This document shows, in pieces, positions 1-64,000 of a stretch of DNA of 64,000 nucleotides. The first letter of the stretch is position 1, and each line of letters opens with the position of its first letter. The stretch lies in the IMG/VR virus record IMGVR_UViG_3300033153_016035, positions 55,918-119,917 of that record; one strand, given 5' to 3'. The notes under the pieces were generated by a model. The model was not told where the DNA came from and did no database searches. It saw only the letters and a list, made by a program, of their open reading frames with translations. This DNA is from a virus. The translations under genes were made by a program, and so were the position numbers.

Positions 1-2848
1 TGATTGCTATAGACTCATTCTTCTTTTTCTTCTCTTCCTCATCCTCTTCCTCAGGGACCACGGTCTCGTCCTCTTCCTCCTCTTCTTCCTCAGGTTTCTT
101 TTCAGGCTCTTCCGGCTTTTCCTCTTCCGGCTTTTCTTCCTCAGGTTTCTCGGGTTCTGTAGGAGCGGCCGGTTCCTCTGGCTCTTCCTCGTCACCTTCC
201 TCCGGTTCCTCAGCCTTTGGTTCCGTCCCCTGTGCGACTTGTGTAGAAAGATCCCCCAGAGCTTTGGCTACTATTTGACGTACCTGATCTTTGCCTATGG
301 CGGTACCATCGGGTAACTGAATGTCCCCGGTTCCGCCTTCCTCTCCAGTCACTTTTTTGTTTGTGGGAGGAACCATTTCCGTGGGTTTATCTGGGGTGGT
401 ATCATCATCTTCCTCTGTAGCTGGTGTCATATCAGTATCCCCCTCCTCTTCTTCTTCCTCATTGAGTACCTGGTCCAACAACCACCCCGGATGGTTCTGA
501 TTTAAACTTTCAAGTTTGGCCAAAGCTTCCTCACTGTAGAGTAGTGGATATTCCTTTTCCATATCACCCATCATTTCTTGAGCCGCCTTACCGTCTAAAG
601 TAAGGAGTTCTGTATCATTCACTTGATAATACTTTACAAGCTGTTTTGCCTGGACCCCAGTCCGTCTAGGACTTGTGAATACAAGACGACGTATGCCCCA
701 AATATCCTTTTCTTTGTCATTTAAAACTATCTCCATACGCCAACCAATTTCGATCTCCTCCTCTTCCCCTGGTACCAGCGTCAGAGCCTCCAAAGAAGGC
801 GGCTTTTCCTGTGGTCCAAGATAAAAAGAGTAAACCTGTTTTTTATATTCGTGGCCTTTTTTATCGCGAAGTTTTCGTTCAACAACAAAATTAGCTTCTA
901 GCTGCACCACATTTGGGCTACTCTTTATACGTTGAGCCTTAAACAACTTAAGTATGCCGTCACGAATCCACCTACCGGCCCCCCTTATGGAACTTTTGGC
1001 CTTCGCAAGCCAATCCGATAGATCTTTAACAGTGGGTCGGGCCTCTAAAATGGCTGGGAGGATTTGGTGTAGCTCCCGACCTTCCGCCATTTTCATTTTT
1101 GGAAACCCGTCGACCGGAGACGGGAGTGATGCACTAAATAGCTCGGCTTCGGGTTGTGTTAACTTTAGACTAGCAAATCGCGCCGCAACCATTCGATTTT
1201 CCAGATGTCCAACATTAAACCCTTTATCAGCCGTAAGGGAGGGGGATTTTACCGGGTTGAAATCGACAAAAGAACGAGTCATAACTCCTGTAATTTTACT
1301 ATCTTTGGGGGTGGTTTGGTCAACCTCCACATCTAATAGCACTATCCAATATAAATCTTTATCTACGGGAAGAAAGTCGGCAATATGGTCTTTGATGTAA
1401 CTTGCCAAAACATGTTGGTGCGTCCAGGCAGCGAACTTATTTATAGTTTTATCGAGTGACTCAATAAAACTGTCCGTATCTATTTTCACCCGAAAAACTG
1501 CTGCGGCTGCCGGTATAACTAAATCCGTAGGAAGGAGAGACTTCTGTGCATCGGCAATAGAACGCTTTAGTTCTTGGGCATCGAAGGTAGTAAATATACC
1601 AAAAGCCTTACTCCCCCTAATAATTGAAGGTAATGTATTACTCACCCTATACACTTGTCTAATAAGGGAGGGCCCCTCAGCACTTTTTATCGCCCCCGGA
1701 AAGTCATCGTAACCCTTTTCCCACTCTGAAAAATCGAAATTTTTCTTATCCTGCTGGAGCTTTCTTGCTTTATCCTTTGTCATACCATATGTTGAAAATA
1801 TGGTTTGAAGGGCCCGGTCGCTTTGACCCTGAAAATGTTCGGCCCAAATAATGGTAGAATCTACAAATTTGGTTAGTTCCACAACCGCTGCTGTCTTACA
1901 AGCATCTTCTATTGCGGCATAGTTTTTACCTAGAAAACCAAAAAACCATTCAAGTGCCATTAGACTAGGTTTTAATTTCCCGACAGCTCTAAGCTTTTGC
2001 AGTGTTGTCTTAGCCTTTTCACGCACACCTTCTGTGGAACGAACTTTCTCCGCTTCAATTGCCTTAATTTTATCTTGCACCTCCGTCCCCATTGCATCTC
2101 TCTGGCGCGTCAGCTCTTGTATACGGATATCCAGGTCTCGTTGATCTTGCGCTACTGAGGACAGTACATCATCTTTACGTATCTGTATATCACGGATCGT
2201 ACGTTCCAAATCAAGTCGGAAGTCCCGCCGCAAAACAGCAAAGGTGTCCTTAACCGACCCATATCGAAGTAATCCTAAAAACTCTTTCTGGTTTGCTTCC
2301 AGCTCTGACTTTGCCTTTGACAATTCCCCACTGGAATAACGCCTTGCCTCTTCTAAGACTTCTAGGGCTTCTATTGCTTCTTTATCTTCCAGCACATGCA
2401 CCGGGGTTTCGACAAGATCCCAAAGTAGTGCATCGGCCTCACTGGCAGTAACTTTACCCTCTTTTAAAGCTTTGGCATAACCGGCTCGGGAGTACATGTA
2501 CCGGATGTGGTTTTGCAATTCCTCTGGCTTATATGTTTCACAGAGCTGATGGAGCTGAAATTTAGACACGCCGAGATTAGAGATTAAAGGAAGATCCGTA
2601 TCGAGCCCTTCAGCTTCTATTACCTTATTTAAATCAAATGGATGAGAACACCCCACCAGAGCCCTAATAACACTTCGGCTCCGTTTTGAAGACTTTTTAA
2701 AGGCGCGGCCAAGGCCAGCATCTGCCTTATTCAGGGTTCGACAAAAGACTGCTTCATCTAGCAAGACCCTTTCATCGACTGATTGGTTTGAGGCACTAAG
2801 AGCGCAATAAATCTGTCCGGTTAGGTGCCAGAGGTCTGTATTTCCCAT
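1..2848 (-). CDS. Large virion-type protein, C-terminus cut by window edge
   Basis: I read an uninterrupted minus-strand frame from an ATG at 2848-2846 to the left edge, about 949 codons with no stop. The start has a good ribosome site (AAAGGATAAGAC before ATG) and follows the previous stop by 3 bases. Residues about 190-290 are charged and heptad-like, probably coiled coil. The last 150 residues are extremely acidic with repeated proline-glutamate-lysine units (EKPEEEKPEEE). I recognise no enzyme motif. It is the last visible member of a run of large minus-strand genes that look like virion or internal head proteins. Function unknown; that the frame is coding is nearly certain from its length. 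Confidence 0.9.
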   Translation of the reverse strand, partial: MGNTDLWHLTGQIYCALSASNQSVDERVLLDEAVFCRTLNKADAGLGRAFKKSSKRSRSVIRALVGCSHPFDLNKVIEAEGLDTDLPLISNLGVSKFQLHQLCETYKPEELQNHIRYMYSRAGYAKALKEGKVTASEADALLWDLVETPVHVLEDKEAIEALEVLEEARRYSSGELSKAKSELEANQKEFLGLLRYGSVKDTFAVLRRDFRLDLERTIRDIQIRKDDVLSSVAQDQRDLDIRIQELTRQRDAMGTEVQDKIKAIEAEKVRSTEGVREKAKTTLQKLRAVGKLKPSLMALEWFFGFLGKNYAAIEDACKTAAVVELTKFVDSTIIWAEHFQGQSDRALQTIFSTYGMTKDKARKLQQDKKNFDFSEWEKGYDDFPGAIKSAEGPSLIRQVYRVSNTLPSIIRGSKAFGIFTTFDAQELKRSIADAQKSLLPTDLVIPAAAAVFRVKIDTDSFIESLDKTINKFAAWTHQHVLASYIKDHIADFLPVDKDLYWIVLLDVEVDQTTPKDSKITGVMTRSFVDFNPVKSPSLTADKGFNVGHLENRMVAARFASLKLTQPEAELFSASLPSPVDGFPKMKMAEGRELHQILPAILEARPTVKDLSDWLAKAKSSIRGAGRWIRDGILKLFKAQRIKSSPNVVQLEANFVVERKLRDKKGHEYKKQVYSFYLGPQEKPPSLEALTLVPGEEEEIEIGWRMEIVLNDKEKDIWGIRRLVFTSPRRTGVQAKQLVKYYQVNDTELLTLDGKAAQEMMGDMEKEYPLLYSEEALAKLESLNQNHPGWLLDQVLNEEEEEEGDTDMTPATEEDDDTTPDKPTEMVPPTNKKVTGEEGGTGDIQLPDGTAIGKDQVRQIVAKALGDLSTQVAQGTEPKAEEPEEGDEEEPEEPAAPTEPEKPEEEKPEEEKPEEPEKKPEEEEEEEDETVVPEEEDEEEKKKKNESIAI

Positions 2849-2851
2849 GTC

Positions 2852-3967
2852 TTATCCTTTGCCTACTGAGGTTATTACCTGATCTACACTAATATTTTTT
2901 ACAATGTTACCTATAGGTTCCGCCGCCGCTTGTGCTATTACCCCATCTTTGCCCATTGCCGGGGCTGTATCATCCGAAACCGGGGCTCCTACTACTTGCG
3001 CGGCTATGCCGGTAACTCTTGATATTTGAACCACCCACCAGGGTGAATCTTTTCCATCTGGTTTACTCGCCAGTAGCGCCTGAGGGTATGCTTGTTTTAC
3101 CATCGTCATAATAACATCCATCTCATCTTGTTCTACACAAGGGTCGAAACAAAGATAAATGATATTATCGTCCAAGATGATATCCTGTAAGGCGTCGAGA
3201 GCATCCATTATCACTAATTTCTGCACAATACCATCAACAATCTCGTCGGTGGTCTCCAGAAAGGGATTGACTTCTTCCACTAAAGACACGGCGCGCATAG
3301 AAGATGGTAGGTGAAGAAGTATCTTAGTAGCAGTTTCTGTGATAACCCCCTCTTGAACGGCCACAACATCCGGTTTAACAACCTTACTTACCGGGGACGG
3401 GTCAACTATCTCCGGTTTTGGAAACCCTGACAGGACCAAACGTCTGCCGGTGAACCTGAAAATTGCACCACAATTTTTTTCCTGATAGTAACAAGAGATG
3501 GAGGCCGGGTAATCCAACTTAACCTTTACTTCCAGAGCCTCAAGGGGGCACGGTGCCTGAAAGTATTCTTTAACAACCCCGGCAAAAGCACCGGCAAATC
3601 GTGCTAGAAGGCCAGGGCCGGGTACAGTAAAAAGGCGTTGAAGATGGCTTGAGAATTCTTGATAGAAGGTTACCTGCAACTTTTTAAGGGCTCCTACGAA
3701 ATAACCCAATTGCTTTTCTACGTTCCGCACGGGCCCTTTTAACACTTTATTTAATCTCTGATACTGCCTAAAGGGTGCATCGTCAGCTACAGAAATTGTC
3801 TTACCCGCCCCCTTTGGGGTGGTGACCACCACATTTAATGCAATAGCATCCTCCTGCGCACTGGAAGACAGTCCCGGGACAGAAAGATCAACACGGTGAT
3901 TTTCCCGTTGGAGTAACTCGTAATTCTTATTTGCTTCCGCAAAGACAAAGAAGATATCCATATACAT
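2852..3967 (-). CDS. Hypothetical virion-type protein, 371 aa
   Basis: Long frame between two other large genes, beginning just after the stop of the upstream gene at 3969. The first residues are MYMDIFFVFAEANKNYE; the second Met (3961) is an alternative start, with weak AGGA spacing for either. Soluble-looking mixed alpha/beta sequence, no signal peptide or clear membrane segment, and no motif I recognise. Position in the 1-13831 block suggests a structural or virion-associated role, which is inference from context only. Confidence 0.8.
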   Translation of the reverse strand: MYMDIFFVFAEANKNYELLQRENHRVDLSVPGLSSSAQEDAIALNVVVTTPKGAGKTISVADDAPFRQYQRLNKVLKGPVRNVEKQLGYFVGALKKLQVTFYQEFSSHLQRLFTVPGPGLLARFAGAFAGVVKEYFQAPCPLEALEVKVKLDYPASISCYYQEKNCGAIFRFTGRRLVLSGFPKPEIVDPSPVSKVVKPDVVAVQEGVITETATKILLHLPSSMRAVSLVEEVNPFLETTDEIVDGIVQKLVIMDALDALQDIILDDNIIYLCFDPCVEQDEMDVIMTMVKQAYPQALLASKPDGKDSPWWVVQISRVTGIAAQVVGAPVSDDTAPAMGKDGVIAQAAAEPIGNIVKNISVDQVITSVGKG

Positions 3968-3968
3968 C

Positions 3969-6900
3969 CTATAGTTTCTGGTAAAGGGACATAACTTTAC
4001 TCAAACCCACATCGGTGTCCACTGCTTCACGCAAGTTTTTTAAAGAAGCATACAAGGTGTCGACGTCAACTAAAACATCTCCAGAGTAGTCTTTAGTTGT
4101 TACAACGACACGCCACATGGGAAGTACGCCTTCAGCTTTATAGTCTTTCTCGCCCATATAATCCGCTATAATGTAAACGTCTCCTGGACGCATTGGTATT
4201 TTTTTTGCTTTACTGCGCCCCAGCATCGGAACCCTTCCAACTACTCGGTCTTTAAGAACAAATCTACTTATAAACTTATTTTTCTCTTTGATACCCATTA
4301 CCCGCTTCTGGGCTTCCTTTTGGGGCAGCTCTAAAAATGTTGGGGAGTGTGTTATTGCGGTAAAGACCTCAGACAAGAATGCGTAAGCTTCGCCGGGGAA
4401 GTCCGAACCTTCTAATGTAACAATGTCTTCGGGTAAAGGGTCTTTTGACAATTTTCCGCCAAAACTTTCCTTTTTGGAAAGCGCGTGTATGACAACCCGA
4501 TCGCCCGAGGTAAGGAGGCTACCTTTAAACCGGGACTTCATACACATAATAGGAGCTTTGCCCAGCACAAAAGGCTCATCTACCCAACTTAGAACAAACT
4601 TATAGGGGTCTTTCATATTGTAAATAATTGAGTTTTTGGTTAGGTACCGCCATAGGTTGCTAAAGAAGCTAGAGATGTGTTCCTTCAATCCAGCTAATAT
4701 AGACTTTCTGGAACTTTCAGTTTTAGCCACCGCCGCCTGGGATTTATTTTCTATAAAAATTGTTTCTTTCCCGGATTCTCGGTAATTTTTAATCCACACC
4801 AAAGAGCCTCGCAAACCCGCTGGGATTTTACTAACAGCCCAACCTAATTTTTTAATGGAGTAGACAGTCATACCCACAGAGAGCACCAACGGCATAAAAA
4901 ATCCGATAGTGCCTTCCCCCAAGAAATCGAGGAAATCCGGGTATTTGAACATAATTATAATTAGTCCGTATTCCCTGGAGGAAAAAACGCCGTGGATGGG
5001 GTGTCCTGTCTTATCTGCTTGAAGCGCAAAATTTCTCCAGTAGTCTTCCGCAAATTGACGTTCTATGGGTTCTGCTTCTTCATATACCTGTGCCAATTTT
5101 TCTTGTAGCTCTTTAGGAACCTTTTCATTTAGAGCTATAGAACCCCGCAACTCCTCCAATAAAAGGATGATTGTATCAAGATCTAATTTAAAAAATCGAG
5201 AGTAGGTCCAATTCCAGAACTCCCAATCCTTGGAAGTTCTAACTATGTGTGTTTTCGTACCCATTTCTGTTTTAACTACACGGCGGACTTCTACTTCCCT
5301 GTAAGCCTCCCCCTTCCACAACCACAGCCCCGGTCTATGCTTTACATTACCAGTGGCATCAAAGAGGCGGTTGAAGTCGGCATAGGCGTGACGAATAAAC
5401 TTTGTCAATTTCCGTGCGTTTTTCGCAAGGTTCGCGCTATCTCTTCCCAAAATAAAATCTTCAGTTTCCTGGTAAACTAGAAACTTACGAAGGAAGATTT
5501 CGTCTTCATGCGTTAGCCCGCCAAAGACTGCAAACCGGTTACGCCACCACCTAAGAACCACATTCCCAATACTAAAGATGACGCCCACTTTTGCCATTAA
5601 AATACTCCACCCCCACAGTGATAAACCCAAAAAAGCCTCGTCCAGGGGTTCGTCTATCATGACAGTCTTGCCAGTGTCCGGACCCGAAAGTACTAAAAGC
5701 TCCTGCTTTCCGCCCTCTTCGTTATAATTGGCTTGAGTTCCTGCGGGGATTTCTACCACTTCCCCTTCTGGGCCAAAGCCCCGGATGGTTTTTGGGGTAG
5801 TTATTTTACCGGGCCCACCGGCAGTAATATCACCCTCTTTAAGACGTTCAAGCTCTCGTTGCTCCCGCGCTGTCAGATCAGTTTTAACTTTGTCTATCTG
5901 CTGTTTAATTCTTTCCTTAGCGGCTTCCATTCCTTCTTTACTGGTCGTAGTAAGCTGAGCCCTTTGACGCTTTAATGCCTCCAGACGGCTCTTCCTCAAT
6001 TCGACGTACCGTTGTTTAATAGCCATCGCCTTCTTAGCTGCGGCGTCATCTGCTTCCAGGAGAACCATTGTATCGGTATAATTTACTATGCTGTGTGCTT
6101 TTATCTTCTCAGATAAAAATAGTTCTTCGTGAAGCTGTACGGCGTTTCGGACATCATTATAAACTCGTATTATTATTCCCGGATGACAACTCTTCTTTAC
6201 TACCCGACCCGCCACACGCACTAAACCCTCAACCTGCTCTTCTGTCAAAAGCATGTCAAAGGCACTAATCACAATTTCCTCTATCCGCCTACCTGCGCGA
6301 ATATAAAGTCCGCCTTCCGGCTCCATCTGGGTACTTTTCGGTAGCACCTCCCCCACAAAAATATTTTCATCGAGTCCGCCTTGGATACGAAAGTATCGTA
6401 CAGTACCACTAGGATAAGGGGTACCGTTAGAAAACATCCGCAGGGCTGCTTCTTCAGGTCTAATGTGGCGAATGGCGCTGTAGCCCTCATCGTTAGTCTG
6501 AAATGTCCCCACGGACCGGTGCATTCTTCCCAACTCTCTATGGAGTCGACCAGCCGTCGGATCGGTTTTATGATACCGCTGGGCCTTCACCAGGGCCGCC
6601 TTACTCTGTTTCTTTTGAAGCATGGAGCGAAAACTACGTATACGCGAAACCACTCCCCCTCGATTCTTGCGTGATAAGATTTTATGCTGCACTTTCTTGT
6701 TGTGCTGCCGAGCTTTATTTATCCCCTTGGAGGTGAAGCGAAAACCCCCCACCACTATACGGGGATCACCCCCACGATGCCTTGGGTTTAGAACTGAACT
6801 TGGAGGCCGTTTACCGGACCACACCGTCTCTAAAAGTAAGGTGTTGCTTGCATATTCCCCCGCCTCATAGTGGTCGCAGTGAGGACGACTGTGTAGATAG

Positions 6901-7508
6901 GCTTCGACCAGAAGCTGGAACTGCCTACTTTCTGATATTGGAGATTCTATCGCCATTTCCCGTAGCCACGGAGGGGGTACCTGCACAAGTTTTTTACCCT
7001 CCCGGGCTATACGGGGAAGCTCTTCGACAACGACTCCTGGGTATACACCAATAGTTTTTGAACCCAAAGAGCCCCAGTACTGCGGCTCCTCTTCTATTTT
7101 AGTAAATGCCGCCTCTAATAAACCAAATACCTCCGGTGTGGGTTCTCGGTGCGCCGGGAAATTTAAGAACCAAAGACTCTCATATAGACTATCTTGTTCT
7201 ACTACCCCTGCGAGGAACGGGTATGCGGATTGTCTTAGTAGGTCACGTTGCACCGCTTCACATGTCCAACTGTGCTCAGAGGTTATTATAGTCCCTTGAG
7301 ACATAAAGTCTTCATATACTGCTGAGTAGGTCTCCACAACATCCGGGGCTTCTACCTCCCCTTGAAACCGAACTTGACATGAAGGACATTTAACCGGGTA
7401 CCTGCCACTATATACCGGAATGGTTAGCCCACAAGAAGCGCATTTCACCTTAATTCGTCTGCTTTGGAGGACTCGTGCCATTCCTGGCGTAATTATAATC
7501 TTTTTCAA
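3969..7508 (-). CDS. Very large zinc-ribbon and membrane-segment protein, 1179 aa
   Basis: I prefer a TTG start at 7508: GGGAGGG lies 7 bases upstream and TTGA overlaps the stop of the preceding gene; a longer GTG start at 7526 is possible. The N-terminus carries a zinc ribbon (CASC ... CPSC, about residues 23-45). A charged helical stretch around 490-560 looks coiled coil. Two hydrophobic segments follow, near residues 625-660 (GLSLWGWSILMAKVGVIFSI) and about 880-905 (GFFMPLVLSVGMTVYSI). An LDEA site just before the first hydrophobic segment resembles the T4-type prohead protease consensus. Probably a large virion or ejected protein; no family recognised. Confidence 0.85.
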   Translation of the reverse strand: MKKIIITPGMARVLQSRRIKVKCASCGLTIPVYSGRYPVKCPSCQVRFQGEVEAPDVVETYSAVYEDFMSQGTIITSEHSWTCEAVQRDLLRQSAYPFLAGVVEQDSLYESLWFLNFPAHREPTPEVFGLLEAAFTKIEEEPQYWGSLGSKTIGVYPGVVVEELPRIAREGKKLVQVPPPWLREMAIESPISESRQFQLLVEAYLHSRPHCDHYEAGEYASNTLLLETVWSGKRPPSSVLNPRHRGGDPRIVVGGFRFTSKGINKARQHNKKVQHKILSRKNRGGVVSRIRSFRSMLQKKQSKAALVKAQRYHKTDPTAGRLHRELGRMHRSVGTFQTNDEGYSAIRHIRPEEAALRMFSNGTPYPSGTVRYFRIQGGLDENIFVGEVLPKSTQMEPEGGLYIRAGRRIEEIVISAFDMLLTEEQVEGLVRVAGRVVKKSCHPGIIIRVYNDVRNAVQLHEELFLSEKIKAHSIVNYTDTMVLLEADDAAAKKAMAIKQRYVELRKSRLEALKRQRAQLTTTSKEGMEAAKERIKQQIDKVKTDLTAREQRELERLKEGDITAGGPGKITTPKTIRGFGPEGEVVEIPAGTQANYNEEGGKQELLVLSGPDTGKTVMIDEPLDEAFLGLSLWGWSILMAKVGVIFSIGNVVLRWWRNRFAVFGGLTHEDEIFLRKFLVYQETEDFILGRDSANLAKNARKLTKFIRHAYADFNRLFDATGNVKHRPGLWLWKGEAYREVEVRRVVKTEMGTKTHIVRTSKDWEFWNWTYSRFFKLDLDTIILLLEELRGSIALNEKVPKELQEKLAQVYEEAEPIERQFAEDYWRNFALQADKTGHPIHGVFSSREYGLIIIMFKYPDFLDFLGEGTIGFFMPLVLSVGMTVYSIKKLGWAVSKIPAGLRGSLVWIKNYRESGKETIFIENKSQAAVAKTESSRKSILAGLKEHISSFFSNLWRYLTKNSIIYNMKDPYKFVLSWVDEPFVLGKAPIMCMKSRFKGSLLTSGDRVVIHALSKKESFGGKLSKDPLPEDIVTLEGSDFPGEAYAFLSEVFTAITHSPTFLELPQKEAQKRVMGIKEKNKFISRFVLKDRVVGRVPMLGRSKAKKIPMRPGDVYIIADYMGEKDYKAEGVLPMWRVVVTTKDYSGDVLVDVDTLYASLKNLREAVDTDVGLSKVMSLYQKL

Positions 7509-10500
7509 ACCGTAACCCTCCCACACGTCATAACTTTTGGGATATACTCGTATATGGCTTTACAGGGGGAGGCTCCGCCACAGATGCCATGATACACGGT
7601 GATGTCTCCATTCTTTCTGAATATAAGATAATTTCCATCCTCACATAGCGCAGAAATTACATCCGTATTTTTAAAGAGAAATGGTACCTCAGACTCTCTG
7701 ATGGTACTTAACTTCCTAGTTACCATAACCTCTATTGGCACAAACTCTAATATCTCCCCAACGTCTTGACATTCGTATATCAATTTATCTGTATTAAATG
7801 TAGTATCTAGTAGCTGGTGAATTGCCTTTTGCTCCAGTACGTGTTCAAACCACGTACTGACATGCCCCAAGCGTGATTCAAAGGCCGCACTAACCGAACT
7901 ACCTAAATCCACATTACAAGGAATAGCAACTACTGCACGTTGACTACCCGCTAAAACACAAGAGAAGGCGGCTCCAGAACGTATTAGATTTTCCGTAGCT
8001 ATAGCAAATCTACCCTTGTCAGGGGCTTTTTCAAATGTAAATTCTACCGTACAACTACCATTTACCACCTCAGCGGGAAAACATGGTATTTCGTCTCGAA
8101 CTTCTTGAAGAAACTCTTTTGTTGGGGAAAACGCAAATTCTATTTCCCCTTTAGACTCACACAAACGTATTACTCGTAAACCAGGATAATTGCGCGCTAT
8201 AAAATTTGGTAGAGCCTCCTGGACGCTTTCTGTCTTCGACAACAGTCGCACCATGTCTGCTGCTTGTAGTTCCTGAACATCTGTTATAACCTGATGTCCG
8301 CGCATCAAATTACGAAGCTGCTGGGGTTTTTGGTCGTCAAGCATGTACCCGTCAACGCCCTGGGCTGTTTGGACAAAGCCATTTTTCGTTGTCATTTTCA
8401 GTGCCACATGGGCGCCGGTCTTTCCAGCACCGAACTGACCCTCCACTTCATCCTTAAATTTCTGTACGTCGTTTGTACTATAAAAGGCGCCGAATATGTG
8501 GAAAAGTGGCGAATGACATACAACTTGAATGGGTATAGGCTGCGCCTGGTCGCGGGCCCATTTGGGGACGTCTTTTCCACCAACTAGATGTGGGTAGTCT
8601 TCCGGCGTAGGGCTATAACTAAAATGCAGAACTAACATAACCTCGGTAGTAAGTGGATTGTTATTGGCATCATCAAAATCAAAAAGTTCCACCTCGCAGT
8701 GGGCTGTAAACCACGGTGGAAGTGCTATAGGCGTTCTAGTTGGAACCTTATTGAAGGTGGTTAGTATAAGACCTCTATTTTTAGGGAAGGGCATTTTATT
8801 TCCAAAGAAGCGAGTTACCTGCTTTTTTACATAGCGGGTGAAATCTTGTATTATTCCAAACTTGTCTTCCCCCCAATGTATACTCCCGCCAACTGCAGTG
8901 GCCACAGTTTTAAATATATCCTTAATATCGTCATCACCCGACAAGGCTTCCCACATAAAGCTATTTAGTTTTCTAGTAGACTCATATTGTTGTTCCCATT
9001 CACCCGATATGTCACCCTCAACCACACCAATCTGCTCTTGCTGCTCTCTGGTAAGCTCGTGGAAACCCATCACAGAATCCCCAAACCCCAAACCTCGATA
9101 ACTTTCCCCCATCTTTTCTATATTCTCACGTTCCCTTTCCGCGCCCTTGGCCTGACCGGACAAAGTCACCATCTCATCCCACCACTTCTGTGATTCGGGA
9201 GCTAACTTTGGCAGCCCCGCCTCTACAATACTATAAGCTTCTGCGAGTATGTGTAGTTCTCCGTCGGTCATTGTGCCCAATATATCAGGATCTATCCTCT
9301 GCTTTTTCTCTAATTCTGCTATAAGCACTTTAGCTTCTGCATACTGCGTAGCCCGTAGTTTGACGTACGCCATCTCTTCCTTTTTTCGGGCCACCTCGGC
9401 TGGATTTTCAGTTACTTTCTGCAAAGTCCTTATGGGCTCAAAGACTTCTTCTACTTTAGCAGATACCTGGTCTAAAAACTGCTTAACAAAAGACTTTGGA
9501 CCAATAACCCGGGGGGATACTTGGCCTGTAGCTAGATAGTTATTAACCAACTCAGAGGGGGAATCGACCACAAGAACTTTGCCAGCAAATACACTACCTT
9601 CCATTGTAAGCATTTTCTCAAAAGCTGCATCTTCGGAGCCAACCGGCTCCGCCACCTTATTTATACTGGGAACCGATAATGTTATAGTATCCCCGCCGGC
9701 GCCCCCGTTAGCCATACTCTGGGCCATAAGATACGCGGCGGCAACGCCACCTAAATTATATATTAGTTTAAAATCATCTTTTCCTATAGTTTCTAGGGTT
9801 CCAAGTAGTGCGGGCATTGGTCCTCGACATTTAAACCGTCGGGGGGCACCTTGCACTACACCTAACTCCAAATCAAAATCGCACTCTATCAACATTGGGT
9901 TAGCTGCCCCCTCTCCCACAAAACCCAAAACCCGCAGTTTAGTCTTGGTTGCCACTTTTGGTTTTATCAGGAGTGGCTTTTGTAGAGTCCAGTCAGACAC
10001 CGATGTTATGAGCACACCGCCTTTAGGAACAACCCACATACCCAGATATTTTGAAACCCGGCGGATCATTGGAGCATAGTCCACTACAGAGCGGTCAATT
10101 GGGGTTTTATACAAGTTAGGGTTATCTACCCCATAAAGTGCTTGTATCTCTTTGTCACCGAAAGCGCGGTCCAGTCTTTCTTCTAAACGTGAAGTTCCGG
10201 AACCCCTTATCCGTGCTATAATAAATGGTGTGGATTCCTTAAGGGTAGTCAGCACAGAAAAACCGTATATATCGCCGTCTATCTGACCACGTAGAAGGAG
10301 TGCTTCTACCAAGGAGCGAAAATATCGTGTTTCTTTTTCTGCTAGAAAACTCTTCGTGTCGACTGGCACGGGGAGCGTAAACACTTTTTCGGTTACTATA
10401 TTCCTGGGACTACCTACCCCGGGAATAAACCCTAAAGATGCAATGGTGGCCCGCAACCTGGTTAAAGCCGAGCCACAATTTTTGTAGATAATTTCATCCG

Positions 10501-10693
10501 TACTCTCGTACAGAACTTCATCGCCTTTAAAAGCCTCATGTATTTTACGGGAAATCTCCGTGGTTAGTCCCAGATCTTCAATCTTAACGGCAAGAGTTTT
10601 TCCCACACGGCCGGGGGTAAAGATACCATAACCGTACTTTTCATCCACTATGGTGGTAATGTCCTGATGGTTATCCCGTATAAATTCTACCAT
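7505..10693 (-). CDS. Very large virion-type protein, 1062 aa
   Basis: Open frame of more than 1000 codons. I place the start at the ATG at 10693 (GGGGATAAA before it), right after the upstream stop at 10695; the in-frame ATG at 10735 would overlap the neighbour by 41 bases. The middle (roughly residues 420-560) is helical and charged. A Walker-A-like string (GQFGAGKT) occurs near residue 765 but lacks the usual hydrophobic strand before it, so I do not call an ATPase. No family recognised. It sits between two membrane-containing genes of the same block, consistent with a virion component. Confidence 0.85.
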   Translation of the reverse strand: MVEFIRDNHQDITTIVDEKYGYGIFTPGRVGKTLAVKIEDLGLTTEISRKIHEAFKGDEVLYESTDEIIYKNCGSALTRLRATIASLGFIPGVGSPRNIVTEKVFTLPVPVDTKSFLAEKETRYFRSLVEALLLRGQIDGDIYGFSVLTTLKESTPFIIARIRGSGTSRLEERLDRAFGDKEIQALYGVDNPNLYKTPIDRSVVDYAPMIRRVSKYLGMWVVPKGGVLITSVSDWTLQKPLLIKPKVATKTKLRVLGFVGEGAANPMLIECDFDLELGVVQGAPRRFKCRGPMPALLGTLETIGKDDFKLIYNLGGVAAAYLMAQSMANGGAGGDTITLSVPSINKVAEPVGSEDAAFEKMLTMEGSVFAGKVLVVDSPSELVNNYLATGQVSPRVIGPKSFVKQFLDQVSAKVEEVFEPIRTLQKVTENPAEVARKKEEMAYVKLRATQYAEAKVLIAELEKKQRIDPDILGTMTDGELHILAEAYSIVEAGLPKLAPESQKWWDEMVTLSGQAKGAERERENIEKMGESYRGLGFGDSVMGFHELTREQQEQIGVVEGDISGEWEQQYESTRKLNSFMWEALSGDDDIKDIFKTVATAVGGSIHWGEDKFGIIQDFTRYVKKQVTRFFGNKMPFPKNRGLILTTFNKVPTRTPIALPPWFTAHCEVELFDFDDANNNPLTTEVMLVLHFSYSPTPEDYPHLVGGKDVPKWARDQAQPIPIQVVCHSPLFHIFGAFYSTNDVQKFKDEVEGQFGAGKTGAHVALKMTTKNGFVQTAQGVDGYMLDDQKPQQLRNLMRGHQVITDVQELQAADMVRLLSKTESVQEALPNFIARNYPGLRVIRLCESKGEIEFAFSPTKEFLQEVRDEIPCFPAEVVNGSCTVEFTFEKAPDKGRFAIATENLIRSGAAFSCVLAGSQRAVVAIPCNVDLGSSVSAAFESRLGHVSTWFEHVLEQKAIHQLLDTTFNTDKLIYECQDVGEILEFVPIEVMVTRKLSTIRESEVPFLFKNTDVISALCEDGNYLIFRKNGDITVYHGICGGASPCKAIYEYIPKVMTCGRVTV

Positions 10694-10694
10694 T

Positions 10695-11600
10695 TTATCC
10701 CCACAGTGCTCCGCCAGCCTTAAGTAATTGTACAAGTGTCTCTACTGCATAGTCCCACATGGTCCATAAAATCTCACCAATAAAAGGGATGTACACCGTT
10801 ACCGATATTATTGTAGATATAAGAACCACGGTAGCCAGCCCATTAAAAATGGCGTCGAAGTCCTCTTTTGTCATCTCTTGATCTGTTCCCGCACGCAACA
10901 CAACCGTTTCCGGGGGTACCCCCGCATGATCCTTTTGGACATGCCAAGCCCATATCTGGTCACCTATCCAACCAACGCCGTGACGAAGCATGGGTAGATA
11001 CATGCGCTGCCAAAACCATCTAAACATGCGCATGACCATACCTACTGGGTATGTGACCACGTCCCACACCCCCTCATCGAGTTTAGGGGAATACGATTCA
11101 TCTTTCTTTTTAATCAACCGGCGGCGGACGTTCTCAACGTATTTCGGAATCTCTTTTGGGTTTTTAAACAAATGCTCCAAGGTTCCCTTAAACGTCGAGC
11201 TATTTCGGTCTATAAGGGATCTAAAAATCTTAATAAGGTTACGATAATAGTCCGTGTTTTCCATAAGGGGCGAGTCCGGGATAAGCTGGTCCCCAGACTT
11301 TAGACGATACCTGTCCTGAAGTGCCACGAACTGCATTTCCATTTCTTCACACAGCGGGTTTAGTGGAATAGACTCCTGGAGTACCCAGAAAGCTTCCTCC
11401 AATACTTCCTTATCCCGCTCAAATGACTCTTCAATCTTACACCGATCTAATACCGCGTTTTTCTTTTGGGCATAGGCCACATCCAGTCTCTGAAAAGCGG
11501 CCGGTGCACTATTACTTTCCGCATGAACTCGGCTGATCTGGCGCTGCCTCCAGTTATCCAAGAGGGATAGTTCTTCATAATAAAGTGCTAAGTCTGTCAT
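10695..11600 (-). CDS. Membrane-anchored virion-type protein, 301 aa
   Basis: The ATG at 11600 has GGGGAG upstream at workable spacing and overlaps the preceding stop by 4 bases, so it is preferred over the ATG at 11636. The N-terminal two thirds are helical and charged. The C-terminus has a strong hydrophobic region (about residues 245-275, VVLISTIISVTVYIPFIGEIL) followed by an amphipathic tail, indicating one or two C-terminal membrane segments. The neighbour at 11597-12310 is also membranous, so the two may act together. No family recognised. Confidence 0.8.
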   Translation of the reverse strand: MTDLALYYEELSLLDNWRQRQISRVHAESNSAPAAFQRLDVAYAQKKNAVLDRCKIEESFERDKEVLEEAFWVLQESIPLNPLCEEMEMQFVALQDRYRLKSGDQLIPDSPLMENTDYYRNLIKIFRSLIDRNSSTFKGTLEHLFKNPKEIPKYVENVRRRLIKKKDESYSPKLDEGVWDVVTYPVGMVMRMFRWFWQRMYLPMLRHGVGWIGDQIWAWHVQKDHAGVPPETVVLRAGTDQEMTKEDFDAIFNGLATVVLISTIISVTVYIPFIGEILWTMWDYAVETLVQLLKAGGALWG

Positions 11601-12310
11601 AAAGTAACACTCCCCACCTGCATACCCGGTATCCAAGCTTTAAAGTACTTCAGGTAGTTTATCGGTTGTGCCTCCTTCGGGTCCGTGGAGGTAATGAAAT
11701 CCAATAAACTTGTACTATTGTTCATAAGGGAGAAAAAATTTATTGTCTCTATCACAAAAAACAAGGAAAAACCCAAAACTACGGTGGTTGGTACAAACCA
11801 GGGAATAGTTACCGCTAATAGTTCGGTTATCGCGGGAACGTAGGCCGCTCCTAATGTGACCAACATGAGCCCCAGACCTATCCGACCAGCCGGGTGTTTA
11901 CCGAACCAACTGTCCATTACCCTCCCCAAAGCCCAAGAAAATGTCCCCCACACCCATTTTAGCGGTTGTCCAAGCCATTTCATGGTCCCCCATACATTAG
12001 ACCAGAACCCCTCAGTTAGAAGCATAGCGTCGGGGAGGTTGTAGTCCTCACGAACCTTCTTATCAAGTTGTTTTTGGATATCTTGTGCCAGCTTTTGGAG
12101 TCGTTTTTTAATGTCGCCAACCTTCACGTCTTTACCTTTAGCTTTAAGGTATGAGGCAATGAAGGCTTCTGAGCCTCCAGCCCCCGCCAAAGGTTTTAAG
12201 AACCGCTTTACCGTGTTTTCCACCGCCCGTTTTATACTACTCTCCGAGGCGGCTCCCCCGCCTTCTTCCAAATGTTTTTGATTCATCGCTTCCGCTATAG
12301 GGTAGTGCAT
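11597..12310 (-). CDS. Membrane protein with candidate LTE-G processing site, 237 aa
   Basis: ATG at 12310 overlaps the upstream stop (TAATG) and has GAGGTATTTGTA before it. A soluble helical N-terminus of about 95 residues leads to LLTEGFWSNVWGTMKW, an L-x-E-G site followed by a tryptophan-rich amphipathic stretch. Two hydrophobic segments follow (about residues 143-165 and 172-195). The L-x-E-G-(F/L)-(W/S) pattern recurs in the large proteins at 54771-57323 and elsewhere, which suggests proteolytic maturation. No family recognised; likely an internal or ejected virion protein. Confidence 0.8.
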   Translation of the reverse strand: MHYPIAEAMNQKHLEEGGGAASESSIKRAVENTVKRFLKPLAGAGGSEAFIASYLKAKGKDVKVGDIKKRLQKLAQDIQKQLDKKVREDYNLPDAMLLTEGFWSNVWGTMKWLGQPLKWVWGTFSWALGRVMDSWFGKHPAGRIGLGLMLVTLGAAYVPAITELLAVTIPWFVPTTVVLGFSLFFVIETINFFSLMNNSTSLLDFITSTDPKEAQPINYLKYFKAWIPGMQVGSVTL

Positions 12311-13293
12311 TACAAATACCTCACTTTACACCAATGATAGGACGCGTGGTCTAGTATGTGCTGGTAACTTATAATAACGGCGTCTTTTGTCGCCTTCAGC
12401 TCAACAGCTTCATCAACAATTACTAAAGTGTCCTGGGTAAATTGCCATTGACTTGGCGCTATCTGTTTTAATTTTCCCTCAGCTTCGAGTTCCTGTATGG
12501 GTATTTTGTAGAAATGGTCCCCGGTGATAGGGGGAAGAAAGTAATTTCCGGGTATTTCTTTTATGGGTTGAAATCGACCGCTTCGTAAAGATGTGGCTAG
12601 ATACTCTGTTACCGTGGGGATGGCTGCGACGGTTGCACCGGTTTTCGTATAAGCTTTTACATACAATACTGTTTGACTCCCTCCCCGGAACTGACTGCCG
12701 GTTTGAGTCTTGAAAACAATACCGTTAAATCCCGCAATCACCTGATCGTGTTTGACCCGCACAGTTAACTCATTAATGTCTAAGTAGATGCTTTCTACCG
12801 CCTGTGACCCCATCTTGGTAATCCCCGAACTGTCAACCCTTACGACGGACAGTTCCATTTTAGGATCCCAACCACCACCAACAGTCCAATGGGTAAGGAG
12901 CATTCCACCGACCCAGGCTACTATCTTTTGGGCCCCACGAAACCCCACCGCTATCTGGAAATGAAATTCATCAAGTCCGGATTGGAAGAATTTAAGAGGA
13001 TTTATAAATTGGACCCCAATATCTGCATTACTACCGGGCAAAAACCCTGGTGAACAAATTAGTCCATGATGGTCTACCTGTCCTCCCGGTGCCGATGTCG
13101 TTGTATAGTCAAATAGGGCGGTTGCGAAGGTATCTTCTGGCTGACGGTTAGCATAAAAGTGTGCGGAAGGTACAACCTCATCTAAAATCGAACTGGGGCC
13201 AACACCATCCCGTAGAATACCAAAACCAATGTCCTCTGGCAGAGGATCACCGTCTTGTAACTCCCGAAAGTCATATTCTAAAAGATGTGTCAT
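12310..13293 (-). CDS. Beta-rich hypothetical structural protein, 327 aa
   Basis: Frame directly upstream of the membrane protein gene, sharing a TAATG overlap. The sequence is rich in beta-prone, glycine- and aromatic-containing stretches (DFRELQDGDPLPEDIGFGIL; VAWVGGMLLTHWTVGGGWD), reminiscent of jelly-roll or lectin-like folds used in phage adsorption proteins. I see no catalytic motif, membrane segment or repeat. A baseplate, tail or head-decoration role is inference from composition and neighbourhood. Confidence 0.8.
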   Translation of the reverse strand: MTHLLEYDFRELQDGDPLPEDIGFGILRDGVGPSSILDEVVPSAHFYANRQPEDTFATALFDYTTTSAPGGQVDHHGLICSPGFLPGSNADIGVQFINPLKFFQSGLDEFHFQIAVGFRGAQKIVAWVGGMLLTHWTVGGGWDPKMELSVVRVDSSGITKMGSQAVESIYLDINELTVRVKHDQVIAGFNGIVFKTQTGSQFRGGSQTVLYVKAYTKTGATVAAIPTVTEYLATSLRSGRFQPIKEIPGNYFLPPITGDHFYKIPIQELEAEGKLKQIAPSQWQFTQDTLVIVDEAVELKATKDAVIISYQHILDHASYHWCKVRYL

Positions 13294-13297
13294 ATTA

Positions 13298-13831
13298 CTA
13301 CCCTGTTAAAACAAAGTTGTCATTTGACCATAAAAGATTTTCCAAAACCTCAAAAGTGTCAGGATTTAACGCGTACAGCAGTTCCAATGTGGGAACGTAA
13401 CCTCTTTTTAATAATCTTTCTGAAAATATTTCGTAGGGTTCTTGAACCCACGGAAACTTACCGTGTTTCTGTGCTCCGCGAAATCTGCCAAGGATCTTCT
13501 GAAAATTTGGGGAGTTCTCCACTCCCATATGTGTTAAAAGATTTTCTATAGAAGAAAATGGGGGCAATGCTTGTGATCGGGAACCTTCCAGTCTAACTTT
13601 GGTCCCCTTGGGCACCTCAATTGGGTACCACTCGTCCTCAGTGGGAACATAGTAATATAAGGTTAATGGCGCTTTTAAATACGCTAAAGAGCCGTATGAT
13701 CCTATAATCTTTAGCGCCTGCCCACGTGATATAAGTTGAAGGGACTTATCCCCCCCAACCCTTTCTTCCAACACGAAGACTGTGTGGGCACCAGGTGGCA
13801 TATATTCATCTGAAATTGTATTCAACCACAT
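13298..13831 (-). CDS. Hypothetical protein heading the left minus operon, 177 aa
   Basis: First gene of the minus-strand block that runs to position 1. ATG at 13831 is preceded by GGGGTAAGTAGG. Soluble mixed sequence without recognised motif. Upstream, a TTGACA hexamer on the minus strand (13888-13893) probably marks the operon promoter, but I find no well-spaced -10 box, so I do not list a promoter. Being first and followed by 12.5 kb of virion-type genes, it is probably a late structural protein. Confidence 0.78.
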   Translation of the reverse strand: MWLNTISDEYMPPGAHTVFVLEERVGGDKSLQLISRGQALKIIGSYGSLAYLKAPLTLYYYVPTEDEWYPIEVPKGTKVRLEGSRSQALPPFSSIENLLTHMGVENSPNFQKILGRFRGAQKHGKFPWVQEPYEIFSERLLKRGYVPTLELLYALNPDTFEVLENLLWSNDNFVLTG

Positions 13832-13991
13832 CCTACTTACCCCTTTATAACACCTATATTGTTTAAGATGGGGGCTATATTTGTCAAGCTTATTATTACC
13901 AGCACGTTATGGTTATTTACATTTTTATAGCCGTTTGCACTTGATCTCATGGCACAAGGGGAGGTTTAATACACAATAAACTAATTTATCA

Positions 13992-14020
13992 TTTACATAA
14001 AAAGGTAATGATGTTATAAT
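13992..14020 (+). promoter_or_regulatory. Sigma-70 promoter for the small HTH gene
   Basis: TTTACA at 13992-13997, 17-base spacer, TATAAT at 14015-14020. Transcription would start near 14027, about 26 bases before the HTH gene's ATG. It lies in the divergent region between the left minus block and the plus-strand region. Confidence 0.75.
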
Positions 14021-14052
14021 GCCTTCAGGCCGTTGTGTGGAAGGAGAATGAA

Positions 14053-14289
14053 ATGTACGTTGATTTCAAGGAGGCCGCAAAAGTACTGGGAGTCCATTAC
14101 AATACCATCAAACGATGGACGGATAAATTAAAAATCAAGACACCCTCTGCGCCTAAAAAACTAAAACACGTAACCCGTGAGGTAAAGATGGTGCCCTTTC
14201 GGGAGCTTGTAAGTAAACTTACAGATGCAAAAGTATTACCATTTAGTCAAGTAGAGTCTTCTAATAATATTCCGAGTACAAAGAAGTAA
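14053..14289 (+). CDS. Small helix-turn-helix (excisionase/MerR-like) protein, 78 aa
   Basis: I choose the ATG at 14053 because AAGGAG lies 6 bases upstream; the longer GTG start at 14035 would place that ribosome site inside the gene. Residues 1-30 read MYVDFKEAAKVLGVHYNTIKRWTDKL, a winged HTH of the HTH_17/MerR type used by excisionases and small phage regulators. The rest is short, basic and polar. It has its own promoter and lies between the divergent minus block and the giant RNA promoter, so a regulatory role at this junction is likely. Confidence 0.82.
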   Translation: MYVDFKEAAKVLGVHYNTIKRWTDKLKIKTPSAPKKLKHVTREVKMVPFRELVSKLTDAKVLPFSQVESSNNIPSTKK

Positions 14290-14404
14290 ACAGTTTGTAA
14301 ATTATTTAAAAAACTACCACTACAGTTAAAAATTCTACCCCCACAATGTCAACGAACTTCCCGCTGTAACCCCCGAATTTATTACATTTTATTTAATTTT
14401 TCCC

Positions 14405-14433
14405 TTGCATTTCCCGCATTTTTGTGGTATAAT
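14405..14433 (+). promoter_or_regulatory. Sigma-70 promoter for the giant non-coding RNA
   Basis: TTGCAT at 14405-14410, 17-base spacer, perfect TATAAT at 14428-14433. Transcription would begin near 14440, exactly where dense hairpin structure begins. No gene with a ribosome site follows for almost 1.9 kb. Confidence 0.8.
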
Positions 14434-14439
14434 ATAGGT

Positions 14440-15391
14440 AGAAAAGGGGAAAGTTCCCCTTCATCTTAGAGATGGATTTCATCCATCTCCCTCCTAGATG
14501 TCCCGCACCTCCGAAAGAGCCGAGTGGGAAACTCAAGTGGGTTTCTTCGGTGGTTGTGGGTGAGACTTTTGTCGAAAGAGCTAGATGCCGCCCTTTAACG
14601 GGGCTACAGCTCATTAGAGGCATCAACCCGCACAAGTCGCGCATACATGCGCGGATCTGGAAGGACTCCCTGCCGTGGTTTAAATGGCACAGGTGAGGGC
14701 TTCCAGGTATCACAGGCTTAAAACAATCAGGAAACTACCAACCACAAGCCACTTTCTGGTTGACCGCTGACCCAAGAGGAACATTCTCCAGCGGTGCTAA
14801 TCCCAGTCCATCGTGACTGGGTGTGTCCCCGAAAGGGGATTCTGACCGGGGCATTTCACCATGCCCCTTGACCCCACAGCTTCCTCCTAACACGAGGAGC
14901 GGGGAAAGGTCTATTTGCGAGAACCCCACGGAGTCATCTGTGGGCCGAAAAGGATATACGACGTTGACCCTTAGGGGTCGGGGATTGGAGAGTCCCCTGT
15001 GAAGTCGTGAAGTGGTCGCGGGGCGCAACCGCCAGTTAACCCAACCCACACTTGGGGGCCGCTGGTTCTGAAAAGAGGTAAGGGACGTTTCGGGGGGAGA
15101 TGGTATGAAAAAAATTGATAAGACAGGTGGTAGCGATTACTGCTCACCCCATAAATTCTAAAGACCTAAGCGTCCACTGCGGACAAGCTGAAGAAAACAA
15201 AGGTAGCCACAGAGATGGCACCAGAAACGAGGTAAGCTTGAAAGTGTTGGCAGCCTGAGGAACTTACCCATCTAAAGTTTAACCCCTGCTTGCAGGAAGA
15301 AGACTTTTAATGGGACTTGGGGTCGAGTGGTAATTACTACCGCCGACAAATACACCCTGCATGGCAATAAACCATGTGGGGTTTTTATTTT
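14440..15391 (+). ncRNA. Ornate non-coding RNA of about 950 nt (GOLLD/ROOL-like candidate)
   Basis: The stretch runs from a consensus promoter to an intrinsic terminator and holds no convincing gene. It is packed with hairpins: 14444-14460 (7 bp), 14469-14489 (9 bp, loop TTC), CGCGCA-TACA-TGCGCG near 14638, ACCGCTG/CAGCGGT and CCCAGTC/GACTGGG (7 bp each) around 14763-14822, TCCCC-GAAA-GGGGA (GNRA loop) near 14826, GGGGCAT/ATGCCCC (7 bp) near 14850, GACCC-TTAG-GGGTC near 14966, and a nested CCCAT/AAAGT/CCTGC hairpin at 15265-15315. Size, phage setting and ornate folding match the known giant phage RNA classes GOLLD and ROOL, but I cannot confirm membership by eye; it may be a new class. Confidence 0.72.
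15355..15391 (+). terminator. Intrinsic terminator of the giant RNA
   Basis: Ten-pair stem (15355-15364 with 15372-15381, including two G-U pairs), 7-base loop, then GTTTTTATTTT. It ends the transcript begun at about 14440. Confidence 0.85.
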
Positions 15392-15393
15392 AA

Positions 15394-16290
15394 CAAAGAC
15401 CGAGCCCGGTGGCCCGCACTTTTGTGCGGTCATGAATCCTTGCTTTCCCTTGTGGTGGCATAGCGAACCGGAAGTTAAATCTTCTGGGGTTCAACTCCCT
15501 GATTGGTCTTCAAAATTCAACAAGTAGTAACGGGATAAGGGTAAACATCAACCTGTTACGTGACCGTGCCCCTGACGGCCTTAGTACCCTGGACCGGGTG
15601 AAAGCCCCAGATACTTACCGGTTTCTCATGGCCTTGAGACGTTATCAGGGTCGGCATTCCGACGGTGGCATAAAGAATGGGAACTTCGCCACCCGCTGGT
15701 TGGGACTTAGATGTCCTTGGAAAAACTACAGGAAGTAATGTTCTTCGTAGCTGTCCTGGGCGTCCTAAAGGGTTTAACGGTTACTTGCACCCAAGTTATC
15801 CCTCGCTTCGGCCTAAAAACATAAAATGTGCTCGCGGTATTGTGGGAGGCACGCTTACCTCAGATTGTTTAACGACGGTCGACGGTGGGTAAGTTTAGGT
15901 TAGAGTCCTAAAATATCTGCACAACGCGGAATAACAAATCCGCAAGCTTGCCCCGAGGAAGCTAAAAAAATTAAATAACAACAATTTTATATGTCGGCGT
16001 TGGTAGAGTGGCTACTACGTAGGTTCAACCCCTAAAACGTCAACAAAACTTTGTGGGGCTAAGGCCCCGGTCCAGTATAATCTGTGTTAGAAAAGAGTTG
16101 AAACTGGACATCGACTAACACAAACTGCTTACCCCATCGGGAAAAGCGAGGTGGGGAGTTCTAACGAACTAATCGCCGTCAACTCCGGCGAGGAAGATGG
16201 GGAAGCGTCAAAATCTTTAAACGATCCTGGTAGGGTAAAACCTACCGGGGTCATCATCTATTCTATTTCGTAACTATCACAGGGGGCCTG
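15394..16290 (+). ncRNA. Second structured non-coding stretch with an H-type pseudoknot
   Basis: About 900 bases without a credible gene. Hairpins include CCGCAC-TTTT-GTGCGG (about 15413), GTCGG-CATT-CCGAC (about 15651), GGTGGC/GCCACC, GCGGA/TCCGC (about 15936), GGGGC-TAAG-GCCCC (about 16056), AGTTC-TAAC-GAACT and CGCCG/CGGCG. A clear pseudoknot pairs 16070-16076 with 16103-16109 and 16083-16090 with 16115-16122. tRNA T-arm-like motifs (GGGTTCAACTCCC at about 15487; AGGTTCAACCCCT at about 16021) occur, yet no canonical tRNA can be folded around them. I see no separate promoter, so it may be read through from upstream. It could be one RNA or several. Confidence 0.5.
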
Positions 16291-16311
16291 AGTGCCCCCG
16301 AGGAGTTTAAA

Positions 16312-16584
16312 ATGAAGACTATAGTATTACAAAGAGTCCCCGATGGGTATCGGGGAGATTTGGACTGTCTAGCGGTGGTAACGCCGCATAAAGAAATTGG
16401 CTGCACCCATAGTGGGCACGGCCACGACTATAAAGTCCACATCGTCATCGACGAAACCGTCGCAGGGACGTTGTTCCGTGAACACGGGAATAATGGGGGT
16501 GGAAAACCTGCCTGTGATACCTTCTATCCAGCGGAAGGTTGGAAGGTTGAGTATGACGATTACGACGACGATGACGACGACTAA
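16312..16584 (+). CDS. Small protein with poly-aspartate tail, 90 aa
   Basis: ATG preceded by GAGGAGTTTAAA, and a stable hairpin directly upstream of that ribosome site. The middle has a His/Cys-containing stretch (CTHSGHGHDYKVH, residues 31-43) and the last 12 residues are almost all aspartate with tyrosine. The acidic tail resembles DNA-mimic or metal-binding tails, but I recognise no family. It is embedded between the second and third structured RNA stretches. Confidence 0.72.
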   Translation: MKTIVLQRVPDGYRGDLDCLAVVTPHKEIGCTHSGHGHDYKVHIVIDETVAGTLFREHGNNGGGKPACDTFYPAEGWKVEYDDYDDDDDD

Positions 16585-16677
16585 AATTAACCCCAGGTGG
16601 GCTAGAAGCCCACTTGGGATATCATCTATTCCATTTTTTAACTATTACAGGGGCCTGAGTGCCCCGAGGAGTTTAAA

Positions 16678-16971
16678 ATGAAAAAAGATAATAAAAAAAA
16701 CCAACTCCTGCGCTCCTTCGCGCAGGCGGCCAATTTTCCCTTTGCCGAAGCACGAAAAAGAGCGTATTGGTGGGGAATCCCCCACTACTTCTTGGGGGAA
16801 GAGCCAAACGGTTCCCGGTGGTGGGTAGAACTCGATTTTACAAAAAACGAGTACCGCATCGTCGTCTGGGAAGGGCGGGAGTGGACCAAAGCCGTAAGAA
16901 CCGAAGGCTCGAAGTTGACCAAACGCCTGGTCCGCGTAACCAGGTGTCTAAGAGGCTGGAAACAAAAATAA
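16678..16971 (+). CDS. Small basic hypothetical protein, 97 aa
   Basis: Its leader is nearly identical to that of the gene at 16312 (hairpin, then GAGGAGTTTAAAATG), suggesting duplication of a regulatory cassette. The product is rich in Lys, Arg and Trp (KRAYWWGIPHYF; RWWVELDF) and strongly basic at the C-terminus, consistent with nucleic-acid binding, but no known fold is recognised. Confidence 0.72.
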   Translation: MKKDNKKNQLLRSFAQAANFPFAEARKRAYWWGIPHYFLGEEPNGSRWWVELDFTKNEYRIVVWEGREWTKAVRTEGSKLTKRLVRVTRCLRGWKQK

Positions 16972-16984
16972 ACCCAACCCCAGG

Positions 16985-17432
16985 TAGGCTAGAAACCTGC
17001 TTGGGGTATTATAAAACGTGGGTGTTGGAAAGCATCTTTACAAGGTGCCCTCCACCGCCCACCCAGCCGGGCCGGATTAACCCCTATCCCGGTTACTAAA
17101 CGGACTTTGCCTACAGTCCAACAACTAAAGTAGGCGCCTTGCCGAGGACGGTATAACTCCCTTTCGGGCCCACCTGATTAACGCCACCGTGCGAGGGGAA
17201 CGGGTTCAACTCCCGTGGCAACACCAATATGTGGTTTCCAATGACCACGTTCATGACAGGACACTGTTGACGTACAACTGCCATTTGGCGGCGGGCGTCG
17301 AGTGTCCGTTGCCCGCCAGCAGTGCCATTGCATGTTTAACTCTGGGAGTCGCGACCTTAGAGTTAAAACCCAATTGGAGAAAAAGCCCGCAAACACACCC
17401 CAACCCTGGAGTGCGTTTGCGGGCTTTTTTTA
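16985..17432 (+). ncRNA. Third structured non-coding stretch with pseudoknot and terminator
   Basis: No credible gene lies between 16972 and 17548. Visible structure: GCCTAC/GTAGGC (about 17109-17136), a T-arm-like hairpin ACGGG-TTCAACT-CCCGT (17203-17219), GTGGT/ACCAC (17231-17248), an H-type pseudoknot (17259-17265 with 17301-17307; 17290-17296 with 17311-17317), a 9-bp stem (17335-17343 with 17359-17367), then an intrinsic terminator. GGTGTTG near 17019 can pair with CAACACC near 17219, which would close a domain of about 210 nt. The T-arm and the ACACCA after it resemble the 3' end of tRNA or tmRNA, but I cannot complete either fold. Exact ends are unknown. Confidence 0.5.
17385..17432 (+). 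terminator. Intrinsic terminator closing the third RNA
   Basis: GCCCGCAAAC (17385-17394) pairs with GTTTGCGGGC (17415-17424), preceded by an A-run and followed by TTTTTTTATTT. Confidence 0.85.
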
Positions 17433-17485
17433 TTTCAAATTTTTACGTTTGTGGGGTAATTGCCTACAGGCGTAATTATATTTCA

Positions 17486-17532
17486 GCCCGCAATATCCTT
17501 TCTACGAGAGGGGATGTTGCGGGCTTTTTTTT
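17486..17532 (+). terminator. Second intrinsic terminator in tandem
   Basis: GCCCGCAATATCC pairs with GGATGTTGCGGGC, followed by eight T. It repeats the GCCCGCAA/TTGCGGGC core of the terminator 100 bases upstream and lies only 17 bases before the next ATG, so it may act as an attenuator for the gene at 17549. Confidence 0.75.
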
Positions 17533-17548
17533 AATTTAAGGAGAAATC

Positions 17549-17842
17549 ATGTCTCGAAACAAAAAAAATAATATGACCCAACCCCAACCCCAACCCCAAC
17601 CCCAATTCACTCCCGCCACCCAAATGAACAGTCTCCCGGCACCAGCCGAGGAGATGGTAAGTAGGACCATCGGGGAGTTGATCCAGGAATCAGTCGAAAG
17701 GAACCTGGACTTTTCAGGGTGTATACGGCAGGCCGACAAAGAGCTTGACGTCTCGTACACCCCACCCAAAGATGAGGAGGGGTCGGTGAAAAAAAGGGAG
17801 TTTCAATTGAGGTTCCGCGACAACAAGAGAATCTCAGACTAG
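17549..17842 (+). CDS. Hypothetical protein with PQ repeat, 97 aa
   Basis: ATG preceded by AAGGAG at 5-base spacing. Residues 10-19 are a proline-glutamine repeat encoded by tandem CCCAAC units (about 17578-17606), a likely length-variable microsatellite. The remainder is helical and charged with no recognised motif. First gene after the tandem terminators, so its expression may depend on read-through. Confidence 0.72.
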   Translation: MSRNKKNNMTQPQPQPQPQFTPATQMNSLPAPAEEMVSRTIGELIQESVERNLDFSGCIRQADKELDVSYTPPKDEEGSVKKREFQLRFRDNKRISD

Positions 17843-17920
17843 CCTATTCCGGGGGTGGCTCCCCCGGCTCCTTACCATGTTTTTTTAAACCCTGTAACTT
17901 TTAAGAAAAGGAGGTCTACC

Positions 17921-18943
17921 ATGATTATCATGCAAGACCAAGTTCAGAATTTTCAGGATATAAACACGTTACATGAGCACGTAGAAGCTCAGGATGTCAG
18001 CGAAAGGATCGGAACGGTAAAGCTCCAAGATATGGAGCTATGGCCGAACTCCCTGCGAGTCAGGGATGAACACTACGCGTTGACCCGGACAGGCGTCAAC
18101 GACGCTCTATCCCTGGCACATTTCCCTCAGGGAGCCTTCATTAAGGTCGAAGAGGAGAAACAAGGCGATATCGACTTGGGGTTGTGTACATACACCAACT
18201 CCTTCTATAACCATGCCTCTTGCAAAAATAAGAGGCGCAAGATAATAACCCGCGCCACCACCGAAAACGAAAAGGAGGCGACTGGCCTTGAAAGGGCTGT
18301 CATCGGCATCCCGAGTGAGCAATACTATTTGTTTTCTCACGCCGAGGCGCTTGATAAAATCAAGGCCCCGGTTTCCACTCTCCAGGTAAAAAGGGCGCGG
18401 GTGACACCGCACTTAATGGAAATATGTGTGGTGGACGACCGCTTCAAAGCCCAAGCGGGCGCGGTTGGAGACATAGTAGAGATTGGGGTTAAAATCCTCA
18501 ACTCACAAACCCGAGCAAGGAAGCTCCAATTTGGAGCCTTCACATGGCGGCTTTGGTGTACAAATGGCTGCTCCGCAGCCAGCGAAGCGTTTTCGTTTGG
18601 ATTTGTCCACCGGCAGGGAATAACGGCCATCAATGGCCAGATAGAGCCAGGCATTAGAGACCTAATTGAGAAGACGGAAGTCTTCACAAAGGGTCTTCCG
18701 CGTCTGGCAGAAATGCCTGCCGACGACAAGTTCATCCGGCGGATCGAGCCTCGGCTCGTCCAAGGGATGAAAACAGCACCGGCGCAACTGTACACCGAGG
18801 GTCTCCGGGAAAACCGGCAAAACCGGTTGGATGTTTGGAACTACGTCACCGAGTACGCACACAAACATACCGGGGGCGACGTCAACAAACAGCAAACCCT
18901 GGAGAACCTTGGGTTCTCCATCCTGGAGATGTCCATAAATTAA
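17921..18943 (+). CDS. DUF932 phage/plasmid-like protein, 340 aa
   Basis: The start at 17921 is chosen because AAAAGGAGG lies 6 bases upstream; the frame is open to 17855 but lacks a ribosome site there and would include an upstream hairpin. The length and the central FGAFTWRLWCTNGCSAASEAF block match the DUF932 family (phage/plasmid-like protein), widespread on phages and plasmids with no firmly established function. Flanked by a GC hairpin upstream and a strong terminator downstream, so it may be a single-gene unit. Confidence 0.85.
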   Translation: MIIMQDQVQNFQDINTLHEHVEAQDVSERIGTVKLQDMELWPNSLRVRDEHYALTRTGVNDALSLAHFPQGAFIKVEEEKQGDIDLGLCTYTNSFYNHASCKNKRRKIITRATTENEKEATGLERAVIGIPSEQYYLFSHAEALDKIKAPVSTLQVKRARVTPHLMEICVVDDRFKAQAGAVGDIVEIGVKILNSQTRARKLQFGAFTWRLWCTNGCSAASEAFSFGFVHRQGITAINGQIEPGIRDLIEKTEVFTKGLPRLAEMPADDKFIRRIEPRLVQGMKTAPAQLYTEGLRENRQNRLDVWNYVTEYAHKHTGGDVNKQQTLENLGFSILEMSIN

Positions 18944-18951
18944 CAACCCAG

Positions 18952-18987
18952 CCCCGACAGGATAAGCTCCTGTCGGGGTTTTTATTT
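18952..18987 (+). terminator. Intrinsic terminator after the DUF932 gene
   Basis: CCCCGACAGGA pairs perfectly with TCCTGTCGGGG (11 bp, 5-base loop), then TTTTTATTT. The strongest of the intergenic hairpins in this cluster. Confidence 0.85.
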
Positions 18988-19019
18988 CCCCAAACACTAA
19001 CTCTTTGAAAGGAGACTAT

Positions 19020-19385
19020 ATGGGAAATTTCTTTTACTGGTCCAATTCGGACCTGAAGAACTTAGAAGCGGCCGCACACCGCGATGGGTACCGGCTGCCC
19101 ACAAATTTTTACATGAGGCGGTCGGAAGTAACGGCGGACCTTTACCAACAGGAAGAGGTTCGTGATGAGGCGGTAAAGGCCGCCGCGACGGAGTGGCAGA
19201 AGCTCCGTAAGGGGATTGCCTGGGTCAAGCTCGATGGAGACGACCAGGAGGTCGGTCCCCGATCGGCTGACTTTTACAAGGAAGCCCTCCCCCAGCAGTT
19301 GTTTGACTTGCTGGGAAGTTTTGACCGGAAGGCCGCTTTGGTGGCGGCTATCGAGTTTATACGCACGTATAGACCCGCAGAATAA
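19020..19385 (+). CDS. Hypothetical protein, 121 aa
   Basis: ATG at 19020 with GAAAGGAG 5 bases upstream; the longer TTG start at 19005 would swallow that ribosome site. Soluble, helical, no cysteine pairs or membrane segment, no family recognised. Member of the hairpin-punctuated accessory cluster. Confidence 0.75.
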   Translation: MGNFFYWSNSDLKNLEAAAHRDGYRLPTNFYMRRSEVTADLYQQEEVRDEAVKAAATEWQKLRKGIAWVKLDGDDQEVGPRSADFYKEALPQQLFDLLGSFDRKAALVAAIEFIRTYRPAE

Positions 19386-19460
19386 ACTGTGTCTACAGGG
19401 GGCTAAATGCCTTCTGTAGACTTTATGCTTTTTATTACATTAACTTTTTAAGGAAATATT

Positions 19461-19652
19461 ATGAAAAAGTACGACCTTGTATGCCCCCATTGCCACGAAC
19501 CGGAGGTGGTTCACCTCCCGGCACATGCGCCCAATGAGCCCCACTGTACGGAATGTGGGGAGGATGTGGATCTTGACGAGGTCCACACATTTATCAATGG
19601 GTGGACCGATTATCTGGCTGACAGAAAAGCGTTTTTGGAGGCAAAAAAATGA
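19461..19652 (+). CDS. Small zinc-ribbon protein, 63 aa
   Basis: CPHC (residues 9-12) and CTEC (29-32) form a four-cysteine zinc ribbon, followed by a helical tail. AAGGAAATATT precedes the ATG. The stop overlaps the next ATG (ATGA), so the two are probably translated together. Confidence 0.78.
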   Translation: MKKYDLVCPHCHEPEVVHLPAHAPNEPHCTECGEDVDLDEVHTFINGWTDYLADRKAFLEAKK

Positions 19653-20089
19653 ATCTGATTGAATTCTTCCGAGGAGACTACACCCTAAAAGTGGAGGTTC
19701 TCCTGACGGACCCTGATAATAAAAGGGTCTGCCTGACTATCGTCCAAACTGCCCCTGACACAAGGAAGGCGTTGAGGACCAATCAGTTCTACCTCAAACT
19801 GTCGGAGGCGCGGATACTGTTTCAGGACTTTTTGTCCTGTGAATTTTGGGTCGCCAACCGGCGATATCCAAAAAGACAGTTCCGGCGGATCCGAAAGTCC
19901 AGCCGGTACCGGGATGTCATTATCCAGCCTAAGGATAATGACCTTTCCTTATCTATTATAGATGGGGAGAAGGAAAATGTCCTTCGGTTTCAGTTGACCT
20001 CGTTTGAAGCCGCCGAGATGGCGGACACGGTTTTAGACTATCTGGACAAAAAGCGCCTCGCCTGGGCGATAAAGCAGGCGATAAAATAG
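19649..20089 (+). CDS. Hypothetical protein, 146 aa
   Basis: Starts inside the stop of the small zinc-ribbon gene (ATGA overlap). Mixed alpha/beta, with a basic patch (RYPKRQFRRIRKSSRYR, about residues 72-88) that could contact nucleic acid. No family recognised. The paired translation suggests a joint function with the zinc-ribbon protein. Confidence 0.75.
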   Translation: MNLIEFFRGDYTLKVEVLLTDPDNKRVCLTIVQTAPDTRKALRTNQFYLKLSEARILFQDFLSCEFWVANRRYPKRQFRRIRKSSRYRDVIIQPKDNDLSLSIIDGEKENVLRFQLTSFEAAEMADTVLDYLDKKRLAWAIKQAIK

Positions 20090-20182
20090 GGACTACCGGG
20101 GGACACAGTTCCCCGGTAGCCGTCATGGCCCGTAACATTTCTTTTCGGCGGCCTTTCGGTCGCTATTTAAAAAGGAGAATTT

Positions 20183-20872
20183 ATGTATATTCATTTTTCC
20201 GAACCGGGCAAAATGCCCTGCCATGCCTGGTCGCTTCCGACGGCAATGTGCCAATCGGGACAAAAGTACCGGTTACAGGGCGACCTGACCGGTAAACCAT
20301 TTGCCTGTCGTGTGTGTTATGCACACCTTGGGCCTACGTCCTGGAATAAAAACCAGGGATATTTAACAAAAAACTGGGAGGCGTATGCCGCAAATCCAGA
20401 TGGCTGGGTGATAGAGATTGCCGACGCTATCTGGAATCGACTAAACGCCTTGTATTTCCGGTGGAACCACAGTGGCGATATCCAAAGTGCAATCCACTTA
20501 GGACACCTAGTCGGCGTGGCCGAGCTTTGCCCCAAAACTTTTTTCTGGCTACCAACGTCCGAATTTGCCTTCGTGTCTCGATATCTCCGGGACGGTGGCG
20601 ACATCCCCAAAAATTTATGTGTACGGGTATCGGCCCCACTCATAGACGGGAAACCCCGCATCTTGCGGAGGCCGCACCCCCAAGTGGCATACAGTAGAGT
20701 AGTCTACCATGAGGTAGATGAAACCTTGTGCCCTGCTCACAGACAGGAGGGGGTTTGCGGCAAATGCCGCAGATGTTGGGATATTAACGAGAGACTAGTA
20801 TCCTATCCACTTAAGGTGGGGTACACCTACTGGCCGTTACTAACAGCCAATAGGCTAGGTCTAATAAAATAA
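20183..20872 (+). CDS. Gp88-family phage protein, 229 aa
   Basis: The ordered motifs MPCHAWSLPT...CQSG, ACRVCYAHLG, YFRWNHSGDIQS, CPKTFFWLPTSE and a cysteine-rich C-terminus (CPAHRQEGVCGKCRRC) match the mycobacteriophage Gene Product 88 family, in which conserved cysteines may bind metal. The function of the family is not established to my knowledge. AAAAAGGAG precedes the ATG. It has hairpin modules on both sides. Confidence 0.78.
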   Translation: MYIHFSEPGKMPCHAWSLPTAMCQSGQKYRLQGDLTGKPFACRVCYAHLGPTSWNKNQGYLTKNWEAYAANPDGWVIEIADAIWNRLNALYFRWNHSGDIQSAIHLGHLVGVAELCPKTFFWLPTSEFAFVSRYLRDGGDIPKNLCVRVSAPLIDGKPRILRRPHPQVAYSRVVYHEVDETLCPAHRQEGVCGKCRRCWDINERLVSYPLKVGYTYWPLLTANRLGLIK

Positions 20873-20953
20873 AACCGGGCCGGGGAGGATAGAACCTCCT
20901 CGGTTCTTTATCTTTTACTTTTAATTTTACTTAACAAAGGAAAGGAGATTTGT

Positions 20954-21505
20954 ATGAAAGACAAATCTCATCTTACCACCACCTATGACGCCTACAACAC
21001 CGCCCGGATCCTCGATGACTACGTCAATGGATCCGGCGGCTTCACCGAAGTTTTTGCTGAGAGTTTCAGCTTGGAAGAAGCGCGGGTTGTGTGTAAATTT
21101 TTCTACCACTCCCTCATCTACTATGGAGGAAAAGAGGTAGGCATTGACGGGCGGAACGAATACTACGTAGGGGTCTGCAAAAAAATCAGACCAAAACATC
21201 ACGCCATGCAAGTGGCAGACTGCGCAACGTACAACGGGAACAAGGAAGAAATACCGTACCACCCTGAAGAGTACGCCGTGTCCAGATTTCTGGTACGGTG
21301 GTTGAAGACTGCTTCGATGTCTGAACAGAAGAAATTCTTTCACTTCTTCAGGGAGGACACGCACAACATGCTCCAGTCCTATTTTGTAGAACTGGCCATC
21401 AAAATGTGTCTTTACTGGCACGCTAGGCTCCCAGAACTAAAACCGCTAATAAAAAGTATTGTAGATGCAGGTCACTACATAAATACCCGCGATTTACACT
21501 ACTAA
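20954..21505 (+). CDS. Hypothetical protein, 183 aa
   Basis: GGAAAGGAG lies 8 bases before the ATG. Soluble, largely helical, with scattered Cys and His but no CxxC pair. No family recognised. Separated from both neighbours by the hairpin module. Confidence 0.75.
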   Translation: MKDKSHLTTTYDAYNTARILDDYVNGSGGFTEVFAESFSLEEARVVCKFFYHSLIYYGGKEVGIDGRNEYYVGVCKKIRPKHHAMQVADCATYNGNKEEIPYHPEEYAVSRFLVRWLKTASMSEQKKFFHFFREDTHNMLQSYFVELAIKMCLYWHARLPELKPLIKSIVDAGHYINTRDLHY

Positions 21506-21577
21506 AAAGAACCCGGCGCTGGCCATAAACCGGCGTCGGGTATCATAACCTATTTCGTTTCTTTTTAGGAGAAATCC

Positions 21578-21826
21578 ATGAGATGTACGAAAGAACAACT
21601 GGACCAATGGGTCCAGATACTAACCAAACTTGTCCCACCACCCAAATGGTGTCGGTGGGAATACCGAAATGAGTATGGTCATGGGATTTTCCCCGTAATC
21701 ATAAAAAATGGTGCCGTTTACGCCAACAAGGTGCTCGGCGGGATGGTCCACAATACCAAACCAGAGTTACTGTCGCACATCAAGTTTACGGTTAGTGTTA
21801 TTCAAGCCCTGAAGGGGGGAGAGTAA
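21578..21826 (+). CDS. Hypothetical protein, 82 aa
   Basis: TTAGGAGAAATCC precedes the ATG. Its stop overlaps the next start (TAATG). The sequence contains PPPKWCRWEYRNEYGHG and no recognised domain. Confidence 0.7.
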   Translation: MRCTKEQLDQWVQILTKLVPPPKWCRWEYRNEYGHGIFPVIIKNGAVYANKVLGGMVHNTKPELLSHIKFTVSVIQALKGGE

Positions 21827-22101
21827 TGTATTTCAAATTTAAACTAAACGTAGTCCGGGAGGCCCTATCCTCTGAGACTATTACCATCAATCTCCGGGGG
21901 CCTAAAGAGGCACCGGTATTTTCAAATGGACTTCTGTCCGAAATTCTTGAGGCCAGTGAGGTTGAGACCTCGGTTTCTGTGTCCTCCAAGGACATCAGAG
22001 ATCTACTAAAAACGCATGGGCGGTACAAAAAGTATATGTACTGCTTGGTCCAGAAGGATTACCTTCTAGTGGGATTTTCCCCACTCAAAAAAAGAAAATA
22101 A
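21826..22101 (+). CDS. Hypothetical protein, 91 aa
   Basis: Begins within the stop of the preceding gene (TAATG), implying coupled translation. Beta-rich N-terminus and a basic C-terminal KKRK. No family recognised. Confidence 0.7.
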   Translation: MYFKFKLNVVREALSSETITINLRGPKEAPVFSNGLLSEILEASEVETSVSVSSKDIRDLLKTHGRYKKYMYCLVQKDYLLVGFSPLKKRK

Positions 22102-22173
22102 ACCTGAGCCTGGGTGGAGGTAGAACTTCCCCGGGCTATTATCTTTAATTTCATAACTTTTTAGGAGACTACT

Positions 22174-22683
22174 ATGGATTTTTTAAAGCTTATCAGAGAA
22201 GAAGAGTACCAGACAGTAGTGCGCCAACTGGCGCATGAAGACGGGATCGAAGTGGTCCTATCTATTCCCGGAGTATGGGAGCTGGTGGCGGAGTTTTATA
22301 ACAACGCCGCCATTGAGTTGTGGCAGAAGGAACTCCCCTTTACGTGGGAGGAGGATGGTCACGAGGTGGTATTGGAACTCCTGGAGACGGGCACGAAAGT
22401 CGTGCTACGCCAGTCCGACCGCCCGTGGTCCAGCCCGGGGTTTTCCCGCCTGGAGTACGAAGTCTACCAAACGGGGTTTACCCCCATTTTTGAGAATGAC
22501 GACTTCGCAGTTCCGACGGGGGCGGGTTTAACCCTCAGGTCGACTTTAAGCCTACTGCGCCACCTCACAGACCCACATAAGCTGGGTCGGGAATTTGACC
22601 TCAACCAGCTCGACTGGTTAGAGACTTATGGGGGGGAGATCGGAGGATTTGCTGCCGATTGGCGGCAAAGGCTCGACATATAA
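22174..22683 (+). CDS. Hypothetical protein, 169 aa
   Basis: TTAGGAG precedes the ATG after a hairpin module. Acidic soluble protein, helical at both ends, without motif or membrane segment. No family recognised. Confidence 0.72.
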   Translation: MDFLKLIREEEYQTVVRQLAHEDGIEVVLSIPGVWELVAEFYNNAAIELWQKELPFTWEEDGHEVVLELLETGTKVVLRQSDRPWSSPGFSRLEYEVYQTGFTPIFENDDFAVPTGAGLTLRSTLSLLRHLTDPHKLGREFDLNQLDWLETYGGEIGGFAADWRQRLDI

Positions 22684-22744
22684 AACTAAACCCGGGCGGG
22701 ATGACTCCTGTCCGGGTTACTATTTCTATTTTAAGGAGAAAAAT

Positions 22745-22951
22745 ATGAGCTACAAACACCCCGAAGGGTGGATCAAGCGTGGGGAGAAACACCACTTTTT
22801 CGTGGACGGCGTCTCCCTGTGTCGCCATTTCTACCAATTCACGTACGATAACCCGTCCGAACACGACGGGCTGTACAACTTAATGGACTGCGCCGAGTGC
22901 CAGTCCAAACACAAGCATTTAATCTCTGAAAGGAGATTTAAAAATGGATAA
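22745..22951 (+). CDS. Small Cys/His-rich protein, 68 aa
   Basis: AAGGAG lies 5 bases before the ATG at 22745; the frame is open upstream but lacks a ribosome site. Residues near 26-55 contain C..H and CAECQSKHKH, suggesting a zinc site. Its end overlaps the next gene's start by 8 bases. Confidence 0.72.
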   Translation: MSYKHPEGWIKRGEKHHFFVDGVSLCRHFYQFTYDNPSEHDGLYNLMDCAECQSKHKHLISERRFKNG

Positions 22952-23120
22952 AAACTGTGAGGACTGTGGTACCCCCATTATACGAGGGGGGATGGTTGTC
23001 GTCGATGGCGCCGTGAAGGCTGGCGACGTTTTACTTTGCAGCGAATGCAAAAACAAACAAAAAATTCGTACGCATAACGCCCTCACCCATATGTACGGGC
23101 AGATGGCGATGGACGACTAA
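22944..23120 (+). CDS. Tiny zinc-ribbon protein, 58 aa
   Basis: Starts with ATG at 22944 behind AAGGAG and overlaps the previous gene by 8 bases. It reads MDKNCEDCGTP..., then LLCSECKNK: two CxxC pairs (residues 5-8 and 33-36) spaced as in a zinc ribbon. Followed by the hairpin module at about 23125. Confidence 0.75.
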   Translation: MDKNCEDCGTPIIRGGMVVVDGAVKAGDVLLCSECKNKQKIRTHNALTHMYGQMAMDD

Positions 23121-23195
23121 ACTGTGCCCGGGTAAGGATAAAACCTTGCCTGGGTTTTATTTTTTTATTCCCTAGTTTACTTTAAGGAGACTTCT

Positions 23196-23504
23196 ATGGA
23201 TAAAAACTACACCGACCCCAAAAAGTGTTGGCCCCCAAAAATGGACAAAGACCTCGATCTGATTTTTCGGATCGGGGACACGATGTCAGACTTTTTGGGG
23301 AGGCACGGGGTGGCTGGCCAACTTGATGGCCCATACCAAGCGTGGGCACACCCCAATTACCACAGGGAGACCCCCGAGACAATTAGGGGGGACAGCTCCA
23401 TCGGAGATGGGGGGTTAAATGACAAAGTCCTTAGGTCAGCCACTGCATTTGTGGCGTACAGCTTGTCTATGACGAGTGCCCCGACTGTCGAAGTATCTGT
23501 TTGA
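23196..23504 (+). CDS. Hypothetical protein, possibly frameshifted into the next zinc protein, 102 aa
   Basis: TTAAGGAG precedes the ATG. Residues 1-75 look like a normal soluble protein. The last 25 or so (after GDGGLNDK) overlap a different frame that encodes a dense cysteine pattern, so the true product may continue in that frame after a -1 shift between about 23434 and 23500. No canonical slippery heptamer is visible; a sequencing error or a decayed fusion is as likely as programmed shifting. Confidence 0.6.
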   Translation: MDKNYTDPKKCWPPKMDKDLDLIFRIGDTMSDFLGRHGVAGQLDGPYQAWAHPNYHRETPETIRGDSSIGDGGLNDKVLRSATAFVAYSLSMTSAPTVEVSV

Positions 23505-23710
23505 CATGTTACGCGTGTGGTGGGGTATGGAAGCCCAAGACCCCGCCGGAAAGTCGGGAATGTCCAGAAACCTGCATCCACTGCGGGACTTCCTGCTGCC
23601 CTAATTGCGGTGGGGAGATATATCGCGTTGAGGAGAGGGATGGAGTAGAGGAGCAGTACAGAAAAGCGTGTTCATACTGCTCCTGGCGACACTGCGGGGG
23701 GTGCATTTAA
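23501..23710 (+). CDS. Cysteine-rich multi-zinc-ribbon protein, start uncertain
   Basis: The frame from a possible TTG start at 23501 encodes CYACGG, CIHCGTSCCPNCGG, CSYC and CGGC. It is open back to 23435, and those upstream codons also give cysteine pairs (CICG, CPDCRSICLTC), so coding almost certainly begins upstream of 23501 even though no ATG or GTG is present. This favours a frameshifted fusion with the gene at 23196. Treat the boundary as unresolved. Confidence 0.6.
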   Translation: MTCYACGGVWKPKTPPESRECPETCIHCGTSCCPNCGGEIYRVEERDGVEEQYRKACSYCSWRHCGGCI

Positions 23711-23786
23711 AATAAGGCCAGAGGGGGTTGAAAGCCCCTCAGGTCATCATCTACTTCATAACTTTTTCAAGAAGAAAGGGTATGCT

Positions 23787-24005
23787 ATGTATAGATCAAC
23801 AAGCCAAGTTATCTGCAAAAACCGAAAAACAGGCGAAGAAAAAACATATAGCGGATTAGAACCATGTGATGCTCTGATCGTCATTTACGCGCAGAGCATC
23901 GGAGACTTTAATTCGGCGCACTACGGTAAATACTGTGCATACATACGCCGGGACGGGGTTTACAAATATGAACTTGGGGACTGGTATGTTGCCACTCCAA
24001 CCTAA
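23787..24005 (+). CDS. Hypothetical protein, 72 aa, with truncated paralogue downstream
   Basis: AGAAAGGGTATGCT precedes the ATG. Begins MYRSTSQVICKNRKTGEEKTY. The first 15 codons are closely repeated at 24856, where the copy is truncated. No function recognised. Confidence 0.7.
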   Translation: MYRSTSQVICKNRKTGEEKTYSGLEPCDALIVIYAQSIGDFNSAHYGKYCAYIRRDGVYKYELGDWYVATPT

Positions 24006-24082
24006 ATAAAAACCAGATCTGAGGGGGCTTACCCCTCCTCAGGTCATCATCTACTTTATTTCTTTATTAAGGAGAATTCTAT

Positions 24083-24775
24083 ATGAGAAAAATAAGCGAG
24101 ACACCGAGGGACTGTTATGAGTCCTTCTTTGCGACGTCGTCGCCCATTGTGACCATCCGTCAGGTTTTAGGGATACCTAACCCTGATGAGTTTGGTATTG
24201 TAGGTGATGACGGGGCTTACAAAATATGGTTTGAGGGAACCCCTATCCAAAATTATAGGGGGGAAATTGTATCGGGAAGCTGGCCGCAGTTCAACCCCGT
24301 GGAAAAAGCACGTCAGGAGAGCCTACCCCACCTTGGAAAAGTGTGGGTTATCTGGAGTCATGATCTCGAACTCCTCGGGGAGTGGAAACAGGCCCTAAAA
24401 AAGGGTGATCCAAATTACCGTGAAGCGGTAACGGAGGATATCGTCATCATGTGGCGGTGGTTTGAAATAGACAACCCGTTTCTTTTCATCCATGACCTGC
24501 ACCTGCCAAGGTCGATACCCCTACTAGACTGTGCCCGAAATGACGAGTTTCTCAGGTGGGCATACACCCTCAAATTTGAGGATATGACCCCCCACGAAGA
24601 AAAACACGCCATGAAGCACTGGATGCCCTCCGGTAAATGCAACCAGCACCTTGATGGCAAATTTCGCGTCAGAAAGAACCGACGCGGACTTTGGAAATGG
24701 TCGTGCGGTTTCTGCGGGGAACGGGGCACGGAGAAGTTTAAAGCACCGAGTGAGTGCCCCCTTTGTAAAAAGTAA
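24083..24775 (+). CDS. Hypothetical protein with C-terminal zinc ribbon, 230 aa
   Basis: AAGGAG lies upstream of the ATG. The N-terminal 180 residues are rich in Trp and acidic residues with no recognised fold. The C-terminus has CGFC (residues about 209-212) and CPLC (about 225-228), a typical zinc ribbon. Flanked by hairpin modules. Confidence 0.75.
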   Translation: MRKISETPRDCYESFFATSSPIVTIRQVLGIPNPDEFGIVGDDGAYKIWFEGTPIQNYRGEIVSGSWPQFNPVEKARQESLPHLGKVWVIWSHDLELLGEWKQALKKGDPNYREAVTEDIVIMWRWFEIDNPFLFIHDLHLPRSIPLLDCARNDEFLRWAYTLKFEDMTPHEEKHAMKHWMPSGKCNQHLDGKFRVRKNRRGLWKWSCGFCGERGTEKFKAPSECPLCKK

Positions 24776-24855
24776 ACCCAGGGCCAGGAAGGATTGGAAC
24801 ACTTTCTGGCCATTATCTATTTATTTACTTCATAACTTTTACAAAGGAATGGTAA

Positions 24856-24930
24856 ATGACATATAGACCAACAAGCAGAGTCGTCTGTAAAAACCGAACT
24901 TTTTTAAAGGGGTGGCCATGTGTAAAATGA
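24856..24930 (+). pseudogene. Truncated paralogue of the 23787 gene
   Basis: ATG at 24856 opens MTYRPTSRVVCKNR, matching the start of the protein at 23787. The match stops at ACTTTTTTAAAGGGG, the U-rich tract and ribosome site of the next gene, giving a 24-codon remnant. The break falls in the AACTTTTT motif shared by the intergenic modules. Confidence 0.65.
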
Positions 24931-25061
24931 CTTTTGGGTACGTGGAATCATTCACCCATTTTAATGTCTGCGCAGATTGGACCCCCGACTGCGCGGAGAT
25001 CAAAGACAAAGAGAAGTGTCAAGGGTATGAGCCCGCCACTGGGCCATGCCCTTACTTATAA
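24918..25061 (+). CDS. Small cysteine-containing protein, 47 aa
   Basis: ATG at 24918 follows AAAGGGGTGGCC. The short product has four spaced cysteines after residue 2 (CAD...DCAE...KCQ...PCP). It ends 10 bases before the next ATG. Too short for family assignment; supported by ribosome site and tight spacing. Confidence 0.55.
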   Translation: MCKMTFGYVESFTHFNVCADWTPDCAEIKDKEKCQGYEPATGPCPYL

Positions 25062-25071
25062 GGAGCGACCT

Positions 25072-25341
25072 ATGTTCAGAATTGTGGCAACACAATGCTT
25101 CTGCGACCTTTCCGTTTTCACCATAAACGGAGAGACCGCAGCCTATGAAGACTTCGGCGACAAGTATGACGCCGATGAAGAAAACGCACCCGACTATGGG
25201 TGTGGTAATATGAAATTTTTTCCCAAACCCGCAACCCAAGCGGTACTGGATAAGTACCGCACCACCACCGACGAGTACAACGAGATTTGCGCTGCGCTAG
25301 AAGCGGCGCTATCGTTTGGTGAATGCGAGTGGTGCTCCTGA
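25072..25341 (+). CDS. Hypothetical protein, last gene of the plus cluster, 89 aa
   Basis: The ATG at 25072 is preceded by AAGGAGCGACCT; the frame is open upstream to 24934 but that part overlaps the previous gene and lacks a ribosome site. Acidic, with Cys residues near both ends (TQCFC; CEWCS). Followed by a strong terminator. Confidence 0.72.
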   Translation: MFRIVATQCFCDLSVFTINGETAAYEDFGDKYDADEENAPDYGCGNMKFFPKPATQAVLDKYRTTTDEYNEICAALEAALSFGECEWCS

Positions 25342-25353
25342 CAAACCTATGCC

Positions 25354-25397
25354 CCCCGACTGTGACCAACTAGGTCATAGTCGGGGGCTTTTTTTAT
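25354..25397 (+). terminator. Terminator between convergent operons
   Basis: CCCCCGACT...TGACC (25354-25368) pairs with GGTCA...AGTCGGGGG (25374-25388), then TTTTTTT on the plus strand. It lies between the plus cluster and the minus gene ending at 25394 and may serve both directions. Confidence 0.85.
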
Positions 25398-25630
25398 TTG
25401 CCTTCGTTCAAACGATCCTGCCTGGCCCCGCGATAAAACACTGCAAACTCCTTTTTTCGTAGTGGGACTACCGTCAAGTCGGTGGCATTTACCGACGCCA
25501 ACCTCTCGGTCAGCTCTACCATCGCCTTATCCAATTCTTCATAATCATCTTTCCACTCCAGAAGGATGTGGGCCATCCCCCAGGCTGCTTTGCCGTCCTC
25601 GGTCCGCGTCGTAGTACCCGAAACTTTCAT
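25394..25630 (-). CDS. Hypothetical protein, 78 aa
   Basis: ATG at 25630 (MKVSGTTT) has GAGAGG 8 bases upstream; an in-frame ATG at 25651 would contain that site. Soluble, ends at the convergent terminator. It overlaps the end of the neighbouring membrane-protein gene by 86 bases in a different frame, so one of the two ends may be mis-called. Confidence 0.6.
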   Translation of the reverse strand: MKVSGTTTRTEDGKAAWGMAHILLEWKDDYEELDKAMVELTERLASVNATDLTVVPLRKKEFAVFYRGARQDRLNEGK

Positions 25631-26087
25631 ATGGTTTTCCTCTCTGCTCAAAAAACACCGTTATCATTACCCAGAAAAAGGCAAGCACGATAAGGGCAAT
25701 GAAGACGACCAGGCCCCAAAATAAAACCTCATGGAACCACTTCCAATTTTCCTGTTGACGCATTTGCTTACGGGACATGATGGTCTTTAAAGCCCCCTCC
25801 GCCCGTATATAGATGCCTGATATTAAAGTTCGATGCGCCGCCATGCGTGCCTGTCGTTTTTTATATTCCGTAAATTTCTCACGGCGAATCTTAGCCTTCT
25901 CCGCCTCCGTTAACTCGGGCCCCGTTTCCAACTCGGGCACTTTCCATTGATTATCTGTCACAAACTGCCTCCGGCGCGTTGTTGGTTTTACCTCTCCTTG
26001 ACATAATTGATGAAGTTCCCCTAGAACTTCCGGTGCCTCCTCCCCTTTTTTCGGAGGCTCTAGCCTCCTTAATTTCTTTTTATCCAT
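25545..26087 (-). CDS. Single-pass membrane protein, 180 aa
   Basis: A charged cytoplasmic N-terminal domain of about 115 residues (repeated Lys/Arg/Glu helices) is followed by one strong membrane segment (FWGLVVFIALIVLAFFWVMI, about residues 123-142) and a short polar tail. Stops only 9 bases after RusA's partner frame begins downstream, and is likely co-transcribed with rusA. No family recognised. Confidence 0.68.
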   Translation of the reverse strand: MDKKKLRRLEPPKKGEEAPEVLGELHQLCQGEVKPTTRRRQFVTDNQWKVPELETGPELTEAEKAKIRREKFTEYKKRQARMAAHRTLISGIYIRAEGALKTIMSRKQMRQQENWKWFHEVLFWGLVVFIALIVLAFFWVMITVFFEQRGKPYESFGYYDADRGRQSSLGDGPHPSGVER

Positions 26088-26096
26088 ATTTGTCCC

Positions 26097-26630
26097 CTAA
26101 AGTAATTCCACAAATCCCGGTTCACCGCAGGAGCATTCCCCAACCGGATTAGTCTTAAAATGAACAACGTCTTTTTTACCGCCAAGCTTCATACGCTCAA
26201 TTAAACAGCGTTCACAACAAATATGGGTTGGTAAGGTTACGGGGCCTGCACCGTGTTGTTCATAAAAGACAATCTGAGTTCCTACCTCTGTGATTTTATT
26301 TTCGCCCACTACTTTTTGGTCATAATCACATGTAATCCATTTGGGGTGGTCGTCTTTTATCCAGCCGGTACCTTTAACTGCATCCAGTACCGGCTTACAC
26401 CCCCCTATAAAATTGTCCAAATCGTAAAAACCTCTACGAGATTTTTGGTGGGCGGTAATACTCATACGACGATGGGTGTCCCTATGGTCGCCGTGGGGGG
26501 CAAAAAGGCGTAAAAGGTTTAACCAATGGTTCTTTAATCTAGCGTAGGAGCGCCAGTGTCTACCTTTCCACGTATTTAGAGACGGAATGCGCGCCGGTAT
26601 AAAGATATCCTTTTCAACTACCAAAGACAT
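26097..26630 (-). CDS. rusA: RusA-like Holliday-junction resolvase, 177 aa
   Basis: RusA enzymes cut four-way DNA junctions during phage recombination and packaging. The core FYDLDNFIGGCKPVLDAVKGTGWIKDDHP carries the family's D-x-D-N (D70, D72), a conserved Lys (K79), and the downstream Asp pair (D93, D94). N-terminal beta strands (IFIPARIPSLNTWKGRHW) also fit. The C-terminus adds a Cys-rich tail (CCERC ... CSCG) not typical of E. coli RusA and probably a zinc site. First gene after a minus-strand promoter at 26789-26816. Confidence 0.82.
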   Translation of the reverse strand: MSLVVEKDIFIPARIPSLNTWKGRHWRSYARLKNHWLNLLRLFAPHGDHRDTHRRMSITAHQKSRRGFYDLDNFIGGCKPVLDAVKGTGWIKDDHPKWITCDYDQKVVGENKITEVGTQIVFYEQHGAGPVTLPTHICCERCLIERMKLGGKKDVVHFKTNPVGECSCGEPGFVELL

Positions 26631-26639
26631 AAAAACTCC

Positions 26640-26668
26640 TTGACCTATTCTACCGCCTTATGTAGAAT
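26640..26668 (+). promoter_or_regulatory. Sigma-70 promoter for a small plus-strand RNA
   Basis: TTGACC at 26640-26645, 17-base spacer, TAGAAT at 26663-26668. Points into a short segment without ORF that ends in an intrinsic terminator. Confidence 0.65.
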
Positions 26669-26674
26669 GAAATG

Positions 26675-26778
26675 GTAAGATAATAGTTAATGGGGGTGAC
26701 GTGACCCATTGTGCCTTTTAATCCTATCCCCCCTCCAAACCGGCAGGCAATGCTGGCTTGGAGGGGGGATTTTTTATT
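26675..26778 (+). ncRNA. Candidate small RNA of about 100 nt, antisense to the rusA leader
   Basis: Bounded by the promoter at 26640-26668 and the terminator at 26728-26778, with no start codon in a usable context. A 5' hairpin (AATGGG/CCCATT, about 26689-26710) precedes the terminator stem. A minus-strand promoter at 26789-26816 transcribes across the same DNA towards rusA, so this RNA would be perfectly antisense to the rusA 5' leader. Typical of a cis-antisense regulator; that role is inferred. Confidence 0.6.
26728..26778 (+). terminator. Intrinsic terminator of the small RNA
   Basis: CCCCCCTCCAA (26728-26738) pairs with TTGGAGGGGGG (26758-26768), then ATTTTTTATT. The T-run exists only on the plus strand. 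Confidence 0.85.
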
Positions 26779-26788
26779 AACTCCGTGT

Positions 26789-26816
26789 ATATTACCTTTT
26801 TATCTTTCTTTGTCAA
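26789..26816 (-). promoter_or_regulatory. Sigma-70 promoter for the rusA operon
   Basis: On the minus strand TTGACA (26816-26811), 16-base spacer, TAATAT (26794-26789). Start near 26782, giving a leader of about 150 nt before rusA that crosses the small RNA. Confidence 0.7.
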
Positions 26817-26825
26817 GGGCATTAG

Positions 26826-26853
26826 TAAAAAAATTCCGCCCAGCAGGGCGGAA
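26826..26853 (-). terminator. Intrinsic terminator ending the 28286-26873 operon
   Basis: On the minus strand TTCCGCCC-TGCT-GGGCGGAA is followed by seven T. It lies 20 bases after the stop of the coiled-coil gene at 26873. Confidence 0.85.
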
Positions 26854-26872
26854 AATATAACTAGAAACAAAG

Positions 26873-27943
26873 CTAGGATAGAATTGTAGACCACCAGTAA
26901 CTTCTGGTTTTGGATTCCTCTATTTTTGTCGCCTCAAGTTTACGCTGCCACTCAGTCTTTTTACGGCGGAGATACGTGTATACTTGTTTATGCGTTTGTT
27001 CCACTAAAGTTTTTTTCTCACTTTTAGTCTTATCCGGCGTGCCCCGCGCTTTTTCAAAAGCATTAGTTATACGCCTGACTATTGCCTCATACTGGGGAGT
27101 ATCTTTTTTCTTTCCCACCTGCCCTTTTTTTCGCACAACCCGGATCTTTCCACCTTTAGTACCCAGCTTCTTTGCTCCCTGCACCACTTGGGTGTCGGCA
27201 AATAAGCGGTGTTGGTTCTCGCGGAGCCATTCTTTTATTTTACCCCACTCAGTCTTATACTCTAACTTCATACGCTCTACTAAAAGAAGAAAGTCCCCCT
27301 CGGGGTTTGCCCCAGGAGACCACCGAGCCTCCAGGAGATCGGCGGCCGCCTTAAAGGCCACTTCTACACCCTCACGTTGAAGTTTAAGTGGGCGCTGGGT
27401 GGTTCTGTAGGTCCAACGCCAGGTCTCTAGGGAATGATAGATCTGGGACGTGGCAGCGATCACGTCGTCCAGGTGCTTTGTCTCTATCTTCTTGTATTCC
27501 TCCCAGTAGGTGGTGTACAGTTTGGCGTAGATCTTATCTAGCTCATCAGTTTCTGAGGTATTCTGAGTCATCTCCACTTTATCATAGAACTCCTGGGATA
27601 TGGCGTTCCATTTAGCGGTTAAGGCTGCCATCTTCTCGGCCTTCCTGGCATCGAGCTTTTCTCCCAATTTTTCTGCGTAAAGTTTTACCTCGCGAGCTTC
27701 CAACTCCTCAACATCCTTTTCCATTTGAGCTAAAAACTTCTCAGCCCCCTGTCGCTTCTTCTTTAGTTCACGTTCCACCGTAACCTGCGCCCTGGTGTCG
27801 GAAAACCGTTTCTGCATTTTTTGAAAGTAGGCTTTTTGGTTCTTGGTCATCCTCTCTATTGTTATTCGTTCGGTGAGAAGAAGTTCCACCATACTGCTGG
27901 CGGAGGGCTTACCCATTAACCGATTCCACTGATCCAACTTCAT
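26873..27943 (-). CDS. Coiled-coil protein, 356 aa
   Basis: Almost entirely helical and highly charged, with long Lys/Glu/Arg stretches (residues 30-170) typical of coiled coil, and a basic segment (GGKIRVVRKKGQVGKKKD, about 265-283). No catalytic motif. It forms a two-gene unit with the protein at 27945, driven by a near-perfect promoter and closed by a terminator. Could be a scaffold or internal virion protein; function unknown. Confidence 0.8.
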   Translation of the reverse strand: MKLDQWNRLMGKPSASSMVELLLTERITIERMTKNQKAYFQKMQKRFSDTRAQVTVERELKKKRQGAEKFLAQMEKDVEELEAREVKLYAEKLGEKLDARKAEKMAALTAKWNAISQEFYDKVEMTQNTSETDELDKIYAKLYTTYWEEYKKIETKHLDDVIAATSQIYHSLETWRWTYRTTQRPLKLQREGVEVAFKAAADLLEARWSPGANPEGDFLLLVERMKLEYKTEWGKIKEWLRENQHRLFADTQVVQGAKKLGTKGGKIRVVRKKGQVGKKKDTPQYEAIVRRITNAFEKARGTPDKTKSEKKTLVEQTHKQVYTYLRRKKTEWQRKLEATKIEESKTRSYWWSTILS

Positions 27944-27944
27944 G

Positions 27945-28286
27945 TTAACGCTTCTTCCTTCGCGGTACCGGGGGTTTATCTGCCGGTGGCGTAGCCGGTG
28001 ACGGTGTTGGTTTATCTGCTGAGGCGGGTGGGATGCCCTTTTTGGCTGGACGAACTTCCTTTTGGGGTGTGGTGTCCCAAGATTTCACCGTATCCTTAAT
28101 CTCCTTCAGGACTTCTATTGTATCAAACTCTACATCGGAATTTTGCAGCTCACGTATTTTATCATACACCAGCCCCACAACTTTTTGGACTGGAACAAAG
28201 CCTATGCCGGCCACTTCGGGTAATTTCTTTTCCATCACGGGGGCCAGGTACGGTGCCCCTTTTATCTTTTGCGCTATTTTCTTCAT
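27945..28286 (-). CDS. Hypothetical protein with Pro/Lys tail, 113 aa
   Basis: The ATG at 28286 has a perfect AAGGAGG 6 bases upstream; the frame is open to 28436 but that part covers the promoter. The N-terminus is basic, the middle soluble, and the C-terminal 35 residues are Pro/Ala/Lys-rich ending RRKKR. Only one base separates its stop from the coiled-coil gene's start, so the two are translationally linked. Confidence 0.78.
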   Translation of the reverse strand: MKKIAQKIKGAPYLAPVMEKKLPEVAGIGFVPVQKVVGLVYDKIRELQNSDVEFDTIEVLKEIKDTVKSWDTTPQKEVRPAKKGIPPASADKPTPSPATPPADKPPVPRRKKR

Positions 28287-28310
28287 GAAAAACCTCCTTA
28301 GTTTTTGTTT

Positions 28311-28339
28311 ATTATACTGCAAGGACTTACAGGTGTCAA
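28311..28339 (-). promoter_or_regulatory. Perfect-consensus sigma-70 promoter
   Basis: On the minus strand TTGACA (28339-28334), 17-base spacer, TATAAT (28316-28311). Drives the two genes 28286-26873. The closest match to consensus in the window. Confidence 0.88.
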
Positions 28340-28470
28340 ATATTTTCTGCAAACATACACTGTAACATACAAGCCACACATAAGTCCTCAGGTACCAGGG
28401 AGCGGTGGCGCCTTTTGCATATATAGTCTCCATCACCCGCCCCGGCCTGATCTATAATTCTATGGTATTT

Positions 28471-28701
28471 TCAAATATTTAACTCAAATGACCGCTCCAA
28501 CTCCGCCACTATTACCGGATCTTTTAGGTAGCGTCGGATGGCGTCTATGGTGGACATAACACGGACAGTTTGGTACTTTTTATCCCAGGACTCCATAATA
28601 CCTAAATACTCGTCCAGGTCCACCAAATTGATTGAATCCAACCGTCTACGACAATACTTCTTACCCACTTGAATTACGTAGCTGTCAAGTTCTACCATCA
28701 C
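28471..28701 (-). CDS. Hypothetical protein, 76 aa
   Basis: Overlaps the end of the gene at 28685 by 17 bases, in the same operon as dnaQ-like and 2H genes. Helical, no motif recognised. Confidence 0.7.
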   Translation of the reverse strand: MMVELDSYVIQVGKKYCRRRLDSINLVDLDEYLGIMESWDKKYQTVRVMSTIDAIRRYLKDPVIVAELERSFELNI

Positions 28702-28987
28702 GCAGCCCCTTTAGCAGCTTCGCTATAGTCACGGGGTGGCCCACTATGTATTCATTACGGGGCATCGTACCCGAAAAAGATAACGGCAGCGCCATCCCCA
28801 CGAAATTAGGCGGAGCCACCATGTATACCTCGGGATCTGGAACTTGAATTAACTCGGTTTTTGTTGCCTTCCAGGGGTTTAATGAGAAAATCCTCTCCCA
28901 CCACCCCCTTTTTACCTCTACGCCCTCCTCCACCGTTAAAAAGGGATCCTCATACATAGGCACGCCATCGTAACTTTTTACCACCAT
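28685..28987 (-). CDS. Hypothetical protein, 100 aa
   Basis: Overlaps both neighbours by 10-17 bases, which supports a genuine operon member. Contains a Trp-rich stretch (RGWWERIFSLNPWK) and a beta-rich C-terminal half. No family recognised. Confidence 0.7.
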   Translation of the reverse strand: MVVKSYDGVPMYEDPFLTVEEGVEVKRGWWERIFSLNPWKATKTELIQVPDPEVYMVAPPNFVGMALPLSFSGTMPRNEYIVGHPVTIAKLLKGLRDGRT

Positions 28988-30201
28988 AAGAAAGCCTCCA
29001 CATCTGGATTTTTTGCCTCAAACATTTTCTTGAAGATCATGAAACACAAGTATGTGTCGTATTTCGCATCATGAAGGTTATGCCTCGCGGTTGGGATCTT
29101 ATAATACTCAGCCGCCTCCTGCAATTTCGGCCATTTGTAACCCTTGTGTCTGGTACCACTAGCTGTTATTTTCACAATATCCGTATTAGAAAGCATCGTA
29201 CAAAATTGCTCCCCGTCCCCCACCTCGAAAGGCAGGAACTGGTAGTCAAACTTAATGTTGTGCGCAATAAACCGATCGGCCGTCTCAGCGAACGCCACAA
29301 AATCTGTATCCTCGTCAAAATGCGCAAACCACCCATCCTCATGCCCTTTACGTTTTTCTATAAGAACATCCCTGAAAAGACCATTTACCTTAGCCGCCGC
29401 TGTGTTGATTCTGGTACGGGGCAGATAGAACCGCTCAAAGTCCCCGGCAAAGATAAACTTCCCGTCTTGAAGTACCACCTTCAAAGCCGTTACAGCTAAA
29501 ACACAGGATGACTTTTTTATGCCATTTGTCTCGAAGTCAAAGAAAACCAACTCCAGAGTGGGCTTTTGTTCAAGTGGCGGCGGAGACAAGTCTTTTATAA
29601 CTTCCGTCGCCGGTACTACGGCCTTTTGGGTTTGCGCCACTACCGGGGGTTTGGGTGAGGGGATTACCGGAGCAATTGGCATTTGAAAATCCGCCGGGTC
29701 TAAGGGTTGGGCTTCTGGCGGTATGGGGGTTTGCCAACTAGCAGCCATTTTTTTCTCCTGATCTATCTTAGCCGCCAAATCACTGAGTTCTGCCGACACT
29801 GGGTCTGGGATTTGTGACATGAAATAATCCACCGCCGCCTGCAAGGACTCCTCCTCCGCCATTTTAGTTATAAATAAAAGCGGGGCTACAGTGACTTCCT
29901 TGTACTGGAAGGCGCCGGTGTCCCGGTGCATTGATATTTGATTTTTCAAAATGCCCCGGTGCGCCAGGGCGTCTAAAAATTCATCCATTGAAAACTGATT
30001 CATATATTCCTCCGGTTTTATGTGGGTTAAACAACATTTAACATCCGCTTCCAAGACACCGGTCATGTGAAAGATCGGTGTCGGGAATAACTCTCCGCGA
30101 TCGTAGCAAAAGGCATTGTCGTGCCTTCGGTAGGTCATGCGTGAGGGCGGCAAACCGTGACCAGTCAACACCTCCACAAGTTTATGATAATAAGTCTCCA
30201 C
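28978..30201 (-). CDS. DnaQ-like DEDDh 3'-5' exonuclease with extra N-terminal domain, 407 aa
   Basis: The C-terminal half is a DEDDh exonuclease: FFDFETNG (D222, E224), FIAHNIKFDYQF (about 312-323) and HNLHDAKYDT (H377, D382), as in DNA polymerase III epsilon and proofreading or nucleic-acid-degrading exonucleases. A proline-rich linker (about 155-215) joins it to an N-terminal domain of about 150 residues that I do not recognise. Likely role is proofreading or DNA/RNA end processing in phage replication. Overlaps the upstream 2H gene by 20 bases. Confidence 0.85.
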   Translation of the reverse strand: METYYHKLVEVLTGHGLPPSRMTYRRHDNAFCYDRGELFPTPIFHMTGVLEADVKCCLTHIKPEEYMNQFSMDEFLDALAHRGILKNQISMHRDTGAFQYKEVTVAPLLFITKMAEEESLQAAVDYFMSQIPDPVSAELSDLAAKIDQEKKMAASWQTPIPPEAQPLDPADFQMPIAPVIPSPKPPVVAQTQKAVVPATEVIKDLSPPPLEQKPTLELVFFDFETNGIKKSSCVLAVTALKVVLQDGKFIFAGDFERFYLPRTRINTAAAKVNGLFRDVLIEKRKGHEDGWFAHFDEDTDFVAFAETADRFIAHNIKFDYQFLPFEVGDGEQFCTMLSNTDIVKITASGTRHKGYKWPKLQEAAEYYKIPTARHNLHDAKYDTYLCFMIFKKMFEAKNPDVEAFLWW

Positions 30202-30730
30202 TGAGTTTTATCTCCGTTTTTGTCCCGCCAGCGTCTGAAAACACTACTGCATTCCACCCTACAATTTGCCCCTGTAAGAAAGGGCTCCCCACATGAGGCG
30301 CTGCGGCGCCCTTCTTCATATACGCTAGAGTGAGGTGCGGTTTATAATGGGGGTGAGTGGTTGTAACTTTAAGATGCTCGGTCAGCAACTGATTTAGTTC
30401 TGTAAAGTCCGGTGAGAGCACCTCCACCAAGAGTATGTCCTCCTCATCGTTTTCAAAAACAGATGTGGAGCCGAATGAGGCGGTGAGGCGCGATTTTAGC
30501 TGAACAATCTTTGCTACCTCTTTAGGCTCCTTTGTGTGGATTCCGTACTTTATGGTGATATGGGGCTCGTCCTCTGCCTTTAGAATCTGGTCTGGGATAA
30601 GGTTGGCTGAGACCCAATCTTTGATTTTAGCCACCAGCTCCGGGGAGCATACAACCCCAACATAGCCAAAATCATAACCCTCGTCAAGACGACCGTGGAT
30701 TATATTATAAATACCCGTTTGTCTGTCCAT
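30182..30730 (-). CDS. 2H phosphoesterase (LigT-like), anti-CBASS candidate, 182 aa
   Basis: Two H-x-T motifs, PHITIKYG (H57, T59) and PHLTLAYM (H132, T134), about 75 residues apart, define the 2H phosphoesterase superfamily. Members include RNA 2',3'-cyclic phosphodiesterases and the phage anti-CBASS enzyme Acb1, which cleaves cyclic oligonucleotide signals. Size fits. A phage gene of this fold may disarm CBASS or take part in RNA repair, but substrate cannot be read from the sequence. Its first 10 codons and ribosome site are duplicated at the start of the adjoining methyltransferase gene. Confidence 0.82.
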   Translation of the reverse strand: MDRQTGIYNIIHGRLDEGYDFGYVGVVCSPELVAKIKDWVSANLIPDQILKAEDEPHITIKYGIHTKEPKEVAKIVQLKSRLTASFGSTSVFENDEEDILLVEVLSPDFTELNQLLTEHLKVTTTHPHYKPHLTLAYMKKGAAAPHVGSPFLQGQIVGWNAVVFSDAGGTKTEIKLSGDLLS

Positions 30731-30740
30731 CGTCTTTTCC
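30700..30740. repeat. Direct repeat copy A (2H gene start region)
   Basis: 41 bases covering the ribosome site and first codons of the 2H gene; 36 of 41 positions match copy B at 31982-32022, which lies at the same place in the methyltransferase gene. The two copies bracket the methyltransferase insert. Confidence 0.8.
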
Positions 30741-30779
30741 TTTCCATTATGTATAAGAGCAATCTAATCTAACAGAAAT

Positions 30780-32012
30780 TTATTTAAACTCTGCTAAATA
30801 GTCTTCTACGGAGATAATTCCTCGCATAAATTTTTGATAAATGTTTCCAGGGGGTTTTTGGTAGGGAAGCAATGATCCATCTTGACCCGGAACTATAGAT
30901 GGTAAATCAGAAATTGCATCAACAACTGTAATTGCCGATTTTTGGAAGTTAAAAAGATTGCTCTCTGTGTTCATAGTTGTGATAGGGTCAGGCGGCTGAA
31001 TTTTTTCAGATGATTTATTTTGGCCAACCAGAAAAACTCTTTTTCTTCTTTGCGGTATTGCAAAGTTTTCTGTGTTTAAAACCCACCCGGTAATCGACGA
31101 CATAACACTATTGAAAGATTCTTTAACTTCTTCAAAAACTCTCCCCTTCTCCATATTGAGAAGTCCAGCTACATTTTCAAAAACAAAACCATCGGGGTTC
31201 ACCTCATTAATAAATTCCTTGTAGTTAATAAATAGTAAATTTCTTTTGTCCTTCATGGTTCGTTTATTGCCCGCTGTTGAAAATCCTTGGCAAGGAGGAC
31301 CGCCAAGTACCCAAAAAGGCAATTCCTTATGTTTTTCTTTTGCTTTTATGGCAATATCAACAAGAATTGAAAAGTTTTTTTCATCCGTGATACTTCCTAC
31401 TATCACATCTTGATGTACGTTGGCTGCGTAAGTTTCTAGGAAACGAGATTCAATATCATTGGCTATAATAGGTATCCAACCAGCCCATTTAAAACCCAAG
31501 CCCATGCCCCCTGCACCTGAAAAAAGATCTACAAAAACTCCAGGATTACCTATCGTGTTTATCACTTGCTTAGCAATTTGAAACGTTAACAATGGAGGAA
31601 CCGCATTTCCTATTTGGTTGTTTATTGCAGTTTGTGAGCCGAAAAATTTAAAATTATCGGGGAAAGATTGTAACCTTGCAGCTTCTCTTTGGGACAAAAC
31701 GCGGTCTTGATTATAGTGAATATGACACCCATTTCCTGGACGATTAAAATATGTGTTTATGGTGTATGAGGGCTTATGGGGCAGAAGTCTTCCATAATAA
31801 GTAGAACGACTACCTTTCCCTTGGGCATAGCTTTCTCGAATTTGTGCGATTCTCTTAGACGGGACATGTTCCGGGATATTCTTCCAATTGCCACCAGGTG
31901 GAACAGATTTCACAATTTGCATATCTAGTTCGCTCAAACGCGAACTGAAATGATTGTGAATTTGATGAGGTTCGCTCTTCGTTATATTATAAATACCTCT
32001 TTGTCTATCCAT
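30780..32012 (-). CDS. Circularly permuted DNA cytosine-5 methyltransferase, 410 aa
   Basis: All key C5-methylase motifs are present but out of order. IX (QREAARLQSFPD, 108-119) and X (QIGNAVPP, 133-140) come first, then I (VDLFSGAGG, 161-169), IV with catalytic Cys (GGPPCQGFS, C242), VI (FENV, 278-281) and VIII (QRRKR, 321-325). The target-recognition part therefore lies at the N-terminus (residues 15-105). This permutation is known from M.BssHII-type enzymes. No restriction partner is near, so it probably modifies phage DNA against host restriction. The gene is A+T-richer than its neighbours and its first 10 residues (MDRQRGIYNI) copy those of the adjacent 2H gene. Confidence 0.9.
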   Translation of the reverse strand: MDRQRGIYNITKSEPHQIHNHFSSRLSELDMQIVKSVPPGGNWKNIPEHVPSKRIAQIRESYAQGKGSRSTYYGRLLPHKPSYTINTYFNRPGNGCHIHYNQDRVLSQREAARLQSFPDNFKFFGSQTAINNQIGNAVPPLLTFQIAKQVINTIGNPGVFVDLFSGAGGMGLGFKWAGWIPIIANDIESRFLETYAANVHQDVIVGSITDEKNFSILVDIAIKAKEKHKELPFWVLGGPPCQGFSTAGNKRTMKDKRNLLFINYKEFINEVNPDGFVFENVAGLLNMEKGRVFEEVKESFNSVMSSITGWVLNTENFAIPQRRKRVFLVGQNKSSEKIQPPDPITTMNTESNLFNFQKSAITVVDAISDLPSIVPGQDGSLLPYQKPPGNIYQKFMRGIISVEDYLAEFK

Positions 32013-32022
32013 CTTCTTTACC
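31982..32022. repeat. Direct repeat copy B (methyltransferase start region)
   Basis: Second copy of the 41-base repeat described at 30700-30740; supplies the ribosome site and first codons of the methyltransferase gene. Confidence 0.8.
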
Positions 32023-32034
32023 CTCCCGTTTTCA

Positions 32035-32472
32035 TTATACTTTAAGCCTAGAGATAACTGCGTAATGCTTTACCATATCCCCTTCTTGCACGGAGGTGAT
32101 ATTGTAAAAAAAGTGGCGATTGTACTCCTGCGTCTCCTGTTCTAGCATACCAAGCCACAGCATGACGACCTTTACAAAGAACAGGGGATCGGACAAGTGG
32201 TAGAGACCCGGAGTGGACAATACCAAAACGGGGTATGCCTCATATACTTTAGGCTCCAAGTTCTTAAGGTCGTCAGCTATATGCATAGGGCCGTTGGCAC
32301 ATGGATAACGAAAGATTAGGGCGGGGAGCACCAACCAATTTTTGGGAATTAAATTGGGGTCAAACTTATAAAGGTCCATTTGCCCCTTACAGTCTTGTTC
32401 CCGGTCCCGCCAGACCTGGGTGTCCGGTACCATCTGTATTTCTTCAATTTCTTTCATAGTAGTTCCTTTCAT
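32035..32472 (-). CDS. Hypothetical protein, 145 aa
   Basis: ATG at 32472 overlaps the upstream stop (ATGA) and has GAGGAA before it. A second in-frame ATG at 32457 has an almost identical leader (GGAACTACTATGAAAG), a small tandem duplication offering two starts. Soluble sequence with no recognised domain. Confidence 0.72.
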   Translation of the reverse strand: MKGTTMKEIEEIQMVPDTQVWRDREQDCKGQMDLYKFDPNLIPKNWLVLPALIFRYPCANGPMHIADDLKNLEPKVYEAYPVLVLSTPGLYHLSDPLFFVKVVMLWLGMLEQETQEYNRHFFYNITSVQEGDMVKHYAVISRLKV

Positions 32473-32726
32473 AATAGTTCCTCACATGTTTTACACCATA
32501 TGGCACTTCCCATTCTCTGTAGGTACAAGTCATGCCCCTTATGTCCTTCCAGCCGCTTTACCCCCTCTTGGTGGTACTGCCACTCCACGAGCCTACCGCA
32601 CAAAAATTCATGGAGAACCTTGTCGAGCTTTCGCCTATTTAGCTCAGGAAACTCCGCGAGAAATTGACTCTCCGTTTCGTTTTGTGGGGTAAAGACAACA
32701 AAGTCACCATCTATGGTCGCTTTCAC
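32469..32726 (-). CDS. Hypothetical protein with Cys pair, 85 aa
   Basis: Linked by ATGA overlaps to both neighbours. Ends with WCKTCEELL, a single CxxC, plus an earlier Cys. Possibly zinc-binding; no family recognised. Confidence 0.7.
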   Translation of the reverse strand: MKATIDGDFVVFTPQNETESQFLAEFPELNRRKLDKVLHEFLCGRLVEWQYHQEGVKRLEGHKGHDLYLQRMGSAIWCKTCEELL

Positions 32727-33454
32727 AGCGGTATGCCCTCCTCCAGCCGTGCCAACATGGTCTTTATCTGGGCCACACCCCCGGGGGTTTTAAAAGCTTC
32801 TCGCGGCGTCATTCCCAAAGGCATACTAAACGTCTCCAGCCACTCCGGGTACGCATCTTTTAAAAGGTACTGTAAACGCTCCACTAACTCCATGAAGATC
32901 TCCCCGTCAGGCTCTGGAAGCGGCGCGTGGTTAACCAGGAGCCTTGAGAGTTTACTTATAACCTCCCGGTTGTGGAGACACGAGGGACACAGTAGTGAGG
33001 CTCCGGTTTTTTTAGCGCAGGAGGCACACTCTTTAAATTCCATCCAGTGGCCCAGATCTTGACAAGTTGTAGGCTCGGGGTCTGGTCTGGGGGAGGGGAT
33101 GAGGGTGATACCTAACGTATCACCCACCTCAAATGGTGTCGTTTCAGTTTTTGATGGTACATTTGGCTCTAACGTGTAGCCGAAGCTCTCTTCCATAAAC
33201 TCACACATAACAGAGTGCGGGATAAAGTCCCCTTTCTGTGTCACTAACCCTTTGTTGTAGCAATCTATACATATATAGTGTCCCTCAACTTTATACTCTA
33301 ACAGCCTGCATACTTTACAAACGTCACAGTAGAAGTCCCCACGACTGGGCCCCTCCTGTTGTTTCAAACAATCCGGGCATGTCTTACCCCGAAGCACGTC
33401 CGGGGGGAATAAGTTTCTACATATATGGCACATGGAGCCCAACTTTTCAATCAT
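32723..33454 (-). CDS. Multi-zinc-finger protein, 243 aa
   Basis: Start at 33454 is chosen for AGAGGAG 6 bases upstream; an ORF extending to 33583 lacks one. CHIC...CPDC (residues 9-29), CDVCKVC...CIDC (about 43-63) and CASC...CPSC (about 137-152) make three zinc-binding modules. The C-terminal 90 residues are helical. May bind DNA, RNA or protein; no known family recognised. Confidence 0.76.
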   Translation of the reverse strand: MIEKLGSMCHICRNLFPPDVLRGKTCPDCLKQQEGPSRGDFYCDVCKVCRLLEYKVEGHYICIDCYNKGLVTQKGDFIPHSVMCEFMEESFGYTLEPNVPSKTETTPFEVGDTLGITLIPSPRPDPEPTTCQDLGHWMEFKECASCAKKTGASLLCPSCLHNREVISKLSRLLVNHAPLPEPDGEIFMELVERLQYLLKDAYPEWLETFSMPLGMTPREAFKTPGGVAQIKTMLARLEEGIPL

Positions 33455-33717
33455 ATTTTTCTCCTCTTCTTGAATAAATATTTTAGTTTTGCCCACCACC
33501 CAACCGCAATATACTTTGCACGGACTTTTCTGCCGTCGGGTACAGCTTTGGTGGTGAGTTTTAGTACTCCGCAATGGTGACACACATATCCGAACATCAT
33601 CCCGTCATCCACGCGGGCAGCCAGGCGTCCACAGTGACCACAGATACTGCGCCCCACAAAATAAGCGAGAAGGCGTTTAATCATGATTTTCACCATCGAG
33701 TCAACTGTTACTTTCAT
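33451..33717 (-). CDS. Zinc-ribbon protein with basic tail, 88 aa
   Basis: AAGGAGAAACTAA precedes the ATG. CGHC and CHHC (about residues 26-49) form a zinc ribbon; the C-terminus (KLKYLFKKRRKI) is basic. Coupled by ATGA to the next gene. Confidence 0.74.
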   Translation of the reverse strand: MKVTVDSMVKIMIKRLLAYFVGRSICGHCGRLAARVDDGMMFGYVCHHCGVLKLTTKAVPDGRKVRAKYIAVGWWAKLKYLFKKRRKI

Positions 33718-33907
33718 TTAGTTTCTCCTTCATAAGCCATACTGCTGTAAGTATCTCCCGCGAACACACAGGACAGGTTAGTTTAAGATGGAGGTCGGGC
33801 TTCCTTTCCGCCTCCACCACCAACTCTTCTATTACCCATTCTCCATGACACGGTTTGCACTCAGAGACTAACCACGCTCTGATGCGCTGTAGTACATTCT
33901 GAGACAT
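33701..33907 (-). CDS. Small Cys-containing protein, 68 aa
   Basis: The ORF extends to 34177, but that part overlaps the next gene in another frame; I choose ATG at 33907 (MSQNVLQR). Contains CKPC and CPVC (zinc ribbon). Ribosome site GGAAGG is close to the ATG, so the exact start is less sure. Confidence 0.62.
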   Translation of the reverse strand: MSQNVLQRIRAWLVSECKPCHGEWVIEELVVEAERKPDLHLKLTCPVCSREILTAVWLMKEKLNESNS

Positions 33908-33929
33908 AACCTTCCAACCCCCAAACGGC

Positions 33930-34238
33930 CTACACTTCCTCCAGCACAATTTCACCCACAAGGGAAAAAAAGTATGTTTTTTTACGCAGTGGGCACTTCG
34001 CTGTATTACACATACACCGCTTCTTGTCCCCTGAAAACTCCATTGCCCGTAGGCACACAGGACAAAAAACCGCTGACACTGCCACATGCCCTGAGGTTTT
34101 AACCGGGGTCTTGGAGGCGGGGATATTGCGACACCGTTTACATGTGGGGCGGCCGCACAGCGACTGGAACGTCTCATTTTCCGGTATTGTTCTACCGCAG
34201 CTACTACACTCCGGAGGGGTTCTCCACTCCATTACCAC
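33930..34238 (-). CDS. Zinc-ribbon protein, 102 aa
   Basis: GTG at 34238 lies 6 bases after AGGAGG and directly after the previous stop; the ATG two codons later is the alternative. CSSC, CKRC, CPVC and C.C..AKC give at least two zinc sites. The longer upstream frame overlaps the neighbour and is not used. Confidence 0.68.
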   Translation of the reverse strand: MVMEWRTPPECSSCGRTIPENETFQSLCGRPTCKRCRNIPASKTPVKTSGHVAVSAVFCPVCLRAMEFSGDKKRCMCNTAKCPLRKKTYFFSLVGEIVLEEV

Positions 34239-34239
34239 T

Positions 34240-34449
34240 TTACACCTCCTTATGCCGTCCGGCGGCCATGCAAGCCCCGCACACAACGATAGTGGCGGAC
34301 TCTGACCCAATCTCTTCCGGAATAGGGTCCGCTGTGGTAAACTCATATCTAACAAAGCAGTCCCCCCGATCGTCGGTAAGTACTGTCCTGGTATCTGTCC
34401 ACATCTTACCGCAGCAAACACACAGCCGTAAATTCCACCTGGCCATCAC
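34240..34449 (-). CDS. Small zinc-ribbon protein, 69 aa
   Basis: CVCCGK (residues 10-15) and CGAC (about 57-60) form a zinc site around a beta-rich middle. Overlaps the upstream gene by 4 bases and abuts the next. Confidence 0.7.
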   Translation of the reverse strand: MMARWNLRLCVCCGKMWTDTRTVLTDDRGDCFVRYEFTTADPIPEEIGSESATIVVCGACMAAGRHKEV

Positions 34450-34760
34450 TTTTTATCCGTCTGCAACACACCCCGCTTCTCGCGATCCATCTTCCTCTTT
34501 TCGAGCCACAACCGCGCTTCTTCGAGCTTGGTTATAACAAGGTCGGTTTCGCGAGAAGGGATTAGGGTATTGTAATGTTGATGCAGCTCTATTACAAAGT
34601 CCACTAAATGGGTGGGGAAACACCCGGTGGTGGACCCCTTTTCCTTGGGGTGGCCCACCTGAAGTTGGCAGGTTAATTTCCCGTTTTCAAATGTGATGGC
34701 CTCGTGAATGTCCTGGCCTACTGTGTTAAGTGCCCCAAGTTTTTCTGCTACTGTTAACAT
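34446..34760 (-). CDS. Hypothetical protein, 104 aa
   Basis: Helical acidic N-terminus, a middle with single cysteines, and a charged C-terminal helix (LEEARLWLEKRKMDREKRG). In an operon of small genes joined by short overlaps. No family recognised. Confidence 0.7.
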   Translation of the reverse strand: MLTVAEKLGALNTVGQDIHEAITFENGKLTCQLQVGHPKEKGSTTGCFPTHLVDFVIELHQHYNTLIPSRETDLVITKLEEARLWLEKRKMDREKRGVLQTDKK

Positions 34761-34796
34761 TTTATTTCTCCCTCAAAAAGTACTTCTAACATACAT

Positions 34797-35249
34797 TTAC
34801 TCCCCCGGCCATAAAGCGACTAGCGCAACACTGGACTCCGGCACCTTGGTTATCCGCACGGACACACCGCAGAGGTCGCAAGGGTCGACTACCAACGTAA
34901 GACCCCCATAACTCCGCTCCACCGTGGCTACAGCGCCCTGGGGTATCTTATGTTTACCATTTTCTATGGGTTTTAATAATACCACCCTGGCGCCTACCCA
35001 ATCCTTTTTAAGTTTGGGGTTTTTGGGGCGACCATCTACATTACGGCACGGGCACCAGTTATAGGAGCACTGATCGGAACACTTACACAAAAGGGTTCCA
35101 CAGTGCCGACAGCGATCCGCGCACGCGCTACAAACATATTTTAAGCATACAGAACACCGCCCCAAAAACCGCCATTTGTCGCGTGCCCGTACCCGGCCGC
35201 ACGCGCAGGAGTGGGTAGGTTTTTTCGGGATGGGTATTTTTTTACTCAC
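34797..35249 (-). CDS. RING-like cysteine-rich N-terminus plus beta domain, 150 aa
   Basis: Residues 14-70 hold at least 14 cysteines with repeated C-x2-C spacings (CACG, CSVCLKYVCSACADRCRHCG, CKCSDQC), resembling cross-braced RING or B-box-like zinc folds. The C-terminal 70 residues are beta-rich (GARVVLLKPIENGKHKIPQGAVATVE), like an SH3/KOW-type barrel. Function unknown; a protein- or RNA-binding adaptor is plausible. Confidence 0.72.
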   Translation of the reverse strand: MSKKIPIPKKPTHSCACGRVRARDKWRFLGRCSVCLKYVCSACADRCRHCGTLLCKCSDQCSYNWCPCRNVDGRPKNPKLKKDWVGARVVLLKPIENGKHKIPQGAVATVERSYGGLTLVVDPCDLCGVSVRITKVPESSVALVALWPGE

Positions 35250-35265
35250 CGCAGTCCCCTTAACT

Positions 35266-36093
35266 TTATCTGATCTTTAAAAATGTAATCGCTGAAATGT
35301 CCTTCATTAGAGCCTGTCTATTTTTCTTGAGTTTCCCGTCCCGCAGGAAATTCCACGCCCGCACAACTGTTAGAATCTTAACCCCTGGCGTCAACTTCCC
35401 GGTTTTAGTCACCAGTTGATTCAGCAGTATCTGCCGCAGATACCATATCACGTCCTTTTCCTCCTGGAGCCCGGAATGGAGTTGGCCAAAAAACCGTTTC
35501 GCCTCCTTAGGATCTTTCTTTACCATTTCATGATAAAGGAAAAGCATAACACCACCAGATATGAGTTTAGGGGCTGTCAGCTTTGCCGTAAATGCGGCTT
35601 GACTTTTTAACTCTGGTCTTTGCTCCAAACCGCCCAACACCGCCCTGTTAGCCATAGCGGCTTTCCCTAAATGCCAATAGCGCCCTTTCGCGTAGCCGTT
35701 TATCCAACGTATGGCACTAGAAATGGCTCGACTATGTCTTTTGACCACACCCGCAACAACCAGGACGTCTGCGGCGCTTCGGGCAAGACCACAATCTATA
35801 GTTTGCATGGCCTTTGGATCCATGTTGTACACCACATCGGTTACTACCGCGATGTCCGCCGTAATGATCCCCATTAAGCGGTGCTGACCGTCCAGAAGGT
35901 TACCGAACCAATCGAACTTTATGGGGTTCTCGTCGTACACATACCCTCCCTGTCTGATATCCTCCGCGATCGCCTTATAATAGGCTGGGCGTATAGTGCG
36001 ATTGCACTTATTATGGCGTAGCATTTCCCGCGCCCTATCTGGGGTAACAACCACCCCAACCTCGCGGATAATTTCTGGTTTATCGTCTGTCAT
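35266..36093 (-). CDS. ParB/sulfiredoxin-like phage protein, 275 aa
   Basis: The N-terminal part has NPIKFDWFGNLLDGQHRLMGI, the DGQHR signature of the ParB/Srx fold found in many phage nuclease- or NTP-binding-like proteins. A helical C-terminal half follows. AAGGAG precedes the ATG. Likely to act on DNA; it need not be a partition protein, as no ParA or parS is evident. Confidence 0.78.
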   Translation of the reverse strand: MTDDKPEIIREVGVVVTPDRAREMLRHNKCNRTIRPAYYKAIAEDIRQGGYVYDENPIKFDWFGNLLDGQHRLMGIITADIAVVTDVVYNMDPKAMQTIDCGLARSAADVLVVAGVVKRHSRAISSAIRWINGYAKGRYWHLGKAAMANRAVLGGLEQRPELKSQAAFTAKLTAPKLISGGVMLFLYHEMVKKDPKEAKRFFGQLHSGLQEEKDVIWYLRQILLNQLVTKTGKLTPGVKILTVVRAWNFLRDGKLKKNRQALMKDISAITFLKIR

Positions 36094-36149
36094 AGCGTTT
36101 ATCTCCTTATAAAGTTGTAATAAAATTTTAACACCTGTTTTTTGGGGGG

Positions 36150-36350
36150 TTACTGCAACTGTGGATTGTGGTCACCGGCAACGGTTTCCGGTATACAGCC
36201 CGCCGTGTACTCCCCAGTTTTTGTGTCGTACTCCACAGAAATTACTCTAAGTACCTGCTCCCCGTGGCATATGTACATAAGCCTTTGTGGGGGATGGGAC
36301 ATTTCTACTATAATGTCTTCTTTGTCGTTGAGACCTAATTTAACTTTCAT
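36150..36350 (-). CDS. Hypothetical protein, 66 aa
   Basis: Coupled to the upstream gene by a 4-base overlap. Beta-rich, no motif recognised. Confidence 0.66.
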   Translation of the reverse strand: MKVKLGLNDKEDIIVEMSHPPQRLMYICHGEQVLRVISVEYDTKTGEYTAGCIPETVAGDHNPQLQ

Positions 36351-36571
36351 GCGCCTGACGTCCTTTCTTCGCGTACCTTCCCGAAAACACTAGATAGAAG
36401 ACGCTCCCTAAGTGCTTCCTTCACCTCATACTCCGACTGGCCCAGTTTCACATCAGCCGACACCACCGTCGCCGTCGGAAAATGCGTCATGCGAATACGT
36501 CTGCCTGTTCTCACCGACATCCCGAACGTGTCTATACGCACATCCTTCATCACCGCCCCTCTGTCAAACAT
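36347..36571 (-). CDS. Hypothetical protein, 74 aa
   Basis: GGAGAAGAG precedes the ATG. Basic N-terminal half, helical C-terminus. No family recognised. Confidence 0.68.
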   Translation of the reverse strand: MFDRGAVMKDVRIDTFGMSVRTGRRIRMTHFPTATVVSADVKLGQSEYEVKEALRERLLSSVFGKVREERTSGA

Positions 36572-36611
36572 GTCTCTTCTCCTTTAGTCTAATATGGGTT
36601 GGTTGGGTAAT

Positions 36612-37286
36612 TTAACTCTCATAAAATGCATCCAGCGGTTGTACTACCTTAAGCGGCCCATCTACTGCATTAAACGGGCCGTCCATGACTGTTGAAACAA
36701 CATTATTTATTACCCCGTCCGGATACTCATACACCGCAACCGAGACAAAGGTTTTACAATCGACGCACTCGTCGCATCCATCCATTGTAACCTCCCCCGA
36801 GTGGAAGTCCCACATGTATTCGTGTCCCATTCCGCGCTCCGGGCCATCTGCCCCATGCTCAGTCAACTCGAAGTATTCCGGGGTCAGTGTTAACCTCTGA
36901 CCACAAGCACTGCACTCCAGTATCAGTTCTCCGTCTAGTTTTATTGTTTCTGAAACATCCTCACAATGTGCCGCCCCGCGTGTGTCTCTATAAAACCGAT
37001 CGGCCTCGGCATCGCGTATCTCCAACCACTTCAAGTCCCCTTCCTCGCCAACGCACCCCCCATTTTTTATCACCCACGCTACAAACCTCTCATTGACGCT
37101 TGCCTGTGAAATGTTGCTTCGCACCTTGATCTTAGTCCGGCGCGAGGACATGGATGCGGGCAGGAAAAACTCAAGATATTTCCAGGTGTCATGTTTCTTT
37201 TTTACTTCTGGCACCCCACTCCCCTCAATTTCAATATCAAAAGGATCTGGTTTGCGCTTTACATTTTGTGTCTTGTCCTTATTCAT
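36612..37286 (-). CDS. Hypothetical protein with zinc-type cysteines, 224 aa
   Basis: ATG at 37286 follows the upstream stop at 37294 by 7 bases; the longer frame would overlap that gene by 68 bases. CSAC (about residues 125-128) and CDECVDC (about 169-175) suggest a zinc site. The N-terminus is basic, the remainder acidic. No family recognised. Confidence 0.72.
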   Translation of the reverse strand: MNKDKTQNVKRKPDPFDIEIEGSGVPEVKKKHDTWKYLEFFLPASMSSRRTKIKVRSNISQASVNERFVAWVIKNGGCVGEEGDLKWLEIRDAEADRFYRDTRGAAHCEDVSETIKLDGELILECSACGQRLTLTPEYFELTEHGADGPERGMGHEYMWDFHSGEVTMDGCDECVDCKTFVSVAVYEYPDGVINNVVSTVMDGPFNAVDGPLKVVQPLDAFYES

Positions 37287-37293
37287 TTGATTT

Positions 37294-37626
37294 TTACTCC
37301 GCTTGTCCGCAAGGGATAGCAAGATAGTCAGCAAACAACTCAACCTTCTGGTATGGCGCACGTCGAAGGAAATCAGCCAAGTTCCGCACTGTAACCTCTA
37401 CAAGGACTTTGCCCTTTTCTATGCGGACGACAGTGCCAATAAGCTTCATCTTTATCTGATCCGGCCCCAAGTCAATTACCGCCAATTCAATCCATTTTGG
37501 GTAATGCTTCTCACCCCACTCATCCTTGCGGGTCTTTCTAAGGCTCCGACAGTGAAGGAGGTGTACTCTCTGGTCTTTATTGTCCTGGGCCGCATAATAC
37601 ATTTCTCGTAATTCACTCCCCGTCAT
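37294..37626 (-). CDS. Hypothetical protein, 110 aa
   Basis: ATG at 37626 has GGGGAG 7 bases upstream; the ATG at 37641 has AGG directly adjacent and is less suitable. Beta-rich middle with a possible KOW/SH3-like stretch (IELAVIDLGPDQIKMKLIGTVVRIEKGKVLVEV). Coupled to both neighbours. Confidence 0.7.
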   Translation of the reverse strand: MTGSELREMYYAAQDNKDQRVHLLHCRSLRKTRKDEWGEKHYPKWIELAVIDLGPDQIKMKLIGTVVRIEKGKVLVEVTVRNLADFLRRAPYQKVELFADYLAIPCGQAE

Positions 37627-37786
37627 TTTTAATCTCCCCATCCTCCGGCGTAAGGGGGTTTTCGGTCACTTGATATATAAGAACCTCTCTGCACTGCGTA
37701 CAGATGTAGTGTGCGTAGTGTTCTCCTTTCTTGTCTGTGTTTATGGACAAAATAGTCTGGGGTCCAGTGTGCTTGCATTCTGTCAT
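37613..37786 (-). CDS. Small zinc-site protein, 57 aa
   Basis: ATG at 37786 (MTECKHTG) follows GGAGAAAGCTT and overlaps the previous stop. C-K-H near residue 4 and CTQC near 29-32 suggest one zinc ion. The ORF extends to 37954 but overlaps the neighbouring gene. Confidence 0.66.
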   Translation of the reverse strand: MTECKHTGPQTILSINTDKKGEHYAHYICTQCREVLIYQVTENPLTPEDGEIKNDGE

Positions 37787-38163
37787 AAGCTTTCTCCGTC
37801 CCGACACCTGTATGACCACCGCCACTCCTCCGGCATTTGTCTTTGTATATTCCCTAGTCCATATCTCTCCAACCAGTATTTCTGGACCTGATCCTTGCTC
37901 ACGCCGTAGTGCCGGGCAACTTCTGTCGAAAACAACATGAACCACCCTTGCCAATTTTCAATACCATATTTTCCCGCCAAGTCCTCATACAGCTCCGGGG
38001 TTTCCCCCACCACACCCAACATCTGCTCCACAGTGTCGGGACCGGCAAAGGATTCGTCCTCTTCCTTTCGCCAATCTGCTCGCTTAGCATCGCTCGGCAC
38101 CGCTGCCGGAAATTCATAAACTTTATCACCGGACCTAAACTTTATCGTGGGAGCATTCCACAT
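37783..38163 (-). CDS. Hypothetical protein, 126 aa
   Basis: Ends in an ATGA overlap with the next gene. Residues about 80-105 (EVARHYGVSKDQVQKYWLERYG) look like a helix-turn-helix. No family recognised with confidence. Confidence 0.7.
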   Translation of the reverse strand: MWNAPTIKFRSGDKVYEFPAAVPSDAKRADWRKEEDESFAGPDTVEQMLGVVGETPELYEDLAGKYGIENWQGWFMLFSTEVARHYGVSKDQVQKYWLERYGLGNIQRQMPEEWRWSYRCRDGESL

Positions 38164-38184
38164 TTATCTTCCTCCACCGCAATT

Positions 38185-38289
38185 TTAAACTTTTTTACCC
38201 GTCAATCGGCGCTCGATCTTACGTACCGCATTTTCAAGCGCCAGTAGTTTGTCACACATATTGTCGCTCCGGTCGCAGGTCCATCTCAC
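38185..38289 (-). CDS. Tiny coupled ORF, 34 aa
   Basis: GTG at 38289 overlaps the stop of a 20-codon ORF (38348-38286, MNDDMKKSEVVV...) as GTGA. Product is basic and helical (LLALENAVRKIERRLTGKKV). Supported only by coupling and position between two genes; may not be real. Confidence 0.3.
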   Translation of the reverse strand: MRWTCDRSDNMCDKLLALENAVRKIERRLTGKKV

Positions 38290-38416
38290 CGCCCACTTTC
38301 TATCCTATTGTCCACCACAACCTCGCTCTTTTTCATATCATCATTCATTTACATTACCCCATAAATTCGAGTAACTTTAAAAGCTTCATTTTCAAAATTA
38401 GAAAATCTTTTTGATC

Positions 38417-38659
38417 CTAAAGGAAATTGGAGTACAAATTGGGGATATTTACTTTGTACTCGGACTTTTTTGTATATCTCCGTAGAAGGGGAATTTCCTT
38501 CCTGTTTTTGGAGACTGCCCACCGCTTACACTCCACGATGACTCCCGTTTGACTGCTTTGAAGAAGATACATCACCTCATCGGGATCTTCACCCCGGCGC
38601 TTGCACCGCTCCAAAGCAGCATCCTTACAAATATCTATAGACATTTTATATCTAAACAT
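38417..38659 (-). CDS. Small basic protein, 80 aa
   Basis: ATG at 38659 has AAAAGGAG 5 bases upstream; the longer ORF to 38707 overlaps the TetR gene. Basic and beta-rich, with single cysteines and no recognised domain. Next gene downstream of tetR, so probably co-regulated. Confidence 0.72.
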   Translation of the reverse strand: MFRYKMSIDICKDAALERCKRRGEDPDEVMYLLQSSQTGVIVECKRWAVSKNRKEIPLLRRYTKKSEYKVNIPNLYSNFL

Positions 38660-38682
38660 ATTTTCTCCTTTTAATTGACGGT

Positions 38683-39129
38683 TTACCTGTCCCCCGATAA
38701 TACCCAATTTATAATGCAGTTAAGCCACTTATCCTCTGACTCCCCGCAACCGTCGAGCTGTGCGTTATGCGCGGACTCGGTTATGATGTATTCGATGCAT
38801 TCCTGATACTGCTTTCGGATAGCCTCCGAAAACATCGCCTCCACACGCGCCACCATTAAGAATCTGAAAGACACAACTTGGATTAGTTTCTCCGGCTCCG
38901 TTATTAGTAATAACTCTTCGATGCGTTCCGCTGCGACACGGATGGCTAGAATGAATAAATCCACCTTACCCTTAAAATAATAGTGGACTGTGTTTGGGGT
39001 AACGCTCGCTTCTTCTGCTATTTGGTGGATAGAGGCATTGTACCCCACATTTGCTATTGCTACAACCATTCCTAGGGCGATCTTCCACTTGGTCTGTTCG
39101 ATCGTCACCTCTGTTTTTATTTCAGTCAT
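38683..39129 (-). CDS. TetR-family transcriptional regulator, 148 aa
   Basis: Residues about 28-62 (NVGYNASIHQIAEEASVTPNTVHYYFKGKVDLFILAI) carry the TetR DNA-binding signature: helix-turn-helix followed by the HYYFKGK motif. The C-terminal part, about 85 residues, is shorter than the usual ligand domain (normal length about 190-210). TetR proteins are rare on lytic phages. GGAG precedes the ATG, and a perfect palindrome 26 bases upstream (39155-39170) is a likely operator for autoregulation. Confidence 0.85.
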   Translation of the reverse strand: MTEIKTEVTIEQTKWKIALGMVVAIANVGYNASIHQIAEEASVTPNTVHYYFKGKVDLFILAIRVAAERIEELLLITEPEKLIQVVSFRFLMVARVEAMFSEAIRKQYQECIEYIITESAHNAQLDGCGESEDKWLNCIINWVLSGDR

Positions 39130-39154
39130 CTATTTTCTCCTTTTTTAGTTGAAG

Positions 39155-39170
39155 CGGCAGACGTCTGCCG
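39155..39170. promoter_or_regulatory. Palindrome copy 1, candidate TetR operator
   Basis: CGGCAGACGTCTGCCG is a perfect 16-bp palindrome lying 26 bases upstream of the tetR start. The same core recurs at 43113-43132 and 45781-45800. Confidence 0.7.
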
Positions 39171-39179
39171 GTTTGCCCG

Positions 39180-39425
39180 CTAATCCCCGTCTAACTTTTT
39201 AACAGTAATGGGACCGCGCTTTACTTGTTTTACACAGTGAGGACATATGTCGGTGGAAACCAGTACTTCTTCCCTGGTAGCCTCCCGTAGCACCTCACAT
39301 GCCGCCAAAGTCATAAAACGTGTATGCGCACATATACTTAAATGAATCCTTTGCCATGCTGATGTGCTGTGTGACGTGGCTGCCTTAGTAAAAAGGTGGT
39401 TTATTCCAGATTCTGATTTGCCCAC
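39180..39425 (-). CDS. Small Cys-containing protein, 81 aa
   Basis: I place the start at GTG 39425, just after the upstream stop at 39436; an ATG at 39476 would overlap that gene by 41 bases without a ribosome site. Contains CPHCVKQVKRGP and an earlier Cys/His pair (SICAH). Start is uncertain. Confidence 0.58.
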   Translation of the reverse strand: MGKSESGINHLFTKAATSHSTSAWQRIHLSICAHTRFMTLAACEVLREATREEVLVSTDICPHCVKQVKRGPITVKKLDGD

Positions 39426-39435
39426 TATAAAAATC

Positions 39436-39861
39436 TCAGACACCAGTTTTCTCCTTGATATTCTCAACCCTAACATAACCCGCTGCTTGATATGTTATCT
39501 TCTGATTTACTGTCTTTCGAGATATTATGATAGTGGAACCACACCCGGGACAAGTCACCAGCGTCTCAATTTTTTCTGGAATGTCCGGGAATATTGGGGG
39601 ATTTGTTGTCGGTATGATTTTTTTACAAACTGGACACCCTACTCCCTCCGCATCCCCAGATTCTTCCAGACAATGTACAAGATGTGTGCGATTTGTCTTT
39701 ATCTTCCTCTTTTTATGCTCCGGTATTGGGATGAACCTAAATGCGAGTCCGTCACCCCCCACTTTTAAATTTATTTCAGGGGGATTTTCCATTTGTTCAT
39801 CAGATAATTTGACTTTTATTAAAAGGGTATTATCCTCAATTTTATATGTGGGAATTGTCAT
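39436..39861 (-). CDS. Zinc-ribbon protein, 141 aa
   Basis: CPVC (about residues 76-79) and CPGC (about 104-107) form a zinc ribbon; the N-terminal 70 residues are beta-rich. No family recognised. Confidence 0.7.
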   Translation of the reverse strand: MTIPTYKIEDNTLLIKVKLSDEQMENPPEINLKVGGDGLAFRFIPIPEHKKRKIKTNRTHLVHCLEESGDAEGVGCPVCKKIIPTTNPPIFPDIPEKIETLVTCPGCGSTIIISRKTVNQKITYQAAGYVRVENIKEKTGV

Positions 39862-39871
39862 ATCTTTTTTC

Positions 39872-40183
39872 CTAAATGTATGTTTTCAAACTTGCGGTCG
39901 TGGTACAGGTTTTTTGGCTGCGCCTCTGCGAGCCCCTATGATAGGGGTTTATGTGGTAATTTGCTTGCCTACAAATAAGTTCTAGTATCAAACAGGGGTT
40001 TTCATATTTTTGGCGTTTTGGACCATACCACGTATAGAGTAGAGAAAAATCCCAAAAATGAAAAACCCCGAAGATTTCAAAAATACTTTGTACTCGAACT
40101 TGTTTGGCATTTTTAGGGTAAATTTGCATCATTAGGGTTATGGGGGCTACGTGGCTAGTTTCTCTATTTACCGTTTTTGTCAT
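39872..40183 (-). CDS. Possible small protein, 103 aa, doubtful
   Basis: GAGGTAGTTAAA precedes the ATG, but the residue composition is irregular (aromatic-rich middle, basic Ser/Thr-rich end) and the surrounding DNA turns A+T-rich and low in coding character. Kept with low confidence. Confidence 0.35.
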   Translation of the reverse strand: MTKTVNRETSHVAPITLMMQIYPKNAKQVRVQSIFEIFGVFHFWDFSLLYTWYGPKRQKYENPCLILELICRQANYHINPYHRGSQRRSQKTCTTTASLKTYI

Positions 40184-40384
40184 TTTAACTACCTCTTCGT
40201 CCCTTACTTAGTACTGACCGCATTTTGCGGGGATCATGGTTTTTGGTGGAAAATGGCCTTTTTTTGAGGGCTTTTTTGGTCGTTTTTCCACTGGTTTTTT
40301 GGGGGTGGAGTCGGTGTTGGGTGCTGTGCTTAGCTCTTGTTAGGGGTCGACTTTGATTTTATGTTTCGTGTAACTTGTCCGCAA

Positions 40385-40789
40385 CTACCCATTTATGTCC
40401 TCTAAAATTGCATTAAAAAATTCCTCAACTTTGTGGCAGTCATTTAATGTTAAACTTCGTTCGTCATCACTGATAATATATTTGGGATTACCTAACATTA
40501 TTTTAAATAGAGGAGCCCTTTCCGCCCGCGCTATAAAAGCTATTTTTATAACCTGTTTAGGGGCTGTTACCTCCAATAATATGATGCTGTGTTCTTGTAT
40601 ATATCCCCAAACTACCCCCAGTATAGTCCCATTCAGAATTTCTTCTATTGGTAGAAGCGCACAATCTTTTAGGTGGAAGATCACCCAGTCAATCTTCTCC
40701 TCTTCTATCACCTCAATTGTCTTTGGTATACTATATTCCTTAAGCAACTCTACTGGGATTATTTCCCCCTCTAAGTCCTCTAAACTCAT
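40385..40789 (-). CDS. Hypothetical protein, 134 aa
   Basis: GGAGGACAAGCAG precedes the ATG. Mixed alpha/beta with conserved-looking hydrophobic pattern, no motif. Sits alone between two low-coding stretches (40184-40384 and 40790-41252). Confidence 0.72.
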   Translation of the reverse strand: MSLEDLEGEIIPVELLKEYSIPKTIEVIEEEKIDWVIFHLKDCALLPIEEILNGTILGVVWGYIQEHSIILLEVTAPKQVIKIAFIARAERAPLFKIMLGNPKYIISDDERSLTLNDCHKVEEFFNAILEDING

Positions 40790-41252
40790 CTGCTTGTCCT
40801 CCTTAGTGGGTTTACCTGGGGTAACTGTTCTGGGGTAACTGGTTTACTAATTTACCGGTTTCTGGGTGCTTCGTGTAATAGATTTTTTGGTTTCATGGCA
40901 CCGCTTTTTTGGTTTTTGGATTTCGGATTTGAAAATGGGATTTGGTATTTCTTGCTTCTAAGCGCCCCTAGTGCCCGGAGGGGGTGGGTCAAATAAAGCT
41001 TGGGACGGGCCCCGCAAACCCCCTAAATAAACCCCCTAAAGGGGGTTTATTTAGATCCATTTTAATCTTTTCTTTTCTTATCAAATCTTTTCCTTTCCGA
41101 ACCACTCCCCGACGCCTCCTATTCTTTCTTTTTTTCTCTTTTCCTGTCTTCTTCATTCTTTTCCCTTCTTGTATGGGTGTGGTGAAGTTTGTGTGGGGGA
41201 TTATGTGGTAAAAACCCGCCCCTACACGGTTATTTGCAGCCAAAATTCCCTC
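40790..41252. other. Low-coding intergenic stretch with a 14-bp inverted repeat
   Basis: About 460 bases without a convincing gene. The first part is G/T-rich on the plus strand, the last part T/C-rich. The main feature is a perfect inverted repeat, CTAAATAAACCCCC (41023-41036) and GGGGGTTTATTTAG (41041-41054), with a 4-base loop, which could act as a terminator-like hairpin on either strand. An 84-codon Lys/Arg-rich frame across it looks like chance. Confidence 0.55.
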
Positions 41253-41432
41253 TTATAAACTCTTATCCATCCGATTTCCACCTTTTATGGGCAGGGGGAA
41301 CAGCAAACACTCCGCTATAGCGGGGGTGAATGTACGCATTTTGAATTCATAGATTACCATACCGGCGGGCCAGGGCGTACTATCAATACAAGGAAGATCC
41401 GCCTTCACCGCTCTGTTCTTCTTCTTCTCCAT
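41253..41432 (-). CDS. Small hypothetical protein, 59 aa
   Basis: ATG at 41432 has GGAGG 7 bases upstream; upstream codons to 41489 come from a GA-repeat tract and are excluded. The product (TPWPAGMVIYEFKMRTFTPAIAE) looks like a folded small domain; function unknown. Confidence 0.62.
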   Translation of the reverse strand: MEKKKNRAVKADLPCIDSTPWPAGMVIYEFKMRTFTPAIAECLLFPLPIKGGNRMDKSL

Positions 41433-42296
41433 CTCTTTACCTCCCCTCTTTTCTCTCTTTTCTCTCTTTTCTCTTCTTTGTCTTTTCACCTATAAGTTTG
41501 TTATCTATAACCCCAAAGGGATGTCGACTATCTTACCATTTTATTCTTTTATGTCAAGGCTTTTTTTATAAATTTTTGGAGGATATGCCGTATATAAACC
41601 AGCGAAAAAAGAACAAAACTCTACAAACCAATAAAGTGGGATTTTTTTAGGGGGTGCGTTTTTTACAAGTGTGTGGGGGGAAACACCTTAATGGGGGTGC
41701 TCGGGGCCGGAATAATGGCCCGTTTTTTTATCTTTTTTGATCAAATGTGTGCGATTTCGCACACATTTAGCTCTGGAAACACATAGTACCTTCTGTTATA
41801 ACTCCTTATCCTTCATCTTCTTCCCTCTATTTTCGTATCCTCCTTTTTTTACCCCCTCTGGAATGCCTATAGAATATGGGCCACAGAGCCTTATGTAGCC
41901 CATATTCTACGGGCCTCAAAAATTTATTAAAAAAATGACCCGTCTCCTTACTCCCCGTAAGCCTAGAAGCGGATCCCAAAATAGCCAAAAATACATACGG
42001 GATTTTTTAAAATATTCTATACACCACCCCAATCCCCACTACACCACACCCATACAGCTTACACAGGGGATTGCTAGAAGAATAATAAAAGAAAGGCATA
42101 AAAAAAGCCCCGGTCTGCCAGCCACAGCTTCCCAAGGCTTTATCGTATACGCCTCACTTATGTTAGTAAACACAAGGAGAGTCTGTCTATATGATACCAG
42201 ATAAAAAGCAGCAATTCAATAAAAACAAGATTTATAATTGGGCCATGCAAAAAACCCCACTCCCCCCACCACAAGCAGGAAAGAAACCAATCGAGA
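41433..42296. other. Long non-coding gap with inverted repeats
   Basis: About 860 bases, A+T-rich with many T-tracts and no supported gene. It holds two perfect 12-bp inverted repeats: AAATGTGTGCGA/TCGCACACATTT with a 2-base loop (41743-41768), and TAGAATATGGGC/GCCCATATTCTA with a 16-base loop (41870-41909). A weaker GC hairpin followed by seven T lies at about 41705-41729. The only plus-strand frame (41935-42204) has no ribosome site. Possible regulatory or replication-origin region; nothing here proves it. Confidence 0.55.
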
Positions 42297-42716
42297 TCAA
42301 AGTAGTCTCCGTCCTCGTTCCCGCACTTTGCCTAATACTTTTAAAACACTATCCGTGTCCCATTGCCTAACCCCTTTCTTAAATCTCGCTTTACACTCCG
42401 CCGCATGCTGTTCTTCAAACTCTTGAAGCACTCTAAGTTCTGCTCGTGTCATATCTTTAAACCTACTAATCTTTCCTAGCTTTTCTACAACTTCTACCGG
42501 TGTGAGGTTGGTAACATTCTCTCTGTCCCACTCCTTAAAGTAGTCCCGGCAGTCCCTACAACCCAACCCCAGTCCCACACCATGCACGCACAACCGATCA
42601 TGATCCTTCCACACATGTCCGTCCAGCACCAGCCTCCGCTTGCGCTTTTTCCCGTGTACCTTACATTTGATCTTTATAAAATGCTCTTCCACTCTTTGCC
42701 CTTCTAGTAATTCCAT
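42297..42716 (-). CDS. Hypothetical basic protein with Cys motifs, 139 aa
   Basis: ATG at 42716 follows GAGAGGTATTAAA and lies 2 bases after the upstream stop. Contains C-x-H (IKCKVHGKKRKRR), CVHG and CRDCRDYF, a plausible zinc site, and a basic C-terminus (GKVRERGRRLL). No family recognised. Confidence 0.72.
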   Translation of the reverse strand: MELLEGQRVEEHFIKIKCKVHGKKRKRRLVLDGHVWKDHDRLCVHGVGLGLGCRDCRDYFKEWDRENVTNLTPVEVVEKLGKISRFKDMTRAELRVLQEFEEQHAAECKARFKKGVRQWDTDSVLKVLGKVRERGRRLL

Positions 42717-42717
42717 T

Positions 42718-43095
42718 TTAATACCTCTCAGTCCTTTTGTGTTTCTTAATCTCCAGCTCCCACGCCAGCTTTTCCTTTTCATCCGGTAGTCTGGGTTTCC
42801 TTAAGGGTGGGAGGTAGAAGACGTTAAGATATTTACCGTGGTCAGTGTGGGTGGCTGTTTTTATATGTGCCTTGCAATCGGGGCATTCATTAACCAACTT
42901 CCTGCCGTGGGCGCAGTGTTCTATGGGGAAAAAATGCCAGTCAAACCCCTGAAGTACCATCCTACCATTGTGTATTTTACAGGGTATCACCACATTATTG
43001 GGCGGCGTCTCCTTACACACATTACAAACAAAACGTGGCACTGATTCTTTGAGTGTCCAGATACACCCACACTGGAAACATCTAACCCTAAACAT
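42718..43095 (-). CDS. Zinc-binding protein under palindrome control, 125 aa
   Basis: N-terminus CFQCG (residues 6-10), CNVC (24-27) and later CAHG and CPDC give two zinc sites. GGTAAGGTAGACTT precedes the ATG. A perfect 20-bp palindrome identical in core to the one upstream of tetR ends 18 bases upstream, so it may belong to the TetR regulon. Confidence 0.74.
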   Translation of the reverse strand: MFRVRCFQCGCIWTLKESVPRFVCNVCKETPPNNVVIPCKIHNGRMVLQGFDWHFFPIEHCAHGRKLVNECPDCKAHIKTATHTDHGKYLNVFYLPPLRKPRLPDEKEKLAWELEIKKHKRTERY

Positions 43096-43112
43096 AAGTC
43101 TACCTTACCAAA

Positions 43113-43132
43113 ACCGGCAGACGTCTGCCGGT
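43113..43132. promoter_or_regulatory. Palindrome copy 2, candidate TetR operator
   Basis: ACCGGCAGACGTCTGCCGGT, a perfect 20-bp palindrome, 18 bases upstream of the gene ending at 42718 and immediately after the stop of the two-TM microprotein. Confidence 0.7.
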
Positions 43133-43279
43133 CTAACCAAAAACTAAAATAAAAGCCCCCCACAACACAAGTAGAATTCCAACTAAAGCAGTATGAACTC
43201 TATACTTATGCGAGCGGGTGGCGACGCAAATCCCCCAAAGCCCTACTACCACGCAGACAACCCCATAAAGCGCAATCAT
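43133..43279 (-). CDS. Two-transmembrane microprotein, 48 aa
   Basis: ATG at 43279 lies 2 bases after the upstream stop (TGAACATG), so it is probably translated by coupling. The protein is essentially two hydrophobic helices (IALYGVVCVVVGLWGICVA and TALVGILLVLWGAFILVFG) joined by a short basic loop. That layout fits a class II-type holin or another small inner-membrane effector, but size is below typical holins. Found by reading short frames by eye. Confidence 0.6.
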   Translation of the reverse strand: MIALYGVVCVVVGLWGICVATRSHKYRVHTALVGILLVLWGAFILVFG

Positions 43280-43281
43280 GT

Positions 43282-43449
43282 TCACGCCGGGTCTTCGTCA
43301 GCGGGCAGACTATCCACAATCTTATTTATCTTCTTATTAGTAGAAGATAATCTCCTCTGTAGATCCTCTAATTCTTCACGAGTTTTGTTCCTTATCGCCA
43401 CCAAAGACTCTAAAGACTCAAGAAGTGCCAGTTTTTCCTCTTTTTTCAT
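43282..43449 (-). CDS. Small coiled-coil protein, 55 aa
   Basis: AAGGAAGGATCTACG precedes the ATG at 43449. The product is one long charged helix with heptads (LALLESLESLVAI...LEDLQRRLSS). Coupled to the two-TM microprotein downstream; the pair may form a membrane complex. Confidence 0.66.
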   Translation of the reverse strand: MKKEEKLALLESLESLVAIRNKTREELEDLQRRLSSTNKKINKIVDSLPADEDPA

Positions 43450-43670
43450 CGTAGATCCTTCCTTTTTAAGTAATTATCCACCGACCGTACGGAATTTAAG
43501 ATTTTTGCCATCCAACCATCTCCATAAACCCCAAAAAAGAATTTTTTGAAAATTTTTAAATGTCATTTTAAGGGTTTTACAGAAATTACAGGATTATTTG
43601 GGTGTTTAATTTCCATATAACGATAAAATTGTAGTGGAATTTGGTAAAAAACTAGGAATTTTTATAGGAT

Positions 43671-44453
43671 TTAGCTCTCCCAAAGTAACAATCTCTTAAA
43701 AAACTCCGACCCGCGTTCATCGTATGCTGTAATCGGTTGACGTTCTCGCAGACAGCGAAAATATGCCAAGACATCCTCGGCGATCGCCGCCGAAAACCAC
43801 TCACCTCCCACCCGGAAACTCTCCAAAGTACCATGAATCAAACTCTCAGAGAGCGCGCCTTGTTTTACCCGCACAACCTCCTTCAATTCCAGACCGGTCG
43901 GATTACCACATTGGAGACGGACCAGATTACTCACCGGATTTTTCGAGTGCCCGATCTTTACATCCCCACTCAACCGAGAATAAACGAGATACACAAAAGT
44001 CTCATCTTCCTTACGAAAATCCGAGACTTCGTGGAACTCACAGCACATATCACAGTAAAACCCCCCTTCGGTAGATACCAAAAGTTCATCACATTCCTCA
44101 CAATAAAACTCTACAGACACCACGGAGCGTTCACCATAATATAACCCATCCTTCTCCGCCCACGCCGTACGATCCAACTTCAATCGCTCCCCTGCATCGA
44201 GGCCCGTTTCCCCGAAATACTCCATGATCGCAGAAAACGCCTCGTCGGCAAATTGTCTCGGATCCCCACCGGCAAGTCCACACTTGTAAGTCCAGGCCCA
44301 TTCATTTACCCGCATCTGCATCAAGTATGCTCTCTCCTTACCGTGGATATTGCCCTTCCGGTACTGTTTACCGTCAAGGCTCATGTGGAGGCGGTAGAAT
44401 CCCCGGTTCTTCTCATAAATCGGCCTGGGTTTTATCCCCATCAGATTACCCAA
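43671..44453 (-). CDS. T5orf172/MUG113-type GIY-YIG-family protein, 260 aa
   Basis: Residues about 153-222 (FVYLVYSRLSGDVKIGHSKNPVSNLVRLQCGNPTG ... GEWF) match the T5orf172/MUG113 branch of the GIY-YIG nuclease superfamily, with the VYLV and VKIG strands and the terminal GEWF. The middle carries a zinc ribbon (CEEC, CDMC, about 118-136), and the N-terminal 100 residues contain an AP2-like or HNH-associated segment (NRGFYRLHMSLDGKQYRKG). Start is TTG at 44453 behind GGGGGAG; ATG at 44441 is the alternative. Possibly a homing-type or DNA-processing enzyme. Confidence 0.76.
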   Translation of the reverse strand: MGNLMGIKPRPIYEKNRGFYRLHMSLDGKQYRKGNIHGKERAYLMQMRVNEWAWTYKCGLAGGDPRQFADEAFSAIMEYFGETGLDAGERLKLDRTAWAEKDGLYYGERSVVSVEFYCEECDELLVSTEGGFYCDMCCEFHEVSDFRKEDETFVYLVYSRLSGDVKIGHSKNPVSNLVRLQCGNPTGLELKEVVRVKQGALSESLIHGTLESFRVGGEWFSAAIAEDVLAYFRCLRERQPITAYDERGSEFFKRLLLWES

Positions 44454-44476
44454 GACTCTCCCCCTCCATAGGGCTT

Positions 44477-44716
44477 TTAGTTGGTTCCACGACCCCTATC
44501 CTCCTGTAACCACATCCGTTGTATTTCAAGTAACATTTTATCCACGTCGCGTGCCGAGGTGACCTCATTCCAAACATTCTGAGGGTATGCCACCACCGAT
44601 ACTGGCGCAGTGGGTTTGCATTTAGGACACACCCCATCTTTGTGCTTTTGGGCGATGTGACTACTATTAGAAAAAAGCCAGGGGGCACCACACTTTTTAC
44701 ATTTAACCTCAAACAT
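44477..44716 (-). CDS. Zinc-ribbon protein, 79 aa
   Basis: GGAGGGCACAG precedes the ATG, and the end of the upstream gene overlaps by 8 bases. CKKC (residues 6-9) and CPKC (30-33) give a zinc ribbon. The alternative overlapping frame at 44446-44712 lacks these features and is rejected. Confidence 0.72.
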   Translation of the reverse strand: MFEVKCKKCGAPWLFSNSSHIAQKHKDGVCPKCKPTAPVSVVAYPQNVWNEVTSARDVDKMLLEIQRMWLQEDRGRGTN

Positions 44717-45044
44717 CTGTGCCCTCCGCCACGACGTCCACTAGCTTATCGAGTGGAACGACCACGGTAAGCTGCCACTTATAACTTTTTGAGTACTTTT
44801 GACAGGCGGGGCATTTCAAATAATCTTTTTTCATAACCCCGACCATCCCCGCCGGTGCCATAAAAAAATCACAATGCGGGCACACCACCACAGGGACGTG
44901 GTTACTGACTTTATCCTCCAGAGCTTCTCCCTTTGCTGTCGACCCACCCCCGTGTACCGCGCAGTACCCCTTCTTTATATCCTCTGCCAGCTCGGTAAAA
45001 TCGAGCCCAAACTTTTCCTTTAATTCCTTAAGATTTGCTTCCAC
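44709..45044 (-). CDS. Zinc-binding protein, 111 aa
   Basis: CPHC (about residues 55-58) and CPAC (about 78-81) form a zinc ribbon with a helical N-terminus. Overlaps the next gene by 8 bases. Lies directly downstream of the nucleoside kinase gene, probably in the same transcript. Confidence 0.72.
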   Translation of the reverse strand: MEANLKELKEKFGLDFTELAEDIKKGYCAVHGGGSTAKGEALEDKVSNHVPVVVCPHCDFFMAPAGMVGVMKKDYLKCPACQKYSKSYKWQLTVVVPLDKLVDVVAEGTDV

Positions 45045-45062
45045 ACTGTGCCTCCCAGTAAA

Positions 45063-45761
45063 TTACAATACAATCTTCCGTCTATGCGGTATTACCATCT
45101 TCTGTGTTGATGGGAGTACCTCCTTTAGATCCAGCAGCACCTTTTGGACATCTGGAAAAGAATCCCAGGCGCCATTTGTCCACTCATACTCCAGCACCGG
45201 TACATTATTTTTCTTAAACCACGGCCACACCACCTCTGCGTACGCCTCTCTAAGCCCGTCCAGATACTCCACAGTCACCGCTGTCTCACAAACCCGGTAA
45301 CCCTCATCTTTCATCCGCTTTTGGATACGTTTAATACAAAATTCTGAGGGTGCATCAAGTTTAATGACAGCATGGGGTGCCAGGAGCTGTGCTTCCATCG
45401 TCTTTCTGTGCGCCATATAGATTTTATAATCCATATCGCCTAAAAAACCATCCTTCCACAGCTTAAAGGCGAACCCATAGTCCCCCCATATGGTCCTGTC
45501 AAAAATACTTTCATGGCGCCACTTCCACTCGAACTCCTGCGCTTGTCTGTGTTGAAAGTAGCGCGAGTCCATATAATAAAACTGAAGGTGGAGCGCCGCC
45601 GGTGAGGGTTTAATGTTTTGTTCTATATCCCTATAAAAAGGCGCAAGCGGGGCACCGGCCACCTCCTCACAAAACGATCGCGACCCTGGAAGTGCTTTTT
45701 CCAGTAAACCACGCAGATGCGTTTTCCCAATCCCTATCCCGTGACTTTCTATAACTATCAT
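45063..45761 (-). CDS. Deoxynucleoside kinase family protein, 232 aa
   Basis: dNK enzymes phosphorylate deoxynucleosides for DNA synthesis. Visible motifs: P-loop GIGIGKTHL (residues 8-16), DRTIWGDYGF (88-97) in the position of the family's D-R-S/T block, and the LID-type arginine-rich helix (IKLDAPSEFCIKRIQKRMKDEG, about 132-153). Length fits. It would raise nucleotide supply during infection. Preceded by a perfect palindrome and a 9-bp inverted repeat in the leader, so expression is likely regulated. Confidence 0.82.
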   Translation of the reverse strand: MIVIESHGIGIGKTHLRGLLEKALPGSRSFCEEVAGAPLAPFYRDIEQNIKPSPAALHLQFYYMDSRYFQHRQAQEFEWKWRHESIFDRTIWGDYGFAFKLWKDGFLGDMDYKIYMAHRKTMEAQLLAPHAVIKLDAPSEFCIKRIQKRMKDEGYRVCETAVTVEYLDGLREAYAEVVWPWFKKNNVPVLEYEWTNGAWDSFPDVQKVLLDLKEVLPSTQKMVIPHRRKIVL

Positions 45762-45780
45762 AAATTGTTTTGTCTTTCCA

Positions 45781-45800
45781 ACCGGCAGACGTCTGCCGGT
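45781..45800. promoter_or_regulatory. Palindrome copy 3, candidate TetR operator
   Basis: ACCGGCAGACGTCTGCCGGT, perfect 20-bp palindrome (22 with flanking A/T), 20 bases upstream of the kinase start. Confidence 0.7.
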
Positions 45801-45810
45801 TTATGTAAAT

Positions 45811-45851
45811 GACAGGCACCAATGCGCACGGCCAGGTGGTAAGTGCCTGTC
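45811..45851. promoter_or_regulatory. Inverted repeat in the kinase leader
   Basis: GACAGGCAC (45811-45819) and GTGCCTGTC (45843-45851) form a 9-bp stem with a 23-base loop. No T-run follows on either strand, so it is not an obvious terminator; it may be a structured leader or operator. Confidence 0.5.
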
Positions 45852-45865
45852 GTACAGTAGGATAC

Positions 45866-46039
45866 TTATGTAATCGTTTTGTCTTCATTATCTATTTTTT
45901 CCAGTAGAACAGTAGCCCTCTGCGCCACCGCTGTAAAAAAGTCTTTCATAAACTCCACATCACGGCGTTCAAATTTCCCAATTTTCATAGCGCGGTTTAT
46001 GTCGCGGCACGCCCGCTCAACTATTTCCATATCAGTCAT
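45866..46039 (-). CDS. Small helical protein, 57 aa
   Basis: ATG at 46039 directly follows the preceding stop and has AGAGGATTAA before it. Entirely helical and charged (MTDMEIVERACRDINRAMKIG). Below the length usually reported, but the ribosome site and tight packing support it. Confidence 0.66.
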   Translation of the reverse strand: MTDMEIVERACRDINRAMKIGKFERRDVEFMKDFFTAVAQRATVLLEKIDNEDKTIT

Positions 46040-46213
46040 TTAATCCTCTTGTTTAAACCCCCTACACTCGGCACATTGATGTCTTCTGGACCACCCCCGC
46101 GCCGGGTATACAGCTTTACCATGAACATGACACACCATTCTATTGCAGTGCTCACATTCATACTTGGCTTCGTGCTGGCAGCCTTCCAGTTCACACAGCG
46201 TCTCCGCTTTCAT
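46040..46213 (-). CDS. Small zinc-finger protein, 57 aa
   Basis: GGGAGGGGTATAGTCT precedes the ATG. CELEGC, CEHC, CHVH and CAEC give a two-zinc pattern reminiscent of AN1 or B-box fingers. Abuts the next gene without a gap. Confidence 0.7.
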   Translation of the reverse strand: MKAETLCELEGCQHEAKYECEHCNRMVCHVHGKAVYPARGWSRRHQCAECRGFKQED

Positions 46214-46290
46214 AGACTATACCCCTCCCGCTTGGTCCGCGTCGACCCACAACCGGGACAATCCCCGTAATTGATTAAGATACTATCCAC
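46210..46290 (-). CDS. Tiny zinc-knuckle ORF, 26 aa
   Basis: GTG at 46290 (after GGAAGGTTTGAAGTT) to a stop overlapping the next ATG (ATGA). Contains CPGCGSTRTKREG. Short, supported mainly by coupling on both sides; may be the remnant of a larger zinc protein. Confidence 0.42.
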   Translation of the reverse strand: MDSILINYGDCPGCGSTRTKREGYSL

Positions 46291-46294
46291 AACT

Positions 46295-46579
46295 TCAAAC
46301 CTTCCGGTGTTCAAACATTTTAAGTCGAAGAGCCTTGGGCGAGATTCCCCCATTAAAAAGCACATCCAAATTATCATCGCCAGACGTCACCTCACCAAGA
46401 GCATATTTCTCCGACCCAACAGTATCGTAAACCAGCAACCGCACTACGTCACCCACCTTCAAACTTTTTATAGGTGTTTCTACATATACAGGAACCCCCC
46501 TCCGTATACGGGCCACAATATCCGCACTATCCAAAGAGGGTATAAACTCGTGGACTAAAAACGTATGTACTTTACCCAC
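46295..46579 (-). CDS. Hypothetical protein, 94 aa
   Basis: GTG start at 46579 with AGGGGATTATT upstream. Beta-rich, with a segment (KSLKVGDVVRLLVYD) typical of small barrel or DUF3850/ASCH-like RNA-binding folds, but I am not confident of a family. Confidence 0.66.
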   Translation of the reverse strand: MGKVHTFLVHEFIPSLDSADIVARIRRGVPVYVETPIKSLKVGDVVRLLVYDTVGSEKYALGEVTSGDDNLDVLFNGGISPKALRLKMFEHRKV

Positions 46580-46781
46580 AATAATCCCCTAAAAGTTTCT
46601 CATCCCGATACCTCTGGCTAAGTATAAAAAAGTGTTTAGTCCCCGTAGTCCTACGCCTATCAGCCCCCTTCTTTGCTTCCTCTTCTGTGCGAAAGCATTC
46701 CTTGACTGCAAAAAGACGACCATCCTTCCGCTCTTCTATAATGTACCATAATTTATCCGGTAACTTAGACCCATCTTCCAT
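46572..46781 (-). CDS. Hypothetical protein, 69 aa
   Basis: ATG at 46781 (GTG at 46784 is an alternative) overlaps the upstream TGA stop. Contains WYIIEERKDGRLFAVKECFRTEEEAKKGADRR, resembling small phage proteins of unknown role. No family recognised. Confidence 0.66.
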   Translation of the reverse strand: MEDGSKLPDKLWYIIEERKDGRLFAVKECFRTEEEAKKGADRRRTTGTKHFFILSQRYRDEKLLGDYCG

Positions 46782-46981
46782 CACCTACACTCCAAACAAT
46801 AATACATATCCCGCTCCTGCCCATCCTGGCACATGATTTCCTTAACCCAGGCGTGGCCTTTACAACAGGCTTTACCACAATCACGGCACCGGCCAGTTGA
46901 GGGCTGCCTACAACCGGGAACACCGCATCGACGCGGAGGATTCTTATCCTTCTTACTCCTCTTGCTTTTCTTTAATTTCAA
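46781..46981 (-). CDS. Zinc-finger protein with basic N-terminus, 66 aa
   Basis: Lys-rich first 15 residues, then CGVPGC, CRDCGKACC and CLEC, enough for two zinc ions. Joined to both neighbours by short overlaps. Confidence 0.7.
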   Translation of the reverse strand: MKLKKSKRSKKDKNPPRRCGVPGCRQPSTGRCRDCGKACCKGHAWVKEIMCQDGQERDMYYCLECR

Positions 46982-47175
46982 AGCCTATCCCCTTTTCTGG
47001 CAGCCTTGTGAGCATACTGCGCCTTTCTACAGTAATGGGGATTTCCACGGCAGTATTTGTACCACTCAAATCCCAACTCGCAATGCTTTACCGGCAAATT
47101 ATCATAGTAGCTGCACGTCTCATCACCCCGGGCCAAATTCTGGAGCTTATCGGGCCGGTGCCTTTCTTTTTTCAC
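46978..47175 (-). CDS. Small Cys/Tyr-rich protein, 65 aa
   Basis: Four spaced cysteines (ETCSYY, KHCELG, KYCRG, HYCRK) in a basic background suggest a zinc or disulphide-type fold. ATGA-type overlaps with neighbours, the next being the adenine methyltransferase. Confidence 0.68.
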   Translation of the reverse strand: MKKERHRPDKLQNLARGDETCSYYDNLPVKHCELGFEWYKYCRGNPHYCRKAQYAHKAARKGDRL

Positions 47176-48545
47176 CCCTTCCCCCCGCCACCCAGGCTAA
47201 AACAATCATCACACAAAATTAAACCAAATGGGTTAATGCCCGCTGCCTCGCCACCACAATCTAAGGTGGCACAGATCAGACCTTTCCAGGGCGGATCTTG
47301 AATCTTAGCCTCATCAGATATTAAAGTGAAAGTAGAAAACGTCCGAATACATTTTTTCGATATCCCTTCCTCGGCATCTTCAAAATCATCTATGTCATCA
47401 AATAAAGAAGCCTCACAACTGTTCCTGGCGCGTTTGCCAACATAATCCTCCATAGGTTCAAGCCCTTTCTCAAACCTATGTAAAATCGTAGAGAAAGCCT
47501 CCCTGCTACTATCAACTCCAATCCAATTTCTTCCTAACTCATCAGAAACCACTAAAGTTGTTCCAGAACCTGCAAAACAATCAACAACTAAGTCTCCCGG
47601 ATTTGAAGAGGCTTCTATAATTCTACGTAGCAAATCTGGATTTTTCTCTGTGGGATACCCTGTAATTTTAATATTCTGATTATGCGCATCTTTAAAATCA
47701 AGCCAAACATCCTGTACTCCTACTCCTGAATGTTCATCTAAATATACCTTCCTCCTGGGATTGCCATTTTTAGACCAATATATTCCCCCTCGTGCGTCCA
47801 TCTCCTCCAATTTAGAAGGAATATATTGCCAATGCTTACCAGGAGGCGGCAGCATCCCCCTCCACTCTTTGCCTGTCTCGCCATTTCTTTCCCCTGGGGC
47901 ATGAATAGGAACTCTCATATACTTTCGTCCTGTGCCTTCCTCTACACACTGGTACTCCTTTGTACCTCCCTTAGAAAGAGGTTCAACGGGACGATTCCAT
48001 GTATACTTATCAGTCTTTGTATAGAATAAAATGAAATCAGCGATATTCCCATACGTCTTTCTAGTGTAATTCTTGGGATTACACTTTTTTCTCACTATCA
48101 AATTTCGATATCTAGCCCTCCCAAACACCTCATCCATAATAATCTTCATTTCAAAAACCATTTTCTCGTCAAGATGCAAATAAATAGAACCTGTAGGAGA
48201 TAAAAGTTCTCGAAGAAGAATCAATCGCTCTCGTATATATTCAATATATGTAGCACCACGCAAATCGTCACTATACGCCTGTTTTTGCTTTCGAGAATAA
48301 AACGTATTCCTGGTTGCAAAAGGCGGATCAATGTATACGAGTTCCACTTTTCCGCATACCCCAGAATCCGTCCTTAGGTGTCTCAACACCTCTAAGTTAT
48401 CACCAAAATACAAACGTTTTAAATCCGTATCCCCATATAATCGTTTTATTTCAGTATTACTCTTTACAATAATCTCGGCTTCTTTTTTCTTACGCCCATA
48501 TACAAGTCCCACCCCCTCATCAGTCTCTTCACTCCTCTTTTTCAT
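47172..48545 (-). CDS. Beta-class DNA N6-adenine (or N4-cytosine) methyltransferase, 457 aa
   Basis: DPPF (residues 73-76) precedes the S-adenosylmethionine motif DCFAGSGTT (322-330), the order of beta-class amino-methyltransferases such as EcoP15 Mod and CcrM-like enzymes. No restriction subunit is near, so it is a solitary modification enzyme, probably protecting phage DNA. The gene is A+T-richer than its neighbours, a sign of recent transfer. The C-terminal extension ends with CATLDC ... CDDC, a zinc-type addition unusual for the family. Confidence 0.9.
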   Translation of the reverse strand: MKKRSEETDEGVGLVYGRKKKEAEIIVKSNTEIKRLYGDTDLKRLYFGDNLEVLRHLRTDSGVCGKVELVYIDPPFATRNTFYSRKQKQAYSDDLRGATYIEYIRERLILLRELLSPTGSIYLHLDEKMVFEMKIIMDEVFGRARYRNLIVRKKCNPKNYTRKTYGNIADFILFYTKTDKYTWNRPVEPLSKGGTKEYQCVEEGTGRKYMRVPIHAPGERNGETGKEWRGMLPPPGKHWQYIPSKLEEMDARGGIYWSKNGNPRRKVYLDEHSGVGVQDVWLDFKDAHNQNIKITGYPTEKNPDLLRRIIEASSNPGDLVVDCFAGSGTTLVVSDELGRNWIGVDSSREAFSTILHRFEKGLEPMEDYVGKRARNSCEASLFDDIDDFEDAEEGISKKCIRTFSTFTLISDEAKIQDPPWKGLICATLDCGGEAAGINPFGLILCDDCFSLGGGGKG

Positions 48546-48651
48546 TATTTACTCCAAAAGTCAGTTCTTCGCCCAGGTACACCCCGACCACTTCGTTCTT
48601 CTGGTAGTTCCAGATATGATCGTAGATATCTATCACCGTCAGATATTTCAC
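48529..48651 (-). CDS. Small ORF between membrane protein and methyltransferase, 40 aa
   Basis: GTG at 48651 overlaps the upstream stop (GTGA) with GGGGAAGAG before it, and the end overlaps the methyltransferase start by 17 bases. The product (VKYLTVIDIYDHIWNYQ...) looks folded but is too short to assign. Confidence 0.5.
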   Translation of the reverse strand: MKYLTVIDIYDHIWNYQKNEVVGVYLGEELTFGVNNEKEE

Positions 48652-49076
48652 CTCTTCCCCTTCTTAATCCGGGGGTGAAGGTACTTCCTCCGCGCAAGGG
48701 CCCACCTTGCTTTCATCTGGGCTGGCTTTCCATTAACCTCAATATATATGTATTTACCCGACAAATGGACCATGAGCCCGTCTTTATCCGGGAAAAAGAT
48801 CCCATCCGAACCCTTCTCGCTCATGATAGTGGTTTTTCTTAACTCCCAGTAATTGAGCACGGCGCCGTTGTTGGCACGCTCTATAACCAACCAGTTAGCC
48901 CCGTACGTACTAGCTCTCCAGGTACTGTACCAGGTGTGTATGCGGGAAATACCTATAAGATAAACCACTATAAAAATAACAGCCAGGACTACAAGCCCTG
49001 ATATCGCCATCACCCTCCCCGATGGACGGGGTATTTCAAATTTAGGCGAGTCGCCTTCTGGTTTTTGTTTATACAC
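48648..49076 (-). CDS. Single-pass membrane protein, 142 aa
   Basis: I prefer GTG at 49076, 6 bases after AAAGGTG; GTG at 49085 would lie inside that ribosome site. Residues about 23-43 (AISGLVVLAVIFIVVYLIGIS) form one membrane segment; the rest is a soluble domain with basic C-terminus. Its leader (AAGAAAGGTGTTGAACGTG) is shared with the gene at 53205. Confidence 0.72.
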   Translation of the reverse strand: MYKQKPEGDSPKFEIPRPSGRVMAISGLVVLAVIFIVVYLIGISRIHTWYSTWRASTYGANWLVIERANNGAVLNYWELRKTTIMSEKGSDGIFFPDKDGLMVHLSGKYIYIEVNGKPAQMKARWALARRKYLHPRIKKGKR

Positions 49077-49101
49077 GTTCAACACCTTTCTTTAAGTACA
49101 A

Positions 49102-49497
49102 TTATGTTCCGTACGATTCATCGACGCTGCCATGAACCTCAACGCCAAAATTCTTAGCCTGCCTACCCTCAAAAAACCCCTCAGCTATCGCCAACCTCCT
49201 ACCCAATCTCTCTGCCACCGGCACCCAGAGTGCCTGCGCCTGAGGGTTCTTATTTGTGTTAAGAGTATCCACCACTTCGGCAAGATAATCCCTTAAAACG
49301 TCGATATGGGCTTGCGCGGCCTTAAGGAAAACTGATGGTGTTCCCATACGCAGCAATATCTCTAAAAGAGCATGGGTTTTTTCAAAAACATCCCCCTTAT
49401 TATTTGTCCCGAGCTTTTCATACTTTTGAATAAGCATGAGGTCATCCACGCGGGTAAACTCTGTCAAAAGCCCGGGAAACGTTTCTAACCCCTTCAT
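49102..49497 (-). CDS. Hypothetical helical protein, 131 aa
   Basis: ATG at 49497 overlaps the upstream stop (ATGA) with GGAGAAC before it; the ATG at 49509 lacks a ribosome site. Helical, no motif recognised. First gene after the capsid-tag protein in the assembly cluster. Confidence 0.7.
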   Translation of the reverse strand: MKGLETFPGLLTEFTRVDDLMLIQKYEKLGTNNKGDVFEKTHALLEILLRMGTPSVFLKAAQAHIDVLRDYLAEVVDTLNTNKNPQAQALWVPVAERLGRRLAIAEGFFEGRQAKNFGVEVHGSVDESYGT

Positions 49498-50447
49498 ATA
49501 GTTCTCCATTGCTTGTAAATTTTGACCAGTGACACCCCTTCAGGGATGCGTGAACCGAGTTCTGTAAAGTTCTGAAGATGCACCGCGCCTTCGCCTTGCC
49601 CAACGCCGAGGGCATAATCTGCCATCTTCCCGTTGTTATGAGCCATATTAAGCAGGATGGAGATTGTAGCAATACGCTCTCCCCCATCCAGGGCTTTAAA
49701 GTTCTTGGAGTGGAGGTACTCTTTATAATATTTCCTGATGTCTTTCACGGATTTCTTGGTAATGTTCAACGCATGACTCGCAGCTTTAAGAAGATTCTTG
49801 AATAATTTGTTATCGGTAACAATGTCTTCTATAGTGAGGGAGGAGACTCCGGTAAATTTCCACAGATATTCACTGAGCCTATCCCCTTCCACCTCAACAC
49901 GCTCCCGGCTACGGGGGCGGAAGACCATCGTTATAACGCCCCGATTCGCCCCCTCTTGGGCAATAAACCTCCGTATCCCATAAACCCCATACTTTTCAAA
50001 GCGCTTACGAAGGCGAGGGAACTCTTTGAAGAAAGCATCCCAGGATAAAACCTCCAGTCTGTCGGAAGTGGCGTTAATATAATGAACTCCATCCTCGCGG
50101 TAATATGCATACATAGAATAGAAGATCTTGATCCCCGTGATGAGGAACCCGTCCAGCCACATTCGGAACCTGCGTTCTAAATGCTCCAGGATGTAGACGG
50201 TGATAGTGTTCAGTTCCTGTCCCACAGTATGGGACAGGGGAACATAGTGGTCAGGTATCTCACTGATACTCCGGTACTGCCGTTTAAACTCAGAATTCAA
50301 GTACTCCAAAACGTAAAAGAACTTTAGTAAATCGTGGTCGGAGAAAGAGCCCCACCCTTCCGTTAACGTTGAAAGAACAGGGACAAAAACCTCCTCCTCG
50401 TCAAGAAGCGGATGCAGCCCAGCACGTAAAAGAAAATAACTGTCCAT
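49494..50447 (-). CDS. Tagged virion-type protein A, 317 aa
   Basis: Starts at ATG 50447 after AAAGGGTTACAAT; the frame is open to 50513 but that part overlaps the next gene. N-terminus MDSYFLLRAGLHPLLDEEEV is shared with the proteins starting at 60008 and 61420. A candidate LTE-G site follows (TLTEGWGSF, about residues 27-35). The body is soluble and helical with no recognised enzyme motif. Likely a packaged internal protein if the shared N-terminus is a capsid-targeting signal. Confidence 0.78.
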   Translation of the reverse strand: MDSYFLLRAGLHPLLDEEEVFVPVLSTLTEGWGSFSDHDLLKFFYVLEYLNSEFKRQYRSISEIPDHYVPLSHTVGQELNTITVYILEHLERRFRMWLDGFLITGIKIFYSMYAYYREDGVHYINATSDRLEVLSWDAFFKEFPRLRKRFEKYGVYGIRRFIAQEGANRGVITMVFRPRSRERVEVEGDRLSEYLWKFTGVSSLTIEDIVTDNKLFKNLLKAASHALNITKKSVKDIRKYYKEYLHSKNFKALDGGERIATISILLNMAHNNGKMADYALGVGQGEGAVHLQNFTELGSRIPEGVSLVKIYKQWRTI

Positions 50448-50482
50448 ATTGTAACCCTTTAAAATTAAGAAGGCCCCAGCCC

Positions 50483-50788
50483 CTACCTCTGCTCCGCCAA
50501 CCCCATAATACATGCGTAGGGGAACATAAATCGCTTAGGGGGCTTTGGCGCTTCCTTTTGATTTCCTGGCAAGGCCAGCTCACTATGGGGAGGGTGCAGT
50601 TCTACATAACCGTCATACAGCTTAAAAAGTCCCACCCCCACCTGGAGAACAAAGCCTTCCTGGGCCAAAAAGACAATAACCGGTTTGGCGGCGGCGTACT
50701 GGGGACTATGTGCGCCTTCGACGGTATCCCCAACCACGTTCTTTAACCCAAGACCTTCAAGAACATCCGTCATGGTATCCTTATTCAT
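50483..50788 (-). CDS. Hypothetical protein, 101 aa
   Basis: Overlaps the upstream gene by 4 bases. Helical N-terminus, hydrophobic beta middle (KPVIVFLAQEGFVLQVGVGLF), proline/lysine linker. No family recognised. Confidence 0.68.
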   Translation of the reverse strand: MNKDTMTDVLEGLGLKNVVGDTVEGAHSPQYAAAKPVIVFLAQEGFVLQVGVGLFKLYDGYVELHPPHSELALPGNQKEAPKPPKRFMFPYACIMGLAEQR

Positions 50789-51216
50789 TTCCCGTCCTCC
50801 GCTGGCGGGTCAACCTTACCAAAATCCGCAGGATTTTCATACTCGACCCCCGGAGTTTCTTTTTTATAATCAGGATGCCCCTCATCATCATCAGCATCAT
50901 CGCCGTCACCACCATCACCGTTCGATGTATCGTCTACCCCCTCAGTATTCCCCTGATAAACCTCCGGCAAATACTCATCTATAAACACCTGCTGTTCCGG
51001 AGTAAGCTTCTCCCCAGCAAACTTCGTAGCCCGTAGTAGCGCAATAGCCAGGGCTTCCCCTTCCAGGATGTGATAATCCTCGGCCATCATCCCCTCATCA
51101 GTCAATATATTATTGGCTGTGGCTATAATCTCCCGCGAGGAATCACGAACCTCTGCTCGTATCTGGACGTACCCATCCACAACCTCTGACCTAACATCTA
51201 TAAATAGTTTACTCAC
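50785..51216 (-). CDS. Protein with acidic C-terminus, 143 aa
   Basis: A folded N-terminal 95 residues is followed by a Gly/Asp-rich acidic tail (DGGDGDDADDDEGH). Linked by overlaps to the protease-like gene at 51209 and the gene at 50483; acidic tails are common in scaffold-like or chaperone-like assembly proteins. Confidence 0.7.
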   Translation of the reverse strand: MSKLFIDVRSEVVDGYVQIRAEVRDSSREIIATANNILTDEGMMAEDYHILEGEALAIALLRATKFAGEKLTPEQQVFIDEYLPEVYQGNTEGVDDTSNGDGGDGDDADDDEGHPDYKKETPGVEYENPADFGKVDPPAEDGK

Positions 51217-51685
51217 CTGTTTGACTCCTTGCCCGATCCCGGGCTCTAACTTTTAGAATATGATAAAGTCCATTTTCTTGATTATCTGCGTAGTCGGCAA
51301 GCTCTAAATCGATGTACTCAAACTCTAAGAAGGTAATCACCCGTTTATCTCCGGGAGCCTTCTCCTCCTTACCGCTACAAAAAGGGACACCTACCAGTTT
51401 TACTTGGGGAAAATCAGTCATAAAGTAAGAAAGCTCTTGACCCACCGGCGTATCCAGCAATTCCACCTGGGCCACAACATTCTTACCCTTACGAAAAAGC
51501 CAAGTGACTACGTGGCTTACCTCGGCATGTGGAGAATTAAGATGTCCTATTAGCTCCCGCCGACCCATGCGAATCATAGCCTGCGAGATACAACGATCTA
51601 TTACCTTTTTTGGGTAAAGCCGCCCCGTTGGCGTCCACACTCCCGCCCTAAAGATAAGCTTTACCTTAAACTGCTGGAGCTTCAT
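51209..51685 (-). CDS. Prohead-protease-like protein (T4 gp21/S80-type candidate), 158 aa
   Basis: The order TPTGRLYPKKVID (21-30), RRELIGHLNSPHAEVSHVV (42-60), VVAQVELLDTPVGQELSYFM (70-89) and QVKLVGVPFCSG (94-105) follows the layout of T4 gp21-like capsid-maturation proteases: G-R-x-Y-P, His region, beta-strand with TP-x-G, then a V-G-x-S-like strand. The expected catalytic Ser position reads GVPFCSG, so Ser or Cys could serve. The candidate His is H48 or H53. It lies in the same cluster as proteins with a shared N-terminal tag and L-x-E-G sites, as expected for its substrates. Remote similarity, so moderate confidence. Confidence 0.5.
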   Translation of the reverse strand: MKLQQFKVKLIFRAGVWTPTGRLYPKKVIDRCISQAMIRMGRRELIGHLNSPHAEVSHVVTWLFRKGKNVVAQVELLDTPVGQELSYFMTDFPQVKLVGVPFCSGKEEKAPGDKRVITFLEFEYIDLELADYADNQENGLYHILKVRARDRARSQTGE

Positions 51686-51878
51686 CTATCACCACCCGCG
51701 TCCTTTGATAAAAATCTATTGGAAGCCCCTCCACCGGAAGGTCGTCCCAAACTTTACTTGTTACACTTACCTTCCGCCGCCGATCTTTGGCTTTAAGGCG
51801 CTTTCTATCACGAGCCTCAACCTCCTCAGCGGTTCTGTGGCGATTCCTACGTTTTTTCTTCTTATCTCTACCGTTCAA
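51666..51878 (-). CDS. Basic protein, 70 aa
   Basis: N-terminal half is Lys/Arg-rich (MNGRDKKKKRRNRHR), the C-terminal half short and beta-like. Overlaps the protease-like gene by 20 bases. Possibly DNA-binding or scaffold-associated. Confidence 0.66.
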   Translation of the reverse strand: MNGRDKKKKRRNRHRTAEEVEARDRKRLKAKDRRRKVSVTSKVWDDLPVEGLPIDFYQRTRVVIDEAPAV

Positions 51879-51917
51879 ATTTCTCTCCTAAATTATAAGT
51901 CCAACCGTCCTTGAGCC

Positions 51918-52433
51918 TCATAGAACCTCCCCCAACCGGGAAACCATGTCACCCCAACCTATCCGCTTTAAAATATAAACCATTTCCGACTTTTTGGAAA
52001 AAACATATAGGGCCGCCAGGGCCAAATGATATATATTTCCCTTCGTAGCCACCCTCCCCCCAAAATAAGCTACGTATAAAGCCCTAATCAGAAAGTTACG
52101 ACAGGGGTAGCGGACCATACCCTTATGGACTTCCATTGAATCCCGGTCCCCAAAGTCATCAGGAACCGGAGCTGCCAGCGCCACCCGCTCCGTAAGAGTT
52201 TTTAAGTGATTAAGAGCTGTACTCACAAGTTCGGGGCCTTTCTCCAGATCAAAGTAAAGCCTAGTTATCTCCTGCTTGTACTTTTTAAGCCCGTCCACAA
52301 CCTTAAAGAACCAGACCCCCGTCCTGCCACCACCTTTACGTGCTATGGGGTTGTAGGGCCAAAGCTCATACTCCAATTGCCGGTTAAAGGTATCAAACAT
52401 GCCTTCGTACACTTCTGTATACTCAGGAGCCAT
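51918..52433 (-). CDS. Hypothetical protein, 171 aa
   Basis: ATG at 52433 has GAGGAGG upstream; the frame is open to 52466 but without a ribosome site. Helical with a hydrophobic stretch (FLIRALYVAYFGGR). Overlaps the upstream gene by 11 bases. No family recognised. Confidence 0.72.
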   Translation of the reverse strand: MAPEYTEVYEGMFDTFNRQLEYELWPYNPIARKGGGRTGVWFFKVVDGLKKYKQEITRLYFDLEKGPELVSTALNHLKTLTERVALAAPVPDDFGDRDSMEVHKGMVRYPCRNFLIRALYVAYFGGRVATKGNIYHLALAALYVFSKKSEMVYILKRIGWGDMVSRLGEVL

Positions 52434-53205
52434 GTAATCCCTCCTCAATAAGCTCCTTTCTCGCATTCTGTGGGATTTTAAGCTCTTTTAGAACCCCGTC
52501 ACAAGACCTCAAACCCTTCTTGTGTATGTCATCAAGTAAAAGCCGACCAAGGTCTGTGACGATCGGTGTTATTTTCATCTTAGAGTCGTCGAGCAGTGGA
52601 TCCCGGGCCGCCATATAATGTGCGTCAATAAGCCCCAAAGAAAGTCCCGTTTGCCGAGCTTGTAGTTCCTGCAAAACCTTACGGGAAAGCAGCCACTCGT
52701 AGTAGGCGGGCTGTTCAGCCTGATACTGCTCGTTAGTTGGCGGCTTCCCCCCATTCTCTTTTATAAGAGCCTGACGCATGGTCTCGAAGCCTGCAATAAC
52801 CCTAATCTTGCCTGTAATATCAATCTCCAGGCTACGCATCAAGGATTCTTGTGTTAGGATCTCCAGGTCGAGGTGCTCTATTTCATATAGCCGTGCGCGG
52901 GTAGCCGGGGAACTTACCTCATAATCATCACCGGCCTCCCGGTACCGGTACTCTTTTTTTAAAAACTCCACCTCCCTTTGTGCCTTCTCGTAGTCCACCA
53001 GTATCCTCCGAGTCTCTTGCACCGCGAAACGGTACTGCCGCATGAGGAAATGGAACTGAGAAGCTACAAAATCCCCCTCTTTGCCGACCGTGAATTTCTC
53101 GATGTCGAACTGGGTCTTGATCTGGCCCATTTCTACGAGCTGTTCATGGATATCGTCCATGACACCCGACATACGCCCCTTCTCTACTTGCAAATCAAAT
53201 TCCAC
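52423..53205 (-). CDS. Helical virion-type protein, 260 aa
   Basis: GTG at 53205 follows AAAGGTGTTAAAC; the GTG at 53214 lies within that ribosome site. Predominantly helical with long charged stretches, no motif. The leader matches that of 49076, hinting at a shared late-gene control element. Next to the tail-fibre gene. Confidence 0.74.
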   Translation of the reverse strand: MEFDLQVEKGRMSGVMDDIHEQLVEMGQIKTQFDIEKFTVGKEGDFVASQFHFLMRQYRFAVQETRRILVDYEKAQREVEFLKKEYRYREAGDDYEVSSPATRARLYEIEHLDLEILTQESLMRSLEIDITGKIRVIAGFETMRQALIKENGGKPPTNEQYQAEQPAYYEWLLSRKVLQELQARQTGLSLGLIDAHYMAARDPLLDDSKMKITPIVTDLGRLLLDDIHKKGLRSCDGVLKELKIPQNARKELIEEGLHGS

Positions 53206-53223
53206 GTTTAACACCTTTCTTGT

Positions 53224-54717
53224 TTAGCTGATTCCGCCACCTCCGGCCGCGCCCTGTCCATAGGTGGCGACCGAAATATTATCCTCCACATTAGTATTAC
53301 CTGTGGTGGCGGTAAGGTCCATAGATTCCATAAAATTCTTGGCCGAAAAACCGTCAAACCCGCCGGAGAGCAGTCCTTGAACCCGACCAGAAGCTCCTGA
53401 AGCCCAGGCTGTAGCTGTACTTCGGTCCCCTCTGTCGCTGGCATTCCCGATTTGTGTGACAAAACTGATATATTCTATATTGTCATAAAGACTGGCCGTC
53501 TGATCTGTCCCTCCGACAAAGTAACCATAATCGGCCCCTTGAAGCCCGGCTAAGGCGCTACGGGTTTGAACCAGATCCCCACGGTCAGACGCATCAGCCG
53601 CACCTGTTACCATCTGGATATAGTCGATGGTGTTATAATTGGTGGGACCGGCTATCCACCCACCGCCAAAGTACCCATAAGAACCCTGATCAAAACAACT
53701 GGCTAAGTCCTTTCGGGTGACGGTGAGATCTCCCTTATTTGAAGCACCACCACTGCTCGTAGTGTTGTCCAGATAATCTATAACATTAACCTCACTACCG
53801 GCGGCGTTCTCACCACCCCCGATAAAACCGTACGCTGCGGTAGAAACACCGGCAGCCGATTTTCGCTTTACCGATAGGTTAGCGCGGTCTGACACGCTGA
53901 CAGTGATGGTGACGAACATATCAAAATGTTCAATCTCCGCCGTGTCGCTATTGGAAGCCCCGCAGATATTAGCAAGTACCTCTCCGTACACTCCACAGGT
54001 CCGATCCTTGGCCTCGGTAAGACTGCCCCGACTAGCATAGGTATCCGGTGCTTCTGTATCACCACCGTAGATAGCATTGGTCTCCGATCCGGTGTTACCC
54101 CCGCAAAAGTAAGCTCTTGTGTCATATACTGTCTTGTCCCATACGGAGGAAGGGGCCCGCACCATCCACACGCCAGTGGCTATTTTAATAACCTCCACGG
54201 TTTCCGTCTCCGATTGCGACGCTGCTAACACCGCAAAGGTTCTGCTCCTATCGTCATCGGTGCCTCTATTATGAAGAATGTTCTCCAATTTCTGGGCCCG
54301 AATCTCAAAGTCCTGATCGGGTGTCACCGATACAAACCCAAAGTAGGTGTTCGTGGCGGCGCCATGTGGTAATGTGAGTAGCACCTTCCCCACCGCTCCG
54401 TAGTCTGTACACACCTTCCCGCTCTCACCCTCCGTGAGGGTATCGTCTGCCGTAAAATTCTCGACTGTAAGGGTCGCACCCCCACCACCCCCGCCATACG
54501 CATCCCAACTGGTCCCATTGTGGTACCGCAGCACTTTAGTAGTGGTGTTCCAATAATGATCCTTCTCCGCACCAGAGCGCCCTAACACAGTCTCATAGGC
54601 GCCGTCACTAGCGGCCTCAGGAAATAGTGTACCCCGTGTTTCCGGGGAAAGGTCGGCGGGCACTAAAATCTTTGAGTCAATCCCGCCGTTGTTTACATAT
54701 CCAATTTTCTCAGTCAT
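53224..54717 (-). CDS. Tail fibre or spike with kelch-like repeats, 497 aa
   Basis: The N-terminal 150 residues include a glycine run (AYGGGGGGATLTV), typical of a hinge. The C-terminal 300 contain at least five repeats of the form YGYFGGG...N.I.YI.....G.A.DRGDL...R, about 45-55 residues each, resembling the galactose-oxidase/kelch-type repeats of phage fibres. A glycine tail (GQGAAGGGGIS) ends it. Likely mediates host binding. ATG at 54717 follows AAAGGACGTGCGG. Repeats of this type are recombination-prone. Confidence 0.82.
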   Translation of the reverse strand: MTEKIGYVNNGGIDSKILVPADLSPETRGTLFPEAASDGAYETVLGRSGAEKDHYWNTTTKVLRYHNGTSWDAYGGGGGGATLTVENFTADDTLTEGESGKVCTDYGAVGKVLLTLPHGAATNTYFGFVSVTPDQDFEIRAQKLENILHNRGTDDDRSRTFAVLAASQSETETVEVIKIATGVWMVRAPSSVWDKTVYDTRAYFCGGNTGSETNAIYGGDTEAPDTYASRGSLTEAKDRTCGVYGEVLANICGASNSDTAEIEHFDMFVTITVSVSDRANLSVKRKSAAGVSTAAYGFIGGGENAAGSEVNVIDYLDNTTSSGGASNKGDLTVTRKDLASCFDQGSYGYFGGGWIAGPTNYNTIDYIQMVTGAADASDRGDLVQTRSALAGLQGADYGYFVGGTDQTASLYDNIEYISFVTQIGNASDRGDRSTATAWASGASGRVQGLLSGGFDGFSAKNFMESMDLTATTGNTNVEDNISVATYGQGAAGGGGIS

Positions 54718-54770
54718 CCGCACGTCCTTTCATTAGGATCAGTTATAATTTGAGTTATATTTTGAGTCCT

Positions 54771-57323
54771 TTACCCAACTACCTCTTCTCTATGTTCCTG
54801 ATACCAAGCCAAGGCGTCCTCCAAACTAATAAACTTCTCTACGCGCTCATCCGCACGCGGGGGTTCCACCGCCCTTTTTTGCGCCGCCACCCGGCGGTTC
54901 CACTTGTTAAGTATTTGCTGACGAACCTTTTTATACTCGGCTTCGTACATTTGGCCAACCATCGCTTTGTCAGCGGCCGAGGCTAACCCCACCGCTACTT
55001 CAACTGCCTGGGCGCGGATTTTCTCCTCTACGTCTTTGATTGTGGCCTTAACGTCGTCTTCATCTTCATCATCGTCGCCTAAGGAAGAAGTGGGGGGTAT
55101 TATGGGTGCTATGGCTGGGATCAGAGGTGAGGGCAGATCCCCGCGATCGGTTTCCTGCAACTCCTCCCGCCGCTTCTTGTACCACTCATTTTCTTTCTGG
55201 ATTAGATCACGGATGGCATCCACTTTCCTTTTAAGCCGCTCCTTCTTGTCCGAGTCCTTCTCCTCCTTGTAGTATTCTTGTGCCCGTCTAAGCTGCTGGC
55301 CCAAACGATCCTTTCGCGCCTGGTGCATGGTTTTAAGTTTACCCAGATCACTCTCAAAAAGGTAGACATTGGTACCATCAAAACCTTCTCTCATCCACTT
55401 CCCCTTCTCTTTTCTAAGGTATTCCAGGAGCCCTTCCACGTGGCGACGCACTTTGGCCACATTTTTACCCATCTTCTCGGAAAAGAGTGATCCGGTAAGA
55501 GCGTACCGCCCACTCTCCCCTTCCTTGGCGCCTAGACTTTTAGCAAAAGCACTCATCTTTTTGTCTACCGCCTCTTTGACCCTTTCATACTCGCCTTGTG
55601 GGGCTGAGGTTCTAAGGAAATTATAAATGGAGCGCATTTCCTCCTGTATTCCTCGTACTTTATGTTTATCCCACACGGCTTTAAGCCCTGACCAGAGTCC
55701 CTCATCCAAATCCTCACCCAAATCCTCACCCAAAACCTCACCGACTACAGTGACCTTCCCGTCCACCACCGCCTCCGGCAGTATCGGCCTATCTCTGGAC
55801 GTCCAATAAGCCTCCGCGACTGACTGCGCCCGCGCCATATCTTTATTGGTAAAAGAAACAAAAGCGGAGCTGTAAAGGTCACCATCATGGATACTAACTC
55901 TCCCCTCTACCATAACTTGATACAGCGCCTCCCCTCTTTTTTGGGAAAACACCTCACTCCATTCTCGCGCCGCCTCAATGGATGGCGCCACAATTATTTT
56001 ACGTGTGGGACTGTGTGAGGGACGAATTCGTTCTAAAAAACTCTCGAAGTAACGATTTCCCTTTAATTCGTTAATTGGGGTACCGGGTTTCAGCCCGCTG
56101 GGACCAAGCTTGTACGCGTAGAAAGTGCCCCGGTATGGTATCCCAGGAACTTTAGCTGTCAAGTCCGAAGTCGCGCCCTCATCTAAAGCTTCTTTGATCC
56201 TATACTTTTTACGAAGCCTGTAGATGTCCTGGTCATATCTATCCTTTAATTTGTTCAACTCCACCTCCATGTGGGTAAGGCTTTTACGCAGGGAGTCGCC
56301 CCCATCATACCATTTATTATTTATAACCTCCCTGGCCACACCATACTCATCCCGGGTCATTTTATCCTTGGAATTTCTAAGCTTATCCAAGGCGTTTAGC
56401 CACTTATTCCTTTCTGAGGAGTAGTACTTCCTCTTCTCGCCGAGGCGAATCTCTATACGGTCTTTGGCCACTACGTACTTTGCACGAAGAGCTTTTTTCT
56501 TTTCTTGGAACTCTGTGGCTTTAATGGGTCCGGCTTCCTCCAGAGACTCATCCTTTTTAGCATCAAAGACCTCAATATAGTCCCGCAGATCCCTAACAAT
56601 CTTGGACATCTTCCGCATGTCGTAGAGGTCCACAGCCGCGTTCCACTCCTTTTTCAGGGCAAAGAATTCGTGGCGTTCGCTTTGCACATCGGTGGCCGCC
56701 TTGGCCTTTACGGACAAAGTCTGCCACTCCCCCATCACCCGCTTCCACTCTGCGTCCCGAGTGTCAACCTCGGCGTACATAGCGGGGTGTACCATTCTAA
56801 TTAGTGCCTGAATCCGGCTCTCCAGCCACTCACCCAAACCCTTACTTTCCTTCTCCACATCACGCTTAACTCGGGGGTCTTGTATGGAGATACCCTTTTT
56901 ATGCGCCTCTTGCTTAATCTTCTCTACCTTTTGCGCATGGGCCTCCTTTTTAACTTCAAAGGATTTCTCTAGCTGGGCTATCTTAGCACGGGCCTTCTCT
57001 GCTTCCTTCTTTCGCTCGCTGTCCTCTTTGCCACTAAGAGCTTGTCGCACGCGGCCAACTATCTTCTGAAATTTACCCTTAACCGCGTCCGTGATTCCCG
57101 CCCAGGAAAATCCTTCCATAATAAGGGCTCCCGGCCCCTCATCAAGAGGTTCCACGCCTTCTTTTATCCCCACCATCTTCTTAAAAACGGCGGTGACTAC
57201 GGCAAAGTTATCCCCCTTACCGTCCTTGGCAGCAACGGCTTTGGCCGCCAACCACTTCTTCTCAGCAGCCTGAACCGTGATGCCCTTCTGCTTTGCTACT
57301 TTCCTGACGTATGCTGTAGGCAT
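54771..57323 (-). CDS. Multi-domain processed virion protein, 850 aa
   Basis: Residues 1-52 match a small helical domain often found at the start of phage proteins (MPTAYVRKVAKQ...DNFAVVTAVFKKM). Candidate prohead-type sites then follow: IKE-G (53-56), LDE-G (60-63), IME-G (68-71), LEE-A (261-264), LDE-G (380-383) and LDE-G (539-542). Between the last two lies a globular piece with PYRGTFYAY and AFVSFTNKD that loosely recalls the R-S-E layout of ADP-ribosyltransferases; this is tentative. The rest is charged coiled coil. AGGAGAGG precedes the ATG. Probably packaged and cut during head maturation. Confidence 0.8.
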   Translation of the reverse strand: MPTAYVRKVAKQKGITVQAAEKKWLAAKAVAAKDGKGDNFAVVTAVFKKMVGIKEGVEPLDEGPGALIMEGFSWAGITDAVKGKFQKIVGRVRQALSGKEDSERKKEAEKARAKIAQLEKSFEVKKEAHAQKVEKIKQEAHKKGISIQDPRVKRDVEKESKGLGEWLESRIQALIRMVHPAMYAEVDTRDAEWKRVMGEWQTLSVKAKAATDVQSERHEFFALKKEWNAAVDLYDMRKMSKIVRDLRDYIEVFDAKKDESLEEAGPIKATEFQEKKKALRAKYVVAKDRIEIRLGEKRKYYSSERNKWLNALDKLRNSKDKMTRDEYGVAREVINNKWYDGGDSLRKSLTHMEVELNKLKDRYDQDIYRLRKKYRIKEALDEGATSDLTAKVPGIPYRGTFYAYKLGPSGLKPGTPINELKGNRYFESFLERIRPSHSPTRKIIVAPSIEAAREWSEVFSQKRGEALYQVMVEGRVSIHDGDLYSSAFVSFTNKDMARAQSVAEAYWTSRDRPILPEAVVDGKVTVVGEVLGEDLGEDLDEGLWSGLKAVWDKHKVRGIQEEMRSIYNFLRTSAPQGEYERVKEAVDKKMSAFAKSLGAKEGESGRYALTGSLFSEKMGKNVAKVRRHVEGLLEYLRKEKGKWMREGFDGTNVYLFESDLGKLKTMHQARKDRLGQQLRRAQEYYKEEKDSDKKERLKRKVDAIRDLIQKENEWYKKRREELQETDRGDLPSPLIPAIAPIIPPTSSLGDDDEDEDDVKATIKDVEEKIRAQAVEVAVGLASAADKAMVGQMYEAEYKKVRQQILNKWNRRVAAQKRAVEPPRADERVEKFISLEDALAWYQEHREEVVG

Positions 57324-57332
57324 AGACCTCTC

Positions 57333-60008
57333 CTAATCAAAGATTCCGGCTTGTGCTCTGACATCGTCTCCACGGGTACGCATAACTGTCCAGGCTTCCT
57401 GGTACAGGTAGTTTAAAAGGGGGCGATAGAATGCGTCTTGCAATTCCTCCCTCTTGTTCTCGGTGGCCTCCAACCCCATCTTGTGTATAGTGGCGTTATA
57501 GAAATCACCAAATTTCTTGTCGTTGACCCGCAGCCACTGCCGGGTTTCCTTCCACTCCGGCCTGGGGTAGTATTTAGGCATCTGCTGGTAGAGCCACTCC
57601 TCTAAGGCAAAGCGTTGGATGAGGGCATTGTACTCAGGAAATGGGGGTTTCTCCCCCGCCAGTTTCTTCTTCATCCAAAGCAGGATGTGGGGCAGGGCAT
57701 CCTGCTCATAGGCGGTGAAACGCTCCCGGATTTCCTGGAAGATGTCGTCATCGGTGTCTGTGGAGATACCCTCTACAAAATAACTATCGAAGGTAATCTT
57801 CTCGCCTTTCTGAATAGTCCATTCAGACCCTACGGCGCTATAGCCTCCCGAAAAGTTAAAATAAGGAACCTTCTTGAGATTGTACTTTTTAACATTTCTG
57901 ACATGTTTAGCATAGGTACTCTTTATGAGTTTTTTTGCATCTTTTATATACTGTTTCCAGGATTCATCACTTGCCTCCGTTGACGCCGGTTCCCCCTTTA
58001 TGCCAACCATTTTCAATTTCCCCTGTAGTACTTTTTCGTTCCTCCGAAACTCCACCTGAAGGCGATCATATGCCGTCCAATATGCGTCGGGGTACTTCGT
58101 CTCCCACAGACTGTCAGCGGCATCCAAACTTTCCGACAGCCCAATCCGCTTCTTCCACGATCGCATAACCGTGATCCAGAATTCCCGTGGCTTCTCATCC
58201 CCAATTTCCATCTTGTCTACAGTCTGGGACATAACCTCCTGCCACTCAGACTCAAGGTATGGTAGGCCAACAGAGCGTCCCCTCTCATCTTTGAGGCGAA
58301 TCTGCATATTACGAAGTAGGGTACGGTGTGCTTTCTGCCCCCGTGTGCTGCCGGAAACGATGGCAAGTTCAATTTCTAACTTTGCCCGCCCCCTATGAAG
58401 GATACTGACTACCTCGTCTTTATATCTGTCCGATGCAACCTCTTCCGGGGTTCCACGCCGTATTGCCACATCTCGATCTCCTTTAGCCACGCTCAGGGCT
58501 CGCTGTATCTCTAAAGCGGCGCCGGTGCGTATCTTTGTTCCTACACTACGAAACCACTCTACGTGGTTGTAAAAATCATCTTCCCTGCTGGGGTTCAGAC
58601 GTTCGTTAAGTAGGGTGAGGAGTTCGCCTGGATCTCCCAGACCCTCACCCACCACCAACCCCTCATTTTTCTGCGTCTTCTCCAGACGTTTTCTCTCTTT
58701 CTTCGTTTCCAGATCATATTTTCGCTGCAAAGCTTGGTACTGCGCCACCTTCTCTTTCTTCAAGGCATCTAAGGCGTCCTTTCGGTCTTTAGGACTAAGT
58801 GACTTGTCCCCCTTAATCTCTCGAAAACCTTTGTCATAAGACTTCTGCAATCCGCCTTTAGCCAACTGAAAAGATTTCTCGTCATACCACCTAGTTAAGC
58901 GCATCAGGGCGCGGTTTACCACCGGGATTTTGAGGATACGACTGAAAATATTAGCAAAAAGTATTCCCCCGGCGGCGCCTAAAAGACCGGCAGAAAAAGG
59001 GTCTAATGCTTCATCCAACCCCTCCGCAACATCCCCCTCTTCTAGTACTATTCCTAAAACCCTTTTCATCGCTGCGACACGCCATTCATAGTACTCGTAG
59101 GTTCCCTCTTTCTTGGGGTTACGCAATTTAGCCGTCATATCCCAAAAATCAGGATTATACAGCCAATTATTTAAAAGACTTCTTTCTCCAGGATACCCCT
59201 TTTTACCATGTTTAGTACGCTTGTTCCACTCATTACTACCCTCTACCTCCGCCTTCAAGTACTTCTCAAGACGTGGAACCAGTTTTGAAAATACTTTTTC
59301 CTTGTCGCTTCCCTTAGCCACGGACATATAAGCTGTATTCATCTTATATGATGCCTGCATCCCCGTGTAGTCGTCCGATCCCCACTTAATCTTCCCGTAC
59401 ACAATTTGAGCTTTCCTTTCGCTCCCACGAAGTGCCGCCGGTGCCAACTCAATTTTCTCCAATAAACCTAAAACGCCACCCCCCACCGACTCCTCGACAT
59501 CCCCCTTCCGATAAAGGGTCTTCATCACCTCCTGGTCCATCTTTTGTACCAGGGGAATAAAAATTGCGTCCTGGAGTGCCTTAAGCACTTCCTTGGTCGG
59601 GGGATTGCCACCCTGACTTCTTTGGGTAAACTCCGCAGCGTAAACTTTATCCGCTGTCATAATATCCGGTTGCAGGGCCTCCCACTCCACCATAGTATAA
59701 TGCTCCCGCTGCTTTGCCTCACGCCACAACCAGTCGGCCAAGGCAAACCTCCGCTCCATTGGGGTCATTTGTGGCAAATCCGGCTCCGCCATTCCCCGCT
59801 CTCCCCAGGCAATTTTCTTCGCCCAGGAAACGGCTAGATCCCGCGCCTTCATAAGTAGGGTTGGGTCATAAGGCATTTCATACTTTTCCCGCAATGCCGC
59901 CTCATAAGCTTCCACAAGCTGATCTGGGGCCAACCGCTCGGGTGCCGCCACCTCTTTTTCCTGTCGCAGGGGGTGCAGTCCTGCTCGCAGTAAAAAATAA
60001 CTGTCCAC
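57333..60008 (-). CDS. Tagged multi-domain virion protein B, 891 aa
   Basis: Starts with GTG at 60008 behind AGGAG (6-base spacer). N-terminus MDSYFLLRAGLHPLRQEKEV is the shared tag. Residues about 85-175 (RRFALADWLW...LQDAIFIPLV...RKGD) are repeated near the C-terminus, about 795-880 (QRFALEEWLY...LQDAFYRPLL...RGDD). A cluster of candidate cleavage sites (LEE-G, VAE-G, LDE-A, about 322-335) directly precedes a hydrophobic segment (SAGLLGAAGGILFANIFSRIL). The remainder is charged helix. Likely an internal or ejected protein. Confidence 0.82.
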   Translation of the reverse strand: MDSYFLLRAGLHPLRQEKEVAAPERLAPDQLVEAYEAALREKYEMPYDPTLLMKARDLAVSWAKKIAWGERGMAEPDLPQMTPMERRFALADWLWREAKQREHYTMVEWEALQPDIMTADKVYAAEFTQRSQGGNPPTKEVLKALQDAIFIPLVQKMDQEVMKTLYRKGDVEESVGGGVLGLLEKIELAPAALRGSERKAQIVYGKIKWGSDDYTGMQASYKMNTAYMSVAKGSDKEKVFSKLVPRLEKYLKAEVEGSNEWNKRTKHGKKGYPGERSLLNNWLYNPDFWDMTAKLRNPKKEGTYEYYEWRVAAMKRVLGIVLEEGDVAEGLDEALDPFSAGLLGAAGGILFANIFSRILKIPVVNRALMRLTRWYDEKSFQLAKGGLQKSYDKGFREIKGDKSLSPKDRKDALDALKKEKVAQYQALQRKYDLETKKERKRLEKTQKNEGLVVGEGLGDPGELLTLLNERLNPSREDDFYNHVEWFRSVGTKIRTGAALEIQRALSVAKGDRDVAIRRGTPEEVASDRYKDEVVSILHRGRAKLEIELAIVSGSTRGQKAHRTLLRNMQIRLKDERGRSVGLPYLESEWQEVMSQTVDKMEIGDEKPREFWITVMRSWKKRIGLSESLDAADSLWETKYPDAYWTAYDRLQVEFRRNEKVLQGKLKMVGIKGEPASTEASDESWKQYIKDAKKLIKSTYAKHVRNVKKYNLKKVPYFNFSGGYSAVGSEWTIQKGEKITFDSYFVEGISTDTDDDIFQEIRERFTAYEQDALPHILLWMKKKLAGEKPPFPEYNALIQRFALEEWLYQQMPKYYPRPEWKETRQWLRVNDKKFGDFYNATIHKMGLEATENKREELQDAFYRPLLNYLYQEAWTVMRTRGDDVRAQAGIFD

Positions 60009-60025
60009 ATTTTTCTCCTGTAAAA

Positions 60026-60271
60026 TTATGCGCTGGCAAAAACCACTTTAGTGAAAAACCCGGCTACCGTTTTAAGGGACCAAACCCCCCTCATAACCAT
60101 TGAAACTACTGTCTGCCAAACCTCTCGCCACGACCGGAAACCTTCCTCCCCATCGTGGTTCCAGTGCGAAAGTTTCGGTGCGCCCTTCCGCAGTTTCTTA
60201 TAAATACTGGACGCTTCCTTCATCTTCCGCCGCAGTTTCTCTCGTCTTTTAGCTTCCTTTGCGCTCACCAC
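60026..60271 (-). CDS. Small basic/amphipathic protein, 81 aa
   Basis: GTG-type start at 60271 after GGGGACA. Lys/Arg-rich N-terminal 30 residues, then EEGFRSW (an E-E-G-F motif like the processing sites of neighbours), then an amphipathic or membrane-active helix (VVSMVMRGVWSLKTVAGFFTKVVF). May be a processed membrane-interacting virion peptide. Confidence 0.64.
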   Translation of the reverse strand: MVSAKEAKRREKLRRKMKEASSIYKKLRKGAPKLSHWNHDGEEGFRSWREVWQTVVSMVMRGVWSLKTVAGFFTKVVFASA

Positions 60272-60277
60272 TGTCCC

Positions 60278-61420
60278 CTAAAAGGCTGATATTGTCATAA
60301 TATCGCCGTCGACGCCAATCACATAAAAGCCGCCGAAAACAAAACCCGAAGCTATTTTCCCCTTGGCCGCTTTCCTAATACCCTCGGCCTCCGGCCCGAA
60401 AACCACTAATTCATAACTATTAGTTGGGATTTGTGGTTCCCTCTGGTAATTGCGGGCCGCACCAGACTCACCAAAACAAAGCTCATTACACACAAAGTAT
60501 AAAGTACGACGCCGCCGAGCGTCCAAGACAATACAAAGTTGAGTGAAAGTTAAGTCAACTGCGCCCCCGTTTAACCGGTACTCGTCTTCTCGAAGTATAA
60601 AATCAATTTTAGCTTCTTTATTAATGCCAACCCAGAAGGCATAACCATAATCGTACTTTCTAATCCACGAAAAGTACCGCCGAATATCCTCTTTCCCGCG
60701 AATTTTAGTATTACGGCCTACCCCAAAACCGGTAAAAGAGGGCACATCACCTATAGTCTTATCGCCAAAAACCGCCACACCGAAAGCATCCCGAAGTTTA
60801 CGGATGTCCTTCTGGACTGTAGGGCTTACGACACTATTTACCGGCTCGCCCTCTACTTTCTTGTAGTCTCGCCTTCCGTACAGGTGGTCTAATATGGTGC
60901 GCAAAAACCAGTATCCCACCACTGACAGTTCCTTATCCGGAAGGTCTACTAACTTGGGTGTGATTTTACTGCGCAGAAGGTCCACCAACCGGGGGGCGTC
61001 CATAGATTCTAAAAACATAGTTAAAGCCAGGAGCTGCTCCATCCTAATCTCTTCATCCTGGGAATAGGAAAGAATGTCTTTTACCAACACTTCTCCGGCC
61101 CCCCTACCTAGATCCTCCAAAGGTTTAGCGGAGCTTACTCCCAAAGCACGAATAAGCTCCGCTCCCTCACTCCACTCAAAAATAAAGGACTCCCGACCCT
61201 CCTTTAGACCAAAAGTCCTTAATAATTCCTTAGCTGTGTACTCTAAGGAATCTGCTACCTCACCAACTTTTCGCGTTCCCCAATAAACTAAATTTCCTAG
61301 TTTACCCTTTATAGACGCCGCAAAAGACTTACCAAAAGTCCAAAGCTTCTCTAAGATGTTTTCGTTTATCTCTAACTGTGCCGGGTGCAGACCCGCCCTC
61401 AAAAGAAAATATGAATTCAT
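60278..61420 (-). CDS. Tagged virion-type protein C, 380 aa
   Basis: ATG at 61420 follows GGAGATTACCAC. N-terminus MNSYFLLRAGLHPAQLEINE is the third copy of the shared tag. A candidate LKE-G site lies near residue 73. The middle is helical, the C-terminal 150 residues beta-rich (DIRRYFSWIRKYDYGYAFWVGI). No enzyme motif recognised. Third tagged member of the cluster. Confidence 0.8.
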   Translation of the reverse strand: MNSYFLLRAGLHPAQLEINENILEKLWTFGKSFAASIKGKLGNLVYWGTRKVGEVADSLEYTAKELLRTFGLKEGRESFIFEWSEGAELIRALGVSSAKPLEDLGRGAGEVLVKDILSYSQDEEIRMEQLLALTMFLESMDAPRLVDLLRSKITPKLVDLPDKELSVVGYWFLRTILDHLYGRRDYKKVEGEPVNSVVSPTVQKDIRKLRDAFGVAVFGDKTIGDVPSFTGFGVGRNTKIRGKEDIRRYFSWIRKYDYGYAFWVGINKEAKIDFILREDEYRLNGGAVDLTFTQLCIVLDARRRRTLYFVCNELCFGESGAARNYQREPQIPTNSYELVVFGPEAEGIRKAAKGKIASGFVFGGFYVIGVDGDIMTISAF

Positions 61421-61455
61421 GTGGTAATCTCCACCGGCAGACAGTTCCGCTTCGC

Positions 61456-62190
61456 TTACATGCTAACCTTAGCACTACACTTAAAATCCCTCTCGGCATC
61501 CCAGGGACTAAGTCTCCGGGAAGAGAAAATTTCTATTTGGACCCTCTCTGCCGTAAAAAGTCTCTTACACTTCAGACACGAAATTTCAGCCTTGCCCCTT
61601 TTAAACTGTACATACCTATCATCCGCAATTTGGGAACAATAAGGACATAGCAATGAATCACCATTTTGTTCCATTGTACCATTCCCCCGACACATAGGAC
61701 AAACACATTTTTGTGTTTTATCCGGGATATTTAACGGCTTTTCTTTAGCTCCCGGGACAACACCACCGTCGATGTATAACTGCCCCCGCCGCCGCTGCTC
61801 CGACCACATCTCAAATGGGGGCCCACTCCTGTCGGTGTAGGGGAAGGCCATGTCAAAGACCTCCAGCTTTTTATAGCCTTCGATCTTTGGGTCAAAAAGA
61901 ATTTTGTCCATTGTTTTGCGTGTAAGTGTCTGGAAGGCTCGCATGTCAAACAGAACCTCTTCTATTTCACACAAATGCCACACAACGATATCGTCGTTCT
62001 GATCCTCAGTTTCCGCCACAGCCCGAAACAGGCTACCGACCCCCATCGCCTTAAGTGCCTCTTCGTATTCCTCCATCTCTACTTTGGCCGGAATATCCCA
62101 CACCCCACCATCGGTAGGAGCATCAAGATAGGCGTATTCACCACGTATTTCCAGTATCAAAAATGTTTGTGTTATGCATTGCGTATACAT
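61456..62190 (-). CDS. Hypothetical protein with C-terminal zinc ribbons, 244 aa
   Basis: Overlaps the upstream HTH gene by one base. N-terminal half is mixed alpha/beta. C-terminal half has CVCPMCRGNG ... CPYC (about 161-184) and CLKCKR (about 203-208), giving two zinc sites. No family recognised; may be regulatory together with the HTH protein. Confidence 0.72.
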   Translation of the reverse strand: MYTQCITQTFLILEIRGEYAYLDAPTDGGVWDIPAKVEMEEYEEALKAMGVGSLFRAVAETEDQNDDIVVWHLCEIEEVLFDMRAFQTLTRKTMDKILFDPKIEGYKKLEVFDMAFPYTDRSGPPFEMWSEQRRRGQLYIDGGVVPGAKEKPLNIPDKTQKCVCPMCRGNGTMEQNGDSLLCPYCSQIADDRYVQFKRGKAEISCLKCKRLFTAERVQIEIFSSRRLSPWDAERDFKCSAKVSM

Positions 62191-62714
62191 TAGACAACCC
62201 CCACATTACTTTTGTTGCCCACCTCTATGTACAAATTTTTCTTAATTTTAATGGCTGGCAACTGGCCCCGCTTAATCTTGATTTGTATATTTCTAACCCC
62301 ACAACCATACGCCGCAGCGTACTCTTCTACCGTCTGGTACTGCTTACTCGGATCTAAAGCGGGAAGACCTCCCACAAAAAGAGTGACACTGTGCCGGTTA
62401 TAGTACCACTTCCCGTCCTTACCCAGTACAGCCACAATACGACCGCTATTACGAAGTCGCAGCAGCTCTCTCGGGGAGTACCCGGTTATCTCCTGTGCCC
62501 CCGCGCTGGTTATCCACTGACCCGGATCCCTAAATTCTGCCCAGGACTCACACATGCAGCACCCCCAGTCTGCCACATTAGGTATATACCCTGGCCCCAC
62601 GACACTAAGTCTCCTATTCTCCCGTCCCCATTTAGCTTCAGCAGCTTTCTTCATCTCTGAAGCCCTTTTTGGGATGGCCCGCCGATAATTTTCTAAATTT
62701 TTATAAAAAGCCAT
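62190..62714 (-). CDS. Two-HTH DNA-binding protein, 174 aa
   Basis: Two excisionase/MerR-type (HTH_17) units are visible: WITSAGAQEITGYSPRELLRLRNSGRIVAVLGKDGKWYYNR (about residues 69-109) and QYQTVEEYAAAYGCGVRNIQIKIKRGQLPAIKIKKNLYI (about 125-163). The basic N-terminus also fits DNA binding. A palindrome (62733-62747) lies 19 bases upstream and overlaps the apparent -10 box, so autoregulation is likely. Confidence 0.74.
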   Translation of the reverse strand: MAFYKNLENYRRAIPKRASEMKKAAEAKWGRENRRLSVVGPGYIPNVADWGCCMCESWAEFRDPGQWITSAGAQEITGYSPRELLRLRNSGRIVAVLGKDGKWYYNRHSVTLFVGGLPALDPSKQYQTVEEYAAAYGCGVRNIQIKIKRGQLPAIKIKKNLYIEVGNKSNVGVV

Positions 62715-62732
62715 TGACTTTTTCCTTCCTAC

Positions 62733-62747
62733 CCGTTATACTAACGG
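62733..62747. promoter_or_regulatory. Palindromic operator candidate upstream of the two-HTH gene
   Basis: CCGTTA-TAC-TAACGG is a perfect inverted repeat with 3-base centre. On the minus strand it contains TATAAC, a plausible -10 box, though no good -35 hexamer is seen. Confidence 0.55.
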
Positions 62748-62792
62748 AAATCAGACTTAAACACTCAAAAGTATACAAATACACAACTGCCT

Positions 62793-62827
62793 AAAGCCTC
62801 GGGGGCTGCACCCCGAGGCTTTTATTT
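62793..62827. terminator. Intergenic hairpin, likely terminator
   Basis: AAAGCCTCGGGG (62793-62804) pairs with CCCCGAGGCTTT (62811-62822). T-run (TTTTATTTT) is on the plus strand; on the minus strand only three T follow. It separates the gene ending at 62827 from the HTH operon and probably ends that upstream transcript. Confidence 0.65.
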
Positions 62828-63093
62828 TAGGGCATAAGCCCTAAGTCCCGTAAAGACCCCTTAGTCTCCGACGGAAAACCCTCCATAAAATCTAATAAAT
62901 CCCCCCTATTTGCCTGCTCCCTTTTACCTAACTGAATTGCGATCGGCGTCTTCAGTAAAAATTCCCCCTGATCTGTCGTCATCCACACCTTCTTAACTGC
63001 ACTGTCCAAATGCAAAGTGTATCTAAGGTAATTATCCTCCTCCTCCGTTTCAGGTATAATTACCAAACTTTCATCTTTCACAGTAATCCTCAT
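62827..63093 (-). CDS. Hypothetical protein, 88 aa
   Basis: Overlaps the upstream gene by 4 bases and ends at the hairpin terminator. Acidic, beta-rich first half. No family recognised. Confidence 0.7.
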   Translation of the reverse strand: MRITVKDESLVIIPETEEEDNYLRYTLHLDSAVKKVWMTTDQGEFLLKTPIAIQLGKREQANRGDLLDFMEGFPSETKGSLRDLGLMP

Positions 63094-63377
63094 ATTAACC
63101 CCTCACCGGCTAAAAAGGCAAATTTGCACACAATTCCCTGCGTGAAAATTAGCCCCATCTCGGGAGAATCAAAATACACCCCGGGGGCATAGTAAGTTAT
63201 AAGAACCTTTTCTTTGGCGTCATAGGCTATATGCACCAAAATAGTGCCACAGCACGCACACCCAGCCTGTAAAAGCATAACTCCCCTATGAAATACACTT
63301 CCCCCTATGATAACTTCCGCAGAACCTGACCGCAGCAGCCAGGTTTCTAAAGTCTTTCTGAGCCGAACTTTTGTCAT
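63090..63377 (-). CDS. Hypothetical protein with Cys motif, 95 aa
   Basis: Joined to the HAD gene and to the next gene by 4-base overlaps. Contains GCACCG (about residues 39-44) and otherwise hydrophobic beta strands. No family recognised. Confidence 0.7.
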   Translation of the reverse strand: MTKVRLRKTLETWLLRSGSAEVIIGGSVFHRGVMLLQAGCACCGTILVHIAYDAKEKVLITYYAPGVYFDSPEMGLIFTQGIVCKFAFLAGEGLI

Positions 63378-64000
63378 ATTACTAAATCCCCCAATGGCCT
63401 AACGATCCTAGTACCTGTGGCCTCACAATTACCACGGTAGGCCGCCAGCACCTTAGGGGCTATCATATGCCCATATGAATCTTCCACCATCCAGGATCGC
63501 GGCCACTGAAAAAAGTCATGTGCCCAGTAATAGTCAATTCCAACCACATCAGCCACCTGCCGATCCGTAACCCCATTACCCACCAAGGCGAATTTTTCAT
63601 AAGGTAAGGCCCCACCATCCCCATTAAAACGGTGGTGAAACTCCTTTAATGCCTGAATTGCCATATCAGGTATAGGCTTATTGTTCTCCTGAAACCAGTG
63701 TTTATACTCCCCTTTACCGTGATAATAGGAAATCTTAATAAGCGAAAACATCCCTTCCAGGATAGCATTTAGCTCTAAAACTATTTCCCACGCGGCCATC
63801 TCGTTCATGTACCCGTGGGAAACACCACCTTGATTGGTCACGATCCCAAATTTTGACCCCTGTTTATGCAAACCCGCAAGCACTTGAGGCACATTTGGGC
63901 CCACAAAAAAATCCTCAAAATGATTAGCACACACCTTACCGCTACAGGTAAATGTGAGTGTGCCGTCCATATCGAACAGGTAAAAAGCTTTATCGTACAT
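63374..64000 (-). CDS. HAD-superfamily phosphatase, 208 aa
   Basis: FDMDGTLT (D10, D12) is HAD motif I; IVTNQGG (about residues 52-58) is motif II; a later VGNGVTDRQVADVVGIDYYWA (about 141-161) fits motif IV with its acidic residue. The VTNQGG form is typical of HisB/polynucleotide 3'-phosphatase-type members, so repair of DNA or RNA 3' ends is a plausible role. The ATG is the last codon of the window, so a longer N-terminus (for instance a kinase domain) cannot be excluded. Confidence 0.8.
   Translation of the reverse strand: MYDKAFYLFDMDGTLTFTCSGKVCANHFEDFFVGPNVPQVLAGLHKQGSKFGIVTNQGGVSHGYMNEMAAWEIVLELNAILEGMFSLIKISYYHGKGEYKHWFQENNKPIPDMAIQALKEFHHRFNGDGGALPYEKFALVGNGVTDRQVADVVGIDYYWAHDFFQWPRSWMVEDSYGHMIAPKVLAAYRGNCEATGTRIVRPLGDLVI

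Follow-up and report, generated by a model that had tools for sequence, protein, structure and literature searches.

A candidate ~945-nt structured noncoding RNA at the head of a hairpin-rich transcription unit in a large phage

RESULTS

Genes and features at the locus

The window, that is, the whole 64,000-nucleotide stretch of DNA that was analyzed, covers bases 55918 to 119917 of a 119,917-base virus record. The record represents a large phage that encodes terminase, portal, and polymerase proteins. The first two share ~30 to 44% identity with counterparts from uncultured tailed phages, and the terminase reaches the same range against those of Vibrio, Maribacter, Thermus, and Rhizobium phages. 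Within the window, a leftward cluster of structural genes ends at position 13831, a rightward unit follows from ~13990, and leftward genes appear again beyond a strong terminator at 25353 to 25387. The rightward unit, probably an early transcription unit, spans ~11 kb and contains ~18 small genes and, close to its head, a tract termed RNA1. The features of this region, all on the plus strand, are as follows (positions are those of the window).

13992..14020, +, upstream promoter of the helix-turn-helix gene, TTTACA-17-TATAAT with an extended -10, pointing away from the leftward genes
14053..14289, +, small helix-turn-helix protein encoded between this promoter and that of RNA1 (HTH_17, E value 1e-4, under the curated cutoff)
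14405..14433, +, RNA1 promoter: -35-like TTGCAT, 17-nt spacer, TATAAT, extended -10 TGG
14405..25393, +, hairpin-rich rightward unit, coding and noncoding, ending at the terminator 25353 to 25387
14440..15386, +, candidate noncoding RNA "RNA1," ~945 nt between the inferred start and the terminator, defined by its fold and the lack of a coding signal
14444..14461, +, 5' hairpin of RNA1 in the predicted fold, AAGGGGAAAGUUCCCCUU
14464..15123, +, predicted multibranch domain I of RNA1 (z = -9.0)
14825..14840, +, hairpin with a GNRA loop in the predicted fold
15126..15344, +, predicted domain II of RNA1 (z = -6.1)
15354..15391, +, intrinsic terminator of RNA1
15391..16260, +, "RNA2," second gene-free tract, with little structure (z about -2.3) and two hairpins resembling tRNA T arms
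16985..17427, +, "RNA3," third gene-free tract (z = -6), with terminator-like hairpins at its end

Start and stop signals of RNA1 and absence of a gene

A perfect extended -10 element, TGGTATAAT, lies at 14425 to 14433, with TATAAT at 14428 to 14433 and TGn ahead of it. The sequence-only reading had described a consensus promoter at this site, which is right for the -10 and too generous for the -35, as TTGCAT at 14405 to 14410 matches the consensus at only 3 of 6 positions. Perfect TGNTATAAT occurs four times in the 64 kb, versus 2.0 expected, and two of these copies, at 14012 and 14425, are at the start of the rightward unit. The intrinsic terminator noticed at the other end is real, consisting of an 11-bp stem (15354 to 15382) followed by the T tract TTTTTATTTTA. 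The tract was also said to hold no gene, and codon usage agrees: no frame in 14320 to 15390 scores like the genes of this phage, on which ground a protein gene was rejected, and all ORFs listed within the RNA1 tract are short. RNA1 therefore shares with GOLLD-type RNAs a length of >800 nt, a phage origin, and the absence of an ORF beyond these short ones, and it shares with the discrete phage noncoding RNAs of the ICP1 and phage K kind a tract that lacks genes and is bounded by start and stop signals of its own.

Predicted fold and stability of RNA1

The minimum free energy (MFE) of RNA1 is -406 kcal/mol, 91 kcal/mol below that of dinucleotide shuffles (-315; standard deviation [SD], 8), giving a z score of -11.3 with 60 shuffles (-14.3 when only 20 shuffles were used). 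Among 374 tiles of 951 nt from the 120-kb genome, RNA1 ranks first for GC-corrected stability, in keeping with the earlier description of about 950 nt dense in hairpins. The reverse strand is less extreme (z = -6.4), as expected if the plus-strand RNA is the selected molecule. In the predicted fold, a 5' hairpin is followed by a multibranch domain of 660 nt, a second domain of 219 nt, and the hairpin of the terminator; the pair probability averages 0.86. Domain I is predicted to be closed by an interrupted long-range helix of ~60 bp joining 14464 to 14543 with 15038 to 15123, and its predicted helices mostly have pair probabilities of 0.85 to 1.0; the GNRA loop pointed out previously is indeed present, as GAAA at 14831 to 14834. 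Domain II is predicted to be closed by 25 bp between 15126 to 15151 and 15318 to 15344, around an A-rich, weakly folded center.

RNA1 also ranks first of the 374 tiles for energy from pairs spanning >150 nt (-52 kcal/mol versus a mean of -26.6; SD, 5.9), and its own shuffles reach only -29 kcal/mol (SD, about 6). The runner-up, a leftward tile at 32192 on the minus strand, has a gain of -49.5, so close to RNA1 that the rank is support rather than proof. Among six segments of the rightward unit tested, the long-range excess is found in RNA1 only, the other five being near shuffle level or weaker. The stability of RNA1 alone does not prove an ornate RNA, since neighboring coding tiles in the rightward unit lie nearly as far below their shuffles.

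Several specific roles and features were considered and rejected. The GGA motifs are mostly paired in the predicted fold, arguing against a CsrA-type sponge; no complementary or palindromic loops suitable for kissing interactions exist in that fold; the longest match of RNA1 to other genes is 13 nt, which speaks against an antisense action; and unpaired A residues are as frequent as in shuffles.

Dense local hairpins across the rightward unit

RNA1 is not alone in its high stability. Local hairpins crowd the whole rightward unit (~14.4 to 25.4 kb), its genes as well, and this context is itself more surprising than the RNA1 candidate. In 300-nt tiles, the unit has a mean z score of -3.7, with 64% of tiles below -3 (n = 36), while the other ~108 kb is ordinary (mean z, -0.46; 3.4% below -3; n = 358). 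When synonymous codons were permuted, which keeps both protein and codon usage, ten genes of the rightward unit gave a mean z score of -5.3, down to -9.4, or ~53 kcal/mol per kb, compared to -0.47 for 14 leftward genes. Hairpin coverage in most of the block is about 3- to 4-fold over that of shuffles. In the coding segments, stability comes from short hairpins, the gain from pairs of >150 nt being close to that of shuffles or weaker. RNA viruses reportedly possess genome-scale ordered RNA structure that runs through coding sequence beyond the needs of protein and codon usage; the rightward unit is similar in its coding-sequence folding, but it is a single stretch of ~11 kb and belongs to a double-stranded DNA phage.

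The tetranucleotide profile of the block falls within the range of other blocks and its composition does not single it out as foreign, so a chimeric contig was rejected. The block is more extreme than five other phages sampled over ~50 kb each, whose lowest 9-kb averages range from -0.7 to -2.7; the lowest of them, -2.7 in Caulobacter phage Seuss, is not far from the block. Hairpin density revealed no such block in two distant relatives, G002 and G037, and the single block gene searched has no detectable relative in G002.

Homologues and known large RNAs

GOLLD is often located near tRNA genes, and the sequence-only reading had raised GOLLD and ROOL, with their tRNA neighbors, as possible relatives. 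Neither part of this idea was borne out. ARAGORN found 0 tRNA genes in the whole 120-kb record, and Rfam covariance models yielded no family at the gathering threshold in the window or the remainder of the record. The proposed covariance-model check for GOLLD, ROOL, OLE, and HEARO gave no match to any of them within 13850 to 17700, even at E values up to 10 with lax filters. RNA1 as a tRNA, a tmRNA, or a member of any Rfam family was rejected on these grounds. It may nevertheless work like GOLLD, ROOL, OLE, or HEARO without being one of them, as a folded phage RNA that is discrete and contains no gene.

No homologue of RNA1 was detected by blastn in phages and plasmids, nor by blastn of the tract against about 42 records of phage relatives, which were gathered from viral contigs through the terminase and a small structural protein (best terminase, 38 to 44% amino acid identity). 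The matches of 14 to 38 nt in these records are at chance level, and those inspected, in G002, G037, and G032, lie in ordinary sequence. Four DNA patterns from the A-rich loops of RNA1 had 46 hits in viral and genome contigs, 0 of them with similar flanks. A terminase search in genome contigs found none.

To our knowledge, very few giant bacterial or phage RNAs have been described, and neither GOLLD nor ROOL has an established function. GOLLD (Rfam; PMC12286853) is, like RNA1, phage-borne, >800 nt long, noncoding, and heavily folded; RNA1 differs in having no covariance match, no tRNA gene in the 120-kb record, and no recognizable counterpart of the conserved 3' domain of GOLLD. ROOL (Rfam; PMC12286853) is likewise phage-borne, large, noncoding, and multibranched, but RNA1 has no covariance match to it, is longer (~945 versus 659 nt), and has no tRNAs nearby. 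Cages and multimers of GOLLD and ROOL were seen by cryo-electron microscopy (PMC12286853). Long noncoding RNAs are reported to be expressed by ICP1 and phage K (PMC7567579, PMC9241854). The abundant ~800-nt RNA of lytic ICP1 (PMC7567579) resembles RNA1 in occupying an ORF-less gap of ~1 kb in a large phage without tRNAs; the two have no sequence similarity, and with a z score of -2.3, the ICP1 gap has much less structure. The phage K RNAs are also long phage noncoding RNAs, and their resemblance to GOLLD and ROOL is by location, size, and abundance only (PMC9241854). Unlike RNA1, they adjoin tRNAs; sequence similarity to RNA1 is absent, and the phage K tract, chosen from annotation and assessed by the same measure as RNA1, has a z score of about -4.6.

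DISCUSSION

RNA1 as a proposed discrete structural transcript

We consider it slightly better than an even bet (probability, about 0.52) that RNA1 is a separate, noncoding, globally folded structural phage transcript of ~945 nt, standing at the head of a rightward unit under selection for folding. From its own promoter, RNA1 would be the first RNA product of the unit and would end at its own intrinsic terminator, both signals being seen directly. The discrete RNA would fold into the two predicted domains, each closed by long helices, and accumulate to high levels during infection as a stable RNA with a structural role. It may work like GOLLD, ROOL, and the ~800-nt RNA of ICP1, in scaffolding or assembly, multimerization included, rather than as a message. 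The dense local hairpins of RNA1 and the downstream genes may serve one and the same purpose, closing the transcript to single-strand-specific ribonucleases. A stand-alone, globally folded RNA1 is supported by its own signals, its lack of coding, and long-range folding beyond that of its neighbors; the stronger z score of the transcribed strand (-11.3 versus -6.4 on the other) and a structure exceeding that of the ICP1 and phage K tracts point the same way. Against it stand the poor -35, the nearly equal long-range gain of the minus-strand tile at 32192, the failure to find any homologue, the origin of the sequence in a single metagenomic contig, and the absence of loop-loop complementarity, a GGA sponge pattern, or an antisense target that would point to a function.

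Is RNA1 a product in its own right, or only the untranslated head of a hyper-structured unit? The near-equal stability of the coding neighbors also counts against the stand-alone transcript, and on this alternative RNA1 would be a leader without a role of its own, its terminator an attenuator, and the same selection would have filled genes and leader with hairpins. In its favor are the codon-permutation result in the ten unit genes and the further terminator-like hairpins along the unit. It does not account for the excess of long-range folding in RNA1 alone, nor for an extended -10 promoter of its own behind a separately promoted gene, and ~0.95 kb without an ORF is long for a leader, so we regard it as rather unlikely. 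The terminator-like sites, of which both strands of 13.8 to 26.2 kb have 45 versus 16.3 expected, also bear on a different proposal, a cis-acting antitermination element (put-like or EAR-like) whose folded RNA would modify RNA polymerase to pass serial terminators. Strong plus-strand hairpins of this type follow many genes, near 15354, 17485, 18950, 19391, 20877, 22689, 23126, and 25353, and plus-strand promoter-like sites in the unit are few. The series suggests either antitermination or RNA-stabilizing 3' hairpins, and the intergenic hairpins could be of the latter kind rather than terminators. Antiterminator RNAs described so far are short, RNA1 has a terminator of its own at the 3' end, and no relative of it was found, which leaves antitermination improbable.

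A DNA-level origin is given a similarly small chance: the hairpins might be template-switching inverted repeats, or replication, packaging, or injection signals, with the RNA fold as a by-product. As inverted repeats would predict, the opposite strand of the block is structured too (mean z, -2.6). The transcribed strand is, however, more so (mean z, -3.7; paired difference, -1.06; standard error, 0.26; 36 tiles), the bias being plain in RNA1 itself, and the block matches a single transcription unit. The size, phage context, and dense structure of RNA1 would suit a highly divergent member of GOLLD or ROOL, but we think this identity highly improbable given the failure of both Rfam models under permissive settings and the lack of a tRNA gene.

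Beyond the stand-alone transcript, we tentatively propose, as a possibility less likely than not, that selection on the RNA has made the rightward unit fold from end to end, coding sequence included. The result would be an "armored" transcript that resists ribonucleases or RNA-targeting defenses; RNA1 would be the most elaborate product of the unit and would represent a new class of giant RNA. As a new class, RNA1 is a candidate drawn from one genome, a single metagenomic contig. If the discrete RNA is real, it would add to GOLLD and ROOL a third large RNA, unrelated to them and carried by a phage in which no tRNA genes are detectable, implying that such RNAs originated repeatedly and need no tRNA islands. 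Folding that goes well past what codon usage and protein require in the coding sequences of this unit, but not elsewhere in the genome, would imply that phage transcripts are under a selective pressure; ribonucleases and RNA-targeting immunity are the proposed sources, directly testable by recoding and probing.

Other observations in the window

Three tRNA T-arm-like hairpins are found within 1.7 kb, each in gene-free sequence, at 15485 to 15501, 16019 to 16035, and 17200 to 17216. They have a TTCAAYY loop, GGGTTCAACTCCC is present twice, and acceptor-like complementary ends occur near each; neither ARAGORN nor the Rfam tRNA model called a tRNA at these hairpins. An intergenic module is repeated at 16238 to 16316 and 16606 to 16682, running from a GC-rich hairpin through ATCATCTATTTC..AACTTTTT and AAGGAG to ATG. 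Its copies ahead of 16312 and 16678 have in common a GGGGCCTGAGTGCCCC hairpin immediately 5' of the ribosome-binding site, and similar intergenic blocks precede most rightward genes. On the minus strand, three otherwise unlike proteins (49494 to 50513, 57333 to 60008, and 60278 to 61420) share a peptide in the N-terminal region, MDSYFLLRAGLHPL or MNSYFLLRAGLHPA, which may be a tag for sorting or processing. A DNA methyltransferase-like protein at 30780 to 32012 (minus strand) matches a separate family, phrog_23910, over residues 64 to 153, ahead of the region with its best methyltransferase match, which suggests that its domains are arranged in an unusual order.
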